This document shows positions 1 through 64,000 of a stretch of DNA of 64,000 nt, in pieces (the first letter of the stretch is position 1; each line of letters opens with the position of its first letter). Both the position numbers and the translations under genes were made by a program. The notes below the pieces were generated by a model, which ran no database searches, was not told the DNA's origin, and was given only the letters and a program-made list of their open reading frames with translations. Origin of the DNA: Aliikangiella coralliicola (GTDB taxonomy: Bacteria > Pseudomonadota > Gammaproteobacteria > Enterobacterales > Kangiellaceae); the NCBI RefSeq assembly GCF_007004725.1, contig NZ_ML660174.1, positions 1 through 64,000 of the forward strand, read 5' to 3'.

Positions 1-239
1 GTAAATAGGTGATTCTTGGATTTTTGCCTCCCCAATCATTTTTGTCGCTTGTAATCTCAACGCTATGGATTTTCACTTAGTATGAATATTAGCCAACTCT
101 TATTTAAACTTTCAAACTTGCAATTAATTCTATAAAATTCAGCACAATAAGAAATTTGAGGCTAAAATCAGTCAATCACGTACTCTTTTCGCTTACAGAA
201 CCGTTATAACAATATCTGCACTAATAAAGGAATAATTAA

Positions 240-2177
240 GTGGATAGAAAAAATTCAATGATATCTTCATTTATAGAATATTCCAGGCCAACCAAGCGAA
301 TTGTTTCGCTGGCTTTTGATTTCGTAGCAATTGTATCTAGTATTTATTTAGCACTAAATATTTCTATAAAAGATTATGTTGCTTCAGAAATAGGTAGTTA
401 TTTCTATTTTGCAGCCACTTCGTTGGTCAGTTTAGTCATATTTGCCAGAATTGGATTTTATCGAGCTATTCTTCGTTATATGGGGTTAAAGGCTATCTTT
501 ACCATTTCTGCAGGTATCACACTTTCGACGACTGCGTTTACCCTTAGTTGCCTCTATCTAGAAATTCCTATTACCCCTACCAGTGTATTGCTTTATTGGT
601 CTTTTTCTCTTGTCACTATTGGTGGTGCCAGGTTACTGGCTATTGCACTAATCCGTTCAACACTAAATCTCTCATATACTATTGTTGCTATTTATGGTGC
701 GGGAAGTTCAGGTCGTCAGCTCGCAAGGGCATTAAGCCAAAGTGACAAATATAAGATTGCGGCTTATTTTGATGATGAACCTACTATTATTGGTTCAGAA
801 ATCGACGGAGTAAAAGTTTATTCGCAAATTTCGATCGAAAATATAATCGAGAAAAAACTTGTTTCTCAAGTTTTATTGGCGATGCCATCGGCATCTCATG
901 CTCGTCGTTCGGAGATACTAACGCACTTAGAGCCTTTCCCTATTAAAGTGAAGACCATTGCTTCGATGGAAGAAATAGTTAGTGGTAAGGTTCAAATTGA
1001 ACAATTAAAAGAAATTGAGATTGAAGATCTTCTTGGTCGTGATTCTGTAGACCCGGACCAAACACTGCTACATTCTTGCATTACTGATAAAGTAGTTATG
1101 GTTACAGGCTCTGGTGGTTCTATTGGTTCAGAGCTTTGCCGCCAAATCATAGCTTTGAAACCATCTAGTTTAATTCTTTACGAGCTTTCCGAATTTGCCC
1201 TTTACTCTATCGAAAAAGAACTCAGAAGACTTAGTGCTAAATTAGAAATTGATGTAGATATTAAAGCTCTGTTGGGATCTGTTCAGCATAAGAACCGTTT
1301 GATCAAAGTTATGGAACGCTATAGCGTTCAAACCGTTTATCATGCTGCAGCATACAAACATGTACCTATTGTCGAACACAATATAGTTGAAGGTATTAGA
1401 AATAATGTCTTTGGTACCTGGTATGCTGCTGAGGCGGCTGCAGAAGCCAAGGTTGAGAGATTTGTTTTAGTCTCCACCGATAAAGCAGTACGACCTACAA
1501 ATGTAATGGGGGCCTCTAAAAGACTGGCTGAACTCGTTTTACAAGCTCTAAATACACGAGGAGAGAATACTGTTTTTACAATGGTTCGGTTTGGTAATGT
1601 ATTGGGCTCCTCTGGCTCTGTAGTTCCTCTCTTTCGAGAACAGATAAGAACCGGCGGCCCAGTTACTGTTACCCACAAAGATATAATACGCTATTTTATG
1701 ACGATCCCAGAGGCCGCTCAGCTAGTAATTCAAGCAGGAGCAATGGGTAAAGGCGGCGATGTTTTTGTACTTGATATGGGAGATCAAGTTAGGATCTCTG
1801 AACTTGCTGAGAGAATGATTCACTTAATGGGACGCTCCGTTAAAAATAGTGCAAATCCTCAAGGAGATATTGAAATTCAGTATTCTGGTCTTCGCCCGGG
1901 AGAGAAATTATATGAAGAGTTGTTGGTTGGTGAGAATGTTGTAGGGACTAATCACCCCAAAATAATGACTGCGAATGAAGAACTTCTTCCCTGGGGCGAT
2001 ATGCAGAGAGCACTTATTCTTTTAAATGAGCTTTGTGATGGGATGGATTGTGATGGAATTGTACAAATGCTGCTTAAAATACCAACAGGATACAACCCTC
2101 AACATGAAGTTTGTGATTTGTTATGGGATAGTAATAAAGACAAGAATAATGTTTTGAGGTTTAAAACTCTTTCATAG
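240..2177 (+). CDS. Membrane-bound nucleotide-sugar 4,6-dehydratase (WbpM/CapD/FlaA1-like)
   Basis: Predicted inner-membrane enzyme converting a UDP-N-acetylhexosamine (typically UDP-GlcNAc) to the 4-keto-6-deoxy sugar, an early step to sugars such as QuiNAc, FucNAc or bacillosamine. Residues 1-140 hold about four membrane helices. A first Rossmann-like domain follows (GAGSSGRQ, 153-160), then a second SDR domain with TGSGGSIGSE at 289-298, AAAYKHVP at 369-376 and STDKAVRP at 412-419. The catalytic position reads MGASK, so Met replaces the usual SDR Tyr, as in WbpM itself. At 645 residues it has the usual long-form length. The GTG start at 240 has an AAGGA Shine-Dalgarno sequence 8 bases upstream. 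It opens the polysaccharide cluster. The exact substrate is inferred from the family. Confidence 0.93.
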   Translation: MDRKNSMISSFIEYSRPTKRIVSLAFDFVAIVSSIYLALNISIKDYVASEIGSYFYFAATSLVSLVIFARIGFYRAILRYMGLKAIFTISAGITLSTTAFTLSCLYLEIPITPTSVLLYWSFSLVTIGGARLLAIALIRSTLNLSYTIVAIYGAGSSGRQLARALSQSDKYKIAAYFDDEPTIIGSEIDGVKVYSQISIENIIEKKLVSQVLLAMPSASHARRSEILTHLEPFPIKVKTIASMEEIVSGKVQIEQLKEIEIEDLLGRDSVDPDQTLLHSCITDKVVMVTGSGGSIGSELCRQIIALKPSSLILYELSEFALYSIEKELRRLSAKLEIDVDIKALLGSVQHKNRLIKVMERYSVQTVYHAAAYKHVPIVEHNIVEGIRNNVFGTWYAAEAAAEAKVERFVLVSTDKAVRPTNVMGASKRLAELVLQALNTRGENTVFTMVRFGNVLGSSGSVVPLFREQIRTGGPVTVTHKDIIRYFMTIPEAAQLVIQAGAMGKGGDVFVLDMGDQVRISELAERMIHLMGRSVKNSANPQGDIEIQYSGLRPGEKLYEELLVGENVVGTNHPKIMTANEELLPWGDMQRALILLNELCDGMDCDGIVQMLLKIPTGYNPQHEVCDLLWDSNKDKNNVLRFKTLS

Positions 2178-2495
2178 AGCCACAACCATTGTTGGTTCAT
2201 TAATCACTCTTAGTAAAACTGATTGAGAAAAGAGCTTATTTTTTAAGCCAAGTTTAGGAAGGCTAATTTGATTTAAAGTTATATCTAGCGAATTTTGGCA
2301 ATAGCTGGTTAATCATAATTCACAGCGTGAGGGATAATAGCTTAACCAAGATTAATCTAAATACTGCGCAAGGCAAGCCCTTCCATTTATTAAACAGTCC
2401 AACTCTAAACTAAAATTATACTGTTCAAATGCCAAATCAACCGTCTTCAGTAAAATAATTTATAATCTTGCTCTTAAAAAAGACTGACAATATCT
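2178..2495. other. Intergenic gap
   Basis: AT-rich stretch of 318 bases between the dehydratase and the next membrane-protein gene. I see no open frame, no strong terminator and no recognisable RNA. Only weak short inverted repeats occur (for example TGGTTAA at 2306 with TTAACCA at 2342). A promoter for the downstream genes is plausible but not identified. Confidence 0.4.
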
Positions 2496-4355
2496 ATGTT
2501 ACTGACTATTTCTGAGAAATATATTAAACCTCTAGAATTATTTTCAAAGACGTTTCCCTTCCTAATCGTTTCTTCAATAGTTCTAATTATAATTAGTAGA
2601 TTTATATTAAACTTTCAAAGTGGTATAGACTTAACAGACGAAAGTTTCTATTTTCTTCATTCCTCTCAACCCGAAAATATCCGCTCCAGCTTAACTTCTT
2701 TCGGATTTTATTCCAGTTTTCTGTTCTATTTAGCTGATGGAAATATATATTATTTCAGGCTCATAGGCTTTTTGATATTGCTTTTATCAGCGACTTTTTT
2801 CTCATGGTCGCTAAATTGCTACATCACCAGAAAAATTCTGTGTGGTGACAAATTGCTTGAACTTTCATGGATATTAACGTTGGCAATATCTGTGACCTTT
2901 TATTACTCAACATGGTTAGTTTCACCATCCTACAACTTCATGGTGTTGATTGGTTGCTTGCTGGTAAGCGCTTCTGCTATCCGTATTGTAACGAATGGTG
3001 CAACTACTAATGGGAGTAAACGTCAAGAATCAAGTACCAAAGACTACTTCTATATATCTCTCATAATAGCAGGATTACACCTTTGCTTTGTATCTAAACC
3101 CCCTTCGGCGTTGTTGTTGTATGTATTAGTGACAATTGTATTTTTTAGTGCCTATGTACCGATAAGAGCAATATCAAAAGCGTTAATTGTTGGTTTAGCG
3201 TGGTTAGCGTTATTTTTGATTCACGTCTCTTTGTTTGATGGATCATTGAATATTTATTTGGATAGAATTTCTCTTGCCTGGGAACTCAATTCCTTACTGA
3301 ATTCAACCTTAGAGCCGTCTTTTATTCTTAATAAATTCTTATTCTATTTAAGAAATATTCTGAGTAAAGAGGTGGTACTAATAATCGGCGTAATTGCTCT
3401 TGTTGTTGGTTACATTAAGTACAGACTGAGCAATGTTATAAATTTACCAATGTTTATTAAAGACTCGGAAGCATCAATTAAGCTTGTGGCTTTTATTGGC
3501 GTATTTATTCTCATTTTCAACTACAAATTGTTTTATGGTTCGGATGTTGGTAAAGGAGGGGTCGCGTTACTTTTCTTTTTAGTCGCATGGTATTGGCTTT
3601 TTGAAACAAAACGAATTCAAAAAGAATGTAATCAAATATCGAATATTGAAATTTTGGCTTGTCTAATTTGGCTTTTTTCTTGTTCAATGGCTTTCTCTAT
3701 TGGCTCTACCATTCATCCAATTCTCAAATCATCTCATAGCCTTATTTTTTGCGTTGGATGTCTTTGTTTTATTATCAGGGTTACTAACTTCAAGAGCGCA
3801 ACGATCAAAGTTGAGTATTTGTACATGGCGGCCATACTATTAATGATAACCTTGAATATTAACTATGCTCAATTGAAGCCTTATCGATTAATAACGCCTA
3901 TAGCCGAGCAAAATACAAAGGTCTTGTTACCTATCGATGGTGAACCTCATAAAGTAGATACTAAAACTGCAAAATATATTAATGATCTATCTAAAAGTGC
4001 TAAGAAGGCTGAATGGAAAGAAGGCATGGTTTTACTTGACTTAACTGGAGGAACCCCATTCGCTTCGTACTTTCTAAAGGCTAAAGTGATTGTGACTCCG
4101 TGGTATTTTGGAGGGCGGGATAATAGTGAACAATGGCTTCGCAAAGTACTTTCCCATGCTGACACCAGAGATTTAAATAGCGCATGGCTTTTGTTAGCCC
4201 CTAAAGGGCATTATCGATTTGATAAAAATATATTGTTTGAAATTGAAGGATACAAAAATATAGAATATGAGAAAGTCGGCTCTTTCACTAGTGGCTTTAG
4301 AAATGAACAACAAGAACTCTGGAAGCCCAAAAAAAATGGCGAACCAGATATTTAG
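2496..4355 (+). CDS. Polytopic membrane protein, possibly GT-C-type glycosyltransferase
   Basis: Not recognised with certainty. It has 619 residues and about ten or more hydrophobic helices over residues 20-460, followed by a soluble C-terminal part of about 150 residues. The first external loop after helix 1 contains GIDLTDESFY; an acidic motif in this place is characteristic of GT-C-fold glycosyltransferases, which use lipid-linked sugars in the periplasm. With its position in a polysaccharide cluster this suggests a membrane glycosyltransferase or another polymer-handling protein. It resembles neither Wzx nor Wzy clearly, but a Wzy-like polymerase cannot be excluded. The ATG at 2496 has no good Shine-Dalgarno sequence. 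Confidence 0.8.
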   Translation: MLLTISEKYIKPLELFSKTFPFLIVSSIVLIIISRFILNFQSGIDLTDESFYFLHSSQPENIRSSLTSFGFYSSFLFYLADGNIYYFRLIGFLILLLSATFFSWSLNCYITRKILCGDKLLELSWILTLAISVTFYYSTWLVSPSYNFMVLIGCLLVSASAIRIVTNGATTNGSKRQESSTKDYFYISLIIAGLHLCFVSKPPSALLLYVLVTIVFFSAYVPIRAISKALIVGLAWLALFLIHVSLFDGSLNIYLDRISLAWELNSLLNSTLEPSFILNKFLFYLRNILSKEVVLIIGVIALVVGYIKYRLSNVINLPMFIKDSEASIKLVAFIGVFILIFNYKLFYGSDVGKGGVALLFFLVAWYWLFETKRIQKECNQISNIEILACLIWLFSCSMAFSIGSTIHPILKSSHSLIFCVGCLCFIIRVTNFKSATIKVEYLYMAAILLMITLNINYAQLKPYRLITPIAEQNTKVLLPIDGEPHKVDTKTAKYINDLSKSAKKAEWKEGMVLLDLTGGTPFASYFLKAKVIVTPWYFGGRDNSEQWLRKVLSHADTRDLNSAWLLLAPKGHYRFDKNILFEIEGYKNIEYEKVGSFTSGFRNEQQELWKPKKNGEPDI

Positions 4356-4447
4356 CTTAGATTTTTAAATGTTGGTGATTTTAAGATCGAATACTCGAGA
4401 AGTTCAATATGAGTATCTTCACAAGTAAATAATAAGGAAAACAATTC

Positions 4448-5167
4448 GTGTTGATATCTATAATTCAACCATGTTTTATTCCGTGGTTGGGATATTTTGA
4501 GCAAATGGCTGTGGCAGATCTTTTTGTCTATATGGATGATGTGAAATATTCTAGGCAAAACTGGCGTAATAATAATAGGCTGCTGTGTCAATCTGTTCCA
4601 AAAAACATTTCTATTCCGGTCCAAAAAACTAATAAGTATTCGCTAATTAATCAAGTTTTAATTTCGAACAATCGAGACTGGCGAAAAGAGTTCTTAAATA
4701 AAGTAATGAATTGGTATCGCAGGGCGCCTTATTTTGAAGAAATATTTGATTTGATTTCGAATGTCGTATTAGAAAATCATGATAAGCTGGTATGTTTAAA
4801 TTATAAGCTTAATTCAGCTATCGCCTTATATTTAGGAATTAAAACTCCCATAAAATTAACATCAATGGTACCTCGCTCCTCGAATGATAAAGTCACTCGG
4901 ATTATTGAAATAGTAAAATATTTTAACGCCGACGTTTTGTACGACGGCAAATCTGCAGCCAATTTTATCGATAAGAAAGTGTTTATAGATAGCGGTATAA
5001 CGGTTATATTTCAAGACTATAAACATACTCCTTACCGTCAAAACTTTTCCGAAAGCTTTGTTCCCTACATGTCTGTACTCGATTTATTGATGAACGAGGG
5101 ACCGAGTTCACTAGATATAATCTTATCGAGTCCATTACCAGGGGAACTTGTAGCTTTAAAAAAATAA
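4448..5167 (+). CDS. WbqC-like family protein
   Basis: 239 residues. The N-terminus (ISIIQPCFIPWLGYFEQM, then DLFVYMDDVKYSRQNWRN) is characteristic of the WbqC family, found in O-antigen and capsule clusters. These proteins are probably involved in making or transferring a modified amino sugar, but the reaction is not established. No signal peptide or membrane segment is visible, so it is probably cytoplasmic. The GTG start at 4448 is preceded by AAGGA with 9-base spacing; a TTG directly after it is an alternative. It lies 70 bases before the glycosyltransferase gene and is likely co-transcribed with it. Confidence 0.88.
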   Translation: MLISIIQPCFIPWLGYFEQMAVADLFVYMDDVKYSRQNWRNNNRLLCQSVPKNISIPVQKTNKYSLINQVLISNNRDWRKEFLNKVMNWYRRAPYFEEIFDLISNVVLENHDKLVCLNYKLNSAIALYLGIKTPIKLTSMVPRSSNDKVTRIIEIVKYFNADVLYDGKSAANFIDKKVFIDSGITVIFQDYKHTPYRQNFSESFVPYMSVLDLLMNEGPSSLDIILSSPLPGELVALKK

Positions 5168-5237
5168 TGGTCCATTTCTTAGCGATTTATTTTTGAATCT
5201 TGACCAACTTTAATAAGAATATATTCAAATTTCTATT

Positions 5238-6167
5238 ATGAAACTTTCAATCGTTACTACATTATATAAATCTGCACCATTTGTTAATGAGTTCTATGAA
5301 CGAATTACTTTAGAAGCACTAAAAATTACTGATGATTATGAGATCGTATTTGTAAATGATGGTTGCCCCGACGGTACTCTTAAGAAAGTAATTACACTTT
5401 ATGAGAGTGATGAGAAAGTTAAGATAATAGAGCTGTCGAGAAATTTTGGCCATCATAGAGCTATTATGGTTGGGCTTGACTTTTGCGTGGGCGAGTATGT
5501 TTTTTTAATAGACTCTGATCTTGAGGAGTCTCCTGAGTGGTTGAGTTGTTTCCACGCTCGTGCAGTCGAAGAACAAGCAGATGTAATTATAGGTGTTCAA
5601 TCGACGAGAGAAGGGACTTTAACAAAAAGAGTAGGTGGTAATTTATTCTATAAAATATTCAATACTCTTTCTTCTATAGAAGTTCCTGAAGGCGCTACGA
5701 CTGCTCGCTTAATGAATAGACCTTTTATCAATTCATTAAAGAAGTTCAAGGAACGAGAATTGTTTTTTGCAGGTCTGTGTGAAATGACGGGATTTAACCA
5801 GCTAACTGTAGAGGTAACAAAATCATATAAAGGGCATACAAGTTACAGTTTTATTAAAAGGCTAAAACAATCGGTTGACGCAATAACTTCATTTAGTAAT
5901 AGGCCTTTATATTTAATTTTTGTTGTTGGGTGTTTGGTGTTTTTGTTTTCATCATTATATATTGCCTGGATTTTTTATCAGAAATTGTTTCTCTCTTTGC
6001 AATTAGGTTATGCGTCTTTAATTGCATCAATCTGGGCTGTTGGAGGATTAACATTAATGTGCACCGGAATTTTGGGAATATACCTTGGGAAAATATTTAG
6101 CGAAGTTAAGTCACGGCCAACCATAATAAAGAGAATATTTGAAAGGACAGGTAGAAGTAATGATTAA
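5238..6167 (+). CDS. GtrB/DPM-like glycosyltransferase family 2
   Basis: 309-residue polyprenyl-phosphate sugar transferase. It has an N-terminal GT2 domain with FVNDGCPDG at about 38-46 and the metal-binding DSDLEE at 92-97, followed by two membrane helices near the C-terminus (about 225-245 and 260-285). Proteins of this build (GtrB/YfdH, DPM synthase) move a sugar from a nucleotide donor to undecaprenyl phosphate on the cytoplasmic face. The lipid-linked sugar can then be flipped and used by a GT-C enzyme, which fits the membrane protein two genes upstream. The last 8 bases overlap the next gene, indicating translational coupling. Confidence 0.92.
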   Translation: MKLSIVTTLYKSAPFVNEFYERITLEALKITDDYEIVFVNDGCPDGTLKKVITLYESDEKVKIIELSRNFGHHRAIMVGLDFCVGEYVFLIDSDLEESPEWLSCFHARAVEEQADVIIGVQSTREGTLTKRVGGNLFYKIFNTLSSIEVPEGATTARLMNRPFINSLKKFKERELFFAGLCEMTGFNQLTVEVTKSYKGHTSYSFIKRLKQSVDAITSFSNRPLYLIFVVGCLVFLFSSLYIAWIFYQKLFLSLQLGYASLIASIWAVGGLTLMCTGILGIYLGKIFSEVKSRPTIIKRIFERTGRSND

Positions 6168-7560
6168 AATCTTGAGAGGAGATATAAAGGACAGTAGCAT
6201 AGAGCTTCCTGAAGGTTTCGACACGAATATATCGAATTGTGGGAAAATATCATTAACAAGAGATTTTTTTTCTTCTATTCCGTTGTTTTATTTTGTTGAT
6301 AAAAATGAGTTGATCATTTCGGATTCCTATCTGGAGCTAACCGGGTTTTTGAGAACAAAAGAAGTTGCATTGTTTCCCGATAGTGAATATATAAAGTTAT
6401 ACATTACTTTTCAGACTCCGAATACTTCTCGAACTCTTTTAAAAAAAATAAAGCGTTTAAGGCCTGGCGAAAGGATATTTTTTGATGAACAAGGAAATCT
6501 TAAGTCAGAATTTGTAGAAAGAATTTCAAATGCTCATCACCGCTATACCAGTAATAACCTGAGAAGCCATATTGATGCAATTGTGGAAAAGTTAAATCCG
6601 AGTGATACTACTTTTCATATTAGTTCAGGTCTAGACTCATCTATACTTGCTATTAGAGCTGCTAGGGTATTTCCGGAAAGAAGCATTCATTTAGCAACAT
6701 GCTTAACTAGGGGAGACGGATGTTCGAACGAGTTAGATAATTCAAAACGACTAGCTGAAGATATTGGTGCCGACCTGGTTATTTACGATCTAACTAATGT
6801 TGATATATTTAAAGAAGGGGAAAGCTTACTAAAGAATTGCTTGGGTTTTCCTGTTGCGCATCCTAGTCATCTTGTTGAGTATCTGTTGAATCAGAGAATT
6901 GTTGGTTCAGGCGCTAGTACCATTGTAAATGGAAAAGGCCCCGATGATTGCTTAGCCGGGTATTCTTGGCATCTAGATAAGTTCCAGAAAGCCATGGTTC
7001 ATAAGAACCGCCTAACGGTGACTGCCGATGCTGATTTAATTGAATTGACTGGTAGCTCTATAGATCTAGTTGCAGAAGATGATATTTGGAAAGAGATAGA
7101 GAACCCATTAAGTTTGAACAAAAGACTAGAGTATGACGCTCGTTCGGTTACTGATGCATGGAATATAATCCATAGCTCGATTGCCAAAAGACTAGAGGTT
7201 CAAATAGTGAGTCCATTTATGGACCCAGTTATAAGGTCGGGTTTGTTCTCTCTTCCTGATAGTCAAAAAATCAATGGCCTTAGACAAAAGTATTTTCTTA
7301 GAGAGACGTTTAAAAATGATTACCCTGACTATATCCTCGATTTCTCTAAACATGGCTTTAGGCTAGATTTGCAACCTTACTTTCTGGATTATGATTCCGA
7401 AGAACTCTTTTTAAAGATAACTTGCAATTTACCCTGGGTGGATAGGTATTTCAACCTTAACAAAATAAAGATGATGATAGACTCTACAATTCATGGTAAG
7501 AAAAATTACGGCTGGCAGCTATGGAGTATTTTTTGCGTTGTTAATGCAATAAATAGTTGA
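6160..7560 (+). CDS. Asparagine-synthase-like protein of the polysaccharide cluster
   Basis: 466 residues from the preferred ATG at 6160, which has AAAGGACAGG about 10 bases upstream; a TTG at 6139 is less likely. The C-terminal half is an ATP-pyrophosphatase (Asn-synthase) domain with PP-loop SSGLDSS at about 155-161. The N-terminal region resembles a class II glutaminase fold, but the protein starts MIKILRG, so the essential N-terminal Cys nucleophile is absent. It therefore cannot use glutamine in the normal way. It may use another amine donor or activate a carboxylate, like beta-lactam-synthetase-type relatives. Such proteins occur in exopolysaccharide clusters, possibly amidating uronic acids. 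It overlaps the preceding gene by 8 bases and abuts the next one. Confidence 0.85.
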   Translation: MIKILRGDIKDSSIELPEGFDTNISNCGKISLTRDFFSSIPLFYFVDKNELIISDSYLELTGFLRTKEVALFPDSEYIKLYITFQTPNTSRTLLKKIKRLRPGERIFFDEQGNLKSEFVERISNAHHRYTSNNLRSHIDAIVEKLNPSDTTFHISSGLDSSILAIRAARVFPERSIHLATCLTRGDGCSNELDNSKRLAEDIGADLVIYDLTNVDIFKEGESLLKNCLGFPVAHPSHLVEYLLNQRIVGSGASTIVNGKGPDDCLAGYSWHLDKFQKAMVHKNRLTVTADADLIELTGSSIDLVAEDDIWKEIENPLSLNKRLEYDARSVTDAWNIIHSSIAKRLEVQIVSPFMDPVIRSGLFSLPDSQKINGLRQKYFLRETFKNDYPDYILDFSKHGFRLDLQPYFLDYDSEELFLKITCNLPWVDRYFNLNKIKMMIDSTIHGKKNYGWQLWSIFCVVNAINS

Positions 7561-8517
7561 ATGTTACGAGTTTTTTCAAACAAGAGATTAAAAGTTGCAG
7601 TAAAATGGTCCGTTTTACTGGTAGCAACGGGCTATTTGTTTATATTTTCCGAATTTATAAATGTTTTCTCGTTGTTTGAAAACATCGTTATTGAATTCTT
7701 CGTTCTTTTCATGCTTTTTAGCCTTTTTAATCGAGCATTCAACGCTTACCGGATTAAACAGATAGCTGATATTCTTCAACGTAGTAATGAACTTGGATTT
7801 TTTAGTTCTTTTAGAATTTTGTTATTTTCTGAATTTGTAAGTGTGGTGATACCCACAACTTACAGCGCTGAATTGGTCAGAACATTTAAACTTTCTCAGT
7901 ATAATCTAAGTTTAAAAAAAACTACTTTAGCTATCTTAGTTGATAGAAGTATTGGTTTGTTATTTCTGTGTATTGGTACTCTTGTCGCTTTTCTTGTATC
8001 AAATTACAAGTTAGCGAACTTTCTTGGAGAAGAGGTCTTTCACACCATTTATTTAGTTATTCTTGTTACGTTTTTTTTTCTAATAATAGTTATTTATCGT
8101 TTTAGGCGTTTATTTAGTGAGTTTGCGTTTAAATTTAAGCAATGGTTAGCACTAGATGAGATAGTTAAAGTATCCCTTGTTTCTTTTTCGTCTTTTGGAA
8201 CAGGTGTAATTTCATATTATTTTGCATTTGTTGCCGCGGGTGTGGAATTATCTTTCGTCCATATTATTTTTATAGTATTTATGAGCTTTATTGGAAGATT
8301 GGTTCCATTTTCGATATTGGGAGTAAGTGCCGGTGAGATAGCCTTGGTGGTTGTCAGTGAGGGATTCGGGGTCAGTCATGAGCTAGCGTTATTCACAGCC
8401 ATGATTGTAATTTTGAGTAAGTATTTGTTTTCAGCTATCGGATTTCTTACCGAGATTTATTTAGATGGGGTCAGTGTTGTAGCAGAGCACTTAAAAAAAG
8501 CTGCAAAAAGTATTTGA
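7561..8517 (+). CDS. Flippase-like integral membrane protein (LPG-synthase TM / YbhN family)
   Basis: 318 residues with about seven to eight hydrophobic helices. The pattern PTTYSAELVRTFKL (about residues 98-111) with LAILVDRSIGLLFL, and later RLVPFSILGVSAGE, is typical of the lysylphosphatidylglycerol-synthase transmembrane / UPF0104 family. Members in polysaccharide clusters are thought to handle lipid-linked substrates, but the activity here is not known. The ATG directly follows the TGA of the preceding gene, so translation is coupled. Confidence 0.85.
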   Translation: MLRVFSNKRLKVAVKWSVLLVATGYLFIFSEFINVFSLFENIVIEFFVLFMLFSLFNRAFNAYRIKQIADILQRSNELGFFSSFRILLFSEFVSVVIPTTYSAELVRTFKLSQYNLSLKKTTLAILVDRSIGLLFLCIGTLVAFLVSNYKLANFLGEEVFHTIYLVILVTFFFLIIVIYRFRRLFSEFAFKFKQWLALDEIVKVSLVSFSSFGTGVISYYFAFVAAGVELSFVHIIFIVFMSFIGRLVPFSILGVSAGEIALVVVSEGFGVSHELALFTAMIVILSKYLFSAIGFLTEIYLDGVSVVAEHLKKAAKSI

Positions 8518-8545
8518 TAAAAACAATTATTTTAAGGGTATACGT

Positions 8546-9463
8546 ATGCCAAAGAGTGCCAAAGTTCCACTGTTTGTTGTTGCTGGAATGCCCCGTGGGG
8601 CGACTACATTTCTTTATCACTATTTATCGCAGCATCCAGAAATATTTTTACCATTTAGGAAAGAAATAAATTATTTTAATGTGAAAAACAATCTCGGAAT
8701 TGATTGGTATCTTTCTTTATACCGAGAAATGGATTCCGAATTAATCGCCGGTGACATTAGCCCATTGTGTTTTTTTAACCGCGACTCTATTTCGGAAATA
8801 AAGGCTTATAGTAAAGAGGTTAAAGTGATATTAGTAATACGGGACCCGGCAGAGTGGGCGGTTTCTTTTTACTACCAGTTCAAATCATTTACAAATAACA
8901 TGCCTTCACTAAATGAGTTTTTAACCAAAGGACATTTATATAATGTTGGAGATGAACAATTATTCCTCAAATTTTCTGGGAATTGGATAGGCGAACGAAT
9001 TAAGGAATATCAAGCTGAATTCGGAGATAATGTCCTGATATATAATTTCTCTTATTTTAAAAAGAATCCATTAAACGTACTAAAAACGATTGAGCAATTT
9101 CTGGATATATCTAACTATTTTACTTCAGAAAACTTTGACAACCGTAGAATAAACGAATCAAAACGTAGAAATATAAGATTAGTGTCATGGTTACTTAGTC
9201 GGGAACTAGTTATCAACACAATAGGAAAATTAGTGCCGCGAAAACTAATCATGAAACTTCGAGCTTTATTTGATCGCATTAGTTCAAAAAACCGAGGTGA
9301 GTCGAGTAAAAATGCAACACACACCGATAGGGATATAGAAATAGCGTCCGAATTTTTTAGGGAAGACACGGTTAAAGTTTCTGAATTATTCAAAGAATCT
9401 CCTGTGCTTATTGGTTTGTCTGTTGAGAAATCTAGCAGTAAAAGTGAAAATAATAATGAGTGA
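8546..9463 (+). CDS. PAPS-dependent sulfotransferase domain protein
   Basis: 305 residues. The 5'-phosphosulfate-binding loop is GMPRGATTFL at 14-23, and the 3'-phosphate-binding motif is VIRDPAEWAVSFYYQF at about 97-112 with Ser107. These are the signature elements of carbohydrate sulfotransferases using 3'-phosphoadenylylsulfate. No signal peptide is seen, so it should act in the cytoplasm on a nucleotide- or lipid-linked sugar. The start is ATG 8546 after a TAAGGG sequence. PAPS can be supplied by the fused sulfurylase/APS kinase at 37785-39497. The sulfated substrate is inferred to be the polysaccharide made here. Confidence 0.9.
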   Translation: MPKSAKVPLFVVAGMPRGATTFLYHYLSQHPEIFLPFRKEINYFNVKNNLGIDWYLSLYREMDSELIAGDISPLCFFNRDSISEIKAYSKEVKVILVIRDPAEWAVSFYYQFKSFTNNMPSLNEFLTKGHLYNVGDEQLFLKFSGNWIGERIKEYQAEFGDNVLIYNFSYFKKNPLNVLKTIEQFLDISNYFTSENFDNRRINESKRRNIRLVSWLLSRELVINTIGKLVPRKLIMKLRALFDRISSKNRGESSKNATHTDRDIEIASEFFREDTVKVSELFKESPVLIGLSVEKSSSKSENNNE

Positions 9464-10589
9464 ATATAGTATTCCGTTCAATAAACCTTATATGACAGGA
9501 AGAGAGTTAAAGCATATCGCAGAGGCGCACGAAAACGGTCGGTTGGCTGGCGATGGCCCTTTTACTCAATTGTGCCATCAATGGTTAGAAGAGAGAGGAA
9601 ATTGCCACAAGGCACTCCTGACTCATTCTTGCACGGCTGCTTTGGAAATGTCGGCTTTGCTACTGAATATAGAGCCTGGCGACGAAATTATAATGCCTTC
9701 TTATACTTTTGTATCGACTGCAAATGCTTTTGTTTTAAGGGGGGGCGTACCAGTATTTGTTGATATAAGAGAAGACACTTTAAATCTTAATGAAGATTTG
9801 ATCGAAGCTGCAATTAGCTCAAAGACAATAGCTATTGTGGCTGTTCATTATGCAGGTGTTGCTTGTGAAATGGACAAAATCATGGCTATTGCTAAACGTC
9901 ATCGCCTAAAAGTTGTTGAGGATGCAGCACAAGGCATGATGGCAAGTTATAAAGGTAAAGCTTTGGGCAGTATTGGAGAGCTTGGTGTGTTTAGTTTTCA
10001 CGAAACTAAAAACATTATTTCAGGAGAAGGGGGCGCATTGCTCATCAATGAGCCTAGTTTGACCTCGAGAGCTGAAATCATTCGTGAAAAAGGTACCGAT
10101 CGTGGTTCATTTTTTCGCGGAGAAGTTGACAAGTATACCTGGTGCGAGCAAGGTTCCTCGTTTTTACCCGGTGAACTCATAGCTGCATTTTTGTGGGCTC
10201 AGCTCGAAGAAGCTAATCAAATAACTCAGTCGCGCCTAAAGTTGTGGCAGTATTATCATGATTCATTAGAAGATGCTGAGAGCAAAGGTATAATTCGACG
10301 TCCTGTAATACCTGATGGATGTGTCCATAACGCTCATATGTATTATGTTTTATTAAGTCCTGAAATAGAAAGAAACGAATTACTTCTTGATTTTAAGCGA
10401 AACGATATTCAAGCAGTATTTCATTATGTGCCATTACATTCGTCTCCTGCCGGGAGCCATTACGGAAAAGTGAGTGGGAAGTTAAGCCAAACTGAGAGCC
10501 TTTCAGAACGCATAGTCCGACTTCCGTTATGGCTAGGTATGTCGGAAAGCCAGCAAGAGAAAGTAGTAGAACTATTGAGCAATTCTTAA
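9456..10589 (+). CDS. wecE: dTDP-4-amino-4,6-dideoxygalactose transaminase
   Basis: PLP-dependent sugar aminotransferase of the DegT/DnrJ/EryC1 family, closest to WecE (RffA), which makes dTDP-Fuc4N from dTDP-4-keto-6-deoxyglucose with glutamate as amino donor. From ATG 9456 it has 377 residues, nearly the same as E. coli WecE (376). Visible features are IMPSYTFVSTANAF at about 79-92, EDAAQ with Asp156, and SFHETKN with the PLP-binding Lys185. The open frame extends 15 codons upstream, but ATG 9456 gives the family N-terminus and an 8-base overlap with the sulfotransferase gene. The bidirectional hairpin at 10611 follows it. Confidence 0.93.
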   Translation: MSEYSIPFNKPYMTGRELKHIAEAHENGRLAGDGPFTQLCHQWLEERGNCHKALLTHSCTAALEMSALLLNIEPGDEIIMPSYTFVSTANAFVLRGGVPVFVDIREDTLNLNEDLIEAAISSKTIAIVAVHYAGVACEMDKIMAIAKRHRLKVVEDAAQGMMASYKGKALGSIGELGVFSFHETKNIISGEGGALLINEPSLTSRAEIIREKGTDRGSFFRGEVDKYTWCEQGSSFLPGELIAAFLWAQLEEANQITQSRLKLWQYYHDSLEDAESKGIIRRPVIPDGCVHNAHMYYVLLSPEIERNELLLDFKRNDIQAVFHYVPLHSSPAGSHYGKVSGKLSQTESLSERIVRLPLWLGMSESQQEKVVELLSNS

Positions 10590-10610
10590 ATTTAAGTTCT
10601 TAATAAAAAA

Positions 10611-10640
10611 GGCTCCATGAAACTAATTCATGGAGCCTTT
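10611..10640. terminator. Bidirectional Rho-independent terminator
   Basis: Perfect 10-base-pair stem GGCTCCATGA (10611-10620) with TCATGGAGCC (10628-10637) and a 7-base loop. It is flanked by an A-run on the left and T-residues on the right. It lies between convergent genes and can end transcription from wecE and from the minus-strand S74 gene. Confidence 0.88.
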
Positions 10641-10668
10641 AATAAATACTTCAAAATGACTAAATAAC

Positions 10669-11985
10669 TTACTTTGACGAGAGTTGCTCTAAAGTTTTTT
10701 CGATTAAAGCTAATCTTTCATTAAGTAATTTGTTTTGTTTTTCTAAAGACTCTATTTTACTATTCTTGTCTTTTACCTCTTCATTCAATGCTTGAATGGC
10801 AGCTAGTGCTATACCGCTGGTGTCTAATGAGGCGATGTGTTTATCGTCACTACCCAAACCAAATAGTTCATAGAACTCTTCAGCTATCGGCCCGATGTGT
10901 TTGATTGAAGAACCGTCATTGATATAGTTCCATTTTTTAATAGCTAGCTTTGAGAGCATATTAAGAATTTTTCCAGAGTCGACGGATACTATATTATCTT
11001 TAACAGTGCGACTAGAGCTAGAAACCACAGTTCCATTAACTACAAGTTGTGTATTAGTGAGTCTCATAAGCTCATCAGACGCCATATTTCTTATAACAAA
11101 TTGATTGTCATTAAGCAGCAAATTGTAATTATCGTGTGGATCCGCGTTTCCATCTGCAGTGTCTGCTCTTGATATCAAGAAACCATTTCCTGAAGAATAG
11201 GTTCCAACTGTCCATTCTTTACCGGCGTTATTTCTGTGCTCGAATTTAATGTTACTTCCGTGTTCGCTGTTTAAGGTCAGTAATGTGCGAACGTCTGCAG
11301 ATCCAGTTGCGGTGTCACTAATAATAGTACTTGCGCTAGCCCCCTCTACATTTAGTTTAGCGTCTGGTGATTCAGTACCTAACCCAATATCTCCATCTGC
11401 CGCAACAAATATACTACCTGTAGGCGCACCAGGCTTAATCTTAAACGGCAACTTACTCCCGTTAGTTGTATCCCGAATAAAAAAGTTAGCTTCATTTCCA
11501 GCCACATCCCAAGTCTGAGAGGCAAAACCAGAGGAACCATCCTGTTCTAAGCGTAGTGTTGGAGAGTTACCTTCTTTAACGTGTAAATTAACTACTGGTG
11601 TTGCAGTACCAAAACCAATTCTCCCGCCATCATCTACATAAAGCGAGTTTGTTGGTGCGCCAGCTTCAACTGTAAATGGAGTTTTACTCCCGGTGATATC
11701 ATCAATCGAAAATCTGTTTGCACCACCATTGGAGCTATCATTCGCTGTTAATTGCCAGTCGTTGCTTGGGAATGAAGCGGAGGTACTTGTGTCTTGAAAT
11801 TTAATTCTAAGATTGTTTTCTTTAAGTCTTAATGTATCGAACCCAAAAGATTCGCCATTACTACAGTCCTGCCCAACACAAAGACTTTGAGTGATAATGA
11901 CATCGTCTAGATGTTGAACATCTGCTAAGACTAAAGCACTATAAACGGAAAGAGCCGCAATTGACCCTATTGCAATTTTTTTCAT
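10669..11985 (-). CDS. Exported protein with S74-type tail-fibre chaperone domain
   Basis: 438 residues. A signal peptide (MKKIAIGSIAAL... up to about ALVLA) is followed by repeated beta-rich segments of the form GAPTxSxxVxxxGxIGxGTxxPxxxLxV, as in tail-fibre-like and surface proteins. The C-terminus (about 330-420) is an intramolecular-chaperone / peptidase S74-like domain with SSRTVKDNI, WNYINDG, HIGPIAEEF and LDTSGIALAAIQAL, then a terminal coiled coil. The usual S-D-x-R start of the self-cleavage motif reads S-S-R here, so autoprocessing is uncertain. AAGGAGA precedes the ATG. No phage genes are nearby, so this is a chromosomal exported fibre-like protein. It is co-transcribed with the small gene upstream. 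Confidence 0.88.
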   Translation of the reverse strand: MKKIAIGSIAALSVYSALVLADVQHLDDVIITQSLCVGQDCSNGESFGFDTLRLKENNLRIKFQDTSTSASFPSNDWQLTANDSSNGGANRFSIDDITGSKTPFTVEAGAPTNSLYVDDGGRIGFGTATPVVNLHVKEGNSPTLRLEQDGSSGFASQTWDVAGNEANFFIRDTTNGSKLPFKIKPGAPTGSIFVAADGDIGLGTESPDAKLNVEGASASTIISDTATGSADVRTLLTLNSEHGSNIKFEHRNNAGKEWTVGTYSSGNGFLISRADTADGNADPHDNYNLLLNDNQFVIRNMASDELMRLTNTQLVVNGTVVSSSSRTVKDNIVSVDSGKILNMLSKLAIKKWNYINDGSSIKHIGPIAEEFYELFGLGSDDKHIASLDTSGIALAAIQALNEEVKDKNSKIESLEKQNKLLNERLALIEKTLEQLSSK

Positions 11986-12005
11986 TATGATCTCCTTAGG
12001 GTCAA

Positions 12006-12449
12006 TTAGTTTTCGCTATTCAAAGTACGAGGATTAATAGTGATATTGGTTTTTTCTAGCTTGTTTTTGCTGACTAGTACGCCATTTGAAATTCTAAAAT
12101 GCCCCGAAACTTTTTTAGACTCAACAATTTTTCTTTTTGTTTTACCGCGTCCATTAAATTCATCAACAACGTCTTCTTCACCAAGCGTCTTGATTTCAAC
12201 GAACTCATACTTATAAAGACCATCTTTACGTGCATTCACTTCGTCAAGAGAAAGAAGTGCGTTACCGCCAGCTTTTTCTGATGTATAACGAAATTTATCT
12301 GGTCCGGTGATTGTCATTTTGACAGAGTCACCATATAAGCTACTTTTCATTTGAATAGCATTGTCTGAAAGTTTTACATCATTTGCTACTACGGAGCCTG
12401 CCAATCCTATAGCAAGGCTTGTAGCTACTACTGATTTTAGTACTCTCAT
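12006..12449 (-). CDS. Small exported protein of unknown function
   Basis: 147 residues, not recognised. A clear signal peptide (MRVLKSVVATSLAIGLAGSVVA, cut before NDVKL) precedes a hydrophilic, Lys-rich mature part of about 125 residues without cysteines. A GGAGGG Shine-Dalgarno sequence supports the ATG. It is the first gene of a two-gene minus-strand operon, 20 bases before the S74-domain gene, and is therefore probably a periplasmic or surface partner of that protein. Confidence 0.8.
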   Translation of the reverse strand: MRVLKSVVATSLAIGLAGSVVANDVKLSDNAIQMKSSLYGDSVKMTITGPDKFRYTSEKAGGNALLSLDEVNARKDGLYKYEFVEIKTLGEEDVVDEFNGRGKTKRKIVESKKVSGHFRISNGVLVSKNKLEKTNITINPRTLNSEN

Positions 12450-12658
12450 TATTTCCCTCCAAGGCTTTTTTGATAATTAGGGATTACACTGGTTATTCGG
12501 AATTTTAGCACTGACTATTGGGTATAGCAATTATGATTAAATAGCATTGAACTTATCTATGTCATAATAAAATCATTTTCTACTTTCCGTTGGTCTTTAA
12601 GGAGTTACTGAGCTAAACTTCTCTAAATAATAATACGCCTCATAATAAGGAACCTCCT

Positions 12659-15600
12659 GTGCCACTAGCTAATCTTGTCACCAATTTTAAAATTGGTTGC
12701 GTTGTGTTCGTTATATTTTGTTTACACATTGGTTCAGCTCGCGCTGCGCCGCCGACGTTTAACGCAACTGTCACACCTTCTACGGTGGGGCCAGGAAGTA
12801 CTGCGACAGTAACTTTTACTATTACAAATGTTGATGCAACACCGGTTACCAGTGCAGGTTTTACGAATACGTTGCCAGCAGGGCTCGTTCACGGGACACC
12901 ATCTGACGTAACAACGACATGTGCGAATGGGGCTTTAACTGCGGCTGATGGAGGTACAACACTCACGTTTTCAGGATACGATTTAGCCGGTAGTTCGTCT
13001 TGCACGGTAACGATCGATGTTTTGGCGTCGACGACGGCTGGCGTATACACCATCTTAACAGGCGACTTAACTTCCAGCGAAGGAAATAGTGGTAGCGCAA
13101 CGGCTAATTTAACAGTTGTTACCAACAGACCTGGATATACAATGTCATTCTCACCAACCTCTATCAATCGAGGAGCGATTTCTACGCTCACGCAGACTTT
13201 TGACAATACCCAAAATGGAGCAAGAGTTGGAGATTTGAGTTCGACCGTTGATTTACCTTTAGGCTTAGTTATCGCAGATGAACCGAATGCGACTTCAGAT
13301 TGTGGCTCAGCTAACGCTCCTGTCACCATTACTGCAAATGCAGGAGCAAGTAGTGTTGTTTTTAATGCAGATGGAAGTACATTTTTTCCTGGTTTTGAGG
13401 CGCTATCTGCGGGGGCAAGTTGCACAGTTACTGTTGATGTAAAAAGTACCGGAGTTGGTACCTTTACAGCCGTCGAAACTGACGCTTTAGCTGATTTTAA
13501 CAGTATGGGGGGCGCTAAAGCTGCTATTGTGTCGACTCAGGCATTTGCATTGATGGAGTTTGAGGATAACCCGACAACGCCAGGGGCAACTACGAACTTA
13601 AAAGTGACATTAACTAACTTTGATCGTTCTGGTACGGCGACTAACATTGCTTTTACCGATGATCTGGACGCAGCTTTGTCAGGTTTAGTCGCAACGAGCT
13701 TGCCAGCAGAACCTTGCGGAATAGGTTCTTCATTAAGTGGTACGTCGACAATAAGTTTGACCGGCGGTTCACTTGCACCTGAGGCGTCCTGTACTTTTAG
13801 TGTTCCAGTGCAGATCCCTGCGGGGGCGGCTGCTTCAAGTAATACTAACACTACCAGTACCTTCACCTATGATCTTGACGGAAGTGGTGTGATAAAGCCT
13901 GCTGTTTCGCACAATCTAACAATAACTCAGGCACCTACGATTAGCTTAAGTGTTACGCCAGATCCTGTCATTGTTGGAAACAATATTACCGCAAGTTTTG
14001 CTATTAACAATATCGATACTGTGCAGGCCGCCACTGATATCGCGTTTACCTCTGAACTGACCGCATTTTTACCTTTTCCGGTGACTATACCAAGCTTTCC
14101 AACAAACCCTTGTGGTACCGGTTCGTCAATTTCGTTAGCGACCCCAGATATTGACACTCAAGTTTTATCACTAACCGGCGGTAATCTGGCTGCGGGAGCT
14201 TCTTGCAACTTTAATGTAGATATTACAGTTCCGAGCACAATGTCACCGGGAAATTATACGATGACCACTGAGAAAATTAGTGCGACGATTAATAGTGCTA
14301 CAGTGACAGGAGGAACTACGTCCGACTCATTTCAGATAATTTCAGCTCCAACGTTGTCGATAGAGTTTGATAACACAACTTTAATCCCTGGTGGATCGAA
14401 TACGGCAACCTTTACGCTATCCAATAACCCCAACTCACCAACTGACGCAACTACAGTCGCTTTTACTGTTGACTTAGATGCGGCGCTAACAGGTTTAACA
14501 ACAACTGGCTTCAGTTCAAATACTTGTGCCGGTTCTATATTGTCAGGTACTTCAATTATAGACTTTTCAAATGGCGCTTTAGCGGCTGGTACTAGTTGTA
14601 GTTTTAATGCGACTTTGCAATTACCAGGTGGTGGAGTATCAAGTAATGTTAACGTCACCTCTAGTGTGATCAATGCGACGGTTGATGGAAATGCGGTAAC
14701 TAGCCCCGCAGTAACTTCAAGTTTTGATGTTGTTACACTTACAGCAAGTATGGTTGTTAGTGATAATGATGGAGATGCGGATAACAACGTGCAGCCAGGA
14801 AGCACCACTGCAACTATTGATTTTAGTTTTACTAACAATTCGACACTTGATCAGAGTGCTATAGGATTTGGGCTGGATCTAAATAGTGCACTGAGTGGCC
14901 TTGTATCCAGCTCGGGTACGCTTAACAATATTTGTGGTGCAGGTTCCTCTATTTCAGGGACAAACTCCTTGAGTTTTACCAATGGACAACTATCGGCGGG
15001 TGGTAGTTGTAATTTCAGCGTGACGTTAACGGTTCCTGGTGCCGCTACCGACGGTGACTATACTTTGCTTTCAAACGCACTTAGTTTTACTGAAAACTCC
15101 ACACTTTATGCACTTAACCCGTTGACCACTAATTTTAATATTGAGACTGATACAGCGCCGTCAATATTTTCAATCACTTCCAGTGTTTCTCCACTAACCG
15201 GAGTCGCGCCTATTCCTATGGAAATCGTATTTTCCGAGGATGTAGAGGGGTTTGTCGATACAGATATTACGGTGACCAACGGAACGGCTAGCAATTTAGT
15301 TCAGGTGACTGCTGACCGTTACACATTTGATATTACTTCTCCTGTGGATGGGACAACAATTGATGTTCAGCTACTAGCGGGTGTGGTAGAGGAGGCAGGC
15401 GCTGGGACACAAACCAATACTGCCTCTAGTGTGTTCTCTATTGGTTATGATACGTCGGCATTACCGACCGGCATTGTCACTGTTCCGGCAAACGTACAAG
15501 TCAATACCGGACCGACAACGGCAACTGTTACTTACAGCAATGCGACAATACACAGTTTGACCAATGACAAAGTAAATCTGATTACCACCGGAACCGCGAG

Positions 15601-18600
15601 TACAGCAAACTTTGTTGATAATAATACGCCTAATCCCGACATTACGGTTATTAATGGAACAACTGCTACACCGACGATTCAGATCTCGAATATTGTAGGT
15701 GATGGAACAATTGCCGTAGGAATTGATCCTCTCACGGCGCGAAATAATGTGGGAGATGTTCAAGCAATTGCAGATAGCACAAATTCCATAAGCGTCGACA
15801 ACACAGCGCCAACAGTTGCAATAACTAGTGGTGTTTCTGATCCGACTAATTCTGCATTTACAATTAATATTGATTTTACAAATCCAGCAACAAGTGGTCC
15901 TGATACTTCAATTACAGGATTTACCAGTTCGGATGTAATTTTAAGTAACGCAAATATTAGTGGTTTTACTGGCAGCGGTAGCAGTTATTCTGCCACGATA
16001 ACACCTACTAATAATGGAAATGTAACTGTTGATATTAGTTCTGCCGTGGCGTTTGATGATCATGGCAACGGAAATGTCGCAGCCCCGCAATTTTCTGTAA
16101 CTTATGATATTGAAGCTCCAAATGGTTATGCAGTTGCAATTGATACACCACAACCATTTATCAATGCATCAAATGATACAGCATTCCAATTTTCATATAG
16201 TGGTGCTGAAATAACTAGTCAATACAGCTATACGATAACTGATGGTGTTAATACTTCTACACCAGTGACGGGAACTATTACAACTGCAAGCGGCAGTTTT
16301 ACTGGAATTGACGTTAGTAGTTTTAACGAAGGGACGTTAACCTTAAGTTTTACTTTGACTGATGTTGCTGGTAATACCGGTGGCGCATCTACCGACACAA
16401 TCATCAAACAATATAACGATGCACCAGTAATTACAGAAGGTGCGACAACCAATGTTGTCATGAGTGAAGACAGCACGCCTACACCCTTTAGTTTGACACT
16501 AAACGCGACCGACCCTGAAAATGAAACTATCACCTGGAGTGTTAGTTCAGCCGCGAGCAATGGTGTAGCAAGTACGAGTGGGGATGGTACCAGCAAGGTC
16601 ATCAACTATACGCCAAACGCTAACTTTAATGGCGCGGATAGTTTTACCGTTGAAATAACAGACAGCAATGCGTTAGATCCACTGACTGACAGTATTGTGG
16701 TTAATGTGCAAGTTAATCCTGAAAATGATGCGCCAGTATTTGACTCAACTTCTGTTAATGCCGTGTTGGAAGATGCTGTTTACGTTTATAACATCGTAAC
16801 ATCAGATATTGATGTTGGTGATAATTTAGCAATTACTGCTACAACAATTCCGTCATGGTTATCCCTGACTAGTGGAGCGAATGGTACTGCAGTACTAACC
16901 GGTACTCCGCTTAATGAACATGTTGGTAATAATTCAGTAACGCTGGTTGTTACGGACGATAGTGGGGCTGCTAACAACTCTGCCACACAAAGCTTTACGA
17001 TTGTCGTTGGAAATACCAATGATGCACCAACCTTTGATTCAACTGCTATTACTACTGGTACTGAGGACGCTAATTATATTTATAACGTCACAGGTAGTGA
17101 TGTGGATTTGGGTGATAGTATTTCATTCAGTGCTAGTGTGCTACCCGCTTGGTTATCTTTGACTGATAATGGGAATGGGACCGCTACGTTAACTGGCACA
17201 CCGCTTAATGCTAATGTTGGAAATAACAATGTTACTTTGGTGGTAACTGATAGCAATAGCGCAACAGACACTCAGAGCTTTGTGATAGACGTTGTCAATA
17301 CAAATGACTTACCTACTGGATTACCGGTAGTCACCGGCACATTATTACGAAACGAAACGCTTAGTGTTGATACGTCATTGATGAGTGACGACGACGGTTT
17401 TGGCCCATTTAGTTATCAATGGCGAAGAAGTGGTGTAAATGTTACCGGAGCGACTAATAGCACATACGTTTTAGGTGAAGATGATGTCTGGCAAACCTTT
17501 AGCGTTATCGTTAGTTATACCGACCTACGTGGTACTAACGAATCGTTAGTTAGCGCCGAAAGTGGCACCGTGTCTGACTTAGATTCTGACGGCGATGGTA
17601 TTTTTGACCTTGAAGAAGGTACTGGTGATTCTGACGGAGATGGTATACCCGATTATCTAGACGAGGATAGCGATAATGACGGTATTCCTGATAGTGAAGA
17701 GGGTAATGGCGACTCTGATACAGACGGTATTCCAGATTATCTTGATACATCTCTCGATGAAGATGGTGATGGTATCCCTGATGCACTTGAAGGTGGTGCC
17801 AACATCGACACTGATGGCGACGGAACTGTTGATGCTTTTGATAGTGACAGTGACAATGATGGAATAACCGATTTAGAAGAATCCGGTGCTAGCGGTGTTG
17901 ATACCGATGGCGATGGTATTGATGACACATTTGATGTCGATGCTACAGGCGGCACCGATGCTAATGGAGATGGAATTGATGACAATGTTGCTCTATTAGA
18001 CAGTGATGGGGACGGTATTCCAGACCACCTTGATAGAGACAGTGACAATGACTCTGTACCTGACGCACTCGAAAATCGGGTAGGTTTGCAGCTTAAACTA
18101 TCAACCGAAACCTATAAAAATACACAAATGGCTGTATCTGATACAGATGGCGACGGTGTAATGGATTATCTCGATCCTGATAGTGATGAAGACGGCATTA
18201 GCGATTTAGCAGAGGCTGCCACCAGCATTATCGATAGCGATATGGATCAGATTATCGATGAATTTGACGTAGATTTTACCGGTGGACTTGATGTTGATCT
18301 GGATGGGGTCGATGATGCGGCAATGTTGCAAAATTCTGATAACGATTTAACGCCGGATATGTTTGATCTTGATGCCGACAATGATGGTCATAATGACGTA
18401 ACCGAAGCTGGTCTAACCGATGCGGATTTAAACGCGTTAGTTGATTCTGCTGCTGAACGTACCGATACACCAAGAGACACTGATGCCGATGGATTGGCGG
18501 ATTACCGAGATCTAGATAGTGATAATGATGGTAGTTTTGATATCGAAACGAGCGGGGCTGCGACACTTGACCTGGATGGTGATGGCCAAGTTGATGACGC

Positions 18601-19930
18601 GTCGGCCGACGCTGACGGTGATGGTATCATCGACGCTTTGGATGATGAACCAAACCAATTCGGGACCAGTCGTGACAGAGATCTTGATGGAGTGCCGAGC
18701 AGCGTGGATCGAGATGATGACGGTGATGGTATATCTGACCTGGTTGAAGGTAATCAAGACTCGGATGGAGACGGCATTATCGATTCTCTTGATTCCGACA
18801 GCGACAATGATGGTTTAGCAGATATGTATGAAGCTGATCGCCCCATGCCTTCAGGCAATGATGTTGATAGAGATGGTATCGACGATCGATATGACGTTGA
18901 TTTTACTGGCGGTAACGATGCGAATGCTGACGGTGTAGATGATGCTTTTGTTAATACCGACTCAGATAGTGATGGTACTGCTGATTATCTGGATAACGAC
19001 AGTGACAATGACAGCATTTCTGATTCTGAAGAACAGCTGACCGTAACACTGTCAGGTAATGACACAGACATGGATGGATTGGATGATGCTGTTGACGTCG
19101 ATTCTACCAATGGTACTGACTCAAATGGCGATGGTCAGGACGATAGCACTATATCCGGCGATGATATTGATGGAGATGGAGTATTAGCTTTCAGAGATAG
19201 CGATACAGATGGAGATGGAATATCTGATATTAATGAAAATGGAGATTTTAATGGTGATGGTGTAAATGATCGTCTGCAAGCTGTAGTTGAAGTTCGCGCA
19301 ACATCTGGCGGCGGGTCGATGGGAGTTGTGATTATACTATTCCTTTTGCTGGCGTTAGCCCATCGCAAAAAGTTTACTCGTAAGCTGGTCATTTTGTTTT
19401 GTGCCGGTTCGGCGTTTTCTGCGCAGGCTTTTGAAAATTGCGATTCAGATACCGGTGAAACATGTTGGTATGCGGAACTTGGTGTTGGCCGCTCACATTT
19501 TGATCCAGTTACAGAAAATACTAGTTGGGATGTATCTCGAGACGCTGACACAGCATATAAATTTGCTGTAGGGTTCGATTTTCAAAATGACTGGTTCGCT
19601 GAATTTGGTTATAGCCGATTAGGAAAAGCCAAACTCGTAAGCCAAAATCCGGCATTTTCTAATAATGGATTTATTAATTACAACGCTACAGAGGCGGCGC
19701 TTGGGTATCGGCTAAAACCCAGTACAGGCAATTATAGTTTTTATTTTAAAGCTGGCTTGGTCGCGTTGGAGACTAATTCTAACTTTATTGCTGATGATGA
19801 TGACGATGCTACCTTATTAGGTTTTGGCTTTTATTGGGATAAAAAAGATGGACGATCCCTGAAGCTGGGCTTTGACCAATATGGAGAGGACACTTATTTA
19901 GTATCTTTAAGCCTGCAAAACTACTTCTAA
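12659..19930 (+). CDS. Giant surface protein: Ig-like and TSP3 repeats, GlyGly-CTERM-like tail, fused beta-barrel
   Basis: 2423 residues from a GTG start with AAGGA 7 bases upstream. A signal peptide ends near GSARA. Residues of about 30-820 hold five or six DUF11-like beta-sandwich repeats with paired cysteines (pattern ...L(S/A)AGxSCxFxVxxxVP). Ig-like and cadherin-like repeats follow (about 820-1640), two of them nearly identical, with SWLSLT and LTGTPLN motifs. Residues of about 1640-2210 are Ca-binding thrombospondin type 3 repeats (DSDGDGIPD type). At 2217-2222 is GGGSMG, then a hydrophobic stretch and HRKK: a GlyGly-CTERM-like sorting signal. Directly after come a second signal-peptide-like segment ending FSAQA and an OmpA-like barrel of about 160 residues ending in Phe. 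A long surface or released adhesin is inferred. Confidence 0.87.
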   Translation: MPLANLVTNFKIGCVVFVIFCLHIGSARAAPPTFNATVTPSTVGPGSTATVTFTITNVDATPVTSAGFTNTLPAGLVHGTPSDVTTTCANGALTAADGGTTLTFSGYDLAGSSSCTVTIDVLASTTAGVYTILTGDLTSSEGNSGSATANLTVVTNRPGYTMSFSPTSINRGAISTLTQTFDNTQNGARVGDLSSTVDLPLGLVIADEPNATSDCGSANAPVTITANAGASSVVFNADGSTFFPGFEALSAGASCTVTVDVKSTGVGTFTAVETDALADFNSMGGAKAAIVSTQAFALMEFEDNPTTPGATTNLKVTLTNFDRSGTATNIAFTDDLDAALSGLVATSLPAEPCGIGSSLSGTSTISLTGGSLAPEASCTFSVPVQIPAGAAASSNTNTTSTFTYDLDGSGVIKPAVSHNLTITQAPTISLSVTPDPVIVGNNITASFAINNIDTVQAATDIAFTSELTAFLPFPVTIPSFPTNPCGTGSSISLATPDIDTQVLSLTGGNLAAGASCNFNVDITVPSTMSPGNYTMTTEKISATINSATVTGGTTSDSFQIISAPTLSIEFDNTTLIPGGSNTATFTLSNNPNSPTDATTVAFTVDLDAALTGLTTTGFSSNTCAGSILSGTSIIDFSNGALAAGTSCSFNATLQLPGGGVSSNVNVTSSVINATVDGNAVTSPAVTSSFDVVTLTASMVVSDNDGDADNNVQPGSTTATIDFSFTNNSTLDQSAIGFGLDLNSALSGLVSSSGTLNNICGAGSSISGTNSLSFTNGQLSAGGSCNFSVTLTVPGAATDGDYTLLSNALSFTENSTLYALNPLTTNFNIETDTAPSIFSITSSVSPLTGVAPIPMEIVFSEDVEGFVDTDITVTNGTASNLVQVTADRYTFDITSPVDGTTIDVQLLAGVVEEAGAGTQTNTASSVFSIGYDTSALPTGIVTVPANVQVNTGPTTATVTYSNATIHSLTNDKVNLITTGTASTANFVDNNTPNPDITVINGTTATPTIQISNIVGDGTIAVGIDPLTARNNVGDVQAIADSTNSISVDNTAPTVAITSGVSDPTNSAFTINIDFTNPATSGPDTSITGFTSSDVILSNANISGFTGSGSSYSATITPTNNGNVTVDISSAVAFDDHGNGNVAAPQFSVTYDIEAPNGYAVAIDTPQPFINASNDTAFQFSYSGAEITSQYSYTITDGVNTSTPVTGTITTASGSFTGIDVSSFNEGTLTLSFTLTDVAGNTGGASTDTIIKQYNDAPVITEGATTNVVMSEDSTPTPFSLTLNATDPENETITWSVSSAASNGVASTSGDGTSKVINYTPNANFNGADSFTVEITDSNALDPLTDSIVVNVQVNPENDAPVFDSTSVNAVLEDAVYVYNIVTSDIDVGDNLAITATTIPSWLSLTSGANGTAVLTGTPLNEHVGNNSVTLVVTDDSGAANNSATQSFTIVVGNTNDAPTFDSTAITTGTEDANYIYNVTGSDVDLGDSISFSASVLPAWLSLTDNGNGTATLTGTPLNANVGNNNVTLVVTDSNSATDTQSFVIDVVNTNDLPTGLPVVTGTLLRNETLSVDTSLMSDDDGFGPFSYQWRRSGVNVTGATNSTYVLGEDDVWQTFSVIVSYTDLRGTNESLVSAESGTVSDLDSDGDGIFDLEEGTGDSDGDGIPDYLDEDSDNDGIPDSEEGNGDSDTDGIPDYLDTSLDEDGDGIPDALEGGANIDTDGDGTVDAFDSDSDNDGITDLEESGASGVDTDGDGIDDTFDVDATGGTDANGDGIDDNVALLDSDGDGIPDHLDRDSDNDSVPDALENRVGLQLKLSTETYKNTQMAVSDTDGDGVMDYLDPDSDEDGISDLAEAATSIIDSDMDQIIDEFDVDFTGGLDVDLDGVDDAAMLQNSDNDLTPDMFDLDADNDGHNDVTEAGLTDADLNALVDSAAERTDTPRDTDADGLADYRDLDSDNDGSFDIETSGAATLDLDGDGQVDDASADADGDGIIDALDDEPNQFGTSRDRDLDGVPSSVDRDDDGDGISDLVEGNQDSDGDGIIDSLDSDSDNDGLADMYEADRPMPSGNDVDRDGIDDRYDVDFTGGNDANADGVDDAFVNTDSDSDGTADYLDNDSDNDSISDSEEQLTVTLSGNDTDMDGLDDAVDVDSTNGTDSNGDGQDDSTISGDDIDGDGVLAFRDSDTDGDGISDINENGDFNGDGVNDRLQAVVEVRATSGGGSMGVVIILFLLLALAHRKKFTRKLVILFCAGSAFSAQAFENCDSDTGETCWYAELGVGRSHFDPVTENTSWDVSRDADTAYKFAVGFDFQNDWFAEFGYSRLGKAKLVSQNPAFSNNGFINYNATEAALGYRLKPSTGNYSFYFKAGLVALETNSNFIADDDDDATLLGFGFYWDKKDGRSLKLGFDQYGEDTYLVSLSLQNYF
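17580..19280 (+). repeat. Thrombospondin type 3 calcium-binding repeat region
   Basis: Within the giant protein, the codons for D-x-D-x-D-G-x-x-D repeat many times, with units such as DSDGDGIPD, DSDNDGI and DTDGDG separated by short linkers. This gives a strongly Asp-rich, GAT/GAC-dominated DNA repeat. The family binds Ca2+ and forms a stiff stalk. Confidence 0.9.
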
Positions 19931-19953
19931 AGCATAGATATCTATTCGAACGT

Positions 19954-19998
19954 CGAAACGGTGAAAACAACCTATTTTCACCGTTTCGGTTTATTTTT
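19954..19998 (+). terminator. Rho-independent terminator after the giant gene
   Basis: Perfect 14-base-pair stem from CGAAACGGTGAAAA (19954-19967) and its complement (19975-19988), with a 7-base loop. The T-rich GTTTATTTTTTG follows directly. It lies 24 bases after the stop codon. Confidence 0.92.
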
Positions 19999-20186
19999 TG
20001 TGCTATATACGTAAATCCTGTTCAATTTTCCGAGCTATATCAACCGGTGTTTGGAAAATATCACCTGCTTAACTGTTGAGTTGTTAATGACCTAATTCCG
20101 TTGTTATGCCACTCACTGCGGAATATAATACCGTTCTGGTTATGTGAATTATGAGCATTGGTAAACCAATTAAGTAGGAGTTTGTT

Positions 20187-23100
20187 ATTAAATCTCGTCT
20201 TTTAAAACTAGTGATTGCTAGCGTATTAGTCAGCTTGGGCGGTATTAGCCAGGCAGAGGAATCTGTTGACGATATTGTTAACGAAATTAAGGCGCTAGAA
20301 AAAGCAAGAGATCCCAAGTGTTATGCGACTGCTTCGCGCCTTGAAGATTTTATGTTTGGCACGCCACTGACTGATGAAGCTCGTTTTCGTAAAAACTTAC
20401 TGCAAAAGAGTTGGGCTAAGATAGTTTGGGAGCGAGCTTCAAAAATCGCGTCCGCAGAAAATAAAGCCGCCATTTCTCAATCACTTCTTATGAATGTAAT
20501 TGCGGAGAACTTTACTTTCAAACAAGATGAAAAGAAACACTGGGCGATAAAATTTGCAGGCGGACAAGAAGTTCGGATTAATAAAGAAGATAAACGTCAG
20601 TATTCTACCATTGCTTACGCATTAAGAGCTATTTTGGCGGTACAACAAGAATCATTGATGGATCTCGACTCAACATTGCTTCCTTTACATCCTGATGCAA
20701 TTAAAAGCTTAAAAGACAGCCTCGACTTGTTCAGCCTGGCCGTACTAAAAATAACCGATGCTAAAGCGAGGAAAAAAAATGAGCATGATGTGAAACTCGC
20801 TTCACTAAACGATGTTTGGTCGACATTGCTGAACTTAAAAAATGAAGAGTTAGTGACGAAACCCAAAACCTCAAAAAACGTAGCAGATTTATCAATAGTA
20901 AGAAAAATTATTCAACAAAAAGTTGAGTCATATGCAGCTTACAATCAAATTTCGAATCAACTTTTTGTCCGCAACCTACAAGTTTATTTTGCCCGATTAA
21001 GTTGGCCGAAAGATCCTGAAGAAGGTAAGAGGTTTAAGAATTTATTTACCGAGACGATGATCCAATTTGCCAATGATCTTTATAAAGAAACAGAAAAAAT
21101 TGCATTAAAAAATGGGCATGGAATTATTATGGAGAGTGACGTCCATGAACTAATTCAGCAATTTATACCTCACGAGATCAACGAGTATGAAGATGCCATC
21201 TTTTTCCCAAAACTTCCTAGAGGTGAGCGAGTTAATATTGAATCTTATGATATGGATTCGTTTCGAGACAGCGGCATTCATTGGCGCTATTTAGAGTTTG
21301 CTCTAAACGAACCCGGTTTTAAGGCGCAACTTCAACCAGATCCTTTTGCTTTGGAATTAATGGTAGAAAATATTGCGCAATTTGGTGTTCTTAGTCTGAG
21401 ACTTGCTGGAGAAGAGGGAAAAAGAATTGGTGCTAGTCGTTTAAAGCAGTCATATTTTGTTGATGGGCTGAAGCTCATTCAGCGAAGAGTTACAAAGCAT
21501 TCAATGATAAAAGATAAAAGCGAAGCCACCGCTCAAATTGTATCAGCGAAAAAACGAGATGTGTTTGTTAGTGAAAAAACGGCCATGTTTAGCGATACAA
21601 CTGAAAGTGTTGGCATTGATTTAATGCATCGTTCCTCTGATTGGCTTAACCGTCTGTTACGAAGCTACCTTGATAAAGGAAAAGGGGTTGGTGTTATTAC
21701 TATACCTCCCGCGTTTGGCGGAAGCGGAGTAGCAGCAGAAGATATTAATAACGATGGTTTCATTGACCTGTTGATTTTAAGTGGCTTGGGAAATAAGCTC
21801 TATTTAAATGATCAAGGAAAGCGATTTGTTGATATAACTAAGCAGTCAGGAATTGACTGGAAACGACCTGAAGATAATACTCCTGGCGAGCCAAGACAAC
21901 CACTTATTGCTGACCTGAATAATGATGGTTTACAAGATATTGTTATTACTTACGTTAATGATAAGCATCGAGTTTATCAAAATTTGGGGAATGCAAAATT
22001 TAAAGATTTAACCGATGTGGCAAATTTAGGAGGCGCTGATTTAGTAGGTGGTCCTGCGACTGTTGCTGATTTTGATAATGATGGATTACTCGATATTTAT
22101 GTGACTTATTTTGGCCATTATACAAAGGGAATTTTACCGACATTAAAACGACGCAACGATAACGGTTTACCTAACCAATTGTTTAAAAATACAGGTAATT
22201 TCAAGTTCAAGAATGTTACCGAAAATAGTAATACGGGTGACACTGGTTGGGCGCAAGCAATCGCGCATACGGATTTTAATAGTGATGGAAGGCAAGATTT
22301 GATTGTTGGTAATGATTTCGGCGTTAATGTTTATTTTGAAAATTTAGGCAACGGGAAGTTTAGAAATGTTGCTGCTGACTTAGGTACTGATAAGCCGTCA
22401 TATACAATGAATATTGGTATCGGCGATCTGAATCAAGATCTACGCCCGGACATTTATATTTCCAATATCGTCACAATGAACAAGGATGAAAAATATGTTC
22501 TTCCTAATGAAGACACAACAATGAAATTTAATGCTGAGAAATTGGCAAATATGAGAGTGGTTGAAGCCAATGATTTATTTTTGTCTGGTGTTGATGATAA
22601 GGGCAATTTGAGTTACGAATTAAGTGATGCTGTTGGACGAGGGTATTCATCAACGGGTTGGTCATGGGACGCAGATTTTTTTGATTATGATAATGATGGT
22701 GATAGCGATCTCTATGTACTTAATGGGATGAATGAATTCAACCTGTACAGCAATGAAAACCCTTATTACACAGATCCTCATAGTGAAGAACAAAAAGATG
22801 TTTATATTCCGGTTTCCACTAAAGAGTCGAATGTCTTTTTTGTGAATTCGGGGGGGAAACTCGTTAATCAATCAAAAAATTCTGGCCTTGATTTGATTGG
22901 TAATTCTCGTAGTGCAGCCTATCTCGATTTTGATAATGACGGTGACCTGGACATTATTGTTAATAATTATCATCAGGAAGCTAACTTTTATACCAATAAC
23001 TTGAACAAGAAAAATAATCATTGGGTTAAGCTAAAACTAATAGGCGATGTTGCGAATAAATCAAATAGAGATGCAATAGGCGCACAGATAATTCTTACTA

Positions 23101-23324
23101 CGAATGATAACCGGAAAATTTGGCGAGAAATACACGGTTCTATCGGCTACATGTCAGTCCATCCCAAAATGCAGCATTTTGGTCTAGGAGAATCACAAAT
23201 CAAACTAGCTGAAATTATCTGGCCGAATGGGCAGCGTCAAATACTTGAAAATATAGAGCTAGGTAAACTCCATGTAATTAAGCAAGAAAATAGTGACCGC
23301 TTATCTACAGTTGGAAGTAAGTAA
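20187..23324 (+). CDS. Exported CRTAC1-like protein: VCBS/FG-GAP propeller with ASPIC/UnbV domain
   Basis: About 1045 residues if translated from ATT 20187. The N-terminal 430 residues are helical and unrecognised. Then come seven or so FG-GAP/VCBS repeats (DINNDGFIDLLI, DLNNDGLQDIVI, DFDNDGLLDIYV, DYDNDGDSDLYV, DFDNDGDLDIIV), each a Ca-binding blade motif. The C-terminus is an ASPIC/UnbV domain (RDAIGAQI, IGYMSVHPKMQHFGLG, IWPNGQRQ). Starting at the ATT gives a classic signal peptide (KSRLLKLVIASVLVSLGGISQA), and AGGAG sits 6 bases before that ATT. The later GTG at 20211 would remove the basic n-region and has no Shine-Dalgarno sequence. The protein is likely periplasmic or surface-located. 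It overlaps the next gene by one base. Confidence 0.86.
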   Translation: MKSRLLKLVIASVLVSLGGISQAEESVDDIVNEIKALEKARDPKCYATASRLEDFMFGTPLTDEARFRKNLLQKSWAKIVWERASKIASAENKAAISQSLLMNVIAENFTFKQDEKKHWAIKFAGGQEVRINKEDKRQYSTIAYALRAILAVQQESLMDLDSTLLPLHPDAIKSLKDSLDLFSLAVLKITDAKARKKNEHDVKLASLNDVWSTLLNLKNEELVTKPKTSKNVADLSIVRKIIQQKVESYAAYNQISNQLFVRNLQVYFARLSWPKDPEEGKRFKNLFTETMIQFANDLYKETEKIALKNGHGIIMESDVHELIQQFIPHEINEYEDAIFFPKLPRGERVNIESYDMDSFRDSGIHWRYLEFALNEPGFKAQLQPDPFALELMVENIAQFGVLSLRLAGEEGKRIGASRLKQSYFVDGLKLIQRRVTKHSMIKDKSEATAQIVSAKKRDVFVSEKTAMFSDTTESVGIDLMHRSSDWLNRLLRSYLDKGKGVGVITIPPAFGGSGVAAEDINNDGFIDLLILSGLGNKLYLNDQGKRFVDITKQSGIDWKRPEDNTPGEPRQPLIADLNNDGLQDIVITYVNDKHRVYQNLGNAKFKDLTDVANLGGADLVGGPATVADFDNDGLLDIYVTYFGHYTKGILPTLKRRNDNGLPNQLFKNTGNFKFKNVTENSNTGDTGWAQAIAHTDFNSDGRQDLIVGNDFGVNVYFENLGNGKFRNVAADLGTDKPSYTMNIGIGDLNQDLRPDIYISNIVTMNKDEKYVLPNEDTTMKFNAEKLANMRVVEANDLFLSGVDDKGNLSYELSDAVGRGYSSTGWSWDADFFDYDNDGDSDLYVLNGMNEFNLYSNENPYYTDPHSEEQKDVYIPVSTKESNVFFVNSGGKLVNQSKNSGLDLIGNSRSAAYLDFDNDGDLDIIVNNYHQEANFYTNNLNKKNNHWVKLKLIGDVANKSNRDAIGAQIILTTNDNRKIWREIHGSIGYMSVHPKMQHFGLGESQIKLAEIIWPNGQRQILENIELGKLHVIKQENSDRLSTVGSK

Positions 23325-25606
23325 TGAAGATTTGGGTATTGTTTTTTTTCGCGATTTCGATTGTCTTGAACGCTAATAAAATAAACGCCGAATTGCTTCC
23401 TCCTCCTGGAATCAGTCAATCAGAAATAGAACAATTTGGCCGTTGGCAAAGATATTTTAATGAAAATAAAAAGAGCTTGGCGAGTAGGCTGAAAAAAGAA
23501 CCTGCTTATCTGAATGAGTTAATTTATAGCCAGTCTCCTTATTTAGAACAGCACGCATTTAATCCTATCAATTGGAAGTCATGGAGCAGTGAGTTACTCA
23601 ATCAAGCAAAGAAAAATAATAAACTGATTTTTCTTTCTATTGGTTATTCGACATGCCATTGGTGCCATACAATGGAAAAAGAGAGCTTCGTTGACGTTGA
23701 GATAGCGAGGATATTAAATAGAAATTTTTATTCAATTAAAGTTGATCGTGAAGAGTTACCTCACATCGACGACTACTATTCAGCCGCATTGGAACACGTA
23801 AAAGGAAGTGCTGGTTGGCCGATTACTGCGATTATTAACAGTGATGGCCTGCCCGTTTTTATCGACTCTTATTTGCCTAAAGAAAAGCTGCGTAAATTAC
23901 TTGGTCGAGTTGGTTCTATTTGGCGTACACAGCCGGAGTTTCTACTGGCAAGTGCGAAAAATATTGATGAATTAATCAATAACCGTTTCAATCAAACTAT
24001 TGGTACTTCTGCCAACAAAATAAACTTTGAGACGATTAACCAAAAACTACTTGCGGCACTGGACCCTGTTAATGGTGGATTTAGCGGTGCAGCAAAATTT
24101 CCGTCCGAGGCAATGCTGTTATATGTACTCGATCAGTTACGACGTGGAAAAAATACGGATCTTGAAAAGGCGTTAAAACTTCAACTCGATAAAATGATCC
24201 AAGGAGGGTTATATGATCATATTAGTGGTGGATTTCACCGTTATTCAACTGATCCTGGCTGGGTCGTGCCCCACTATGAGAAAATGTTATATAACCAGGC
24301 ACAGTTAGTTTCTGTTTATAGCCAGGCGTATCAGTATTTCAGAGATCCCGTTTATTTTGATGTGGTTGAAAGTACAATTAAATTTATGCTCACCGAGTTA
24401 TATGACGAAAATGGTGGATTTTGGTCAGCGATAGATGCAGATTTTAACGGAGAGGAGGGAGGTTATTATTTGTGGACCCCTGACGAACTTGCGCTTTTTA
24501 ATTTGGATAAATTGGCATATGAGACATATCAAATACCAGGTTCGCAGAAACTAGGTGTAGTTTTTCCTAAAAAACAACTGAGTCCCGATCTAAAGAAGAC
24601 TATTAGCTCACATAAAGAGATATTGGTAAATGCGCGCAAAAAGCGCGGTTCCCCTCATATTGATCAGAAGGTTATCACCGGTTGGAATGCATTGGCGATT
24701 AAAGCGCTGATAGACGCAGAGACGATTTTAGAAACAGGAAGTCTGGTTCGAGTTGCAGAAAAGCTTGCAGATAAGTTCTGGAAAGAGCGTTACCAAGAGT
24801 CGACTGGCATGATAAGCAGGGTTGGATTTAAAGGCGAGAAACTCCTTCGCAGCTATCTTGATGATTACGCTTATTTTTGTGATGCGTTAATCGCTTTATA
24901 TGATGTTTCAGATGATATAAAGTGGTTAAAAAAAGCGCAGATCCTTAAACATCAAGCCACTAAGCTTTTTCTGGACGCTGAAGGTGCGTTATACAACATT
25001 GCGCCTCGCCAGAATCTACTGTCTTTAAAAAAATCCCAAGACGGAGAGCTTTACGCTGCCTCTGCGGTAATGCTGGGCGTTATTTGGAAGTTGGATAAGA
25101 GATTAGGTGAAGAAGGTTTGAAGAAGAAGTTCTCGAAACTCATCGCGGTTAAAGAATCTAAGATTGCAAAAGAAACACTCAATCATCTATACAGCGCATT
25201 ATCGCTTCAAGATAGTAAAGAAGGCAGTACGTGGCACAGGCGCTATTTTGCTTCGGCTAAGGGACGATTAAATATTAAATGCTCTGAATACACAGCAAAT
25301 CGCCATTGTCGTGAGCTATCCATTAATGTGAAATTAGAAGATGGGTGGCATATCAACTCCAATCAGCCGTTACAAAACTACTTAATTCCAACTAAAATAG
25401 ACATCCCTGAGGGAGTTGAAGTGACTTATCCTGAAGAAAAAAGGGTAAAGCTCGGATTTCAGGATGAGGCGCTTAGTGTGTACGAGGGGAGCTTTGAAAT
25501 TCGATTAAAAAATAGAACAAAGAACAGGTTACATTTAACTCTACCGCTTCAAGCGTGCAATGATAGGATTTGTTTGTTACCAGAATCACTGAAATTTGTG
25601 ATGTAG
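23324..25606 (+). CDS. Exported DUF255 (YyaL/SSP411-like) thioredoxin-domain protein with DsbD-N-like C-terminus
   Basis: 760 residues. A signal peptide (MKIWVLFFFAISIVLNANKINA) is followed by a DUF255 thioredoxin-like domain with YSTCHWCHTMEKESF (Cys111 and Cys114) and an (alpha/alpha)6-barrel region typical of YyaL/SPATA20 proteins. The last 120 residues or so (about 640-760) resemble the N-terminal immunoglobulin-like domain of DsbD/DsbC-corrector proteins (GWHINSN, then LPLQACNDRICLLP with a Cys pair). Most DUF255 proteins are cytoplasmic and lack both the signal peptide and this tail. A periplasmic thiol/disulfide role is inferred. The ATG overlaps the stop of the CRTAC1-like gene (TAATG), so the two are translationally coupled. 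Confidence 0.88.
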   Translation: MKIWVLFFFAISIVLNANKINAELLPPPGISQSEIEQFGRWQRYFNENKKSLASRLKKEPAYLNELIYSQSPYLEQHAFNPINWKSWSSELLNQAKKNNKLIFLSIGYSTCHWCHTMEKESFVDVEIARILNRNFYSIKVDREELPHIDDYYSAALEHVKGSAGWPITAIINSDGLPVFIDSYLPKEKLRKLLGRVGSIWRTQPEFLLASAKNIDELINNRFNQTIGTSANKINFETINQKLLAALDPVNGGFSGAAKFPSEAMLLYVLDQLRRGKNTDLEKALKLQLDKMIQGGLYDHISGGFHRYSTDPGWVVPHYEKMLYNQAQLVSVYSQAYQYFRDPVYFDVVESTIKFMLTELYDENGGFWSAIDADFNGEEGGYYLWTPDELALFNLDKLAYETYQIPGSQKLGVVFPKKQLSPDLKKTISSHKEILVNARKKRGSPHIDQKVITGWNALAIKALIDAETILETGSLVRVAEKLADKFWKERYQESTGMISRVGFKGEKLLRSYLDDYAYFCDALIALYDVSDDIKWLKKAQILKHQATKLFLDAEGALYNIAPRQNLLSLKKSQDGELYAASAVMLGVIWKLDKRLGEEGLKKKFSKLIAVKESKIAKETLNHLYSALSLQDSKEGSTWHRRYFASAKGRLNIKCSEYTANRHCRELSINVKLEDGWHINSNQPLQNYLIPTKIDIPEGVEVTYPEEKRVKLGFQDEALSVYEGSFEIRLKNRTKNRLHLTLPLQACNDRICLLPESLKFVM

Positions 25607-25749
25607 GTGAGAACTTATACAATTGAGTAAATTATCGGAGCGACTATTACTAGGTTGACCTGTTAGACTAGAATAATTTGCATAAAGTAAATATACTTCG
25701 TTCCCATCAAAATTAGGATTATATTAATAGAAATACTAAGGATCAAAAT

Positions 25750-26652
25750 ATGAGTGGAGCAATTAAAAAAGCTGTAATTCCTGTTGCCGGATTAGGAACG
25801 AGAATGTTACCTGCGACAAAAGCGATTCCAAAAGAAATGCTCCCAATAGTTGATAAACCACTAATTCAGTATATTGTTAACGAGTGCGTTGAGGCCGGTG
25901 TTAAGGAGATTATCCTTGTTACCCATGCATCCAAAAATAGTATTGAAAATCACTTTGACAAGTCTTTTGAGCTTGAAACGACGCTCGAAAAGCGGGTGAA
26001 AAGACAATTACTGGAAGAAATTCAGGCGATTTGCCCAAAAGACGTTACCATTATGCACGTTCGGCAAGGTGAAGCAAAAGGGTTAGGGCATGCAGTCTCT
26101 GTGGCTAGACCGTTAGTTGGCGATTGTCCTTTTATAGTCGTTTTACCTGATGTTTTAATTGATGACGCGTCTTGTAACTTAAAAAGAGACAATCTCGCTG
26201 CGATGATCGAACGATTTGATGAAACTGGTGCGAGTCAAATAATGGTTGAACCTGTGCCGGAGAAACAAGTATCTAATTATGGCGTTGTTGATTGTCAAGG
26301 AGTATCACTCAAGCCGGGGGAATCAGTTGGAATGGTGCAAGTAGTTGAAAAACCACCGCTAGATGAAGCTCCGTCTAATTTGGCGATAGTGGGGCGGTAT
26401 GTACTTTCTGCAAAAATCTGGAATATGCTAGAGAGTACGCGGCCTGGGGCTGGTGATGAAATTCAGTTGACGGACTCAATTGCGAGTTTGATGGAATATG
26501 AAACTGTGGAAGCTTTTCATATGACAGGAAAATCCCATGATTGCGGTTCAAAAATAGGCTATATGAAGGCATTTGTTGAATATGGACTACGGCATGAAAC
26601 TAAAGGTACTGAATATAGAGAGTTCATTAATTCATTAAGCCAGAATAAATAG
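25750..26652 (+). CDS. galU: UTP-glucose-1-phosphate uridylyltransferase
   Basis: 300 residues, a usual length for GalU. It makes UDP-glucose from UTP and glucose-1-phosphate. The nucleotide-binding motif [20 protein letters not shown] lies at about 14-33, and [11 protein letters not shown], the EKP motif and [10 protein letters not shown] are all present. AAGGA lies 7 bases before the ATG. It begins the sugar-nucleotide supply block and feeds the dehydrogenase encoded at 29736. Confidence 0.97.
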
Positions 26653-26747
26653 GCTTAAAAACAATGAAAATATTTATCTTGTCACTATATATTGTTCAAT
26701 TGTGAATAGGTACTTCATACTTTATTCTCCAGAAAATAAGGAATTTG

Positions 26748-28421
26748 ATGAACGCCACCGAAGCCAAAACATGGAATAAGTTGCAAAAACATCTTGATGA
26801 TGAACTTGCGAATGTTCGCATCGAAGAGCTAAATAAATGCGATAAACGTTCTGACTTACTTTCTTTTAACTTTGATCAGTTACTTGTAGATTTTTCGAAA
26901 CAGAAAGTAAACTCCAACACAATGCAGTTATTATTTGAATTAGGAGAAGAGCTTAACCTAACAAATGCAATTAAAAACTTAGCTTCCGGCGATAAAGTTA
27001 ATACAACTGAAAATAGACCAGCCCTTCATTCTGCATTAAGACTAAATCCAAATGATAGCTTAGTTTTAGATGGCGATGATATTAATCGGCATGTGCAAAT
27101 AGAATTAGCAAGAATGTCGAAAGTTGTTGATGATATTACTACTGGTAATTGGAGAGGCTATAGCGGTAAACCGATTACTGATGTTGTCAACTTAGGAGTC
27201 GGTGGTTCTGATCTGGGGCCTCTTTTAGTTTGCGAAGCTCTTGATGAATTTAAGGAAGCTCACTCAAATCCTGTCGATGTACACTTCGCATCAACAATGG
27301 ACGGTTCTCAGGTTTCCTTGTTATTTGAAAGACTTAATCCGGAAACGACGTTATTTGTCATTGTTTCCAAATCCTTCACTACTATTGATACTCTATCGAA
27401 CGCAGCGTCGGCAAAAGCATGGCTGCTCAATGCATTCCAGGATGAATCGATAATTATCAAACAGCATTTTATTGGAATATCGGTTTCAGAATCGAAAATG
27501 GAAAAGTGGGGTATACACCCTGAGCATCAGCTGAAATTATGGGATTGGGTCGGTGGACGATTTTCATTGTGGTCAGCGGTCGGGCTGACAATTGCTTTAA
27601 AAATTGGAATGGCTAACTTTCGACGACTCCTTAATGGAGCTAATAAGTTGGACCAACATTTTTTTAGTACAGATATTAATCAGAATATTCCAGTTATTCT
27701 CGGTCTGCTCGGTATTTGGAATACAAACTTTCTCAATATTAAAGCTCAAGCTATCTTACCCTATGATGCTCGTCTAAAATACTTTCCAGACTATTTAACA
27801 CAGCTGGAAATGGAGAGTAATGGGAAGTCTGTAACCTTACAAGGTGAACGGATTTCGTTTGATACGTGCCCAATATTATGGGGAGAAGTCGGGCCTAATG
27901 CCCAACATGCGTTTTATCAGCTACTTCATCAAGGTACTAGAAAAGTCGCTTGTGATTTTATTGCTCCGGTTAATCGATTTTCAACAATAACTTCTGAACA
28001 TGAAAAGTCGTTACATAATCAACATTTGTTAACAATAGCTAATTGTTTTGCCCAATCGAGGGCTCTTATGGTAGGCGGTTCTTCGGCTGTTGATGGTGGA
28101 GGCTCTTCTGAGTTAAAGAACCATAAGTTTTATCCTGGCGATCAATCTTCAACTACGATTTTGATACCTGAATTAACGCCTTACAGTTTAGGGCAACTAA
28201 TTGCACTGTATGAACACAAAGTATTTGTAATGGCGACAATATGGGGCATAAATCCATTCGATCAATGGGGAGTTGAACTCGGAAAGTTGATGGCTAATGA
28301 TACGTTGCGCGAACTGAATTTAGATTCAATGACAATGTGTTTTGATGCGTCAACTAATTACCTAATGAACTATGTAAAAAGTAATTTTGCCACCTTTAAA
28401 GGTGTAGAGGAAGATAAATGA
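26748..28421 (+). CDS. pgi: Glucose-6-phosphate isomerase
   Basis: 557 residues (E. coli 549). It interconverts glucose-6-phosphate and fructose-6-phosphate and so links glycolysis with sugar-nucleotide synthesis. Family signatures are present: GVGGSDLGP, the SKSFTTIDT phosphate-binding loop, GGRFSLWSAVG, and QWGVELGK near the C-terminus. ATG 26748 is preferred over the TTG one codon earlier because AAGGA lies 5 bases before it. The last four bases overlap the start of the Ugd-like gene (ATGA). Confidence 0.96.
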   Translation: MNATEAKTWNKLQKHLDDELANVRIEELNKCDKRSDLLSFNFDQLLVDFSKQKVNSNTMQLLFELGEELNLTNAIKNLASGDKVNTTENRPALHSALRLNPNDSLVLDGDDINRHVQIELARMSKVVDDITTGNWRGYSGKPITDVVNLGVGGSDLGPLLVCEALDEFKEAHSNPVDVHFASTMDGSQVSLLFERLNPETTLFVIVSKSFTTIDTLSNAASAKAWLLNAFQDESIIIKQHFIGISVSESKMEKWGIHPEHQLKLWDWVGGRFSLWSAVGLTIALKIGMANFRRLLNGANKLDQHFFSTDINQNIPVILGLLGIWNTNFLNIKAQAILPYDARLKYFPDYLTQLEMESNGKSVTLQGERISFDTCPILWGEVGPNAQHAFYQLLHQGTRKVACDFIAPVNRFSTITSEHEKSLHNQHLLTIANCFAQSRALMVGGSSAVDGGGSSELKNHKFYPGDQSSTTILIPELTPYSLGQLIALYEHKVFVMATIWGINPFDQWGVELGKLMANDTLRELNLDSMTMCFDASTNYLMNYVKSNFATFKGVEEDK

Positions 28422-29680
28422 GAGTAGCTGTAATAGGTGATGGTATGAAGTCCCTTGTTACAGCAGGGCTGATGGCTTCTGTAGGTAATCAGGTCATTGT
28501 TTTTAACTCGACAAATACGGATTGTGAATTGTTAATGGAACCGGGATTAGCTAATTTACTCACCGAACAACATTCTTCTGGAAGATTAAATTATTTGAGT
28601 GAAATAGTTGAATGCGAACTCGACATTATCATCATCACAGATGTTTCACCTATAGAGTCATATGCACAGTTTAAAATGGAGCTCAAGAATTCTGTTATCA
28701 ATGGTGCAACATTTGTCATTCTTACTCCTTCGTTTATTGGAGAATCAGAGCAATTGGAGTTGGAGATAAATGAAATAAGTAACTCTGCTAAAGTTTGCTG
28801 TGTTCCGTTGTTAATAAGAGAAGGGAAGGCAATCAGTGATTTTTCGCGACCTGACAGAATAATTTTAGGGTGTGATGATGCTCAGGTTCTTACTAAAGTG
28901 AGGGAACTTTTTTATCCTTTCAATCGCGTAACTGATGTTATAAAAGTTGTGAAGACTAGAGAGGCTGAGTTTTCCTGCTTTGCTGGCAATGCGATGCTGG
29001 CGACTAGATTGAGCTTTATGAATGAAATGGCGAATTTAGCTGAACGGAGTCATGTTGATATAGACATTGTGAGAGAGTGTATCGGGAGCGATCCTCGTAT
29101 TGGACGAGATTATCTATATCCAGGATGTGGTTACGGTGGCAAAGCTTTAGCAGAAAATGTTGAGAGAGTTGCTCGAGAACTGAGATTGCGGTCTGACGAC
29201 TTAGGTTTGTTAGATGTCGTCACAAAAATAAATGATAGACAAAAAGATCTGTTGTTTAGAAAAATCTGGTCTTTTTTTGCAACTGAGCTTAAAGGTAAGA
29301 CAATTGCGATATGGGGGGGCTCATTTAAGCCAGATAGTTCTAATATTGATCGAGCACCTGCTATAGTATTGATTGATGCATTACTCGCCCAGTCCGCTAA
29401 TGTCGTCGTTTACGATCCATCAGCAAACGAAAAAATAAAACACCATTATTCGAATAATCAGAGGTTTCGTATTGCCCCAAGTGCTTATGCTGCACTTGAG
29501 TCTGCAGATGTACTAGCAATTTGTACTGAGTGGAGGGAGTTTTGGAGTCCTGATTTTGATAAAATAGCTGAATCACTAAATTACAAAGCTATTTTTGATG
29601 GGCGAAATCTTTATAGCCCAGACCTTCTGAGGAAGTATCAAATTCGGTATTTTGGTATTGGTAAAGGAGAAGTGATCTAG
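28418..29680 (+). CDS. Degenerate UDP-glucose dehydrogenase paralogue (probable pseudoenzyme)
   Basis: 420 residues, plainly homologous along its length to the Ugd encoded just downstream (shared [35 protein letters not shown]). The catalytic residues are lost. Where Ugd has GGSCFPKD, this has GGKALAEN, so the catalytic Cys and Asp are gone. The catalytic Lys of AELTKYAAN is Cys187, and the Glu of NPEFLKEG is Leu. The NAD-binding GxGYVG has become GDGMKSL. The frame is nevertheless intact and begins with a 4-base overlap with pgi, so it is likely expressed. It may be a regulatory or structural partner of Ugd, or have a new activity. Confidence 0.88.
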   Translation: MRVAVIGDGMKSLVTAGLMASVGNQVIVFNSTNTDCELLMEPGLANLLTEQHSSGRLNYLSEIVECELDIIIITDVSPIESYAQFKMELKNSVINGATFVILTPSFIGESEQLELEINEISNSAKVCCVPLLIREGKAISDFSRPDRIILGCDDAQVLTKVRELFYPFNRVTDVIKVVKTREAEFSCFAGNAMLATRLSFMNEMANLAERSHVDIDIVRECIGSDPRIGRDYLYPGCGYGGKALAENVERVARELRLRSDDLGLLDVVTKINDRQKDLLFRKIWSFFATELKGKTIAIWGGSFKPDSSNIDRAPAIVLIDALLAQSANVVVYDPSANEKIKHHYSNNQRFRIAPSAYAALESADVLAICTEWREFWSPDFDKIAESLNYKAIFDGRNLYSPDLLRKYQIRYFGIGKGEVI

Positions 29681-29735
29681 TTAATCACCTCCCAATTTTT
29701 AAAACGCTTAATTTAAATTATCTAGGATTAATGGA

Positions 29736-31073
29736 ATGAAAGTCACGGTATTTGGGATTGGTTATGTCGGGTTGGTTCAAGGTGCGGTTCTTGCCTCTGT
29801 TGGCCACGATGTGGTCTGTGTAGATGTAGATGAAGAAAAAGTAAAAAATCTGGAAAAAGGCATTATTCCAATTTATGAGCCAGGACTGACTTCTCTTGTT
29901 GAAGACAATTACCAATCAGGTAGATTGAAGTTCACTACAGACTCTAAGTTTGCAGTTGGTCATGGTGATTTTCAATTTATTGCTGTTGGTACTCCACCTG
30001 ATGAAGACGGGTCTGCTGATTTAAAATATGTTCTGGCTGTTGCTGAGACTATTGCAAAAAATATGCAAACTCCTAAGATAATAATTAACAAGTCAACTGT
30101 ACCGGTAGGAACTGCAGATAAGGTTAGCGAGAAAATAAAGACGGTTTTAGCTGAACGAGGTGAGGTGATCGATTTCGATGTTGTTTCAAATCCTGAGTTT
30201 TTAAAGGAAGGAGCCGCCGTAAATGATTGTCTAAAGCCCGATAGAATTATCGTAGGTACAGTTAATAAACATTCAGAAGAAATGATGCGCGAGCTTTATG
30301 CCCCATTTAATCGTAATCACGACAAAATTATTGTCATGGATGTACGTTCTGCTGAACTAACCAAGTACGCTGCAAATTGTATGCTTGCTACTAAGATATC
30401 TTTTATGAATGAAATGTCTAATCTAGCTGAGAAGTTAGGTGCTGATATTGAAGCGGTGCGTCATGGAATAGGTTCTGATCCTAGAATTGGCTATCAATTC
30501 ATTTATCCTGGTTGTGGTTATGGAGGGTCATGTTTCCCGAAAGATGTTCAAGCACTAGTTCGTACTGCAAATGACATTGATTATAAACCTTCAATTTTAG
30601 AAGCTGTTGAAGAAGTGAACTATCGGCAGAAAAATAAATTGTTTGAATATCTTGACCGTCATTATCAAGGTGCGATCGAAGGTAAAACAATTGCCCTGTG
30701 GGGGTTGAGTTTCAAGCCAAATACAGATGATATGAGGGAAGCATCGAGTCGCGTTTTGATGGAAAAACTATGGGAAAATGGCGCAAAGGTTCAAGCCTAT
30801 GATCCTGAAGCAATGGAAGAGTGCCAACGAATTTATGGACAAAAAGATGGCTTAACGCTAGTTGGTACTAAAGAAGCTGCTTTAAAAGGTGCAGATGTTT
30901 TAGTTATCTGTACTGAATGGAGCCAATTTAGAGCACCTGATTTCGACCTGATTTCGAATAGTCTAAATGAAAAGCTGATAGTCGATGGCCGTAATATGTA
31001 TGATCCGAATACCATGGAAAAGAAAGGTATCGCGTATTATGCAATAGGAAGAGGGCGCTCGGTTTCTAAATAG
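29736..31073 (+). CDS. ugd: UDP-glucose 6-dehydrogenase
   Basis: 445 residues. It oxidises UDP-glucose to UDP-glucuronate with two NAD+. It has an N-terminal Rossmann domain ([10 protein letters not shown], 7-16), NPEFLKEG at 152-159, the catalytic Lys210 in AELTKYAAN, the catalytic Cys266 in [12 protein letters not shown], and a C-terminal UDP-binding domain ([21 protein letters not shown]). All catalytic residues are present, unlike in the paralogue upstream. The product feeds the 4-epimerase at 32593 and direct incorporation of GlcA. Confidence 0.97.
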
Positions 31074-31230
31074 AGCTATGAATGTATATAGTTATAAGTC
31101 AATGGGAGTAACTTGACTGAAGCTACTTTTAAAATATAGAGATTACTAAAATAGTCCTAAATTTTTATTAGCACGAAAATATCCGCAAATTAAAGTTTTG
31201 GATGTTTCGTAATTATTTGACCTTAAGATA

Positions 31231-31276
31231 AATAACTGGATAATTCGGCCTTAATTCGAATTATGGTTTAGTTATT
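31231..31276. repeat. Nested inverted repeat upstream of the tviB-type gene
   Basis: Outer arms AATAACT (31231-31237) and AGTTATT (31270-31276) enclose inner arms ATAATTCG (31240-31247) and CGAATTAT (31257-31264) with a 9-base centre. It lies 35 bases before the next start codon in a 238-base gap. It could be an operator or an RNA hairpin controlling the following genes. There is no T-run, so it is unlikely to be a simple terminator. Confidence 0.5.
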
Positions 31277-31311
31277 AGAAAACTTAAAATTAACTTGGGA
31301 AGGACTGATTA

Positions 31312-32592
31312 ATGGATAGAAAAATATCGGTAATAGGACTTGGATATGTCGGCTTGCCGGTCGCGGTGGCATTTGGAAATTCGCATCAGGTCGTCGGTTT
31401 TGACCTTAGCTCTGAGAGAATATCTGAATTAAAAAATGGAAAAGATCGAACGCTCGAAGTTAGTGATGAAGAGCTAACTGCTGCTGATATCCATTTTACC
31501 TGCGACCCTGTTGATTTAAAAAAGGCTGATTTTCATATAGTTGCAGTTCCCACTCCTATTAATCATGCAAGGCAGCCCGACTTACGGCCTATGCTTTCCG
31601 CTTCGAAAACAATAGGGCAGCAGCTTAAGAAAGGCGACATCGTTGTGTTTGAGTCCACTGTTTATCCTGGCGCGACTGAAGAAGATTGCGTTCCAATTTT
31701 GGAAGCAGAGTCTGGGCTGAAGTGTGGTGAAGACTTTACTGTCGGATATTCACCCGAGCGAATAAATCCTGGTGATAAAGAACATACTTTTACCAAAATA
31801 ACGAAGGTTGTTTCAGGCCAAGATCAGAAAACTCTTGATATTGTAGCTGATGTATACAGCAGTGTAGTTACTGCTGGAGTCCACAAAGCAGCAACTATTA
31901 AAGTCGCTGAAGCAGCTAAGGTCATTGAGAATACTCAAAGAGACCTCAACATCGCATTGATGAATGAGCTAGCTGTTATATTTGAAAAGATGAATATTGA
32001 TACACTTGATGTTTTAGAAGCTGCTGGCACAAAGTGGAATTTTCTACCTTTCAGACCAGGATTAGTTGGAGGTCACTGTATAGGTGTCGATCCCTATTAT
32101 TTAACTTATAAAGCTGAACAGGTTGGCTACCGACCTGAGGTAATCCAAGCTGGTCGCCGGATTAACGACAATATGAGTAAATTAATTGTCGGGCGTTGTG
32201 TTAAAGAGATGATTAAGAAAGATAAGAAGATCAAAGGTGCCAGGGTCGGAATTCTTGGATTGACTTTTAAGGAAGATTGCCCCGATCTTAGGAATTCAAA
32301 AGTTGAGGATTTAATCACCGAGTTTAGAAGCTATGGTGTTGAGCCGTTGATTCATGATGCCATGGCTGACTCAAAAGAAGCGATGAATATATACGGCGTA
32401 GAACTATCTAGCATGGACTCTATGAAAGATTGTGATCTAATTTTGGTAGCTGTCGCACATAAAGAATATAAAGCTATATCAGCAGAGAGCTTTGCATCAA
32501 TGTTGACAAAAGATGGCAGCTTATTTGATATCAAAGGAATTCTTCCACGCAAAGACTTAACTGCGCTTGGAATTGATGTTTGGAGAATATAG
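31312..32592 (+). CDS. tviB: UDP-N-acetylhexosamine 6-dehydrogenase (TviB/WbpO/VipA-like)
   Basis: 426 residues. Nucleotide-sugar dehydrogenase making UDP-N-acetyl-hexosaminuronic acid (UDP-GlcNAcA or UDP-GalNAcA). It has GLGYVGLPVAVAFG at 9-22, YSPERINPGDKEH, the catalytic Lys203 in KVAEAAKVIENTQRD, the catalytic Cys256 in GGHCIGVDPYYL, and GLTFKEDCPDLRNS. This GGHCIGVDPYY version separates it from the UDP-glucose enzyme. GGGAAGGA precedes the ATG. The sugar epimer cannot be told from sequence. It is directly followed, with no gap, by the epimerase gene. Confidence 0.92.
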   Translation: MDRKISVIGLGYVGLPVAVAFGNSHQVVGFDLSSERISELKNGKDRTLEVSDEELTAADIHFTCDPVDLKKADFHIVAVPTPINHARQPDLRPMLSASKTIGQQLKKGDIVVFESTVYPGATEEDCVPILEAESGLKCGEDFTVGYSPERINPGDKEHTFTKITKVVSGQDQKTLDIVADVYSSVVTAGVHKAATIKVAEAAKVIENTQRDLNIALMNELAVIFEKMNIDTLDVLEAAGTKWNFLPFRPGLVGGHCIGVDPYYLTYKAEQVGYRPEVIQAGRRINDNMSKLIVGRCVKEMIKKDKKIKGARVGILGLTFKEDCPDLRNSKVEDLITEFRSYGVEPLIHDAMADSKEAMNIYGVELSSMDSMKDCDLILVAVAHKEYKAISAESFASMLTKDGSLFDIKGILPRKDLTALGIDVWRI

Positions 32593-33600
32593 ATGAAAGT
32601 ATTAGTAACCGGGGCCGCAGGATTCATTGGTTTTCACGTTTCTCAATATTTAATGAAGCGAGGCGACAGTGTTGTTGGTATTGATAATATTAACGATTAC
32701 TATGATCCTAATATTAAGCTCTCGCGGTTGGAAATGCTGAAAGAATATGAAGCGTTTTCATTTGTGAAATTGGATATCGCTAATAAAAGTGGTATGGAGA
32801 ATCTTTTTGCGGAGAATCAGTTTGATGCTGTTATCAACTTAGCGGCTCAGGCAGGCGTTCGTTATTCACTTGAGAATCCACATGTTTATATGGAGAGTAA
32901 TATAACCGGATTTTTAAATATTCTGGAAGGCGTTCGCCATCATAAAATTAACCATTTAGTTTATGCGTCATCAAGTTCTGTCTATGGTGCGAATACGCTT
33001 CAGCCATTTTCCGAGCACCATAATATTGATCATCCCGTTTCTTTATATGCTGCGAGTAAAAAAGCTAATGAATTAATGGCACATAGTTATAGTCATCTGT
33101 ATGGAATGAAAACGACTGGACTACGTTTTTTCACTGTATACGGGCCGTGGGGGAGACCTGATATGGCTCTGTTTCTTTTTACTAAGGGAATATTGGAAGA
33201 AGAGCCTATTAATATTTTTAATAATGGTGAAATGATTCGTGATTTTACGTACATAGATGATATTGTTGAAGGAATTGTTCGCGTTATGGACAACCCTCCT
33301 GAGGGGAATCCTGAGTGGTCAGGAGATAAACCTGATCCTGCTACAAGCTACGCTAACTATCGAGTATTTAATATTGGCAATAACAATCCAGTTAAGTTAA
33401 TGGACTTTGTTGAAGCAATTGAAAATGCTGTTGGGAAAAAAGCGATTAAGAACTTTATGCCGTTGCAAGCTGGTGATGTTCCGTCCACCTGTGCCGATGT
33501 TTCTGAGTTAGAAAAAGAGGTTGGGTTTAAACCAAATACTTCCGTTCAAGAAGGTATTGATAATTTTGTCAGCTGGTATAGAGATTATTTTAATACCTAG
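32593..33600 (+). CDS. UDP-glucuronate 4-epimerase-like SDR (CapI/LspL)
   Basis: 335 residues. Extended SDR with TGAAGFIGF at 6-14, [22 protein letters not shown], and the catalytic SSSSVYG and Tyr152/Lys156 (YAASK). The [13 protein letters not shown] segment and [18 protein letters not shown]-like region are characteristic of UDP-GlcA 4-epimerases, which yield UDP-galacturonate. It could alternatively act on UDP-N-acetylhexosaminuronate as TviC-like enzymes do, since its gene abuts the tviB-type gene. The ATG directly follows the preceding stop codon. Confidence 0.9.
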
Positions 33601-33628
33601 TTCGTATTTTGAGCATTGTTAAGAAAGA

Positions 33629-35047
33629 ATGAATATGATTTATCCTATTATTATGGCTGGAGGTTCTGGCTCTAGGCTCTGGCCTATGTCACGTTCTCTG
33701 TATCCTAAGCAGTTTTTGAATATCATCGGTAAAAACACGATGCTTCAAGACACTGTTTTTCGCTTAGAGAATATGGATGCAGCTCAACCTCTAATTATTT
33801 GTAATAATGAGCATCGATTTTTGGTTGCTGAACAGTTGCGGGATATCGGCGTCAACGGCAAGATTATTTTGGAACCCGAGGGTAAGAACACTGCACCAGC
33901 TATTGCATTAGCTGCACTAAAAGCCGTTGAGGCAGGTGATGACCCTTTGTTGCTTGTTCTGGCTGCTGATCATGTTATTCAGAATAGAAATGCTTTCGAA
34001 AACGCGGTAAGTGAAGCAACCAATTTAGCGGAGCAGAATAAATTGGTGACTTTTGGAATCGTCGCACGTTCACCTGAATCCGGGTATGGATATATACACC
34101 GAGGAAAAGCATGCGAAGGTGGGTTTACTGTTTCTCAATTTGTTGAGAAGCCTGACAAGGAGACAGCTCAAAGCTATATAGATACTGGCGATTATTACTG
34201 GAACAGCGGAATGTTTATGTTTAAAGCTAGTCAGTACTTAAGCGAGTTAGAAAAATATCAGCCGGAAATGCTAGAGATATGCAGAAAAAGCATGATTTCG
34301 TCGACTAAAGACTTTGATTTTATTCGAATAGACGGAGAAATTTTTGGAAACTGTCCCTCAGAGTCAATCGATTATGCGGTAATGGAAAAAACTGATTCCG
34401 CTGTGGTTGTACCGCTCGATGCCGGCTGGAGTGATATTGGTTCTTGGTCAGCGATTTGGGATGTCAGTCAAAAAGATTCTGATGGAAATCGTATTCTTGG
34501 AGATGTTATAACTCATGAGTCTTCAGGTTGTTTGGTTCATGGGGAAGATAGATTGATCTCCGTGCTTGGGCTTAATAACGTAGTGATTATCGATACCAAA
34601 GATGCGGTATTAGTTGCAGATAAAAGTAAAGTTCAGGATGTAAAAAATATTGTTAGTAAATTGAAGTCTTCAAATAGAGATGAATGGAAAATTCATAGGG
34701 AAGTTTATCGACCATGGGGAAAGTACGATTCAATTGACATTGGTTCAAGGTATCAAGTTAAGAGGATCAGTGTAAATCCGGGAGCTAAATTAAGTGTTCA
34801 AATGCATCATCACCGTGCTGAGCATTGGGTCGTTGTTTCTGGCACTGCGCAAGTTACTAATGGGGATAGTACCTTTCTTGTTTCTGAAAATGAGTCTACT
34901 TATATTCCGATAGGCCGAATCCATGCCCTCGAAAATCCTGGTAAGCTTCCCTTGGAATTAATAGAAGTACAGACTGGCTCATATTTAGGCGAAGATGATA
35001 TTGTTCGACTTGATGATCGTTATGGTCGCGCTAGTAAATCAAACTGA
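33629..35047 (+). CDS. manC: Mannose-1-phosphate guanylyltransferase / mannose-6-phosphate isomerase
   Basis: 472 residues, bifunctional type II ManC/AlgA/CpsB. The N-terminal GDP-mannose pyrophosphorylase has [20 protein letters not shown] (11-30) and VEKPD. The C-terminal cupin-type isomerase domain has [23 protein letters not shown] and the GRIHALEN segment. It supplies GDP-mannose for the polysaccharide. The start codon could be ATG 33629 or ATG 33635, and the Shine-Dalgarno sequence is weak (AAGAAAG). It ends the plus-strand sugar-nucleotide block, before the transposase relic. Confidence 0.95.
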
Positions 35048-35091
35048 GTAAATGAGTTAATCTAATATTCTTTGTTAAGGAATAGAGCACT

Positions 35092-35430
35092 GTGAGTCAG
35101 TTAGATCTTGAAACTGTTGAGAAGTTAGCTGAAGAGTAGGGTAAAAAACTTAAAATTGGAGAGCTGTTTCGAAGGGCTTCTCTCAGTGTTTAAGAAGAAA
35201 TTCCTTCAAACCGCTATAAGTGCCAGCTTGAAAGACATTTTGGTTTAGCCAAACATGAACAAAATGGCTAATGGTAGGGGGACCAGGCGGCGTCACTGTT
35301 CAAAAAAGACAGCCAAATCTAAGAATACCAATTAAGCTCAAAAGCTCTTGAAAGCCGTGATGGAGCATTCTATTCCAAGGTTGTTAAGAATCAACGAACT
35401 AGCTTGTTGAGTTTAAAATTCTTTACAATG
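35092..35430 (+). pseudogene. Decayed IS256-family transposase fragment
   Basis: Reading on from GTG 35092 in one frame gives recognisable N-terminal IS256 transposase text interrupted by five or more stop codons: VSQLDLETVEKLAEE, then LERHFGLAKHEQNG (compare the usual LDxHLGYxKH...NG), then ESRDGAFYSKVVKNQRTSL (compare PRDRxGSFEPxxVKKxQxRL). The rest of the element is missing or unrecognisable. No intact IS ends are assigned. Confidence 0.6.
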
Positions 35431-35531
35431 CCATTTAGAAGGCGAAGTTAAATCTTCTTTTGATTGAAATTGAAGACATGTCACATTTGGTCTGAACTAA
35501 TTCAGCTTAGTTTTGGTGGTCTCGATGAAAT

Positions 35532-35580
35532 CTGACAGCAACTTGAGACTGTAAATAACTTTGTTTACAGTTGCTGTCAG
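35532..35580. repeat. Inverted repeat / hairpin between manC relic region and wzi
   Basis: CTGACAGCAACT (35532-35543) is exactly complementary to AGTTGCTGTCAG (35569-35580). Inside, CTGTAAA (35549-35555) pairs with TTTACAG (35564-35570), giving competing or stacked stems. It may be a terminator between convergent transcripts or a remnant mobile-element end. The T-tract after it is weak. Confidence 0.55.
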
Positions 35581-35624
35581 GTCAAATCTGTTTATTATCT
35601 TTCTATTTACTAGTATCGCTAAAT

Positions 35625-37085
35625 TTATCTCCAACGATAAGTTACCGCAAGCCGAGAAAAGTCTTCTCCGAAAACATCATTACCAACGTAAAGATCGTAA
35701 TGCCAAATGCCATCTTTATTCACTTCGTCAAGTCTTAAATTCAATTCATGACCGCGTTCATAGTTATAATTATTAAATGGACCTTCGCCACCGGCGTCAG
35801 GGTCGTTGTAAATGCTTTTATATGAAAGCTCTAATTTATGTTCGTCACTTAGTTCGTAGTTATACTTAAAACTAATTATTTGAGCACCAATAGCATCATC
35901 TGGCGCTTTTTCATCTCCCCACCAGTGACCAATTGTATTCTGATCATTGCGATAACCTTCTTGATAGATATGATGAGTATACCAGCCATTTTCAACATAC
36001 TGAATTTCAGCTAACAATGAAGATTTACTCGTTAAATACGGAAAAAATAAACCAAGGTTATATGCCTTATTCCCAAGTTTGTAAGGCTTAAAATCATTGG
36101 TATCTTCACCCGCGAGTTCAAAATAAAGACTTACAGGAGTCCCCCAGTCTAAGTCAAATTTGCTAGAAATAGATGCCTGTTGATTTCCGATTTCTTGAGT
36201 GCAATCTTGTAAGTCAGAAGCGCCGCCACAATTATCACTATTCACTGGATCAATAATGGCTTCCCACAATGAGCTTAAGGTAACTTTTCTTTCTCCACCG
36301 CCAAACTGCATGGTTCGGCTAACACCAATTGTCCACCAATCCACAAGTTGACCACTAAAATGCATCGTCAAAAATCCTGGGCGCCCTGGAAATCTTTCTT
36401 CGCCAAATCTGATACCTTCCATTTTTTCAAGTTTGCCGAATGAAATGTCGTAACGTATTTTCCAATCAGTCAGTGGCCTTGGGCTACTAATCGAAAATCG
36501 CGCAATAGGTTCCGCCTGAGTTGAGAGAAGCATCGCACTTTCTTGTAATGGAGATAGCCAAAGCTCTTTATAACCAAGGTCAATTTGAAAATAATCATGA
36601 ATGTAAGACAGGTAAGTGTTGTGTGGAACAAAGTCATCACTTTCATCTTTGACGGTTCCGCCTAGCGATAAATTCCAATTATCGGCAAAACTCCAATGAG
36701 TGGCAAAATGCCCACTAATGTTACTTTCGGCAGTTCGTCCACGAGCATTTGGCAGTGTTTTCTTTTCGTAGGTACTATAACTCGCTTCAATACTTGCCTG
36801 AGTGACATTAAAATCCTTTTTATAACGCTGTAAATACCGTTTTATGCGCCGGTACAGTTCGGGGTGGCTATCATTAATTTTATCCAGATATACTTGTACA
36901 GTGGCCAAGGAGTATGGTTTCGCAAGCGTTGGCATTTTGGCAACAGTTGCGAGTTTTTCTAGTTCAAGCTCAAATAGTGGATCTGTTTTTAATGGCAAGT
37001 AATGATTATTTGAGAGTGCATTAACTGGCAGTGACAAAACTGTGCCAAGGAGCACGCCTAATAGCTTTTTATTATAAAAAGACAA
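35625..37085 (-). CDS. wzi: Capsule assembly protein, Wzi family
   Basis: 486 residues. Outer-membrane beta-barrel that binds capsule or group-1-type polysaccharide at the cell surface. A signal peptide (MSFYNKKLLGVLLGTVLSLPVNA) precedes a short helical periplasmic part (PLFELELEKLATVAKMP), then alternating barrel strands up to the terminal WR. Wzi-family motifs include the WLSPLQESAMLLSTQ region and the SFGKLE-like segment. The start is TTG 37085, with AAAGGA 7 bases upstream on the minus strand. It lies next to the sugar-nucleotide genes, which supports a capsular polymer. Confidence 0.88.
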   Translation of the reverse strand: MSFYNKKLLGVLLGTVLSLPVNALSNNHYLPLKTDPLFELELEKLATVAKMPTLAKPYSLATVQVYLDKINDSHPELYRRIKRYLQRYKKDFNVTQASIEASYSTYEKKTLPNARGRTAESNISGHFATHWSFADNWNLSLGGTVKDESDDFVPHNTYLSYIHDYFQIDLGYKELWLSPLQESAMLLSTQAEPIARFSISSPRPLTDWKIRYDISFGKLEKMEGIRFGEERFPGRPGFLTMHFSGQLVDWWTIGVSRTMQFGGGERKVTLSSLWEAIIDPVNSDNCGGASDLQDCTQEIGNQQASISSKFDLDWGTPVSLYFELAGEDTNDFKPYKLGNKAYNLGLFFPYLTSKSSLLAEIQYVENGWYTHHIYQEGYRNDQNTIGHWWGDEKAPDDAIGAQIISFKYNYELSDEHKLELSYKSIYNDPDAGGEGPFNNYNYERGHELNLRLDEVNKDGIWHYDLYVGNDVFGEDFSRLAVTYRWR

Positions 37086-37249
37086 GACTAATTCCTTTCC
37101 CTAAAATATTGCAAAAATTGAGATAATTGATATAAATTCTGAGCCGTATAATACGTTAATTGGGGGAACTGAGTAAGTAAGAAATTGTAAAATGTTAAAT
37201 TAACGGAGTCGTAAGCTGGACTATGACGCTTGCTTTTGAGTTAAGTGGT

Positions 37250-37618
37250 CTATTTTTTATTGACTATCAATTGGCTAGCCACGCAATACCCGAATAAAAC
37301 ACCAACACTATCTGCTATCATGTCTCCAATACTGAAACCTCTTCCTGGAATGTATAATTGAGCAAATTCGATTAATACTCCAAACAACAGAGAGGCCGCT
37401 AAGAGTGCTAGAGGAGGGAGCTTGCGGAAAGCTATCCTGAAAGCAAAAGTAAATCCAGCGAAAGCTGCAAAGTGGTAAAGTTTGTCGATGTTATGGATTG
37501 AAATCGGTTGTGGCGGTGTTGGAATTAATGTCAGATAAAGCATCGTGACGAAAACAACCCAGAAAAAAAATTTCCAGTAAATTCTGTATGATTTAGAGTT
37601 AAATAGTGCTTTAAACAT
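37250..37618 (-). CDS. VanZ-like membrane protein
   Basis: 122 residues with about four hydrophobic helices. The sequence IDKLYHFAAFAGFTFAF with the later FGVLIEFAQLYIPGRGFSIGDMIADSVGVLFGY is the standard VanZ-family pattern. The function is not established in Gram-negatives; in enterococci VanZ gives low teicoplanin resistance. It is divergent from the sulfurylase gene, and the 166-base gap between them should carry promoters for both. Confidence 0.87.
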   Translation of the reverse strand: MFKALFNSKSYRIYWKFFFWVVFVTMLYLTLIPTPPQPISIHNIDKLYHFAAFAGFTFAFRIAFRKLPPLALLAASLLFGVLIEFAQLYIPGRGFSIGDMIADSVGVLFGYCVASQLIVNKK

Positions 37619-37784
37619 TGATTGTTAAGTGGAACCAGCAAATTAGCGCGCATAATACCTGAATACTTTGGTTATAGATACATTCCAATCTGCTATTCAG
37701 TAAGTTATAAGCAGGGTGATAGAATTCTTACCAATACTTTCATTCAGTGCCATAAAAATCACTCAATTTTTGGAAACATTTACA

Positions 37785-39497
37785 ATGTCATCTTTGGTTG
37801 CTGCCCATGGGGGCGAATTAAAAAACTTATATTTACCTGAAGCGCAAGCCGAAGCAGAAAAAATTGCTGCAAAGGAGCTTGTATCATGGGATTTATCTCA
37901 TAGGCAACTGTGTGATATCGAATTGTTGCTAAATGGTGGCTTTTCTCCTCTGGAAGGTTTTCTTAGCGAGGTGGACTATGATTCTGTTGTAGAGAACTCT
38001 AGATTAGCAGATGGCACGCTTTGGCCTATGCCAGTGACTTTAGATGTTAGCGAAGATTTTGCAGAAGCTTTGTCACCTGGCGAGAGGATAGCACTTCGTG
38101 ATGAAGAAGGCGTCATTATCGCACTGCTTGAAGTCTCTGATAAATGGAGTCCTGATAAAAGTAAGGAAGCAGAAGCTGTCTTCGGAACTAATGATCAATT
38201 ACACCCAGCAGTTAATTATTTGTTTAATCAAGCCGGTGACGTTTATCTTGGTGGTAAGTTGATAGGCCTGGCTCGACCTAGCCATTATGACTTCAGGGGC
38301 TTAAGAGATTCTCCAAAAGAGCTTCGTGCAAAATTTGAAAAATGGGGCTGGAAGAAAATCGTTGCATTTCAGACTCGAAATCCAATGCATAGAGCTCATC
38401 AGGAACTAACTTTCAGAGCCGCAAAACAAGTTGAAGCAAACTTATTAATTCATCCTGTTGTTGGTATGACTAAGCCTGGCGACGTTGATCATTTTAGTCG
38501 AGTGCGTTGCTATGAACATGTATTGGCAGAGTACCCTGAACAGACAACCATGCTGAGTCTATTGCCTTTGGCTATGCGCATGGGGGGCCCAAGAGAAGCT
38601 GTTTGGCATGCAATTATCCGCAAAAATTATGGTTGCTCTCACTTTATCGTTGGTCGAGATCATGCCGGTCCTGGTAAAGACTCTAATGGCAAAGATTTCT
38701 ACGGTGCTTATGATGCGCAAGAGTTGATGCAAGAATATAAGGACGAGCTTGGAATTGAAATGGTCCCATTTCAGATGATGGTTTATGTGGAAGAAAAAGC
38801 AGAGTACGAGTCAATTGATGAAGTACAAGAAGGGCAAACAGTGCTTAATATTTCTGGAACTGAGTTTCGTCGCCGATTAACTGAAGGTCTTGATGTGCCG
38901 GAGTGGTTTTCTTATCCAACGGTTGTTAAAGAGCTCAGAAAACGCTATCCAGCGCGCCACAAACAAGGCTTAACTGTGTTTTTTACGGGGCTTTCAGGTT
39001 CTGGCAAGTCGACCATTGCAAATGCGTTGCTGACCAAATTAATGGAACTTGGCGAGCGCTCAATTACTTTACTTGATGGAGATGTGGTCAGAAAACACCT
39101 TTCAAGTGAATTAGGTTTTTCAAAAGAGCATCGGAATTTAAATATTCAGCGAATAGGCTATGTTGCTAGCGAGATAACCAAAAATGGTGGAATCGCGATT
39201 TGTGCGCCAATTGCACCTTATCGGGAAACTCGCCGTCAAGTTAGAGAAATGATTAAGCCTGTTGGAGGTTTTGTCGAAGTTCATGTTTCAACGGCCTTGG
39301 AAGTCTGTGAACAGCGTGATAGAAAAGGACTTTATGCAAAAGCTCGAGAGGGAATTATTAAAGAATTCACTGGCATTAGTGATCCTTATGAAATTCCAGA
39401 AAATCCCGAGCTTGTTATTGATACCGTTGGATGTACGCCAGATGAAGCTGCCCAGAGAATTATTCTAAAGCTCGAAGGTATGGGATATATTAAATAA
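37785..39497 (+). CDS. Bifunctional sulfate adenylyltransferase / adenylylsulfate kinase
   Basis: 570 residues from ATG 37785; the frame is open 23 codons further upstream, but ATG 37785 gives the family-like N-terminus. The N-terminal domain is a homomeric Sat-type ATP sulfurylase (QTRNPMHRAH at 196-205, GRDHAGPG). The C-terminal domain is an APS kinase with P-loop GLSGSGKST at about 403-411 and LDGDVVRKHLSSELGFS. The single chain converts sulfate and ATP to PAPS. It therefore differs from the CysDN/CysC system and can supply the sulfotransferase at 8546-9463. A role in sulfate assimilation is equally possible, but no other cys genes are adjacent. Confidence 0.95.
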   Translation: MSSLVAAHGGELKNLYLPEAQAEAEKIAAKELVSWDLSHRQLCDIELLLNGGFSPLEGFLSEVDYDSVVENSRLADGTLWPMPVTLDVSEDFAEALSPGERIALRDEEGVIIALLEVSDKWSPDKSKEAEAVFGTNDQLHPAVNYLFNQAGDVYLGGKLIGLARPSHYDFRGLRDSPKELRAKFEKWGWKKIVAFQTRNPMHRAHQELTFRAAKQVEANLLIHPVVGMTKPGDVDHFSRVRCYEHVLAEYPEQTTMLSLLPLAMRMGGPREAVWHAIIRKNYGCSHFIVGRDHAGPGKDSNGKDFYGAYDAQELMQEYKDELGIEMVPFQMMVYVEEKAEYESIDEVQEGQTVLNISGTEFRRRLTEGLDVPEWFSYPTVVKELRKRYPARHKQGLTVFFTGLSGSGKSTIANALLTKLMELGERSITLLDGDVVRKHLSSELGFSKEHRNLNIQRIGYVASEITKNGGIAICAPIAPYRETRRQVREMIKPVGGFVEVHVSTALEVCEQRDRKGLYAKAREGIIKEFTGISDPYEIPENPELVIDTVGCTPDEAAQRIILKLEGMGYIK

Positions 39498-39743
39498 ACC
39501 AGTGCTATATGTTCTTTTTTAAATGCTTTCTCTTGCGATTATTTTGAGTGAGGGAAAGCAGGTAGTAAGACTGACTATGATAATATGAAGAAATATTCGC
39601 TAATGTGCTGATAAATAACGGCGATTAATAAAGTCAGGTAACTAAATTATTGCTAACTTTTTGTCTTTATTACCGCTTTCTTTTCTTTGCTTTCTGGTTG
39701 CTTATTAGCTATTATCCGCGTAATTTAAAGAAAGATTGTCAGC
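39498..39743. other. Intergenic region upstream of thrS
   Basis: 246 AT-rich bases after the sulfurylase gene, continuing into the hairpin and small frame described at 39744-39857 (368 bases without a standard gene in all). I see no tRNA, T-box or other recognisable RNA. A thrS promoter is expected here but not identified. Confidence 0.35.
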
Positions 39744-39857
39744 ATGTCCTTTAAAAAGCACCTATTCGGTGCTTTTCGTGGTTTTTCAGGGGCGAGAAAT
39801 TCGACTATTAAAGCGAATAGACTTCTTTCAACAAAAAATTGTAGAGATAAGGTTTAA
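39744..39857 (+). promoter_or_regulatory. Possible thrS leader: 37-codon frame containing a terminator-like hairpin
   Basis: ATG 39744 opens a 37-codon frame (MSFKKHLFGAFRGFSGARN...) that stops 8 bases before thrS. Inside it AAAAGCACC (39754-39762) pairs with GGTGCTTTT (39768-39776) around a 5-base loop. This could be a transcription terminator for the upstream gene or an attenuator for thrS. The frame has no strong Shine-Dalgarno sequence and is not Thr-rich, so translation is doubtful. Confidence 0.4.
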
Positions 39858-39865
39858 CGAAAACT

Positions 39866-41785
39866 ATGCCAGTAATTACACTTCCTGACGGTAGTAAAAG
39901 AGAGTTTGATAGTGCCGTCACTGTCCATCAAGTTGCAGCGGATATCGGCCCTGGCCTGGCGAAGGCTGCTTTGGCTGGTAAAGTTAATGGCAAAGACGTT
40001 GATACCTCTTACAAAATTTCAGAAGATGTTGAACTTGCGATCATTACTGAAAGAGATGAGGACGCCCTTGAGGTACTTCGTCACTCATGTGCTCATCTGC
40101 TCGCACAAGCAGTTAAAGCTCTTTTCCCTGAAGCCCAGGTCACTATTGGTCCTGTAGTTGATAATGGTTTCTACTACGATTTTGCATATGAGCGTCCTTT
40201 TACTCCAGAAGATTTGCTAGCAATTGAAAAGAAGATGGCTGAATTGGCAAAGGCAGATTTTGCTGTTGAGCGTTCAGTCATGATGCGTGACGAGGCGGTG
40301 ACTTTCTTTAAGGATATGGGAGAGGCCTACAAAGCGGAAATTATTGCGAGTATTCCGGGTAATGAAGAGATTTCCTTGTATAAGCAAGGTGATTTTATTG
40401 ACCTATGCCGGGGCCCTCATATTCCAAGTACTGGAAAACTAAAGGCTTTTAAATTGATGAAAGTTGCAGGTGCCTATTGGCGTGGTGACTCTAACAACGA
40501 GATGCTACAAAGAATTTATGGTACTTGTTGGGCCAATAAGAAAGATCTGAAAGCTTATCTGCACCGTCTGGAAGAGGCTGAGAAGCGTGATCACCGCAAA
40601 GTGGGTAAGCAGCTAGAACTATTTCACTTCCAGGAAGAGTCTCCGGGCATGGTGTTTTGGCATAACGATGGTTGGACTATTTTCAAGGAACTTGAAGCCT
40701 ATATCCGTCAGGTTTTGAAAAAGCATGATTATCAAGAAGTTAAGGCGCCACAAGTACTTGACCGAACTCTATGGGAAAAGTCTGGTCATTGGGATAAGTT
40801 TAAAGAAGATATGTTTACCACTGAGTCTGAAAATCGGACCTATGCGGTTAAGCCAATGAATTGTCCAGGTCATATTCTTATTTACAATCAAGGACTTAAA
40901 TCATATCGAGACCTTCCTCTCCGCATTGCAGAGTTTGGTTCGTGTCATCGCAACGAGCCTTCAGGCGCGCTACATGGCTTAATGCGAGTGCGTGGATTTA
41001 CGCAAGATGATGCCCATGTGTTTTGTACTGAAGAACAAATTCAGGACGAAGTTTCGATATTAATAGATATGATTTACAACGTGTATGCTGATTTTGGTTT
41101 TGAAAAAATCGAAATTAAGCTTTCAACGCGCCCTGAAAAGCGGGTAGGTAGTGATGAAATATGGGAACAAGCAGAGAAAGCTTTAGCGGAAGCCTTATCA
41201 TCGAAGGGCATCGAATACGAATTACAGCCGGGTGAAGGCGCTTTTTACGGGCCTAAAATCGAATTTGCCTTGAGAGATTGCTTAGATAGAGTGTGGCAGT
41301 GCGGCACGGTGCAGCTAGATTTCTCTATGCCAGGTCGTTTGGAAGCAGAATATGTGGCCGAAGATGGCACTAAAAAAACGCCAGTCATGATTCATCGGGC
41401 GGTATTAGGTTCACTTGAGAGATTTATTGGTATTTTAATCGAAGAATACGCTGGAAAATTTCCGCCTTGGTTAGCGCCAAAACAGGCGGTAGTGATGAAT
41501 ATTACCGATAAACAGAGTGAATATGTGCAAAATTGTGTGAAATATTTGTCTTCTCAAGGGTTTAGAGTCAATTCGGACTTGAGAAACGAGAAAATCGGCT
41601 TTAAAATTCGCCAACATACACTGCAACGTGTTCCTTACCTATTGGTGGCAGGTGATCGAGAGGTGGAAACTGGAACTCTTTCGGTTCGAACTCGCTCTGG
41701 TAAAGATTTGGGGAGCCTTAGCTTAGAGGCTTTTTCAGAGCAGTTAAATGCTGATATTGCGTTAAAAGGACGATTTAAGGAATAA
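39866..41785 (+). CDS. thrS: Threonyl-tRNA synthetase
   Basis: 639 residues, the typical length (E. coli 642). It charges tRNA-Thr. An N-terminal TGS domain (1-61) is followed by the editing domain with [11 protein letters not shown] (the HxxxH zinc/editing site), then the class II catalytic core with the zinc-binding Cys of [33 protein letters not shown] (motif 2 region) and [13 protein letters not shown] (motif 3), and a C-terminal anticodon-binding domain. It is the first gene of the conserved translation cluster, followed by infC after 90 bases. Confidence 0.98.
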
Positions 41786-41875
41786 AAATATTTTTCCACT
41801 ATAGTTAAGGTGGATAAATTGAGTGTTATCAATCGTAGCGTTGTAGATTATTTTTAATAAAAGAGGATAAAAAAC

Positions 41876-42421
41876 ATTAAAAGACCAAGACCAAAAACAG
41901 GCCCAAAAGAACAACGTGCCAGTATTAATGATGAAATAACGGCACCAGAAGTTCGGTTGATTGGTTCTGATGGAGAAGCAATAGGCGTTGTTTCAATTCG
42001 TGAAGCACAGCAGGCTGCAGATACCGCAAATCTTGATTTAGTTGAAGTTTCACCAGGAGCGACTCCTCCTGTTTGTAAAATCATGGATTATGGCAAATAT
42101 ATCTTTGAGCAGAAGAAAGCCAAAGCCGCTGCGAAAAAGAAACAGACTATTGTTCATGTAAAAGAAATTAAGTTCCGTCCAGGTACAGATATCGGCGATT
42201 ACAATGTTAAGCTTCGTAAGTTGCAAGAGTTTCTGGAAGATGGCGATAAGACCAAGATTACTGTAAGATTTCGCGGTCGAGAAATGGCGCATAAAGAACT
42301 CGGAATGGAATTGCTGCAGCGGGTTGAAAAAGACTTGGCTGAGTATGGTGAAGTCGAGGCGCGACCAAAATTAGAAGGGCGTCAAATGATTATGGTCATT
42401 GCCCCTAAGAAGAAAAAGTAA
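41876..42421 (+). CDS. infC: Translation initiation factor IF-3
   Basis: 181 residues from an ATT start codon, the classical rare start of infC that lets IF-3 repress its own translation by rejecting non-standard starts. AGAGGA lies 8 bases before it. The N-domain ([23 protein letters not shown]...[21 protein letters not shown]) and C-domain ([34 protein letters not shown]) are complete. Starting at the next standard codon would remove the conserved N-terminus. Confidence 0.97.
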
Positions 42422-42600
42422 TTATTCAGTTTTACTGAATAATTGAAGTTTTGAGAATCATTCGTTTAAGTAATCTTAAGTCAATGGTTCGAAGTAGCAT
42501 AAGTCGCTAGGAGGGAAACCTGCTAGCGCTTTGTTCGTGCAAGGTTTTTGGCAACCCTGTATGAACTGGTGAGAAGGCTTAAATGCCTTCTTTTTGTTAA
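42420..42600 (+). promoter_or_regulatory. infC-rpmI leader with hairpins and attenuator-like terminator
   Basis: The 272-base gap between infC and rpmI holds AATTATTCAG/CTGAATAATT (42420-42429 with 42435-42444), CGCTAG/CTAGCG (42505-42510 with 42523-42528), and a terminator stem AGAAGGC/GCCTTCT (42572-42578 with 42585-42591) followed by a T-run. A terminator inside this operon suggests transcription attenuation of rpmI-rplT, plausibly by ribosomal protein L20. That regulator is inferred. Confidence 0.6.
42572..42598 (+). terminator. Rho-independent terminator in the rpmI leader
   Basis: 7-base-pair stem AGAAGGC/GCCTTCT with a 6-base loop, followed by TTTTTGTT. It sits about 95 bases before the rpmI start, in the middle of a normally co-transcribed operon, which points to a conditional (attenuator) role. 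Confidence 0.7.
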
Positions 42601-42693
42601 GCACTGATAGGTAATTAACGGGGCTAAATACGCAGTTTTTATGAATTGTTTATTAAGGTTCGACCTACAGATGATAATTGGAGTAAAAAAGCA

Positions 42694-42891
42694 ATGCCAA
42701 AAATAAAATCTGATAGCGGCGCTGCAAAGCGTTTTAAGAAAACAGGTAAAGGTGGTTTTAAGCATGCTCAATCGCATCGTCGCCACATTCTTACAAAGAA
42801 AAGCACCAAGCGGAAGCGTCATTTGCGTGATATGCAAATGGTTGCACCTGCTGATGTTGAACAGCTGAATCGTCAGCTTCCTTACGCTTAA
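42694..42891 (+). CDS. rpmI: 50S ribosomal protein L35
   Basis: 65 residues, the usual length. The very basic sequence [20 protein letters not shown] with [18 protein letters not shown] is characteristic of L35. ATG 42694 has GGAG upstream and gives the family start; the upstream extension of the frame is not coding. It is followed 18 bases later by rplT. Confidence 0.98.
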
Positions 42892-42909
42892 GAATGGGAG
42901 AATTAAAAG

Positions 42910-43266
42910 ATGCCTAGAGTAAAACGTGGTGTGACAGCCCATAAGCGTCACAAAAAAGTTTTAAAAGCTGCAAAAGGTTACTATGGTGCTCGTAGTCGAG
43001 TATTCCGTGTTGCAAAACAAGCTGTAACCAAAGCTGCTCAATATGCTTACCGTGACCGTCGTCAGCGCAAACGTCAGTTCCGCGCTTTGTGGATTCAACG
43101 TATTAATGCTGAAGCTCGTGTTAATGGAATGTCTTACAGTCAATTCATTAATGGCCTGAAAAAAGCGTCAATTGAAATTGATCGTAAAATTCTGGCTGAT
43201 ATTGCTGTATTTGATAAGGCTGCATTTGCTACTTTGGTAGAAAAAGCAAAAGCCGCTCTTGCTTAA
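42910..43266 (+). CDS. rplT: 50S ribosomal protein L20
   Basis: 118 residues, full length. [18 protein letters not shown] and the [21 protein letters not shown] block are L20 signatures. L20 is an early assembly protein binding 23S rRNA and in E. coli also represses rpmI-rplT translation. A strong terminator follows. Confidence 0.98.
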
Positions 43267-43325
43267 GCACTAGCTGACTTGGGTGTGATTTAGTTATTTA
43301 CTAAATATCCCCAACAGTAATTTGA

Positions 43326-43358
43326 AAGGAAGGGTAATTGTTACCCTTCCTTTTTTTT
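43326..43358 (+). terminator. Strong Rho-independent terminator between rplT and pheS
   Basis: 12-base-pair stem AAGGAAGGGTAA (43326-43337) with its complement (43341-43352) and a 3-base loop, running into eight T. It may fully end the ribosomal-protein operon or act as an attenuator for pheST. No Phe-rich leader peptide is visible before it. Confidence 0.9.
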
Positions 43359-43555
43359 ATCCAAGATTGCTTATTGGGCTTTGATATAAGAATAAGCTCT
43401 AAACCATATACTCTGGTCAGTTTGCGTGGGATATTAATGGTTTAGTCAAATAAGTAATTGAGCCAAGTAAATTGGCTAAAGTAAGTAGCTAAGCCAAATA
43501 GTAGGCTGTCTACAAAACTGATAGAAAAAACAATTAGTATAATTGGAAAAATTAA

Positions 43556-44578
<1,023 letters not shown>

Positions 44579-44701
44579 AGATTGCTGATCCGCTAGAGCG
44601 TGCCACAGCGACAAGTTTTGTGGTTGTTAGAATTAAAAATTTGGCGACGAACACTTTAATTTGATTTCTGATTTCGCCTGAAATGTTTGGAAAAATAAAT
44701 A

Positions 44702-47080
44702 ATGAAATTTAGTGAAAATTGGCTGAGAACGTGGGTAAACCCTGAAATTAAGACGGATGAGTTAATCTCAACCTTAACAATGGCAGGTCTTGAAGTCGAT
44801 GGTTTTGAGAACATCGGAGCCGAATTGGAAGGGATACTTGTCGGGTTAATTGAGAAAACAGAACAGCACCCCGAAGCTGACAAATTACAGGTTTGTAGCG
44901 TCAATGTGGGAGCGGATGAAAATTTACAAATTATTTGTGGTGCGCCAAATGCGAGAGAGGGACTGAAAGTCGCAGTCGCTACTATCGGATGTGTATTGCC
45001 CGGTGACTTTAAAATTAAAAAAGCTAAATTGCGTGGTGTTCATTCATTCGGAATGCTTTGCTCAGGAAAAGAGCTGCAAATTTCTGATGAGCATGACGGC
45101 ATTATGGAGCTTGCTGAAAGCGCCGTAATTGGTGAACAATTAATTGATTATCTTGGCATGAAAGACACTGCAATTGATGTTGACTTAACGCCGAATAGAG
45201 GAGATTGCTTAGGTATAAAAGGCATCGCGACCGAAGTCGGTGTTTTAACCCAAACTCCTGTTACGCAGGTTGAAGTTAAGCCGGCAGAAGTGACTATCGA
45301 CGACAAGGTTGAAGTGAATCTGACTGCCCCTGAAGCTAACCCTCGTTTCGTGGCTAGAGTTATTAAGAATGTCAACATTAATGCAGAAACACCTGAGTGG
45401 ATGAAAGCCAGGTTGCTTGCGTCAGATATTCGAAGTATCGATGCAGTGGTTGACGTGACTAACTACGTGATGTTGGAGCTTGGCCATCCAATGCACGCAT
45501 TCGATTTAAATAATTTGAATGGTGCAATTGAAGTTCGCTTTGCGCGTGAAGGCGAAAAACTTACTTTGCTCGACGATCAGGAAATTGAATTAAGAACTGA
45601 TACATTGGTTGTTGCTGATGATGAGAAAAATTTATCATTAGCGGGAATAATGGGTGGTAAATACACTGGAATAAACCCAGACACAAAAGATCTATTACTG
45701 GAAGCTGCTCACTGGGATCCTGTTTATATTGCAGGAAAGGCAAGAAGTTATGGACTGCACACCGATGCATCGCACCGATTTGAGCGAGGAGTTGATTACA
45801 ATCTGAGTGCAGAGACCATTGAGAGAGCAACTGAATTACTGCTAGAAATTGTTGGTGGGCAAGCAGGGCCTTTAGTTGACGAAATCAATCAGGCACATTT
45901 CCCAGAATCGCGCAGCGTCAAATTGCGCAGAGCTCGTATCGAGCGCTTACTGGGAATTAAACTGGAAGACGAGCAAATCGAAGATATTTTAACTCGCCTT
46001 GGCATGGGATTGACTTCAAACGAAGAAGGTTGGCTAGTTGAAATTCCGAGCCGCCGCTTTGATATTTCAATTGAAGCGGATTTGATTGAAGAACTCGTCA
46101 GAATTTATGGATACAACAAAGTTCCAAGCCGAAAACCTGTTAGTGAAATGTCGATGATCAGACAGCCTGAAAATCGTCTCCAACGGCTTCAGTTAACCCA
46201 TGCATTAGCGGATCGAGGATATCAGGAAGCAATCACTTATACCTTTGTCGATAAGGATTCTCAGCAACTCATAGACCCCGAAGTAGAGCCACTAGCGTTA
46301 TTAAATCCGATTTCATCAGAGTTGGGCGTAATGAGAACTTCGTTGTGGCCCGGACTTCTAAAATCTGTAGAATATAATCAGAAGCGGCAACACGACCAGG
46401 TTCGTCTATTTGAAACCGGGTTAAAATTTGTACCTGGTGAAGACGGTCTGGTTCAAACGCCAGTAATAGCCGGCGTTATTTCTGGCCGGCGTTGTGCGGA
46501 AAATTGGGAAGCAGCCAATGAGAAAGTCGATTTTTACGATTTGAAAGGGGATCTTGAGGCGATATTTAAGTTAACTGCCGCAAGTGAGCAATTTACTTTT
46601 GTTGCGGCGCAACGAGATGGACTTCACCCTGGACAAACCGCCGAAATATTACGAAATGGCCGAAACTGCGGATTTATTGGGAAATTACACCCTCAAACGC
46701 AAAAAGAATTTGATCTTGACGAGGCTGCTTACGTATTTGAGCTAGACTTAAAGCGTGTGTTAGCAAGAAAAATACCTGATTTCAGCCCTTTATCAAAATT
46801 TCCCGCCATTCGTCGAGATTTGGCAATTTTGATAAAAGAAAGCGTGACATCTACGCAAATTGTTGATTTAATTGGACAAACAGCCAAAAGTTGGCTAAAT
46901 AATATTGTGATATTTGATATTTATCGCGGCAAGGGGATTGAGCCTGGTTATAAGAGTGTAGCGATTGGTTTTACGCTTCAACGGTCAGACAGAACCTTTA
47001 AGGAAGCCGAGATAAATAAGACAATGGAACGAATTATTTCAGTGTTATCAGATAAACTGGGTGCAGTTTTGAGGGAGTAG
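44702..47080 (+). CDS. pheT: Phenylalanyl-tRNA synthetase beta subunit
   Basis: 792 residues (E. coli 795). An N-terminal EMAP/OB-fold tRNA-binding domain ([10 protein letters not shown]...[16 protein letters not shown]), B3/B4 editing region ([20 protein letters not shown]), B5 domain, and C-terminal anticodon-binding FDX-ACB domain ([14 protein letters not shown]) are in the standard order. It works with PheS. The gene ends 2 bases before ihfA, so these are co-transcribed. Confidence 0.98.
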
Positions 47081-47082
47081 AG

Positions 47083-47382
47083 ATGGCATTAACTAAAGCA
47101 GATATGGCAGAGCGTTTATTCGAAGATTTGGGACTGAATAAACGTGAAGCAAAAGAGATGGTTGAAGGATTTTATGAGGAAATTCGTAATTCTTTATCAA
47201 CTAATCAGCAGGTAAAATTGTCCGGTTTTGGCAATTTTGACCTTCGCGATAAAAAACAACGTCCTGGACGTAACCCAAAAACTGGCGAAGAGATACCTAT
47301 TAGCGCTCGGCGTGTAGTGACTTTTCGCCCCGGACAGAAACTTAAAGCCCGAGTAGAGGCCTATGCTGGAAGCGAGCAATAA
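47083..47382 (+). CDS. ihfA: Integration host factor alpha subunit
   Basis: 99 residues. DNA-bending subunit that pairs with IhfB. The HU/IHF signature is complete: [68 protein letters not shown] overlaps the end of pheT and serves as Shine-Dalgarno sequence. The last 20 bases overlap the MerR-type gene. Confidence 0.98.
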
Positions 47383-47707
47383 TAACGAACTTTTACCGAT
47401 ACCTGACAAGCGATACTTCACAATCGGTGAGGTAAGCGAGCTTTGTCTTGTCAAACCGCATGTACTAAGGTATTGGGAACAAGAGTTTCCACAACTTAAA
47501 CCGGTAAAGCGGCGAGGTAATCGTCGCTATTATCAGCGTGATGACGTTCTAGTTATCCGAGAAATCCGAGAGTTATTGTACGATCAAGGGTTTACCATTG
47601 GTGGTGCACGTCAACAACTCGAAGCCGCTGAAAATGGGCCTGATCCACAAGCAATCCAGGCTATTATTAGTGATCTTGAAGAAGTACTAAGTATTCTAAA
47701 AAGCTGA
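47363..47707 (+). CDS. MerR-family transcriptional regulator
   Basis: 114 residues. An N-terminal winged helix of MerR type ([28 protein letters not shown], then [13 protein letters not shown]) is followed by a short dimerisation helix. There is no sizeable ligand domain or Cys-based metal site. This gene follows ihfA in many Gammaproteobacteria, with tRNA-Pro next. The target is unknown. The 20-base overlap with ihfA implies coupled translation. Confidence 0.93.
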
Positions 47708-47729
47708 TTTATCTGAATCTTAAATAAAA

Positions 47730-47755
47730 CAAGCGATAGCAGAAACTATCGCTTG
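47730..47755 (+). terminator. Hairpin after the MerR-type gene
   Basis: CAAGCGATAG (47730-47739) pairs perfectly with CTATCGCTTG (47746-47755) around a 6-base loop, 22 bases after the stop codon. A T-run is lacking, so it may be a processing or 3'-stabilising hairpin rather than an efficient terminator. Confidence 0.55.
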
Positions 47756-47780
47756 CAATGAGATTTAAATCGGGTAATAT
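47753..47780 (+). promoter_or_regulatory. Promoter of tRNA-Pro
   Basis: TTGCAA (47753-47758) and TAATAT (47775-47780) are spaced by 16 bases and followed by the GC-rich TCGGCCCC. A GC-rich discriminator is typical of stable-RNA promoters under stringent control. Transcription should start near 47787. Confidence 0.65.
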
Positions 47781-47817
47781 TCGGCCCCACAAATTAGTTT
47801 GTTCAAACTAATCCAAT

Positions 47818-47894
47818 CGGAGCGTGGCGCAGCCTGGTAGCGCACTTGCATGGGGTGCAAGTGGTCGGAGGTTCAAATCCTCTCGCTCCGACCA
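47818..47894 (+). tRNA. tRNA-Pro (anticodon GGG)
   Basis: 77 bases with CCA encoded. Acceptor CGGAGCG pairs with CGCTCCG; the D-arm is GCGC...GCGC; the anticodon stem CTTGC/GCAAG encloses ATGGGGT with anticodon GGG; the T-arm GGAGG-TTCAAAT-CCTCT is complete. It closely resembles E. coli proL and sits in the conserved place after ihfA-merR. Confidence 0.97.
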
Positions 47895-48050
47895 AATTCT
47901 TTCTATTAAATTTACCACCTTCATTTTTATCACATTCTAATATATTGGTATCCAAAGAATGTCGTGCTAGTGTGTGAGAAATTGTCGATGTTTGATATAG
48001 GATACTTTATAAAATCGGGGTGTCTGATATTTATTTTTTAGCGCTCTTGC

Positions 48051-49391
48051 TTATTTCAGTTTTGTAGTAATTACATTACATATATTCACAGCGGCCGTAA
48101 GCAATGCGAGCGATGTTCCTAATCCCAAAATCTCCGAATAGGTTGAGTCGATTGATTCCTGGTAAATTAATAAACAAACTACACTTGGGACGATTGATAA
48201 TGAAAAGATAAAAATAATTTTGGATAAAAAATTAGAGTATATTCCAATCCAGGGAAATTGATTTGCAATTTCGATTTTATCTTTTCCGCATAGAATTGTC
48301 AGCGTTTGCCAATGTAGCCCAAAGTAAATATTTGAGCCAACCAATAGAAATATCAAGATAACGCCAAATACAGAACCATTAAATTTTGCTCCAAAAGCTT
48401 CGAGCTGTGTATCGAAAATAGGCTTTAATTTATCCAGGTAACTTTTCAATTCACTTATAGGAATTTGGGGCATGCCGTCCACAAGGTTGTGAATTTCTTT
48501 AAACTGGTCCTTGTATGCTTTTCCAAGTTCAGGTGTAAGGCTCACTAGTTTTTTATCGAGTCTATTTTTTTCAATATGCTTTAACAGGTATGCGTGAAAA
48601 TCATTGTTGCTCTTGTAAATTTTTTTAGATTTAATAACCGGGATTAAGAATTGGTAATCAGAACCAGTAAATAAACGCCTGAACACACTGTTTTTTGGAG
48701 ATTCGATACTTATGACAGGAAAGCTATCAATGTTCAACTTTCCATCGAGATGATTCTTGGTTAATAAAACGATACTTTTTGCATAGTTATCAGATTTACT
48801 ATTGTCTGTAGTAAGCTCTGTGTATTCGGTGTTTTCTAATTTTGGCCATAAAGTCACTTTTTTTAGATCAAGCTCGACAGGGATTTCATAATAAAGCTGA
48901 TTAAAATAGAAATTAAAATTTGAGATAAATTCACTATAGCTTTCGACTTTATTAGTTGGTCGTATGTAAAAATTGAGCTTTTCATCTTTGTTATTATTAA
49001 TTATTGTATGACCCACAATATGAAAAGTATCAGTAATCTTTTTCGCTCCTTGAATACTGATTAATAGTTCAGATGGAAGTTGGGGTTCCCAAGTAAATTT
49101 ATGGCGCAAATTTGGTGACGTATATGTTTTTGTCGCGTACTTATTAAGGAATAAGTTATGATGTTTCTGAAATAACTTTCTTGATTCATCATTTAGTAAA
49201 ATTATCTTTTCTTCCTGAACCATATAATTTCTTAATACCATAAGCATTTCTGCCTGTGAATGTACTTTGTTGAATAGAGTATTCTTAGGGAGAAGCAGAA
49301 AAGCAATTGCTAAAAATGATAAGGAAACAATAGTAAAGTGAATTCTCCGTAAGTGTTCAATAAATATCTGTATTTTATCGTTATTTTCCAT
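48051..49391 (-). CDS. Membrane-anchored protein of unknown function
   Basis: 446 residues, not recognised. One membrane helix lies at about 20-35, then a large soluble part (about 40-340) rich in Lys and aromatic residues, then three helices (about 345-365, 395-415, 420-440). The layout suggests an extracytoplasmic domain held by both ends. AAGGA lies 8 bases before the ATG. It is convergent with tRNA-Pro and stands alone on the minus strand at the edge of the accessory block. No family motif was seen. Confidence 0.75.
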   Translation of the reverse strand: MENNDKIQIFIEHLRRIHFTIVSLSFLAIAFLLLPKNTLFNKVHSQAEMLMVLRNYMVQEEKIILLNDESRKLFQKHHNLFLNKYATKTYTSPNLRHKFTWEPQLPSELLISIQGAKKITDTFHIVGHTIINNNKDEKLNFYIRPTNKVESYSEFISNFNFYFNQLYYEIPVELDLKKVTLWPKLENTEYTELTTDNSKSDNYAKSIVLLTKNHLDGKLNIDSFPVISIESPKNSVFRRLFTGSDYQFLIPVIKSKKIYKSNNDFHAYLLKHIEKNRLDKKLVSLTPELGKAYKDQFKEIHNLVDGMPQIPISELKSYLDKLKPIFDTQLEAFGAKFNGSVFGVILIFLLVGSNIYFGLHWQTLTILCGKDKIEIANQFPWIGIYSNFLSKIIFIFSLSIVPSVVCLLIYQESIDSTYSEILGLGTSLALLTAAVNICNVITTKLK

Positions 49392-49477
49392 AGAAACGTC
49401 CTTGTGAGCTTTTCACTAATAGTAATATTAACATGAAAATCACTACCAAACATATCCTAACTAAAGCTGGAATAATT

Positions 49478-49570
49478 ATGAGCCAGAAATCGCTAGAAGA
49501 ACGAATTGCCATTCTAGAGACTCGGTTAGATGCCTTAGAAAAGACGAATTCCGCGCTTGTGAGGCATTGA
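49478..49570 (+). CDS. Short coiled-coil frame, possibly truncated SlyX-like
   Basis: 30 codons (MSQKSLEERIAILETRLDALEK...), with CTGGA before the ATG. The start resembles the N-terminus of SlyX (about 70 residues), a small coiled-coil protein, but the frame stops early at TGA 49568. It may be a broken slyX or a chance frame. The rest of 49392-49751 shows no other gene. Confidence 0.35.
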   Translation: MSQKSLEERIAILETRLDALEKTNSALVRH

Positions 49571-49751
49571 AAAAAAACAAATTTCAGTCACGAGGACTTA
49601 AAACTCATGCATCTGGAAGCAGTAATACGAACTCAACGAATGTTACTTGCAAAGGAACTTATCGTCTTGAAATAAGACACCAACAATCCAGACCACAATC
49701 CTAATCTCATTTGCTGTGGTTGACATAAACATCAGAAAGTAGAGGTGCAAT
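49571..49751. other. Intergenic stretch without recognised feature
   Basis: Together with 49392-49477 this forms a 360-base stretch lacking a full-length gene. An A8 run follows the short frame. No terminator, att-like repeat or RNA gene is visible. Confidence 0.3.
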
Positions 49752-50030
49752 ATGCCAATCAGACAAATGACCAAGCAGCAGATATTAATCGCGGAAAACA
49801 TGCTAACCGAGGGCTACAGCAAATCTTTCATTGCTCGTGAGATGAATGTGATGCGGGTGACACTTAGGAAGATCTTGAAAGAATACCGAGAGTTCGGAGA
49901 TGAAGCTCTGGATTTAACATCAAAGCGTTACCCAATCTCAAACAGAGTTTCTCGTATACACAATTCAAAACCAATTCGAAAGGAGTTTGAGGAAAATGCG
50001 GACAACTGGAAACACGTTTTGTACAGGTGA
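49752..50030 (+). CDS. Small helix-turn-helix protein
   Basis: 92 residues. The N-terminal half (TKQQILIAENMLTEGYSKSFIAREMNVMRVTLRKILKEY) forms a resolvase/transposase-type helix-turn-helix like those of Hin-like recombinases or IS accessory proteins. The C-terminal half is basic and unrecognised. AGAGGTG lies 5-6 bases before the ATG. There is no catalytic domain, so it is either a small DNA-binding regulator of the accessory block or a leftover of a mobile element. Confidence 0.65.
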   Translation: MPIRQMTKQQILIAENMLTEGYSKSFIAREMNVMRVTLRKILKEYREFGDEALDLTSKRYPISNRVSRIHNSKPIRKEFEENADNWKHVLYR

Positions 50031-50204
50031 ATTGTGTTTATTAATTAGATTAGAAGTACATTAAAAATCTGTTAGTTTTAGTTATTAAATGCTACTATTT
50101 TATTGGTTGAACTGAATAAGTTGTGGTGGGATTTTTCTCAAATCTTATTTAGTATTCAATCTGTAGCGCTGTTTATTCGAATAATAAAGATAGGGATAGT
50201 CAAG

Positions 50205-50417
50205 ATGGACCGCTGTAAAATCAAAGCTCTAATAGTCATATTCCTCACTCTGCAAGTGGCTTCAATCTCGGCTAAGGAAACTCAAGATGAAGCTAAGGCC
50301 CTGACTAATCGAGAACAAATTAGCAATGATCCTTCAGTGCTAGATTATCAAATACCTCTTGCTAGCATAAACCTAGCACACACACAGAAATATTGGAGTT
50401 GGGAAGTAAAGGAGTAA
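50205..50417 (+). CDS. Signal-peptide-bearing short frame, perhaps 5' part of the next gene
   Basis: 70 residues from ATG 50205 with TAGGGATAG upstream. MDRCKIKALIVIFLTLQVASISA looks like a signal peptide, then 47 polar residues. The frame stops at 50417, while the next gene opens at 50393 in the -1 frame without a Shine-Dalgarno sequence or ATG. The two may be one exported membrane protein split by a frameshift, or two coupled genes. The open frame also extends upstream to 50103, but that extension is unlikely to be translated. Confidence 0.55.
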   Translation: MDRCKIKALIVIFLTLQVASISAKETQDEAKALTNREQISNDPSVLDYQIPLASINLAHTQKYWSWEVKE

Positions 50418-51466
50418 TTCAACTTTCAATTCCTCGTGATAAAAATAACCCTCGGAAATTACACGCTGCAATAAGTTCTGTAAATTTGAAGTTTCGGGAT
50501 ATATCAAGTTCCACAAAATTCGATGAAGACTATTATAATTGGGCTTGGAGTGTGGAGTCTGACAATGCTGGGCTGCATTTCTTTCTGATAACCATTGATG
50601 GTCTATTGCTATTTGATGGTGAGGAGACTCCGTTGGGACTTGCTACACTTAATAGAGCTATTTTGGTTCAGGGAAATTTTTTGGGACTGGCGTCTAATTT
50701 TCTTAATAGAAATTTCTCGTGGTTTTTTTCAGGTCTAATCATTTCAATTTTTATGGCAGCTTTGGTTGTTTCGAGAATCTCATTCGGTACATTGGTAAAG
50801 AAACAAGAGAAAAAAATTAGTGCTGTCATCGAAAAGGAGACTAATGAGAGTTTAGAAGAGACTCCCCAAAATTTGAAAAGTGCAATTGAAAATGAATTGA
50901 ACTTACTTTTAGAAAAAGAAAAGCTAAGTATGCTTTCTACAAAACAAAAATCGAACACTTTATTCATAATAAGTACTTTATTTATGGTGCTAAGTGTTTT
51001 TTCACCTATATTGTCATTTTCAATATATGTATCTTTGGAACCGATAACTGACAGCATGATTTCTGCGTTGGAGAGAATCAAAAGTATCGGTCCCAGTGTA
51101 AGCTTTGACTCTGTTTCCTCGACGCGAGACTGGCGAATAATAGCAGGGGGAGTTTCTCTAGGTTTGTTATTTCTAGCTGCTGCTCGCGGTCTTGTGAGGC
51201 AGGAGTCGTATATGCGAAGAATGTATCTTATATTTGCTTCTAAGATAGCTGAACTAGAAAGCTTGTTGGCTGTTGTTAGGATTTCCAATAAATTTTGCAA
51301 CTCTAGAAATATTAATAAAGACGAGGAACTAACGTCGCTCATTTTATCGAAATTAATAGCACCCAGGAACCTTAACTGTTTCGACTATCAGCCGGACGAA
51401 TTGAAAGAAGAACTAATGGAGAGTAATCTTTACGAAAAATTAAAGAAACTCACTAACATTAAGTGA
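50393..51466 (+). CDS. Membrane protein of unknown function, next to AlbA-like gene
   Basis: 357 residues, not recognised. The first 100 residues look like a periplasmic beta-rich domain (DEDYYNWAWSVESDNAGLHFFLITIDGLLLFDG). One helix follows at about 105-130, a Lys/Glu-rich probable coiled coil (about 135-185), a second helix (about 190-215), a loop, a third helix (about 250-265), and a helical cytoplasmic tail. The frame can only begin at TTG 50393, which has no Shine-Dalgarno sequence, and it lacks its own signal peptide; the preceding frame supplies one. It is followed after 49 bases by the AlbA-like gene. Confidence 0.7.
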   Translation: MELGSKGVIQLSIPRDKNNPRKLHAAISSVNLKFRDISSSTKFDEDYYNWAWSVESDNAGLHFFLITIDGLLLFDGEETPLGLATLNRAILVQGNFLGLASNFLNRNFSWFFSGLIISIFMAALVVSRISFGTLVKKQEKKISAVIEKETNESLEETPQNLKSAIENELNLLLEKEKLSMLSTKQKSNTLFIISTLFMVLSVFSPILSFSIYVSLEPITDSMISALERIKSIGPSVSFDSVSSTRDWRIIAGGVSLGLLFLAAARGLVRQESYMRRMYLIFASKIAELESLLAVVRISNKFCNSRNINKDEELTSLILSKLIAPRNLNCFDYQPDELKEELMESNLYEKLKKLTNIK

Positions 51467-51515
51467 TCATATTTCCGAGTCAGTAAAAATTAACAAAAAT
51501 AAGCAAGGGGTGTTT

Positions 51516-52757
51516 ATGTTTTCTAAACCGGTATCATCTATCACAACTGAGGATTTGCAAAATTTGCTCGAAGAAAGAGCTGTAGAAAATGTCAGGTTGG
51601 AGTTTAAACAAGAAGCTCCTTCCAAAAATGAGATGCTGAAAAAACTTAGTTCGTTTGCAAACACGTTTGGTGGTTATTTGATAGTCGGGGTTGCCGAAGA
51701 ATCGGATGGAACTATTTCTAGTATTCCTGGTATCGATCCTCGAAGTGATTATAAACAGACAATAAACTCTTGGTGTTTTGGAGGAGTTTCAGCCCCGTTG
51801 AATGTTGAAGTCTCAGAGCCTATTCCATCTCCAGAGGATCCTGATAAAGCCTGTTATGTTATCTACGTTGCCGAAAGTGACTTAGCACCTCACTTTATTA
51901 ATGGCAGAAAAGGATGTTATGTCCGAACTGACGAACAAAGCCAACTATTTAAAGCAAAACTGGCTACACAAGATGAATTTTTGTCGATGTTAGAAAGAAG
52001 AAAAGTAATTCATAGTCGTAAAAAATCCATTGTTGATAGAGCTAGAACTCGATTTAACACATATGTTGACTCGAAATATTCAGATTTGGGCACAAGAAAT
52101 AGGGGGATTGGCGCACGACTAAGTATGGCTATCGTACCGCGATTTCCGTCGAAGCCTGTCGTTTCGCAATTAGAAGCACTAGATACGATTAAGAATAGAC
52201 AGATTAGTTGGAGACAGGTGAATTTTCCGAGAAGACAACAAGGACACTTAACACAAAATGATAGTGCGTTAGTGTTGTTCCCTGCTTCGGTTTTTTCAAT
52301 TATGGAGTTTAATATTTGGGGACTCATGTTTTACGCAATGGAAATTCAAGAGGAGTATGATGAATATTCTGGCATTCATCTTTACCAATTTTTGGGTAAC
52401 ATATGTGTTTTTTTAAGGCATGCAAAAATGTTAATGGCAAGTCATGATATAAACTTGGATATGAGTATTGAGTTAGATTTTGAAGGGATTAGAGGGGTAC
52501 CCTGGATTTATGCTCGAACCAACAATCCTGTTGAAGGGCCTTCGTCATTATTAGATGATAGATTCGGGATAAAACTTGATGTTACTGCAGCAGATATCAA
52601 AAATCGTTCAGATGGAGTAGCAATGGAATTGCTGGATAATATTTTATTTTCTATGAATTGGCCAGAATTGGTTGGAGATCGAGAACAATTGAGAGAATTG
52701 TTGCAACAGGCATACAGATTTAATTTTTGGGATATTCCCAGTGAATTTTCTGAATAA
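51516..52757 (+). CDS. Schlafen/AlbA_2-domain putative DNA-binding protein
   Basis: 413 residues from ATG 51516, preceded by AAGGGG 5 bases upstream; a GTG at 51510 is less likely. Residues of about 20-140 match the AlbA_2 (Schlafen-AlbA) pattern: NVRLEFKQEAPSKNEMLKKLSSFANTFGGYLIVGV, a central acidic stretch, then FINGRKGCYVRTDEQS. This domain occurs in transcription regulators, in prokaryotic Schlafen-like nucleases and in defence systems. The remaining 270 residues are unrecognised. With the membrane protein upstream it may form a two-gene signalling or defence unit. That reading is inference from gene pairing. Confidence 0.85.
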   Translation: MFSKPVSSITTEDLQNLLEERAVENVRLEFKQEAPSKNEMLKKLSSFANTFGGYLIVGVAEESDGTISSIPGIDPRSDYKQTINSWCFGGVSAPLNVEVSEPIPSPEDPDKACYVIYVAESDLAPHFINGRKGCYVRTDEQSQLFKAKLATQDEFLSMLERRKVIHSRKKSIVDRARTRFNTYVDSKYSDLGTRNRGIGARLSMAIVPRFPSKPVVSQLEALDTIKNRQISWRQVNFPRRQQGHLTQNDSALVLFPASVFSIMEFNIWGLMFYAMEIQEEYDEYSGIHLYQFLGNICVFLRHAKMLMASHDINLDMSIELDFEGIRGVPWIYARTNNPVEGPSSLLDDRFGIKLDVTAADIKNRSDGVAMELLDNILFSMNWPELVGDREQLRELLQQAYRFNFWDIPSEFSE

Positions 52758-52863
52758 CTCTTAATTAGTTTTTAGTATTGTTACTATTACATAAAGTAGC
52801 CTCATAGGAAGAGTAAGGAGCGCTGTTTAATAACTAACATTTTTATATTAGAACAGGTGAAAT

Positions 52864-53352
52864 ATGGATTATGACTCACTAAATAAAAAGCTGTTAGATG
52901 CTGCTGAAAAGCTAGCATTAATTCAACCTCGGAATGCTGAAGAGCAAGCAATTTATGGATTTTTAGTCGGTGCATCATACGGATTAAGAGAAACTATAAA
53001 CTTTGGATATATTGATGGCACAGGGGACAAGCTACCATCAGATTATTCAGAACAACTCCAAAAGCTAGCATCAGCATTAGCAGCAAGTGGTGACCTTGAT
53101 AATGATAAATGGCTTGCTGGATTTTATTTTAACACAGCGTTGCAACGGCTCTCTCCAGCGTGTGAGCGTTTAGGGAAATATATCGGAAAGAGACAGGACC
53201 TTATTCCAAATACTCGAAAAGAAGTGAATAAACTAAAGCATGAGGTTTCTGGTGTATTATCTGGTCGTAAGGTGACGATTGATGAAGCCCTTAATTCATT
53301 AACTTTGTTGGTTGTTGCTGCAGAAGTAATTCTTAAATCTGAGCAAAGCTAA
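52864..53352 (+). CDS. Small helical protein of unknown function
   Basis: 162 residues, not recognised. Soluble, almost all helical, with no cysteines except one in SPACERLG. ACAGGTG precedes the ATG. It lies about 100 bases after the AlbA-like gene in the same direction and could belong to the same unit, but no motif links them. Confidence 0.7.
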   Translation: MDYDSLNKKLLDAAEKLALIQPRNAEEQAIYGFLVGASYGLRETINFGYIDGTGDKLPSDYSEQLQKLASALAASGDLDNDKWLAGFYFNTALQRLSPACERLGKYIGKRQDLIPNTRKEVNKLKHEVSGVLSGRKVTIDEALNSLTLLVVAAEVILKSEQS

Positions 53353-53517
53353 TTTGCAGATATAAGAACTGGGAAATTCAAGTGTTTATAGGAAGGGTAA
53401 TCAACAGTTGAATATGGAGTATTGGATTTATCAACAAAATAAGATAATCTCTGTTCACAAACTGAAATGTCACATTATTTCATATTTGAAACTACAGTTA
53501 ACAAGGCCTGTCGCACA

Positions 53518-54018
53518 ATGAGTCTTAAAGTTTATCAAGATACAATTTTAAAACGAGTAACCGAATGTGACTTAGAGCATCTAAATAGCTTTTGCGCGGA
53601 CGTTGTAGGACGAATATTGGATTTTGTTGACGATACTGCTAAAGACCATTTAAATGATAAAGAGCGAGTGCGGATTGACTCGCTTATTCAACAAGTAAAA
53701 TCAAACTCCATAAATTGGTTAGAGACCGGAAATTTGCTGGACGAGCTTACACAAATTGCTGAAGAAGATGATGAGCATGCTATAGAAATGGAAATGGAGT
53801 TTGTTGAGTTTCTTTGTGTCATGGACAATTGGCGTATTCTGTTGGAAACCGGTAATAAAGAAGCCGCTAAAGCGGTCTCGGAAAATTTAATGAATATTCT
53901 CGATTATAGATATGTTGAGTCAACATCTCTGGAAGAGTGGTTATCCGTTGATGAAGTGTATGATGAGTTTGAGAAACAGAAAAAGTTTTTGAGTGCGTTT
54001 AGTCAGTCAGTTCTATGA
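53518..54018 (+). CDS. Acidic helical protein of unknown function
   Basis: 166 residues from ATG 53518 with AAGG upstream. An in-frame ATG at 53467 would add 17 residues but has no Shine-Dalgarno sequence. The protein is very acidic (for example AEEDDEHAIEMEMEF), soluble and helical. Acidic small proteins of this sort in accessory regions are sometimes immunity proteins or antitoxins, but nothing in the sequence proves that. No toxin gene is seen next to it. Confidence 0.65.
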   Translation: MSLKVYQDTILKRVTECDLEHLNSFCADVVGRILDFVDDTAKDHLNDKERVRIDSLIQQVKSNSINWLETGNLLDELTQIAEEDDEHAIEMEMEFVEFLCVMDNWRILLETGNKEAAKAVSENLMNILDYRYVESTSLEEWLSVDEVYDEFEKQKKFLSAFSQSVL

Positions 54019-54228
54019 CAAATTAGATTAGTTTGTGGCATCTGAATTCGAGTCACGATTTGTGCCAAACTAATATCCTGCCAAATTTTGATTCGGTCTG
54101 GTATGAAAAATGGGGACCCGTCAGAGTATCTATTGAAGTATATTAAGCCAGTCCTGACGGCTATGAAAAAATTGGCGTTTAAACAAAAATCTATTCTTTA
54201 TGGATGAAATTTAACAAAAATTATGTAA

Positions 54229-54240
54229 TATAATGCCATA
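54229..54240 (+). promoter_or_regulatory. -10 element abutting a start codon (possible leaderless mRNA)
   Basis: A perfect TATAAT (54229-54234) lies only 5 bases before ATG 54240, so transcription from it would begin at or next to the A of the start codon. There is no Shine-Dalgarno sequence. The -35 region is poor (TTTAAC further upstream does not have standard spacing). Confidence 0.4.
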
Positions 54241-55073
54241 TGAAACGAATAGATTATTCAAAGTACTCTTTGTCTGAACTTTATAGCGTGAAGTCAGATA
54301 TTGATGCTAGCAGAAACCCTGAAAACTTCATTGCGTTAGAAAAGGAACTCAGTAAAAGGGAAAGTCATTTCACCAGCAATGTAGCTCCCCAAGAAACAAA
54401 AGAGTTCGATGATTTTTCTGATGATCCAATTGCCAAAGTAACCAGTTGGTCAGCAACTGACTTCAATTCTTCATCAAGTTTTTGTACTCACCATCTGGTT
54501 GATATTAATGAAAATAGACTAGAGTTCTTCAGCTCAGACAAATCGATTGGCTTCTTGTTAGTCTTTATGCTGTCAGGTGTCGTCGCTGTATTGTTTGGTT
54601 ATCTAATGCAAAGAAGCGGATACGAACTGTTAGCGATTATGCCATTTTCAATTGGGGGATTATTTATTCTAGCTTCGGTGGCTGGTTTGTATTTCGGTAG
54701 TACACCAATAGTATTTGACAAGGAGTTGGGCTTATTCTGGTGTGGAAGAAAAAAAACAGTTGTTTCGGAAAACTATGTTCCCAGTGATTTCCTAGTCAGG
54801 TTAAGTGATATATACGCGCTGCAGTTGTTAGACAAACTTGTCCGTGAAGACGATGGTGATTATTTATTCTACGAGTTAAACTTTGTTCTAAAGACTGGAA
54901 GTAGAATTCATGTGATGTCCCATGGCGATGAAAAAGAACTAACAACAGACGCGAAAAAGTTATCATTGTTTTTAGAGGTTCCTATTTGGAATGGTATCGA
55001 CAAAAAGCCTCGAAGTGAATTGGGTACGTTAGCAGTTTCGTTATTAACTGAAAACACCAGGCAACGGATTTGA
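54240..55073 (+). CDS. Two-helix membrane protein of unknown function
   Basis: 277 residues, not recognised. It has a hydrophilic N-terminus of about 100 residues, two membrane helices at about 103-125 and 130-155, and a soluble C-terminal half of about 120 residues with both ends likely cytoplasmic. The gene may be read from a leaderless mRNA. It seems monocistronic. A weak CGAAGC/GCTTCG hairpin (55192-55207) followed by T-rich sequence may end it. Confidence 0.72.
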   Translation: MKRIDYSKYSLSELYSVKSDIDASRNPENFIALEKELSKRESHFTSNVAPQETKEFDDFSDDPIAKVTSWSATDFNSSSSFCTHHLVDINENRLEFFSSDKSIGFLLVFMLSGVVAVLFGYLMQRSGYELLAIMPFSIGGLFILASVAGLYFGSTPIVFDKELGLFWCGRKKTVVSENYVPSDFLVRLSDIYALQLLDKLVREDDGDYLFYELNFVLKTGSRIHVMSHGDEKELTTDAKKLSLFLEVPIWNGIDKKPRSELGTLAVSLLTENTRQRI

Positions 55074-55355
55074 ACATTGGGCTTTATGAAGTTCAGAAGA
55101 TATTATTTTCGAAAATGTATTTCCGACACCGCAGCAATCAAAATGGTCGAAAGAGTAAAATTTAATTATTCTTTCTATTTTTAGACCTAATCGAAGCGTT
55201 TGCTTCGTTTATTCTCTTTCGTTACTTTCAACTAATTCCTTCTCGTAAATAACCCGCAATATCGAAATGGGAAGGGGAGTAATATCGTTTTATTTAGTTT
55301 ATAATAGCGCGTTGAGTTATATCTTCTGTTTACTAATACACTAAGGAATTTCAAT

Positions 55356-55703
55356 ATGAAAAGCATGAGTATCGCTTTAATTATGTTTGTTTGCTTTTTC
55401 TCATTCAGTGGCAAAGTTGGCGCTGCTTCTGATTGGACGGGGGAAGTCACTGTAAAAAGCATTTACACACTGAATGAAACTCGGGCATTAATAGAATTAT
55501 CCTCATTTAATAATCCAGGGAATTGCAAAGTTAATTCATCTGGACACATAATTCTTGACCCATCAACCCACAAAACCTGGTTTTCGATGTTTCTCACTGC
55601 TTACGCCGCGAAAAAGCCGCTTAATGTTTATGTCGCCGAAGCTTGTACCGAAGTTTGGCCGGGAACATCATATGGAAATATCGGGCACGTTAGATTGCTA
55701 TAA
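55356..55703 (+). CDS. Small secreted protein of unknown function
   Basis: 115 residues. The signal peptide MKSMSIALIMFVCFFSFSGKVGA is followed by a mature domain of about 92 residues with two cysteines (GNCKV and EACTE) that may form a disulfide. TAAGGAA precedes the ATG. A TATAAT at 55300-55305 may be its -10 element. No enzymatic motif is visible; the beta-rich, compact look is typical of small periplasmic or secreted proteins. Confidence 0.72.
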   Translation: MKSMSIALIMFVCFFSFSGKVGAASDWTGEVTVKSIYTLNETRALIELSSFNNPGNCKVNSSGHIILDPSTHKTWFSMFLTAYAAKKPLNVYVAEACTEVWPGTSYGNIGHVRLL

Positions 55704-55720
55704 CGTTCATATTGGCAAAA

Positions 55721-55743
55721 ATGCCCTGTAGATCGCAGGGCAT
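55721..55743. terminator. Hairpin after the small secreted protein gene
   Basis: ATGCCCTG (55721-55728) pairs with CAGGGCAT (55736-55743) around a 7-base loop. The A-run before it reads as T-run on the minus strand, so it is a better terminator in that direction. On the plus strand it lacks a T-tract. Confidence 0.45.
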
Positions 55744-55989
55744 CCTCGCCAGTTTGAAGCCTGTGTTTACAAAATTCCTTCCTGATATCTTTCATCAAGC
55801 CACAAAGAAAAAATCACCTGTGAGACTGTCTTGTTAAAGTGCTTCAGGTAATCAGCGATTAGCGCAGTAATAGAGGCCTCACACATCACTAAGGTCTTTA
55901 TTAGCCTCAAATTCTCCACGTAGTCGCTCGAAATTTTTCTCCAACCGTTATAAACTGTGCCTTTTTGCACACAAAAGCAGGATCAAGAT

Positions 55990-57597
55990 TTGTCTACTAC
56001 CTCTGTCAATACCATGGCGCAGACTGCCAATACAGGCTGGTTTAACCGGTTTCTTTCAATGGTTGAATGGTTGGGTAACCTACTACCACATCCAGTAACT
56101 TTATTTGCAATGTTTGCCACAGCGATTGTTTTGTTGAGCGGAGTGTTGGGCTATTTTGACGTAAGTGTCATCGATCCTCGCCCAGAAGGTGCCGCTGGAA
56201 GGGCCGCAGACGGCATGATTCGAGTAGTCTCCTTGTTGAACGCTGAAGGGCTACAGCGCATTGTCACCGGATTAGTAACCAACTTTACTAACTTTGCCCC
56301 CTTAGGTACCGTCTTGGTTGCGATGTTGGGTGTTGCGGTGGCCGAGCATTCAGGTATGTTGTCAACGGCGATGCGAGCCATGGTGATGAATGCTTCTAAA
56401 CGTATGGTGACAGTCACTATCGTTTTCGCTGCGATTGTGTCCAATACAGCTTCAGAGTTAGGCTACGTGGTACTTATTCCACTTGCTGCAATGATATTTC
56501 ATTCTCTCGGCCGTCATCCATTGGCTGGACTTGCTGCAGCGTTCGCCGGAGTATCCGGTGGATATAGTGCGAACTTGTTACTCGGTACGGTCGATCCGTT
56601 ACTTTCCGGAATCACCGAATCTGCAGCTCACCTTTTGAACCCTGATTATGTTGTTGGGCCTGAAGTGAACTGGTATTTCATGATTATCAGCACTTTTATT
56701 ATCGCCGCAGCAGGGGCATTTGTTACCGAGAAAATCGTTGAGCCGAGGCTTGGTGAATACAACAATGATCAAGCGTCAATTAATCTGGGTGAGCAAAAAA
56801 TGGATAAGCCCACGGCCCTGGAAATGCGTGGATTGAAATGCGCTGGAATTGCGTTTTTAGTACTTGTCCTTGTTCTAGGGATGACGGTAACTCCAGGCGT
56901 CGACTTACCTGGTTTTGGAATTCTGCTTAACCCGGAAACTGGTTCGATAGCTGGTTCGCCTTTCTTAAAAGGCATCGTCGTATTTATCTTTTTGTCATTT
57001 GCGGTGGTTGGTTTTGTTTATGGCCGGGTTACCGGAACCATGAAAAATGATCGTGACGTTATTGAAGCAATGTCGAAAAGTATCGGTAGTCTCAGTCTCT
57101 ATATCACACTGATATTTTTCGCTGCACAATTTGTTGCTTTCTTCAAGTGGACGAATCTTGGTACTGTTCTCGCTGTAAAAGGTGCTGCATTCTTGCAATA
57201 CCTTGGATTAGATGGGCCTGAAGTTTTCATTTTATTTATCATTATGTGTGCAATGATTAACTTAAGTTTAGGCAGCGCTTCAGCGCAGTGGGCGGTAACA
57301 GCGCCTATTTTTGTTCCTATGCTCATGTTGATCGGTTTTGCGCCGGAAGTTATTCAGGCGGCTTATCGAATTGGTGATTCTGTTTCTAATGTAATCACGC
57401 CGATGATGAGTTACTTTGGTTTAATTTTGGCAATTGCGGCTCGTTATCAAAAGAATTTGGGGATGGGAACTTTGATCGCCATGATGTTGCCATATTCGAT
57501 GGTTTTCTTTTTGGCGTGGACGATTCTGTTTTACGTTTGGGTGTTCTTGCTCGGTATGCCGGTTGGGCCAGGGGCAGCGACTTACTATACATCTTAG
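55990..57597 (+). CDS. abgT: AbgT-family transporter
   Basis: 535 residues from TTG 55990, which has AGGA 7 bases upstream; GTG 55957 or ATG 56014 are alternatives. Polytopic inner-membrane protein with about 11-13 helices. The sequence WLGNLLPHPVTLFAMF, GVSGGYSANLLLGTVDPLLSGIT, SLGSASAQWAVTAPIFVPM and YRIGDSVSNVITPMMSYFGLIL is diagnostic of AbgT. E. coli AbgT takes up p-aminobenzoyl-glutamate; other members (YdaH, MtrF) export sulfonamides, so direction and substrate are uncertain. It stands alone. Confidence 0.93.
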   Translation: MSTTSVNTMAQTANTGWFNRFLSMVEWLGNLLPHPVTLFAMFATAIVLLSGVLGYFDVSVIDPRPEGAAGRAADGMIRVVSLLNAEGLQRIVTGLVTNFTNFAPLGTVLVAMLGVAVAEHSGMLSTAMRAMVMNASKRMVTVTIVFAAIVSNTASELGYVVLIPLAAMIFHSLGRHPLAGLAAAFAGVSGGYSANLLLGTVDPLLSGITESAAHLLNPDYVVGPEVNWYFMIISTFIIAAAGAFVTEKIVEPRLGEYNNDQASINLGEQKMDKPTALEMRGLKCAGIAFLVLVLVLGMTVTPGVDLPGFGILLNPETGSIAGSPFLKGIVVFIFLSFAVVGFVYGRVTGTMKNDRDVIEAMSKSIGSLSLYITLIFFAAQFVAFFKWTNLGTVLAVKGAAFLQYLGLDGPEVFILFIIMCAMINLSLGSASAQWAVTAPIFVPMLMLIGFAPEVIQAAYRIGDSVSNVITPMMSYFGLILAIAARYQKNLGMGTLIAMMLPYSMVFFLAWTILFYVWVFLLGMPVGPGAATYYTS

Positions 57598-57625
57598 CAA
57601 AATCTGTCAATTAAACAATCGATGG

Positions 57626-57655
57626 GGGCCAATTGGATTCTGGCCCTTTGGTTTA
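57626..57655 (+). terminator. Probable terminator after abgT
   Basis: GGGCCA (57626-57631) pairs with TGGCCC (57641-57646) around a 9-base loop, followed by TTTGGTTT, 28 bases after the stop codon. Confidence 0.55.
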
Positions 57656-57926
57656 TCATTTATTCACTTTTGCAAATAGTTTTGTTGACGAATAATTAGT
57701 AGGCAAGAATTAATAGATGGTTTTCCAATAGAGCGATAAGTGAAAACTCAGTGCAATTGAGCTGTGCCTCGGAAATTTTCTCAACTGTTTAAACTAAATA
57801 TTTTAGATTTATCAAAACAGGAATATTTTATTTCTTAATGCTAACTTCACATTGTTGGTTGAGAAAACTAAACTTTGAGCAACTATAGTTTTTCCCGAGA
57901 TAACTACTAATATTCCATACATAAAA
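57656..57926. other. Intergenic gap between convergent genes
   Basis: Part of a 396-base stretch without genes between abgT and the minus-strand secreted protein gene. Apart from the two terminators at its ends I see nothing recognisable. Confidence 0.35.
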
Positions 57927-57950
57927 AAGCTGCTCAAATTGAAGCAGCTT
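57923..57950 (-). terminator. Terminator for the minus-strand secreted protein gene
   Basis: AAGCTGCT (57927-57934) pairs with AGCAGCTT (57943-57950) around an 8-base loop. Read on the minus strand, the stem is followed by a T-run (A-run at 57923-57928 on plus). Confidence 0.75.
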
Positions 57951-57993
57951 ATTTGTTCCGAGATGCTAAGTAAAAACGAAAGTCACGAAAGTA

Positions 57994-59136
57994 TTAACAC
58001 CACAATTTAAGTTCGCACATAAACAAAGTTCGAATCAATTCTCTTTTTTCTGGAACATTAAAAGTTGGTACATCCTGCTCAGTTAAACCCGATGGTAAGC
58101 GGTACATAGTTACGCCATCAGTAAGAGAAATTGCCCGATGTGCCATTTGACGAACGTATTGAGTTGTAGTGGGAGGCATCGTGTAGTTATAGTGTGTAGC
58201 ATATAGCATTGTGTAAATGTTTAAACCAGGTAATTGATTCCTTAGTTTACTAATTTGAATTGAAAAATCATCGGCGTCTCCATAGCCCCAGCTACCATTA
58301 GAGGTATAAATCACTGGGAAGTTGATTCCATCAAAGGCCCAACGACTTAACCATTTATAATTTTGTAAAAAGCCGTCATTTAACAACAAATCGTTAGTAT
58401 AATACGCGGTAACCAATAACTTCATACCTACTGAGTTAAGTATGTACTTGACTGATAAAAGTTCAGACGGAGTCCAATATTGGTGATTGTCGACATGCAT
58501 TCCATTGCCATATGCCACTTCAGAAAGATTGTTAATGCCATTTGCATCAAGCTCACTGTCGAAATCATCCAATGATATGCCTGCTAGATTGGAGTGTTTG
58601 GCTTTAAGCTCGGCTAATTTATCAGCCCAAATTCGCAGATCTAACATTTTGCAATTATCTAGATCTGACTGTAATCCTCCTCTCCAATTACAAAGCGCCC
58701 CAGCGCCCCATTGCCCATCCCCGAGATAATTGCATGTACTCAAATCTTTTTGGCATACTGAAAATGGTAGTGATGTTATACCATGACTCCTGAAGTTAGC
58801 ATAAACTCGAACACTTGGCGCTCTATCTGCTAACTGAGCAAGAAAGTCGTCAAATAGATCCCAATGCGAATAGTGAGAGTCACTAAATGAATAGTAATAT
58901 ACGTTGGCTTTGCTATATATTATTTGATCAATGATGCAATCCAAATCTGCTCCGGATGGTTCATTCATGTCATCACAATAGTAGTCCATTGTAACGTCTT
59001 GACTGGTAGACATACCCAAATAAACCCCTAAATGGTTGAGTGGTTGTGATGTAGGTGTGACTCCTGCCTGTGTAATCCCTAAAGTCGCCAGACATACAAA
59101 TATTATTGTGACAAACTTTCCTAAAAATTTTTTCAT
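57994..59136 (-). CDS. Secreted protein of unknown function, possibly TIM-barrel hydrolase-like
   Basis: 380 residues. A signal peptide (MKKFLGKFVTIIFVCLATLGITQA) is followed by a globular domain with several cysteines. Alternating short hydrophobic strands and helices (VRVYANFRSHG, LAGISLDDFDSEL, MKLLVTAYYTND, FDGINFPVIYTS) look like a (beta/alpha)8 barrel; the acidic SLDDFD on a strand end could be catalytic as in glycoside hydrolases. No named family is recognised. AGGAA precedes the ATG. A terminator at 57923-57950 follows it. Confidence 0.75.
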   Translation of the reverse strand: MKKFLGKFVTIIFVCLATLGITQAGVTPTSQPLNHLGVYLGMSTSQDVTMDYYCDDMNEPSGADLDCIIDQIIYSKANVYYYSFSDSHYSHWDLFDDFLAQLADRAPSVRVYANFRSHGITSLPFSVCQKDLSTCNYLGDGQWGAGALCNWRGGLQSDLDNCKMLDLRIWADKLAELKAKHSNLAGISLDDFDSELDANGINNLSEVAYGNGMHVDNHQYWTPSELLSVKYILNSVGMKLLVTAYYTNDLLLNDGFLQNYKWLSRWAFDGINFPVIYTSNGSWGYGDADDFSIQISKLRNQLPGLNIYTMLYATHYNYTMPPTTTQYVRQMAHRAISLTDGVTMYRLPSGLTEQDVPTFNVPEKRELIRTLFMCELKLWC

Positions 59137-59579
59137 AAAGTATTCCTATCTTAATAATCAAACTTAACTAAGTTGATGTGAGTTGATAACACGCTCGTGA
59201 TTTCTGGTGTACGGAACTCTATTCAAGTAGAAGCATTACGACGATTTAGAAAACCACTGTGTAGGATGTTCGTCCATTTCCTCGAAATGTTCACTGAGTA
59301 GAATCTTAATGTGTTTAAAAACCGAGTGCTTACGATACACAGTGACCTCTTTGATGAGGTATTAAAATTAGGACACAAAATATTAACGACGGGACTTTAT
59401 TCATGAATAAGATTAAAGAAACTATAATTGTGCTTAAAAGCATAACTGTTGAGACTTCTGGTAATCTTTCCTAGGAAAAGCAATCAAATAAATTTAAAAT
59501 TTCTGCTAAGCTAAAACCGTCATATAATAAAGTTAACAACTATCAATAAATCGACTTTAGTCCAACCTTTGGAAAAAAC
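59137..59579. other. Divergent intergenic region upstream of paaI
   Basis: 443 AT-rich bases between divergent genes. It contains a 14-base perfect palindrome TTATTCATGAATAA (59397-59410), a short CCTC/GAGG hairpin near 59346, and a TATAAT (59523-59528) that could be the -10 element for paaI. No coding frame or RNA gene is seen. Confidence 0.4.
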
Positions 59580-59975
59580 ATGACCACAGCCAGCCAGTTA
59601 CTCGCCAACGACCCTGCATCAAAAATGCTAGGCATAGAATTAACTGATATCGATGATGGAAGTTGCAGCGTTTTTATGCTGGTGCAGGAAAACATGACCA
59701 ATGGCTACGATATTTGCCACGGTGGATTTGTTTATACACTCGCCGACACTGCTAGTGCATTTGCCGGGGCGATGGAAGGAGAAACAGTGCTATCGTCGAG
59801 TAACCAAATCGATTATTTACTACCGGCAAAACTAGGCGATGAACTCACCGCCAAAGCAAGTATCAACTGTATTAGCGGCAGACGACTTTTTTGCGATGTA
59901 TCAGTTACCAACCAACATGGTAAGGCCGTTGCATTGATGAGAAGCCAACTCATCAGCAAAAATACTACGGCCTAA
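59580..59975 (+). CDS. paaI: Hydroxyphenylacetyl-CoA thioesterase PaaI (hotdog fold)
   Basis: 131 residues. Hotdog-fold acyl-CoA thioesterase that rescues CoA from stalled phenylacetate intermediates. HGGFVYTLADTASAFA with His47 and the catalytic Asp56, and SSNQIDYLLPAKLGDELTA, are the PaaI/PaaD-type motif set. The ATG has only GGAA as Shine-Dalgarno sequence. It lies 172 bases before paaJ, with a small hairpin (59990-60009) between them. Confidence 0.93.
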   Translation: MTTASQLLANDPASKMLGIELTDIDDGSCSVFMLVQENMTNGYDICHGGFVYTLADTASAFAGAMEGETVLSSSNQIDYLLPAKLGDELTAKASINCISGRRLFCDVSVTNQHGKAVALMRSQLISKNTTA

Positions 59976-59989
59976 CTGGCAATACAATG

Positions 59990-60013
59990 ACCTGAGCGGA
60001 TTGTCAGGTTTCA
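59990..60013 (+). terminator. Weak hairpin after paaI
   Basis: ACCTGA (59990-59995) pairs with TCAGGT (60004-60009) around an 8-base loop, followed by TTCA. It may be a weak terminator or pause. Confidence 0.35.
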
Positions 60014-60086
60014 CTTGAATGATATCGATTAGCGGAATAAACTTTGCGCAAAAACAACATCTGTACCTGTCCGGTTAACATAAATT

Positions 60087-60121
60087 ATTAGCACGGTTAA
60101 GTAGTACAAATAATTAGCACG
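60087..60121. repeat. Direct repeat ATTAGCACG upstream of paaJ
   Basis: Two copies of ATTAGCACG (60087-60095 and 60113-60121) lie 26 bases apart, 27-61 bases before the paaJ start. The spacing (about 2.5 helical turns) could fit an operator, but no regulator is known for it here. Confidence 0.35.
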
Positions 60122-60147
60122 AACACATAATTGTTAGGAACGAATCC

Positions 60148-61350
60148 ATGAAAAAAGTCTATATCTGTGATGCCATTCGAACACCAATCGGGCGATTTGG
60201 TGGTTCTTTATCGCGAGTTCGAGCTGATGATTTGGGAGCGATTCCGATTAAAGCGTTGATGGAAAGAAACCCACAAGTTAATTGGGAATCGGTTGATGAT
60301 GTTTATTATGGCTGCGCTAATCAGGCTGGTGAGGACAACCGAAATGTTGCCAGAATGAGTTCATTGCTCGCGGGTTTACCACAATCGGTGCCGGGAATGA
60401 CAATCAACCGCTTATGCGGTTCAGGTATGGACGCCATTGGCTCAGCAGCCAGAGCAATTGCCTGTGGCGAACAAAGCTTAGCGATTGCCGGTGGTGTAGA
60501 GCAAATGTCCCGTGCGCCTCTGGTTATGCCAAAGGCAGAATCAGCTTTTTCACGCAAGGCCGAAATTTTTGATACCACCATGGGCTGGCGATTTGTTAAT
60601 AAGAAAATGGCAGAAAATTTCGGTGTCGATAGTATGCCTGAAACTGCCGAAAATGTTGCCGAGCAGTTTAACATTAGCCGTGAAGACCAGGATTTGTTTG
60701 CACTTAGAACGCAAGAGAAAACTCAAAGAGCACAAGAAAATGGCGTTTTTGACAAAGAGATTGTTCCGGTTACTGTTAAGATTAACCGTAAAGAAACCAA
60801 AGAGTTTGCCGTGGATGAACATCCGCGTCCTAGCACTCTTGAAGGTTTGGCGAAATTAGCGACGCCATTTAGAAAAGACGGTACAGTGACCGCTGGGAAT
60901 GCATCGGGCATTAATGACGGTGCTTGTGCTTTGTTATTAGCGGCAGAAGATGTTGTTGAAGAGAACCAGTTAAAGCCGATAGCAAGGGTTGTTGGTATGG
61001 CGACTTCTGGCGTAGAGCCAAAAATTATGGGTATAGGGCCGGTAACTGCCACCCAGAAAGTGCTTAAAAATACTGGTTTAAGCCTGGAGCAAATGGATGT
61101 CATCGAGCTTAATGAAGCATTTGCTGCGCAAGGATTAGCAGTCTTAAGAGAGCTAGGTGTGGCAGACGATGATAAGCGAGTTAACCCCAATGGTGGTGCA
61201 ATCGCGCTCGGCCATCCCTTGGGAATGAGCGGTGCTCGCCTGGTGACGACAGCTGCCTATGAACTTCAAAGGCGAGAAGGAAAATATGCGCTGTGTACTA
61301 TGTGTATTGGCGTAGGCCAGGGGATCGCGCTAATTATTGAGAGAGTCTAA
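60148..61350 (+). CDS. paaJ: 3-oxoadipyl-CoA thiolase
   Basis: 400 residues. Thiolase cleaving 3-oxoadipyl-CoA to acetyl-CoA and succinyl-CoA, the last step of phenylacetate (PaaJ) and protocatechuate (PcaF) breakdown. Nucleophile Cys90 lies in NRLCGSGMDAIGSA, His356 in GHPLGMSGAR and Cys386 in CIGVGQG. The N-terminal CDAIRTPIGRFGGSLSRVRADDL is typical of the PcaF/PaaJ group. TTAGGAA precedes the ATG. The neighbouring paa genes favour PaaJ. A strong terminator follows. Confidence 0.95.
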   Translation: MKKVYICDAIRTPIGRFGGSLSRVRADDLGAIPIKALMERNPQVNWESVDDVYYGCANQAGEDNRNVARMSSLLAGLPQSVPGMTINRLCGSGMDAIGSAARAIACGEQSLAIAGGVEQMSRAPLVMPKAESAFSRKAEIFDTTMGWRFVNKKMAENFGVDSMPETAENVAEQFNISREDQDLFALRTQEKTQRAQENGVFDKEIVPVTVKINRKETKEFAVDEHPRPSTLEGLAKLATPFRKDGTVTAGNASGINDGACALLLAAEDVVEENQLKPIARVVGMATSGVEPKIMGIGPVTATQKVLKNTGLSLEQMDVIELNEAFAAQGLAVLRELGVADDDKRVNPNGGAIALGHPLGMSGARLVTTAAYELQRREGKYALCTMCIGVGQGIALIIERV

Positions 61351-61393
61351 TGGATTGTATCCATTGAGGCTGATTTAACCCGATAAAGATTTT

Positions 61394-61426
61394 AAAAGGG
61401 AGGCAAAGTAGGCCTCCCTTTTTTGT
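61394..61426 (+). terminator. Rho-independent terminator after paaJ
   Basis: 11-base-pair stem AAAAGGGAGGC (61394-61404) with GCCTCCCTTTT (61412-61422), a 7-base loop and a following T-run. It separates paaIJ from paaABCD. Confidence 0.9.
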
Positions 61427-61475
61427 GCCTGCGCGTCAATCACCAACTCAAAGATCCATGATCTGCATATTAATA

Positions 61476-61529
61476 TGATACAGTATTTGAAGAAATTTAA
61501 TTCAATTGGTATCATAACTGAATTGATAC
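61476..61529. promoter_or_regulatory. Candidate operator upstream of paaA
   Basis: Three TGATAC hexamers precede paaA: TGATAC 61476-61481, the inverted copy GTATCA 61509-61514, and TGATAC 61524-61529. The latter two form an inverted repeat with 9-base spacing. E. coli PaaX recognises TGATTC-type half-sites, so a PaaX-like phenylacetyl-CoA-responsive repressor is a reasonable guess. Confidence 0.45.
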
Positions 61530-61548
61530 TATGAGAGGGTAATTGGCC

Positions 61549-62505
61549 ATGCAAACTGTTGATGATGCCGAACAACAAGTAGAATTTGACCGAAAAATAG
61601 CAGAAGAGCAAAAAATAGAGCCTACTGACTGGATGCCGGACGATTATCGCAAAAACCTGGTTCGCCAAATGTCGCAACATGCTCATTCGGAAGTGATTGG
61701 TATGCAGCCAGAGGGAAACTGGATTACCCGCGCACCAACTTTGCGGCGTAAAGCGGTGTTGCTGGCAAAGGTTCAAGATGAAGCAGGTCATGGCTTGTAC
61801 CTCTATAGTGCAACTGAAACCCTTGGAACTTCAAGAAGCGAAATGATTGAAGCGCTGCAAACGCGCAAAGCCAAATACGCCTCAATTTTCAATTACCCGA
61901 CATTAACCTGGGCTGATGTAGGTGCTATCGGCTGGCTTGTTGATGGCGCAGCAATAGTTAACCAGATCTCGCTTCAAAGAACATCTTATGGTCCTTATTC
62001 ACGTGCGATGATTCGCATCTGTAAAGAGGAAAGCTTTCATCAACGTCAAGGCTACGAAATTATGTACTCATTGGCAAAAGGTAGCCCGGAACAAAAGCAA
62101 ATGGCGCAAGATGCAATGAATCGATTCTGGTGGCCATCGCTGATGATGTTCGGGCCTCACGATAGTGACTCTGCTCACTCTGGCCGTTCCATGAAATGGA
62201 AAATTAAACGTCAATCTAACGACGATTTACGACAGAAATTTATCGATCAAACAGTCCCTCAAATTGAAGTGCTGGGTTTAGAAATGCCCGATCCGGAAAT
62301 TAAATGGAATGAAGAAAGAGGCCATTACGATTCCGGCGAAATAGATTGGGAAGAATTTTATCAAGTCATTAATGGTAGCGGTCCCTGTAATCACCAAAGA
62401 CTCAAACATCACATTAATGCTCACGAAAAAGGTGAGTGGGTGAGAGAAGCGGTCAGAGCTTATCGAGTTAAACAACAAGAGAAGTCAGCCGAAAACGCGG
62501 CTTAA
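61549..62505 (+). CDS. paaA: 1,2-phenylacetyl-CoA epoxidase subunit A
   Basis: 318 residues. Catalytic di-iron subunit of the phenylacetyl-CoA ring-epoxidising complex. It has [36 protein letters not shown] with iron-binding Glu and His, and [14 protein letters not shown], as in ferritin-like PaaA. ATG 61549 is chosen over the TTG two codons earlier, since GAGGG is about 10 bases upstream. It is the first gene of paaABCD behind a candidate operator. Confidence 0.96.
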
Positions 62506-62546
62506 GTTATTAACCGAAACCAATTTAAATTGCGGAAGAGATTATT

Positions 62547-62834
62547 ATGAGCCAGGAACATTTAGCGGTTTACGAAGTTTTCATTCGATCATCACGTGGA
62601 TTAGATCATAAACATGTTGGCAGTTTGCACGCAGAAAGCCCCGAACATGCTTTGATGTATGCTCGCGATTGTTATATTCGTCGCTCAGAGGGGGTGAGTA
62701 TCTGGGTGGTTGAATCTAAAAACATAACCGCTTCTCAAGAAGGTGATATTGAAAACTTTGTTGATCCAATGGACGACAAACCCTACCGGCATGCGACTCA
62801 TTACGAGCTACCTGATAGCGTCAATAACATGTAG
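62547..62834 (+). CDS. paaB: 1,2-phenylacetyl-CoA epoxidase subunit B
   Basis: 95 residues. Small subunit that bridges PaaAC units in the epoxidase. YEVFIRSSRGLDHKHVGSLHA, ALMYARDCYIRRSEGVSIWVV and DKPYRHATHYELP are PaaB hallmarks. GCGGAAGAG precedes the ATG. It ends at 62834, 23 bases before paaC starts. Confidence 0.96.
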   Translation: MSQEHLAVYEVFIRSSRGLDHKHVGSLHAESPEHALMYARDCYIRRSEGVSIWVVESKNITASQEGDIENFVDPMDDKPYRHATHYELPDSVNNM

Positions 62835-62857
62835 TGGGCAATGAACAGGAAAAACTG

Positions 62858-63619
62858 ATGAATCAACAACAAAGCAATCTTTATCGTTTCTTGGTCGGTC
62901 TTGGTGATGACGCCGTTGTCCTAAGCCATCGTTTGTCAGAATGGTGTAGCAACGGTCCTTATCTGGAAGAAGATATTGCGCTGTCAAATATTGCACTCGA
63001 CTATATCGGACGGGCTCGTATGTTCTATCAATATGCCGTTGAGGTCGAAGGAAAAGGACGAACCGAAGACGACATTGCCTATCTACGAACAGAACGAGAA
63101 TATACTAATTTGCTCATTCACGAACTACCTATCAACGATTTCGCTTTTACCATGGTAAGACAATTTTTTGTTGATGTGTTTTATTGCGAATATCTTGAAA
63201 AGCTATCTCAGTCGAACGACGAAAGAATCGCGGCAATTGCAGCTAAAGCGGTGAAAGAAAGTCGTTACCATTTAAAGCGAAGTGAGCCGTGGATCCGCCA
63301 ATTATCAGAAGGCACTGATGAAAGTCGCCGCCGCATTCAAGCGGCATTAGTTGAGTTAGAAAATTTTGTTGGCGAACTTTTCATTATGTCTGACTGGGAA
63401 AAAGAACTAGTTGCTGAAGGAGTCGCGGTTGATCGCGAAGTGTTGCAGTCTGGTTGGGATAAATATGTTCAAGCGTTTCTCGCGCAATCCGAAATCAACT
63501 TCCCAGATAGCCAATTGCAAATTCGTGGCGGAAGAGATGGTATACACACAGAGCACCTCGGACATATGTTAAGTGAAATGCAATACATGCAAAGAGCTTA
63601 TCCTGGGTTGCAATGGTAG
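62858..63619 (+). CDS. paaC: 1,2-phenylacetyl-CoA epoxidase subunit C
   Basis: 253 residues from ATG 62858, which has CAGGA 8-9 bases upstream; the GTG at 62834 would add eight residues. Structural, ferritin-like subunit without a functional di-iron site, forming the stable core with PaaA. LVGLGDDAVVLSHRLSEWC, DIALSNIALDYIGRAR and RLHLKRSEPW-like (YHLKRSEPWIRQL) segments and the C-terminal HTEHLGHMLSEMQYMQRAYPG are typical. Its end overlaps paaD by 7 bases. Confidence 0.96.
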   Translation: MNQQQSNLYRFLVGLGDDAVVLSHRLSEWCSNGPYLEEDIALSNIALDYIGRARMFYQYAVEVEGKGRTEDDIAYLRTEREYTNLLIHELPINDFAFTMVRQFFVDVFYCEYLEKLSQSNDERIAAIAAKAVKESRYHLKRSEPWIRQLSEGTDESRRRIQAALVELENFVGELFIMSDWEKELVAEGVAVDREVLQSGWDKYVQAFLAQSEINFPDSQLQIRGGRDGIHTEHLGHMLSEMQYMQRAYPGLQW

Positions 63620-64000
63620 CTAGCGAAAAGTCCATGGACATTATTCCAACGGTTAATCCTGTATTTGCTGAGCGACTCGCGTATCGAAAACAATCACGTT
63701 TTCAACAAGTGTGGGATTTATTAGATAAAGTTTATGATCCTGAATTGCCGGGTCTGACTATCTGGGATTTAGGAATACTGCAAGACGTTAAGAAACTGGA
63801 TAATGGTTGGCAAATTGATATCACGCCAACTTACAGCGGATGCCCGGCGGTTGACGCAATTAATCAAGATGTGGTTGAAGTACTTTCTAATGCCGGTTTT
63901 ATCGGAGTTAAAGTTAAAGTGGTGTTAGCACCTGCGTGGAGCACTGAAATGGTTTCGCCTGCCGGAAAAAAACACTTAAGAAGTATTAACATTGCACCAC
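63613..64000 (+). CDS. paaD: 1,2-phenylacetyl-CoA epoxidase subunit D (partial)
   Basis: The window ends after about 129 codons, so the 3' end is missing. MIP18/DUF59-family protein, with VWDLLDKVYDPELPGLTIWDLGIL, TPTYSGCPAVDAI and LAPAWSTEMVSPAGKKHL. PaaD is thought to help mature iron centres of the epoxidase system. It begins at ATG 63613, overlapping paaC by 7 bases; ATG 63634 is an in-frame alternative. The next genes, paaE and others, are expected beyond the window. Confidence 0.93.
   Translation, partial: MVASEKSMDIIPTVNPVFAERLAYRKQSRFQQVWDLLDKVYDPELPGLTIWDLGILQDVKKLDNGWQIDITPTYSGCPAVDAINQDVVEVLSNAGFIGVKVKVVLAPAWSTEMVSPAGKKHLRSINIAP

Follow-up and report, generated by a model that had tools for sequence, protein, structure and literature searches.

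An internal GlyGly-CTERM tail joined in frame to an OmpA-type barrel in Aliikangiella coralliicola suggests a two-part secretory polyprotein

Definitions, searches and models of sorting tails all assume a C-terminal position, and internal ones would be missed or misannotated. The locus described here raises the question of what becomes of a bacterial polypeptide in which a GlyGly-CTERM tail is followed, in the same reading frame, by a second signal-like segment and an outer-membrane barrel, and whether such a gene makes one protein or two. It lies in the window, a 64,000-nucleotide stretch (positions 1 to 64,000 of contig NZ_ML660174.1, assembly GCF_007004725.1) from the gammaproteobacterium Aliikangiella coralliicola. 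The fused frame, each of its sequence elements, the fused and split versions in relatives, and genes for rhombosortase and GspD in the same genome are shown below. The likely interpretation, with a probability of about 0.72, is a secretory polyprotein that would be cut by rhombosortase and signal peptidase I into a surface repeat protein and an OmpA-type barrel; the two cuts, the membrane topology, display at the cell surface and partnership of the products are inferred.

One reading frame from repeat protein to barrel

Translation gives a single open reading frame, in frame throughout, that starts with a giant repeat protein, passes through a GlyGly-CTERM and a basic loop to a second hydrophobic segment with AQA at its end, and closes with an OmpA-type barrel (Table 1). 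The DxDGDG repeats of the passenger look like the calcium-binding type, and the repeats may point to an adhesin-like or matrix surface protein, both inferences from sequence alone. Searches of plasmid and phage collections returned zero matches.

Table 1. Features of the fused gene and its neighbours, in window coordinates
Feature	Position	Strand	Basis or remark
Fused ORF, 2423 aa	12659..19930	+	ORF translation; GTG start behind a good Shine-Dalgarno sequence, AAGGAACCTCC
N-terminal signal peptide, 29 aa, last residues SARA	12659..12745	+	sequence and hydropathy only
Passenger part 1: DUF7933 (6 stretches), Big_12, Big_9, He_PIG	12752..17500	+	domain search; right boundary approximate
Passenger part 2: acidic DxDGDG repeats up to the sorting tail	17560..19270	+	translation and repeat matches; boundaries approximate
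GlyGly-CTERM: GGGS motif, transmembrane helix, HRKK; inferred rhombosortase site at the glycines	19307..19372	+	TIGR03501 profile; model helix 18-31, low confidence
Second signal-like segment, FTRKLVILFCAGSAFSAQA; inferred signal peptidase I site after AQA	19373..19429	+	sequence, alignment with relatives; model helix 38-49, low confidence
OmpA-type barrel, C-terminal Phe	19430..19927	+	Pfam profiles, AlphaFold2 model, Foldseek; stop 19928-19930
Neighbour, FG-GAP / UnbV_ASPIC protein	20211..23324	+	domain search
Neighbour, DUF255 thioredoxin / DsbD_N protein	23324..25606	+	domain search
Divergent neighbour; its N-terminal domain recurs as the passenger of a different fused protein (L124) and within a plain GlyGly-CTERM protein (L089)	10669..11985	-	sequence comparison
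Divergent neighbour, kept beside the fused gene in G022	12006..12449	-	sequence comparison; 46% identity over 132 aa

The tail reads GGGSMGVVIILFLLLALAHRKK and scored 22.5 bits against TIGR03501 in the genome search (cut-off 15.5); with flanking context the score ranged from 15.7 bits for the whole protein to 23.3 bits for the isolated segment, both above cut-off. Two marks of GlyGly-CTERM membership are met, a profile score above the curated cut-off and a rhombosortase in the same genome. Two are not: the tail is not at the extreme C-terminus, with 185 residues after the match, and a further hydrophobic stretch (residues 2243-2257 by hydropathy) follows it, where members have no transmembrane segment beyond signal peptide and tail. 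The published test for an extra helix covered the stretch before the tail (PMC3237569). The barrel half has the features of a signal peptidase I substrate, with HRKKFTRK, LVILFCAGSAFS and AQA in succession; this rests on sequence only, and cleavage is inferred. A script scan found no ATG in the window junction, where the sole ATG, GTG or TTG codon is a TTG within the hydrophobic core, without a Shine-Dalgarno match.

The barrel matches OMP_b-brl (PF13505, E 3e-9) and OmpA_membrane (PF01389, E 7e-7, 29.6 bits against a cut-off of 21). An AlphaFold2 model of the last 220 residues with three relatives has two helices, eight long strands and one three-residue strand, at a mean pLDDT of 73; residues 1-21 and 32-55 fall below 50, so both helices are weakly supported. 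In a Foldseek search the barrel grouped with the transmembrane domain of OmpA (9fzc, E 1.3e-10; 1bxw, E 7e-9; TMt 0.67-0.68), and autotransporter barrels came back with much weaker scores. Membership of the OmpA-type barrels, a profile score above cut-off plus a small up-and-down barrel fold, is thus met. Between the AQA site and the first strand of the model there are about 11 residues. The original prediction, a GlyGly-CTERM-like tail fused in frame to a signal-like segment and an OmpA-like barrel ending in Phe, accordingly held by the TIGR03501 profile, Pfam and the model, and its remark that no clear Shine-Dalgarno sequence with start codon serves a separate barrel was borne out by the junction scan.

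Elsewhere in the genome, GlyGly-CTERM tails end their proteins. A genome-wide search gave 30 matches, 19 above cut-off; among the 28 examined, 25 stop 0-17 residues after the match, one on contig C7 was rejected as a chance match without the motif, and two run on. These two are the window copy and a paralogue on contig C6; the paralogue's open frame spans 6085 residues, and its tail (14.5 bits, just below the 15.5 cut-off) has 400 residues after it: a signal-like segment, a barrel and a further stretch. Since only two of the examined matches run on, an internal tail is rare in this genome, and a signal-like segment and barrel follow it both times. The sole rhombosortase above cut-off (135 bits, cut-off 84) is encoded at C11:223027-223476 and carries the Ser and His motifs GLSG and HLYG; GspD is also present above its cut-off. 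Among relatives, an FG-GAP / UnbV_ASPIC protein also lies 3' of the fused gene in G001 and G009, and in G022 by size and position only, while in G370 a rhombosortase ORF lies directly 3' of the fused gene.

Fused and split forms among relatives

A first search with a 376-residue query found the same layout within the genus and family. A single-protein query of genome contigs returned Aliikangiella sp. G2MR2-5, a Kangiellaceae MAG and a Pseudomonadales MAG; four more matches (Saprospiraceae, two labelled 'uncultured bacterium', and a cyanobacterium) covered mainly the repeat region. Later searches used an alignment of 17 fused C-terminal regions (A1), which matched 25 of 40 genomes in the family (E<=0.001), 70 of 369 in a class sample and 111 of 394 in an order sample (both E<=1e-10), and 19 of 398 in a phylum sample (E<=1e-12), none of the 19 outside the class. 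Many of these matches, chiefly in the order and phylum samples, resemble ordinary OmpA genes by frame length.

From the family, class and order searches 142 matches were examined, comprising most of the long-ORF ones, well-scoring separate barrels and some generic OmpA genes; at least four long-ORF matches, including G334:C5:22592, G241:C258, G225:C16:3957 and G110:C14, fall outside this set. Because matches were picked selectively, the counts are not population frequencies. A gene was called fused when tail, basic loop, second segment and barrel lie in frame. A script called 83 fused, 23 adjacent and 36 neither; after inspection the figures are 80 fused genes in 64 genomes, 28 adjacent pairs (one doubtful) and 32 neither, some at contig edges. 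Two long ORFs (G374:C238 and G252:C79) were dropped from the fused set, having no tail within 120 residues before the barrel, and G356:C15 was dropped from the pairs, the end of its upstream ORF resembling that of a lysyl-tRNA synthetase. Another locus, G016:C34, is a 127-residue remnant from which the tail, the signal and the first part of the barrel are gone.

The 22 script-called pairs that were kept are separated by at most 88 bases or overlap, counted from the first possible start codon, and some split barrel genes overlap the tail-ending ORF upstream. Six pairs were added by eye: G127, 20 bases apart; G164, whose tail and barrel share a frame that is interrupted between them by a stop codon; and G334:C5:10050, G334:C139, G072:C81 and the doubtful G072:C36, all within 300 bases. 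A barrel-only query (A3), which cannot favour the tail, gave 101 rows in 46 of the 369 class-sample genomes at E<=1e-12 (rows counted by hand); of the 36 rows in frames of at least 740 residues, 32 belong to the verified fused set, two have no tail and two were unread. None of nine generic OmpA controls (G538, G591, G642, G489, G575, G599, G739, G691, G664) has a tail-ending ORF upstream.

The fused and split states can be compared at one locus. In genus g5, the fused gene of G025 and G027 sits between a gene taken to be EF-Tu and, on the other side, two genes with the N-termini ...ACSGG...DSEE and M(K)RRDFIKLGSAAIATSGLMN...; the fused genes of G031 and G032 also adjoin EF-Tu. In G028 and G035 the same two flanking genes are followed by two genes in place of one, EF-Tu being outside the stretches examined. 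The upstream half in G028 is a 1147-residue repeat protein ending ...SGGSSSVILLIMLMTMLITRRLKRGYINDFK; in split relatives the passenger stops after its tail, and that tail is of the normal form. The split barrel gene of this type encodes 203 residues from an ATG 14 bases before the end of the first gene, with AAAGAGAGG (Shine-Dalgarno) upstream and its own N-terminal signal peptide.

A quick tree built from 140 barrels requires a minimum of 14 switches between the fused and adjacent states, compared with 20-28 in 30 label shuffles; the figure of 14 is uncertain, with weak branches elsewhere in the tree. Five clades mix the two states with SH-aLRT support of 94-100: G028 and G035 with G025, G027 and G031 (99), G265/G138 (100), two loci of G123 (99), G200/G127 (96), and G225 with G072 and G334 (94), the last resting partly on the doubtful G072:C36. 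These mixed clades and the minimum of 14 changes indicate repeated changes of state, which would fit two halves that probably work as separate proteins in either form.

By script, 79 of the 80 fusions have a net positive charge in the loop joining the two helices, which fits a cytoplasmic turn; the exception (G606) and G370 were mis-segmented. A strict AxA follows the second segment in 40 of 78 fused genes and the signal peptide in 31 of 56 separate barrels, compared with 16 of 78 for the CTERM helix (Fisher p 1e-4, second segment against CTERM helix); G606, G370 and three separate barrels at contig edges are omitted, and 38 of the 78 second segments have no strict AxA in the tested stretch. 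An in-frame ATG occurs in 30 of 80 junctions, in seven with a Shine-Dalgarno-like match of at least 4 bases; 50 have no ATG and nine no ATG, GTG or TTG at all. Internal initiation is possible in some fused genes and is not conserved. The protein ends after the barrel in 44 fusions, and in 35 of these the final residue is aromatic or a Phe occupies one of the last two positions; the other 36 continue, and the sole one scanned (L073) contains OmpA (PF00691).

Several tail models are represented. At E<=0.02, and with several models allowed per tail, 79 fused tails matched TIGR03501 (28), SVAGG GlyGly (13), two MYXO-CTERM models (10 and 4), JDVT-CTERM (3), LPXTG (3) and others (1-2 each); fused tails outside the TIGR03501 set rest on the three-part pattern or on other tail models. 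Six tails were also scanned, and two, from adjacent pairs, matched JDVT-CTERM best (32.4 bits, above the cut-off of 27, and 24.2, below it). Tails of more than one type are thus paired with this barrel family.

Rhombosortase scores above cut-off in 62 of the 64 genomes with fusions; the exceptions are G061 (55% complete) and G502, which is 99% complete and reaches at most 40.7 bits. For genomes that have only adjacent pairs the count is 12 of 13, with G164 lacking it. Genomes without an A1 match at E<=1e-10 have it in 23 of 37 cases, 16 of the 23 from the window's family. At class level it is found in 27 of 27 genomes with fusions and 3 of 14 without a match (p 1e-7, ignoring relatedness); these 14 are the top of the no-match list, minus G068, G071 and G081, which are incomplete or very small.

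Proposed processing and its rivals

In the proposed mechanism, the N-terminal signal peptide would route the repeat passenger of about 2,200 residues through Sec, and the GlyGly-CTERM helix would halt transfer, leaving its basic end on the cytoplasmic side. The second hydrophobic segment would re-enter the membrane as an internal signal peptide and export the barrel, which signal peptidase I (its presence assumed) would free for outer-membrane insertion by cutting after AQA. Rhombosortase would cut at the glycines, and the passenger would be released, probably lipidated, and displayed on the surface via type II secretion. The predicted outcome is a surface repeat protein and an OmpA-type partner, one to one. 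With two helices joined by a basic turn, the glycines would lie at the outer side of the first and AQA at the outer side of the second, a topology that brings each site to the place where rhomboid and signal peptidases act. The periplasm is too wide for about 11 residues to span; if the barrel folds in the outer membrane, a cut after the second helix is therefore close to required. The rhombosortase cut is inferred to be the less certain of the two steps. Against the two-cut model stand the absence of any observed cleavage product and the unestablished acceptance by rhombosortase of a tail placed before a second helix, characterised GlyGly-CTERM tails being C-terminal (PMC3237569). Several figures given above also weigh against it: only 28 of 79 fused tails match TIGR03501, 38 of 78 second segments have no strict AxA, rhombosortase is common in genomes without the fusion (23 of 37), G502 has none above cut-off, and both model helices are of low confidence.

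The best-surviving alternative, itself unlikely, is that only signal peptidase I cuts, rhombosortase refuses an internal tail, and a helical hairpin keeps the passenger in the inner membrane. In its favour, known GlyGly-CTERM proteins have few residues past the helix (PMC3237569), and the nearly complete fusion genome G502 has no rhombosortase above cut-off. Against it, the tail motif is retained in fused forms, split relatives have a normal tail, and nearly all fusion genomes, as counted above, have a rhombosortase.

A single unprocessed autotransporter-like protein, with a C-terminal barrel that serves to anchor or export the passenger and hydrophobic stretches that are mere linkers, is very improbable. 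It would account for a large passenger before a C-terminal barrel ending in Phe, and autotransporter barrels are among the weaker Foldseek matches. However, the barrel is a small OmpA-type one, tail and signal recur in all 80 fused cases, the passenger ends after its tail in split relatives, 25 tails in the same genome have no barrel, and the linker is too short to span the periplasm. Type V autotransporters have no internal sorting tail or signal peptide where the passenger joins its C-terminal barrel; the fused protein falls outside this class, with a CTERM and a signal-like segment between the two.

Equally remote is separate translation of the barrel from an internal start, the fused frame being incidental. 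The junctions with an in-frame ATG, seven with a Shine-Dalgarno-like match, speak for it, as do split relatives that start at an ATG here; the majority without ATG, the nine without any of the three start codons, and the window's lone TTG without a Shine-Dalgarno sequence speak against it. An assembly or sequencing error joining two genes is all but excluded by the in-frame fused cases in 64 genomes and a second copy in the same genome.

The two-cut polyprotein remains the preferred reading. Its central step, one chain giving two partner proteins, is probable because relatives carry the same pair fused or as neighbouring genes. The original prediction had proposed two cuts yielding a repeat protein and its own barrel, which is supported as an inference, cleavage at both sites being inferred only, and a self-contained partner pair, which is supported by gene adjacency in split cases, physical partnership again being inferred only. 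Of the checks it suggested, the search for a rhombosortase succeeded and the comparison of relatives found the halves both fused and as adjacent genes; the sequencing error that it named as a refutation is ruled out by the 80 fusions.

If the chain is cut as proposed, it would be a bacterial polyprotein that two proteases convert into equal numbers of a surface protein and an outer-membrane protein, and rhombosortase substrates would have in the barrel a candidate partner in the outer membrane. A bolder reading, which at present falls slightly short of an even chance as one joint claim, is a widespread gammaproteobacterial polyprotein system of a giant surface repeat protein and a dedicated OmpA-type partner for its export, receipt or anchoring. 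In it the tail would be an internal processing element flanked by two cuts, one made by a rhomboid protease and the other by signal peptidase I, and the pairing would have switched repeatedly between fused and neighbouring genes and would extend over more than one sorting system (GlyGly-CTERM and JDVT-CTERM).

Comparison with known systems

The cytochrome bc1 polyprotein FbcH of Bradyrhizobium is reportedly one bacterial chain split at an internal signal peptide, although it comprises respiratory subunits, with no sorting tail and no outer-membrane product; literature searches yielded nothing relevant on precedents of this type. The OmpA N-terminal transmembrane domain (PF01389, PDB 1bxw, 9fzc) shares its barrel fold with the window barrel, which differs in being made as the last part of another secreted protein and in having no further domain in the window copy.

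JDVT-CTERM tails, too, are found joined in frame to this barrel family (3 of 79 fused tails) or directly before it (the two tails scanned, one above cut-off), and a two-gene neighbourhood of MrtJ and a JDVT-CTERM protein has been mentioned (PMC11980579). The JDVT-CTERM is a Cys-bearing tail assigned to MrtJ of the glutamic-type CPBP proteases (PMC11980579), whereas the window tail is of the GlyGly type.

The closest likeness is to the GlyGly-CTERM / rhombosortase substrates (TIGR03501 / TIGR03902), such as VesB of Vibrio cholerae, with which the window protein shares the glycine motif, transmembrane helix, basic cluster, N-terminal signal peptide and a rhombosortase in the genome. Cleavage of VesB exposes the second glycine, which is modified with a glycerophosphoethanolamine-containing moiety (Gadwal 2018; PMC6219818), RssP cleavage within the transmembrane domain was described in 2024 (PMC11389362), and the tail is also functional when attached to other proteins as an independent motif (Roberts 2026; PMC13393428). 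Neither an internal tail nor this fusion was found described in the literature searched (titles, abstract openings and passages of key papers, with most subscription papers outside its scope), and within those limits the combination is likely an undescribed variant of a known tail class. Haft 2011 found 0-5 residues after the helix and, in 0 of 219 proteins, a predicted helix between signal peptide and tail (PMC3237569); the window tail, in contrast, is internal, with a signal-like segment and an outer-membrane barrel making up the 185 residues that follow it.

Fused genes elsewhere

A paralogue of the fused gene lies in the window's own genome, where an open frame of 6085 aa runs through the tail, the signal-like segment and the barrel into an extra C-terminal stretch; its tail scores slightly below the cut-off. 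At another locus (L189), a rhombosortase ORF lies directly 3′ of a fused tail-barrel gene.

Separate, tailless and decayed forms

In four genomes, G106 (L156), G140 (L155), G246 (L149) and G368 (L154), the OmpA-type gene is separate and adjoins an ORF with a JDVT-CTERM-like tail, at a spacing of 0-7 bases or with overlap; the profile scan of these tails covered only G246 and G140. Long ORFs in G374:C238 (L182) and G252:C79 (L175) carry an OmpA-type barrel with no tail visible in the preceding 120 aa. A 127-aa remnant in G016:C34, in which the last part of the repeats runs straight into the barrel's later portion and both tail and signal are missing, is probably a decayed copy.

Flanking genes

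Coordinates of the features discussed
Feature	Locus	Position	Strand
Divergent neighbour	window	10669-11985	-
Downstream gene pair	window	20211-25606	
Paralogue	L078 (G000:C6)	about 44000-62000	
Remnant	L084	3054-3437	
Fused gene, rhombosortase ORF	L189 (G370:C47)	17854-19148	
Fused protein, Pseudomonadales MAG	L124	8056-10296	
GlyGly-CTERM protein, G025	L089	4170-5717	

The fused gene is followed by genes for an FG-GAP/UnbV_ASPIC protein and then a DUF255/DsbD_N protein. G001 and G009 likewise have an FG-GAP/UnbV_ASPIC-type gene after the fused one, and in G022 one was assigned by size and position; G005 has none there.

In one fused tail-plus-barrel protein (L124; 48% over 95 aa) the N-terminal domain of the divergent neighbour serves as the passenger, and it also makes up part of a plain GlyGly-CTERM protein (L089; 46% over 71 aa). 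This common domain is a gene-fusion link between neighbours.
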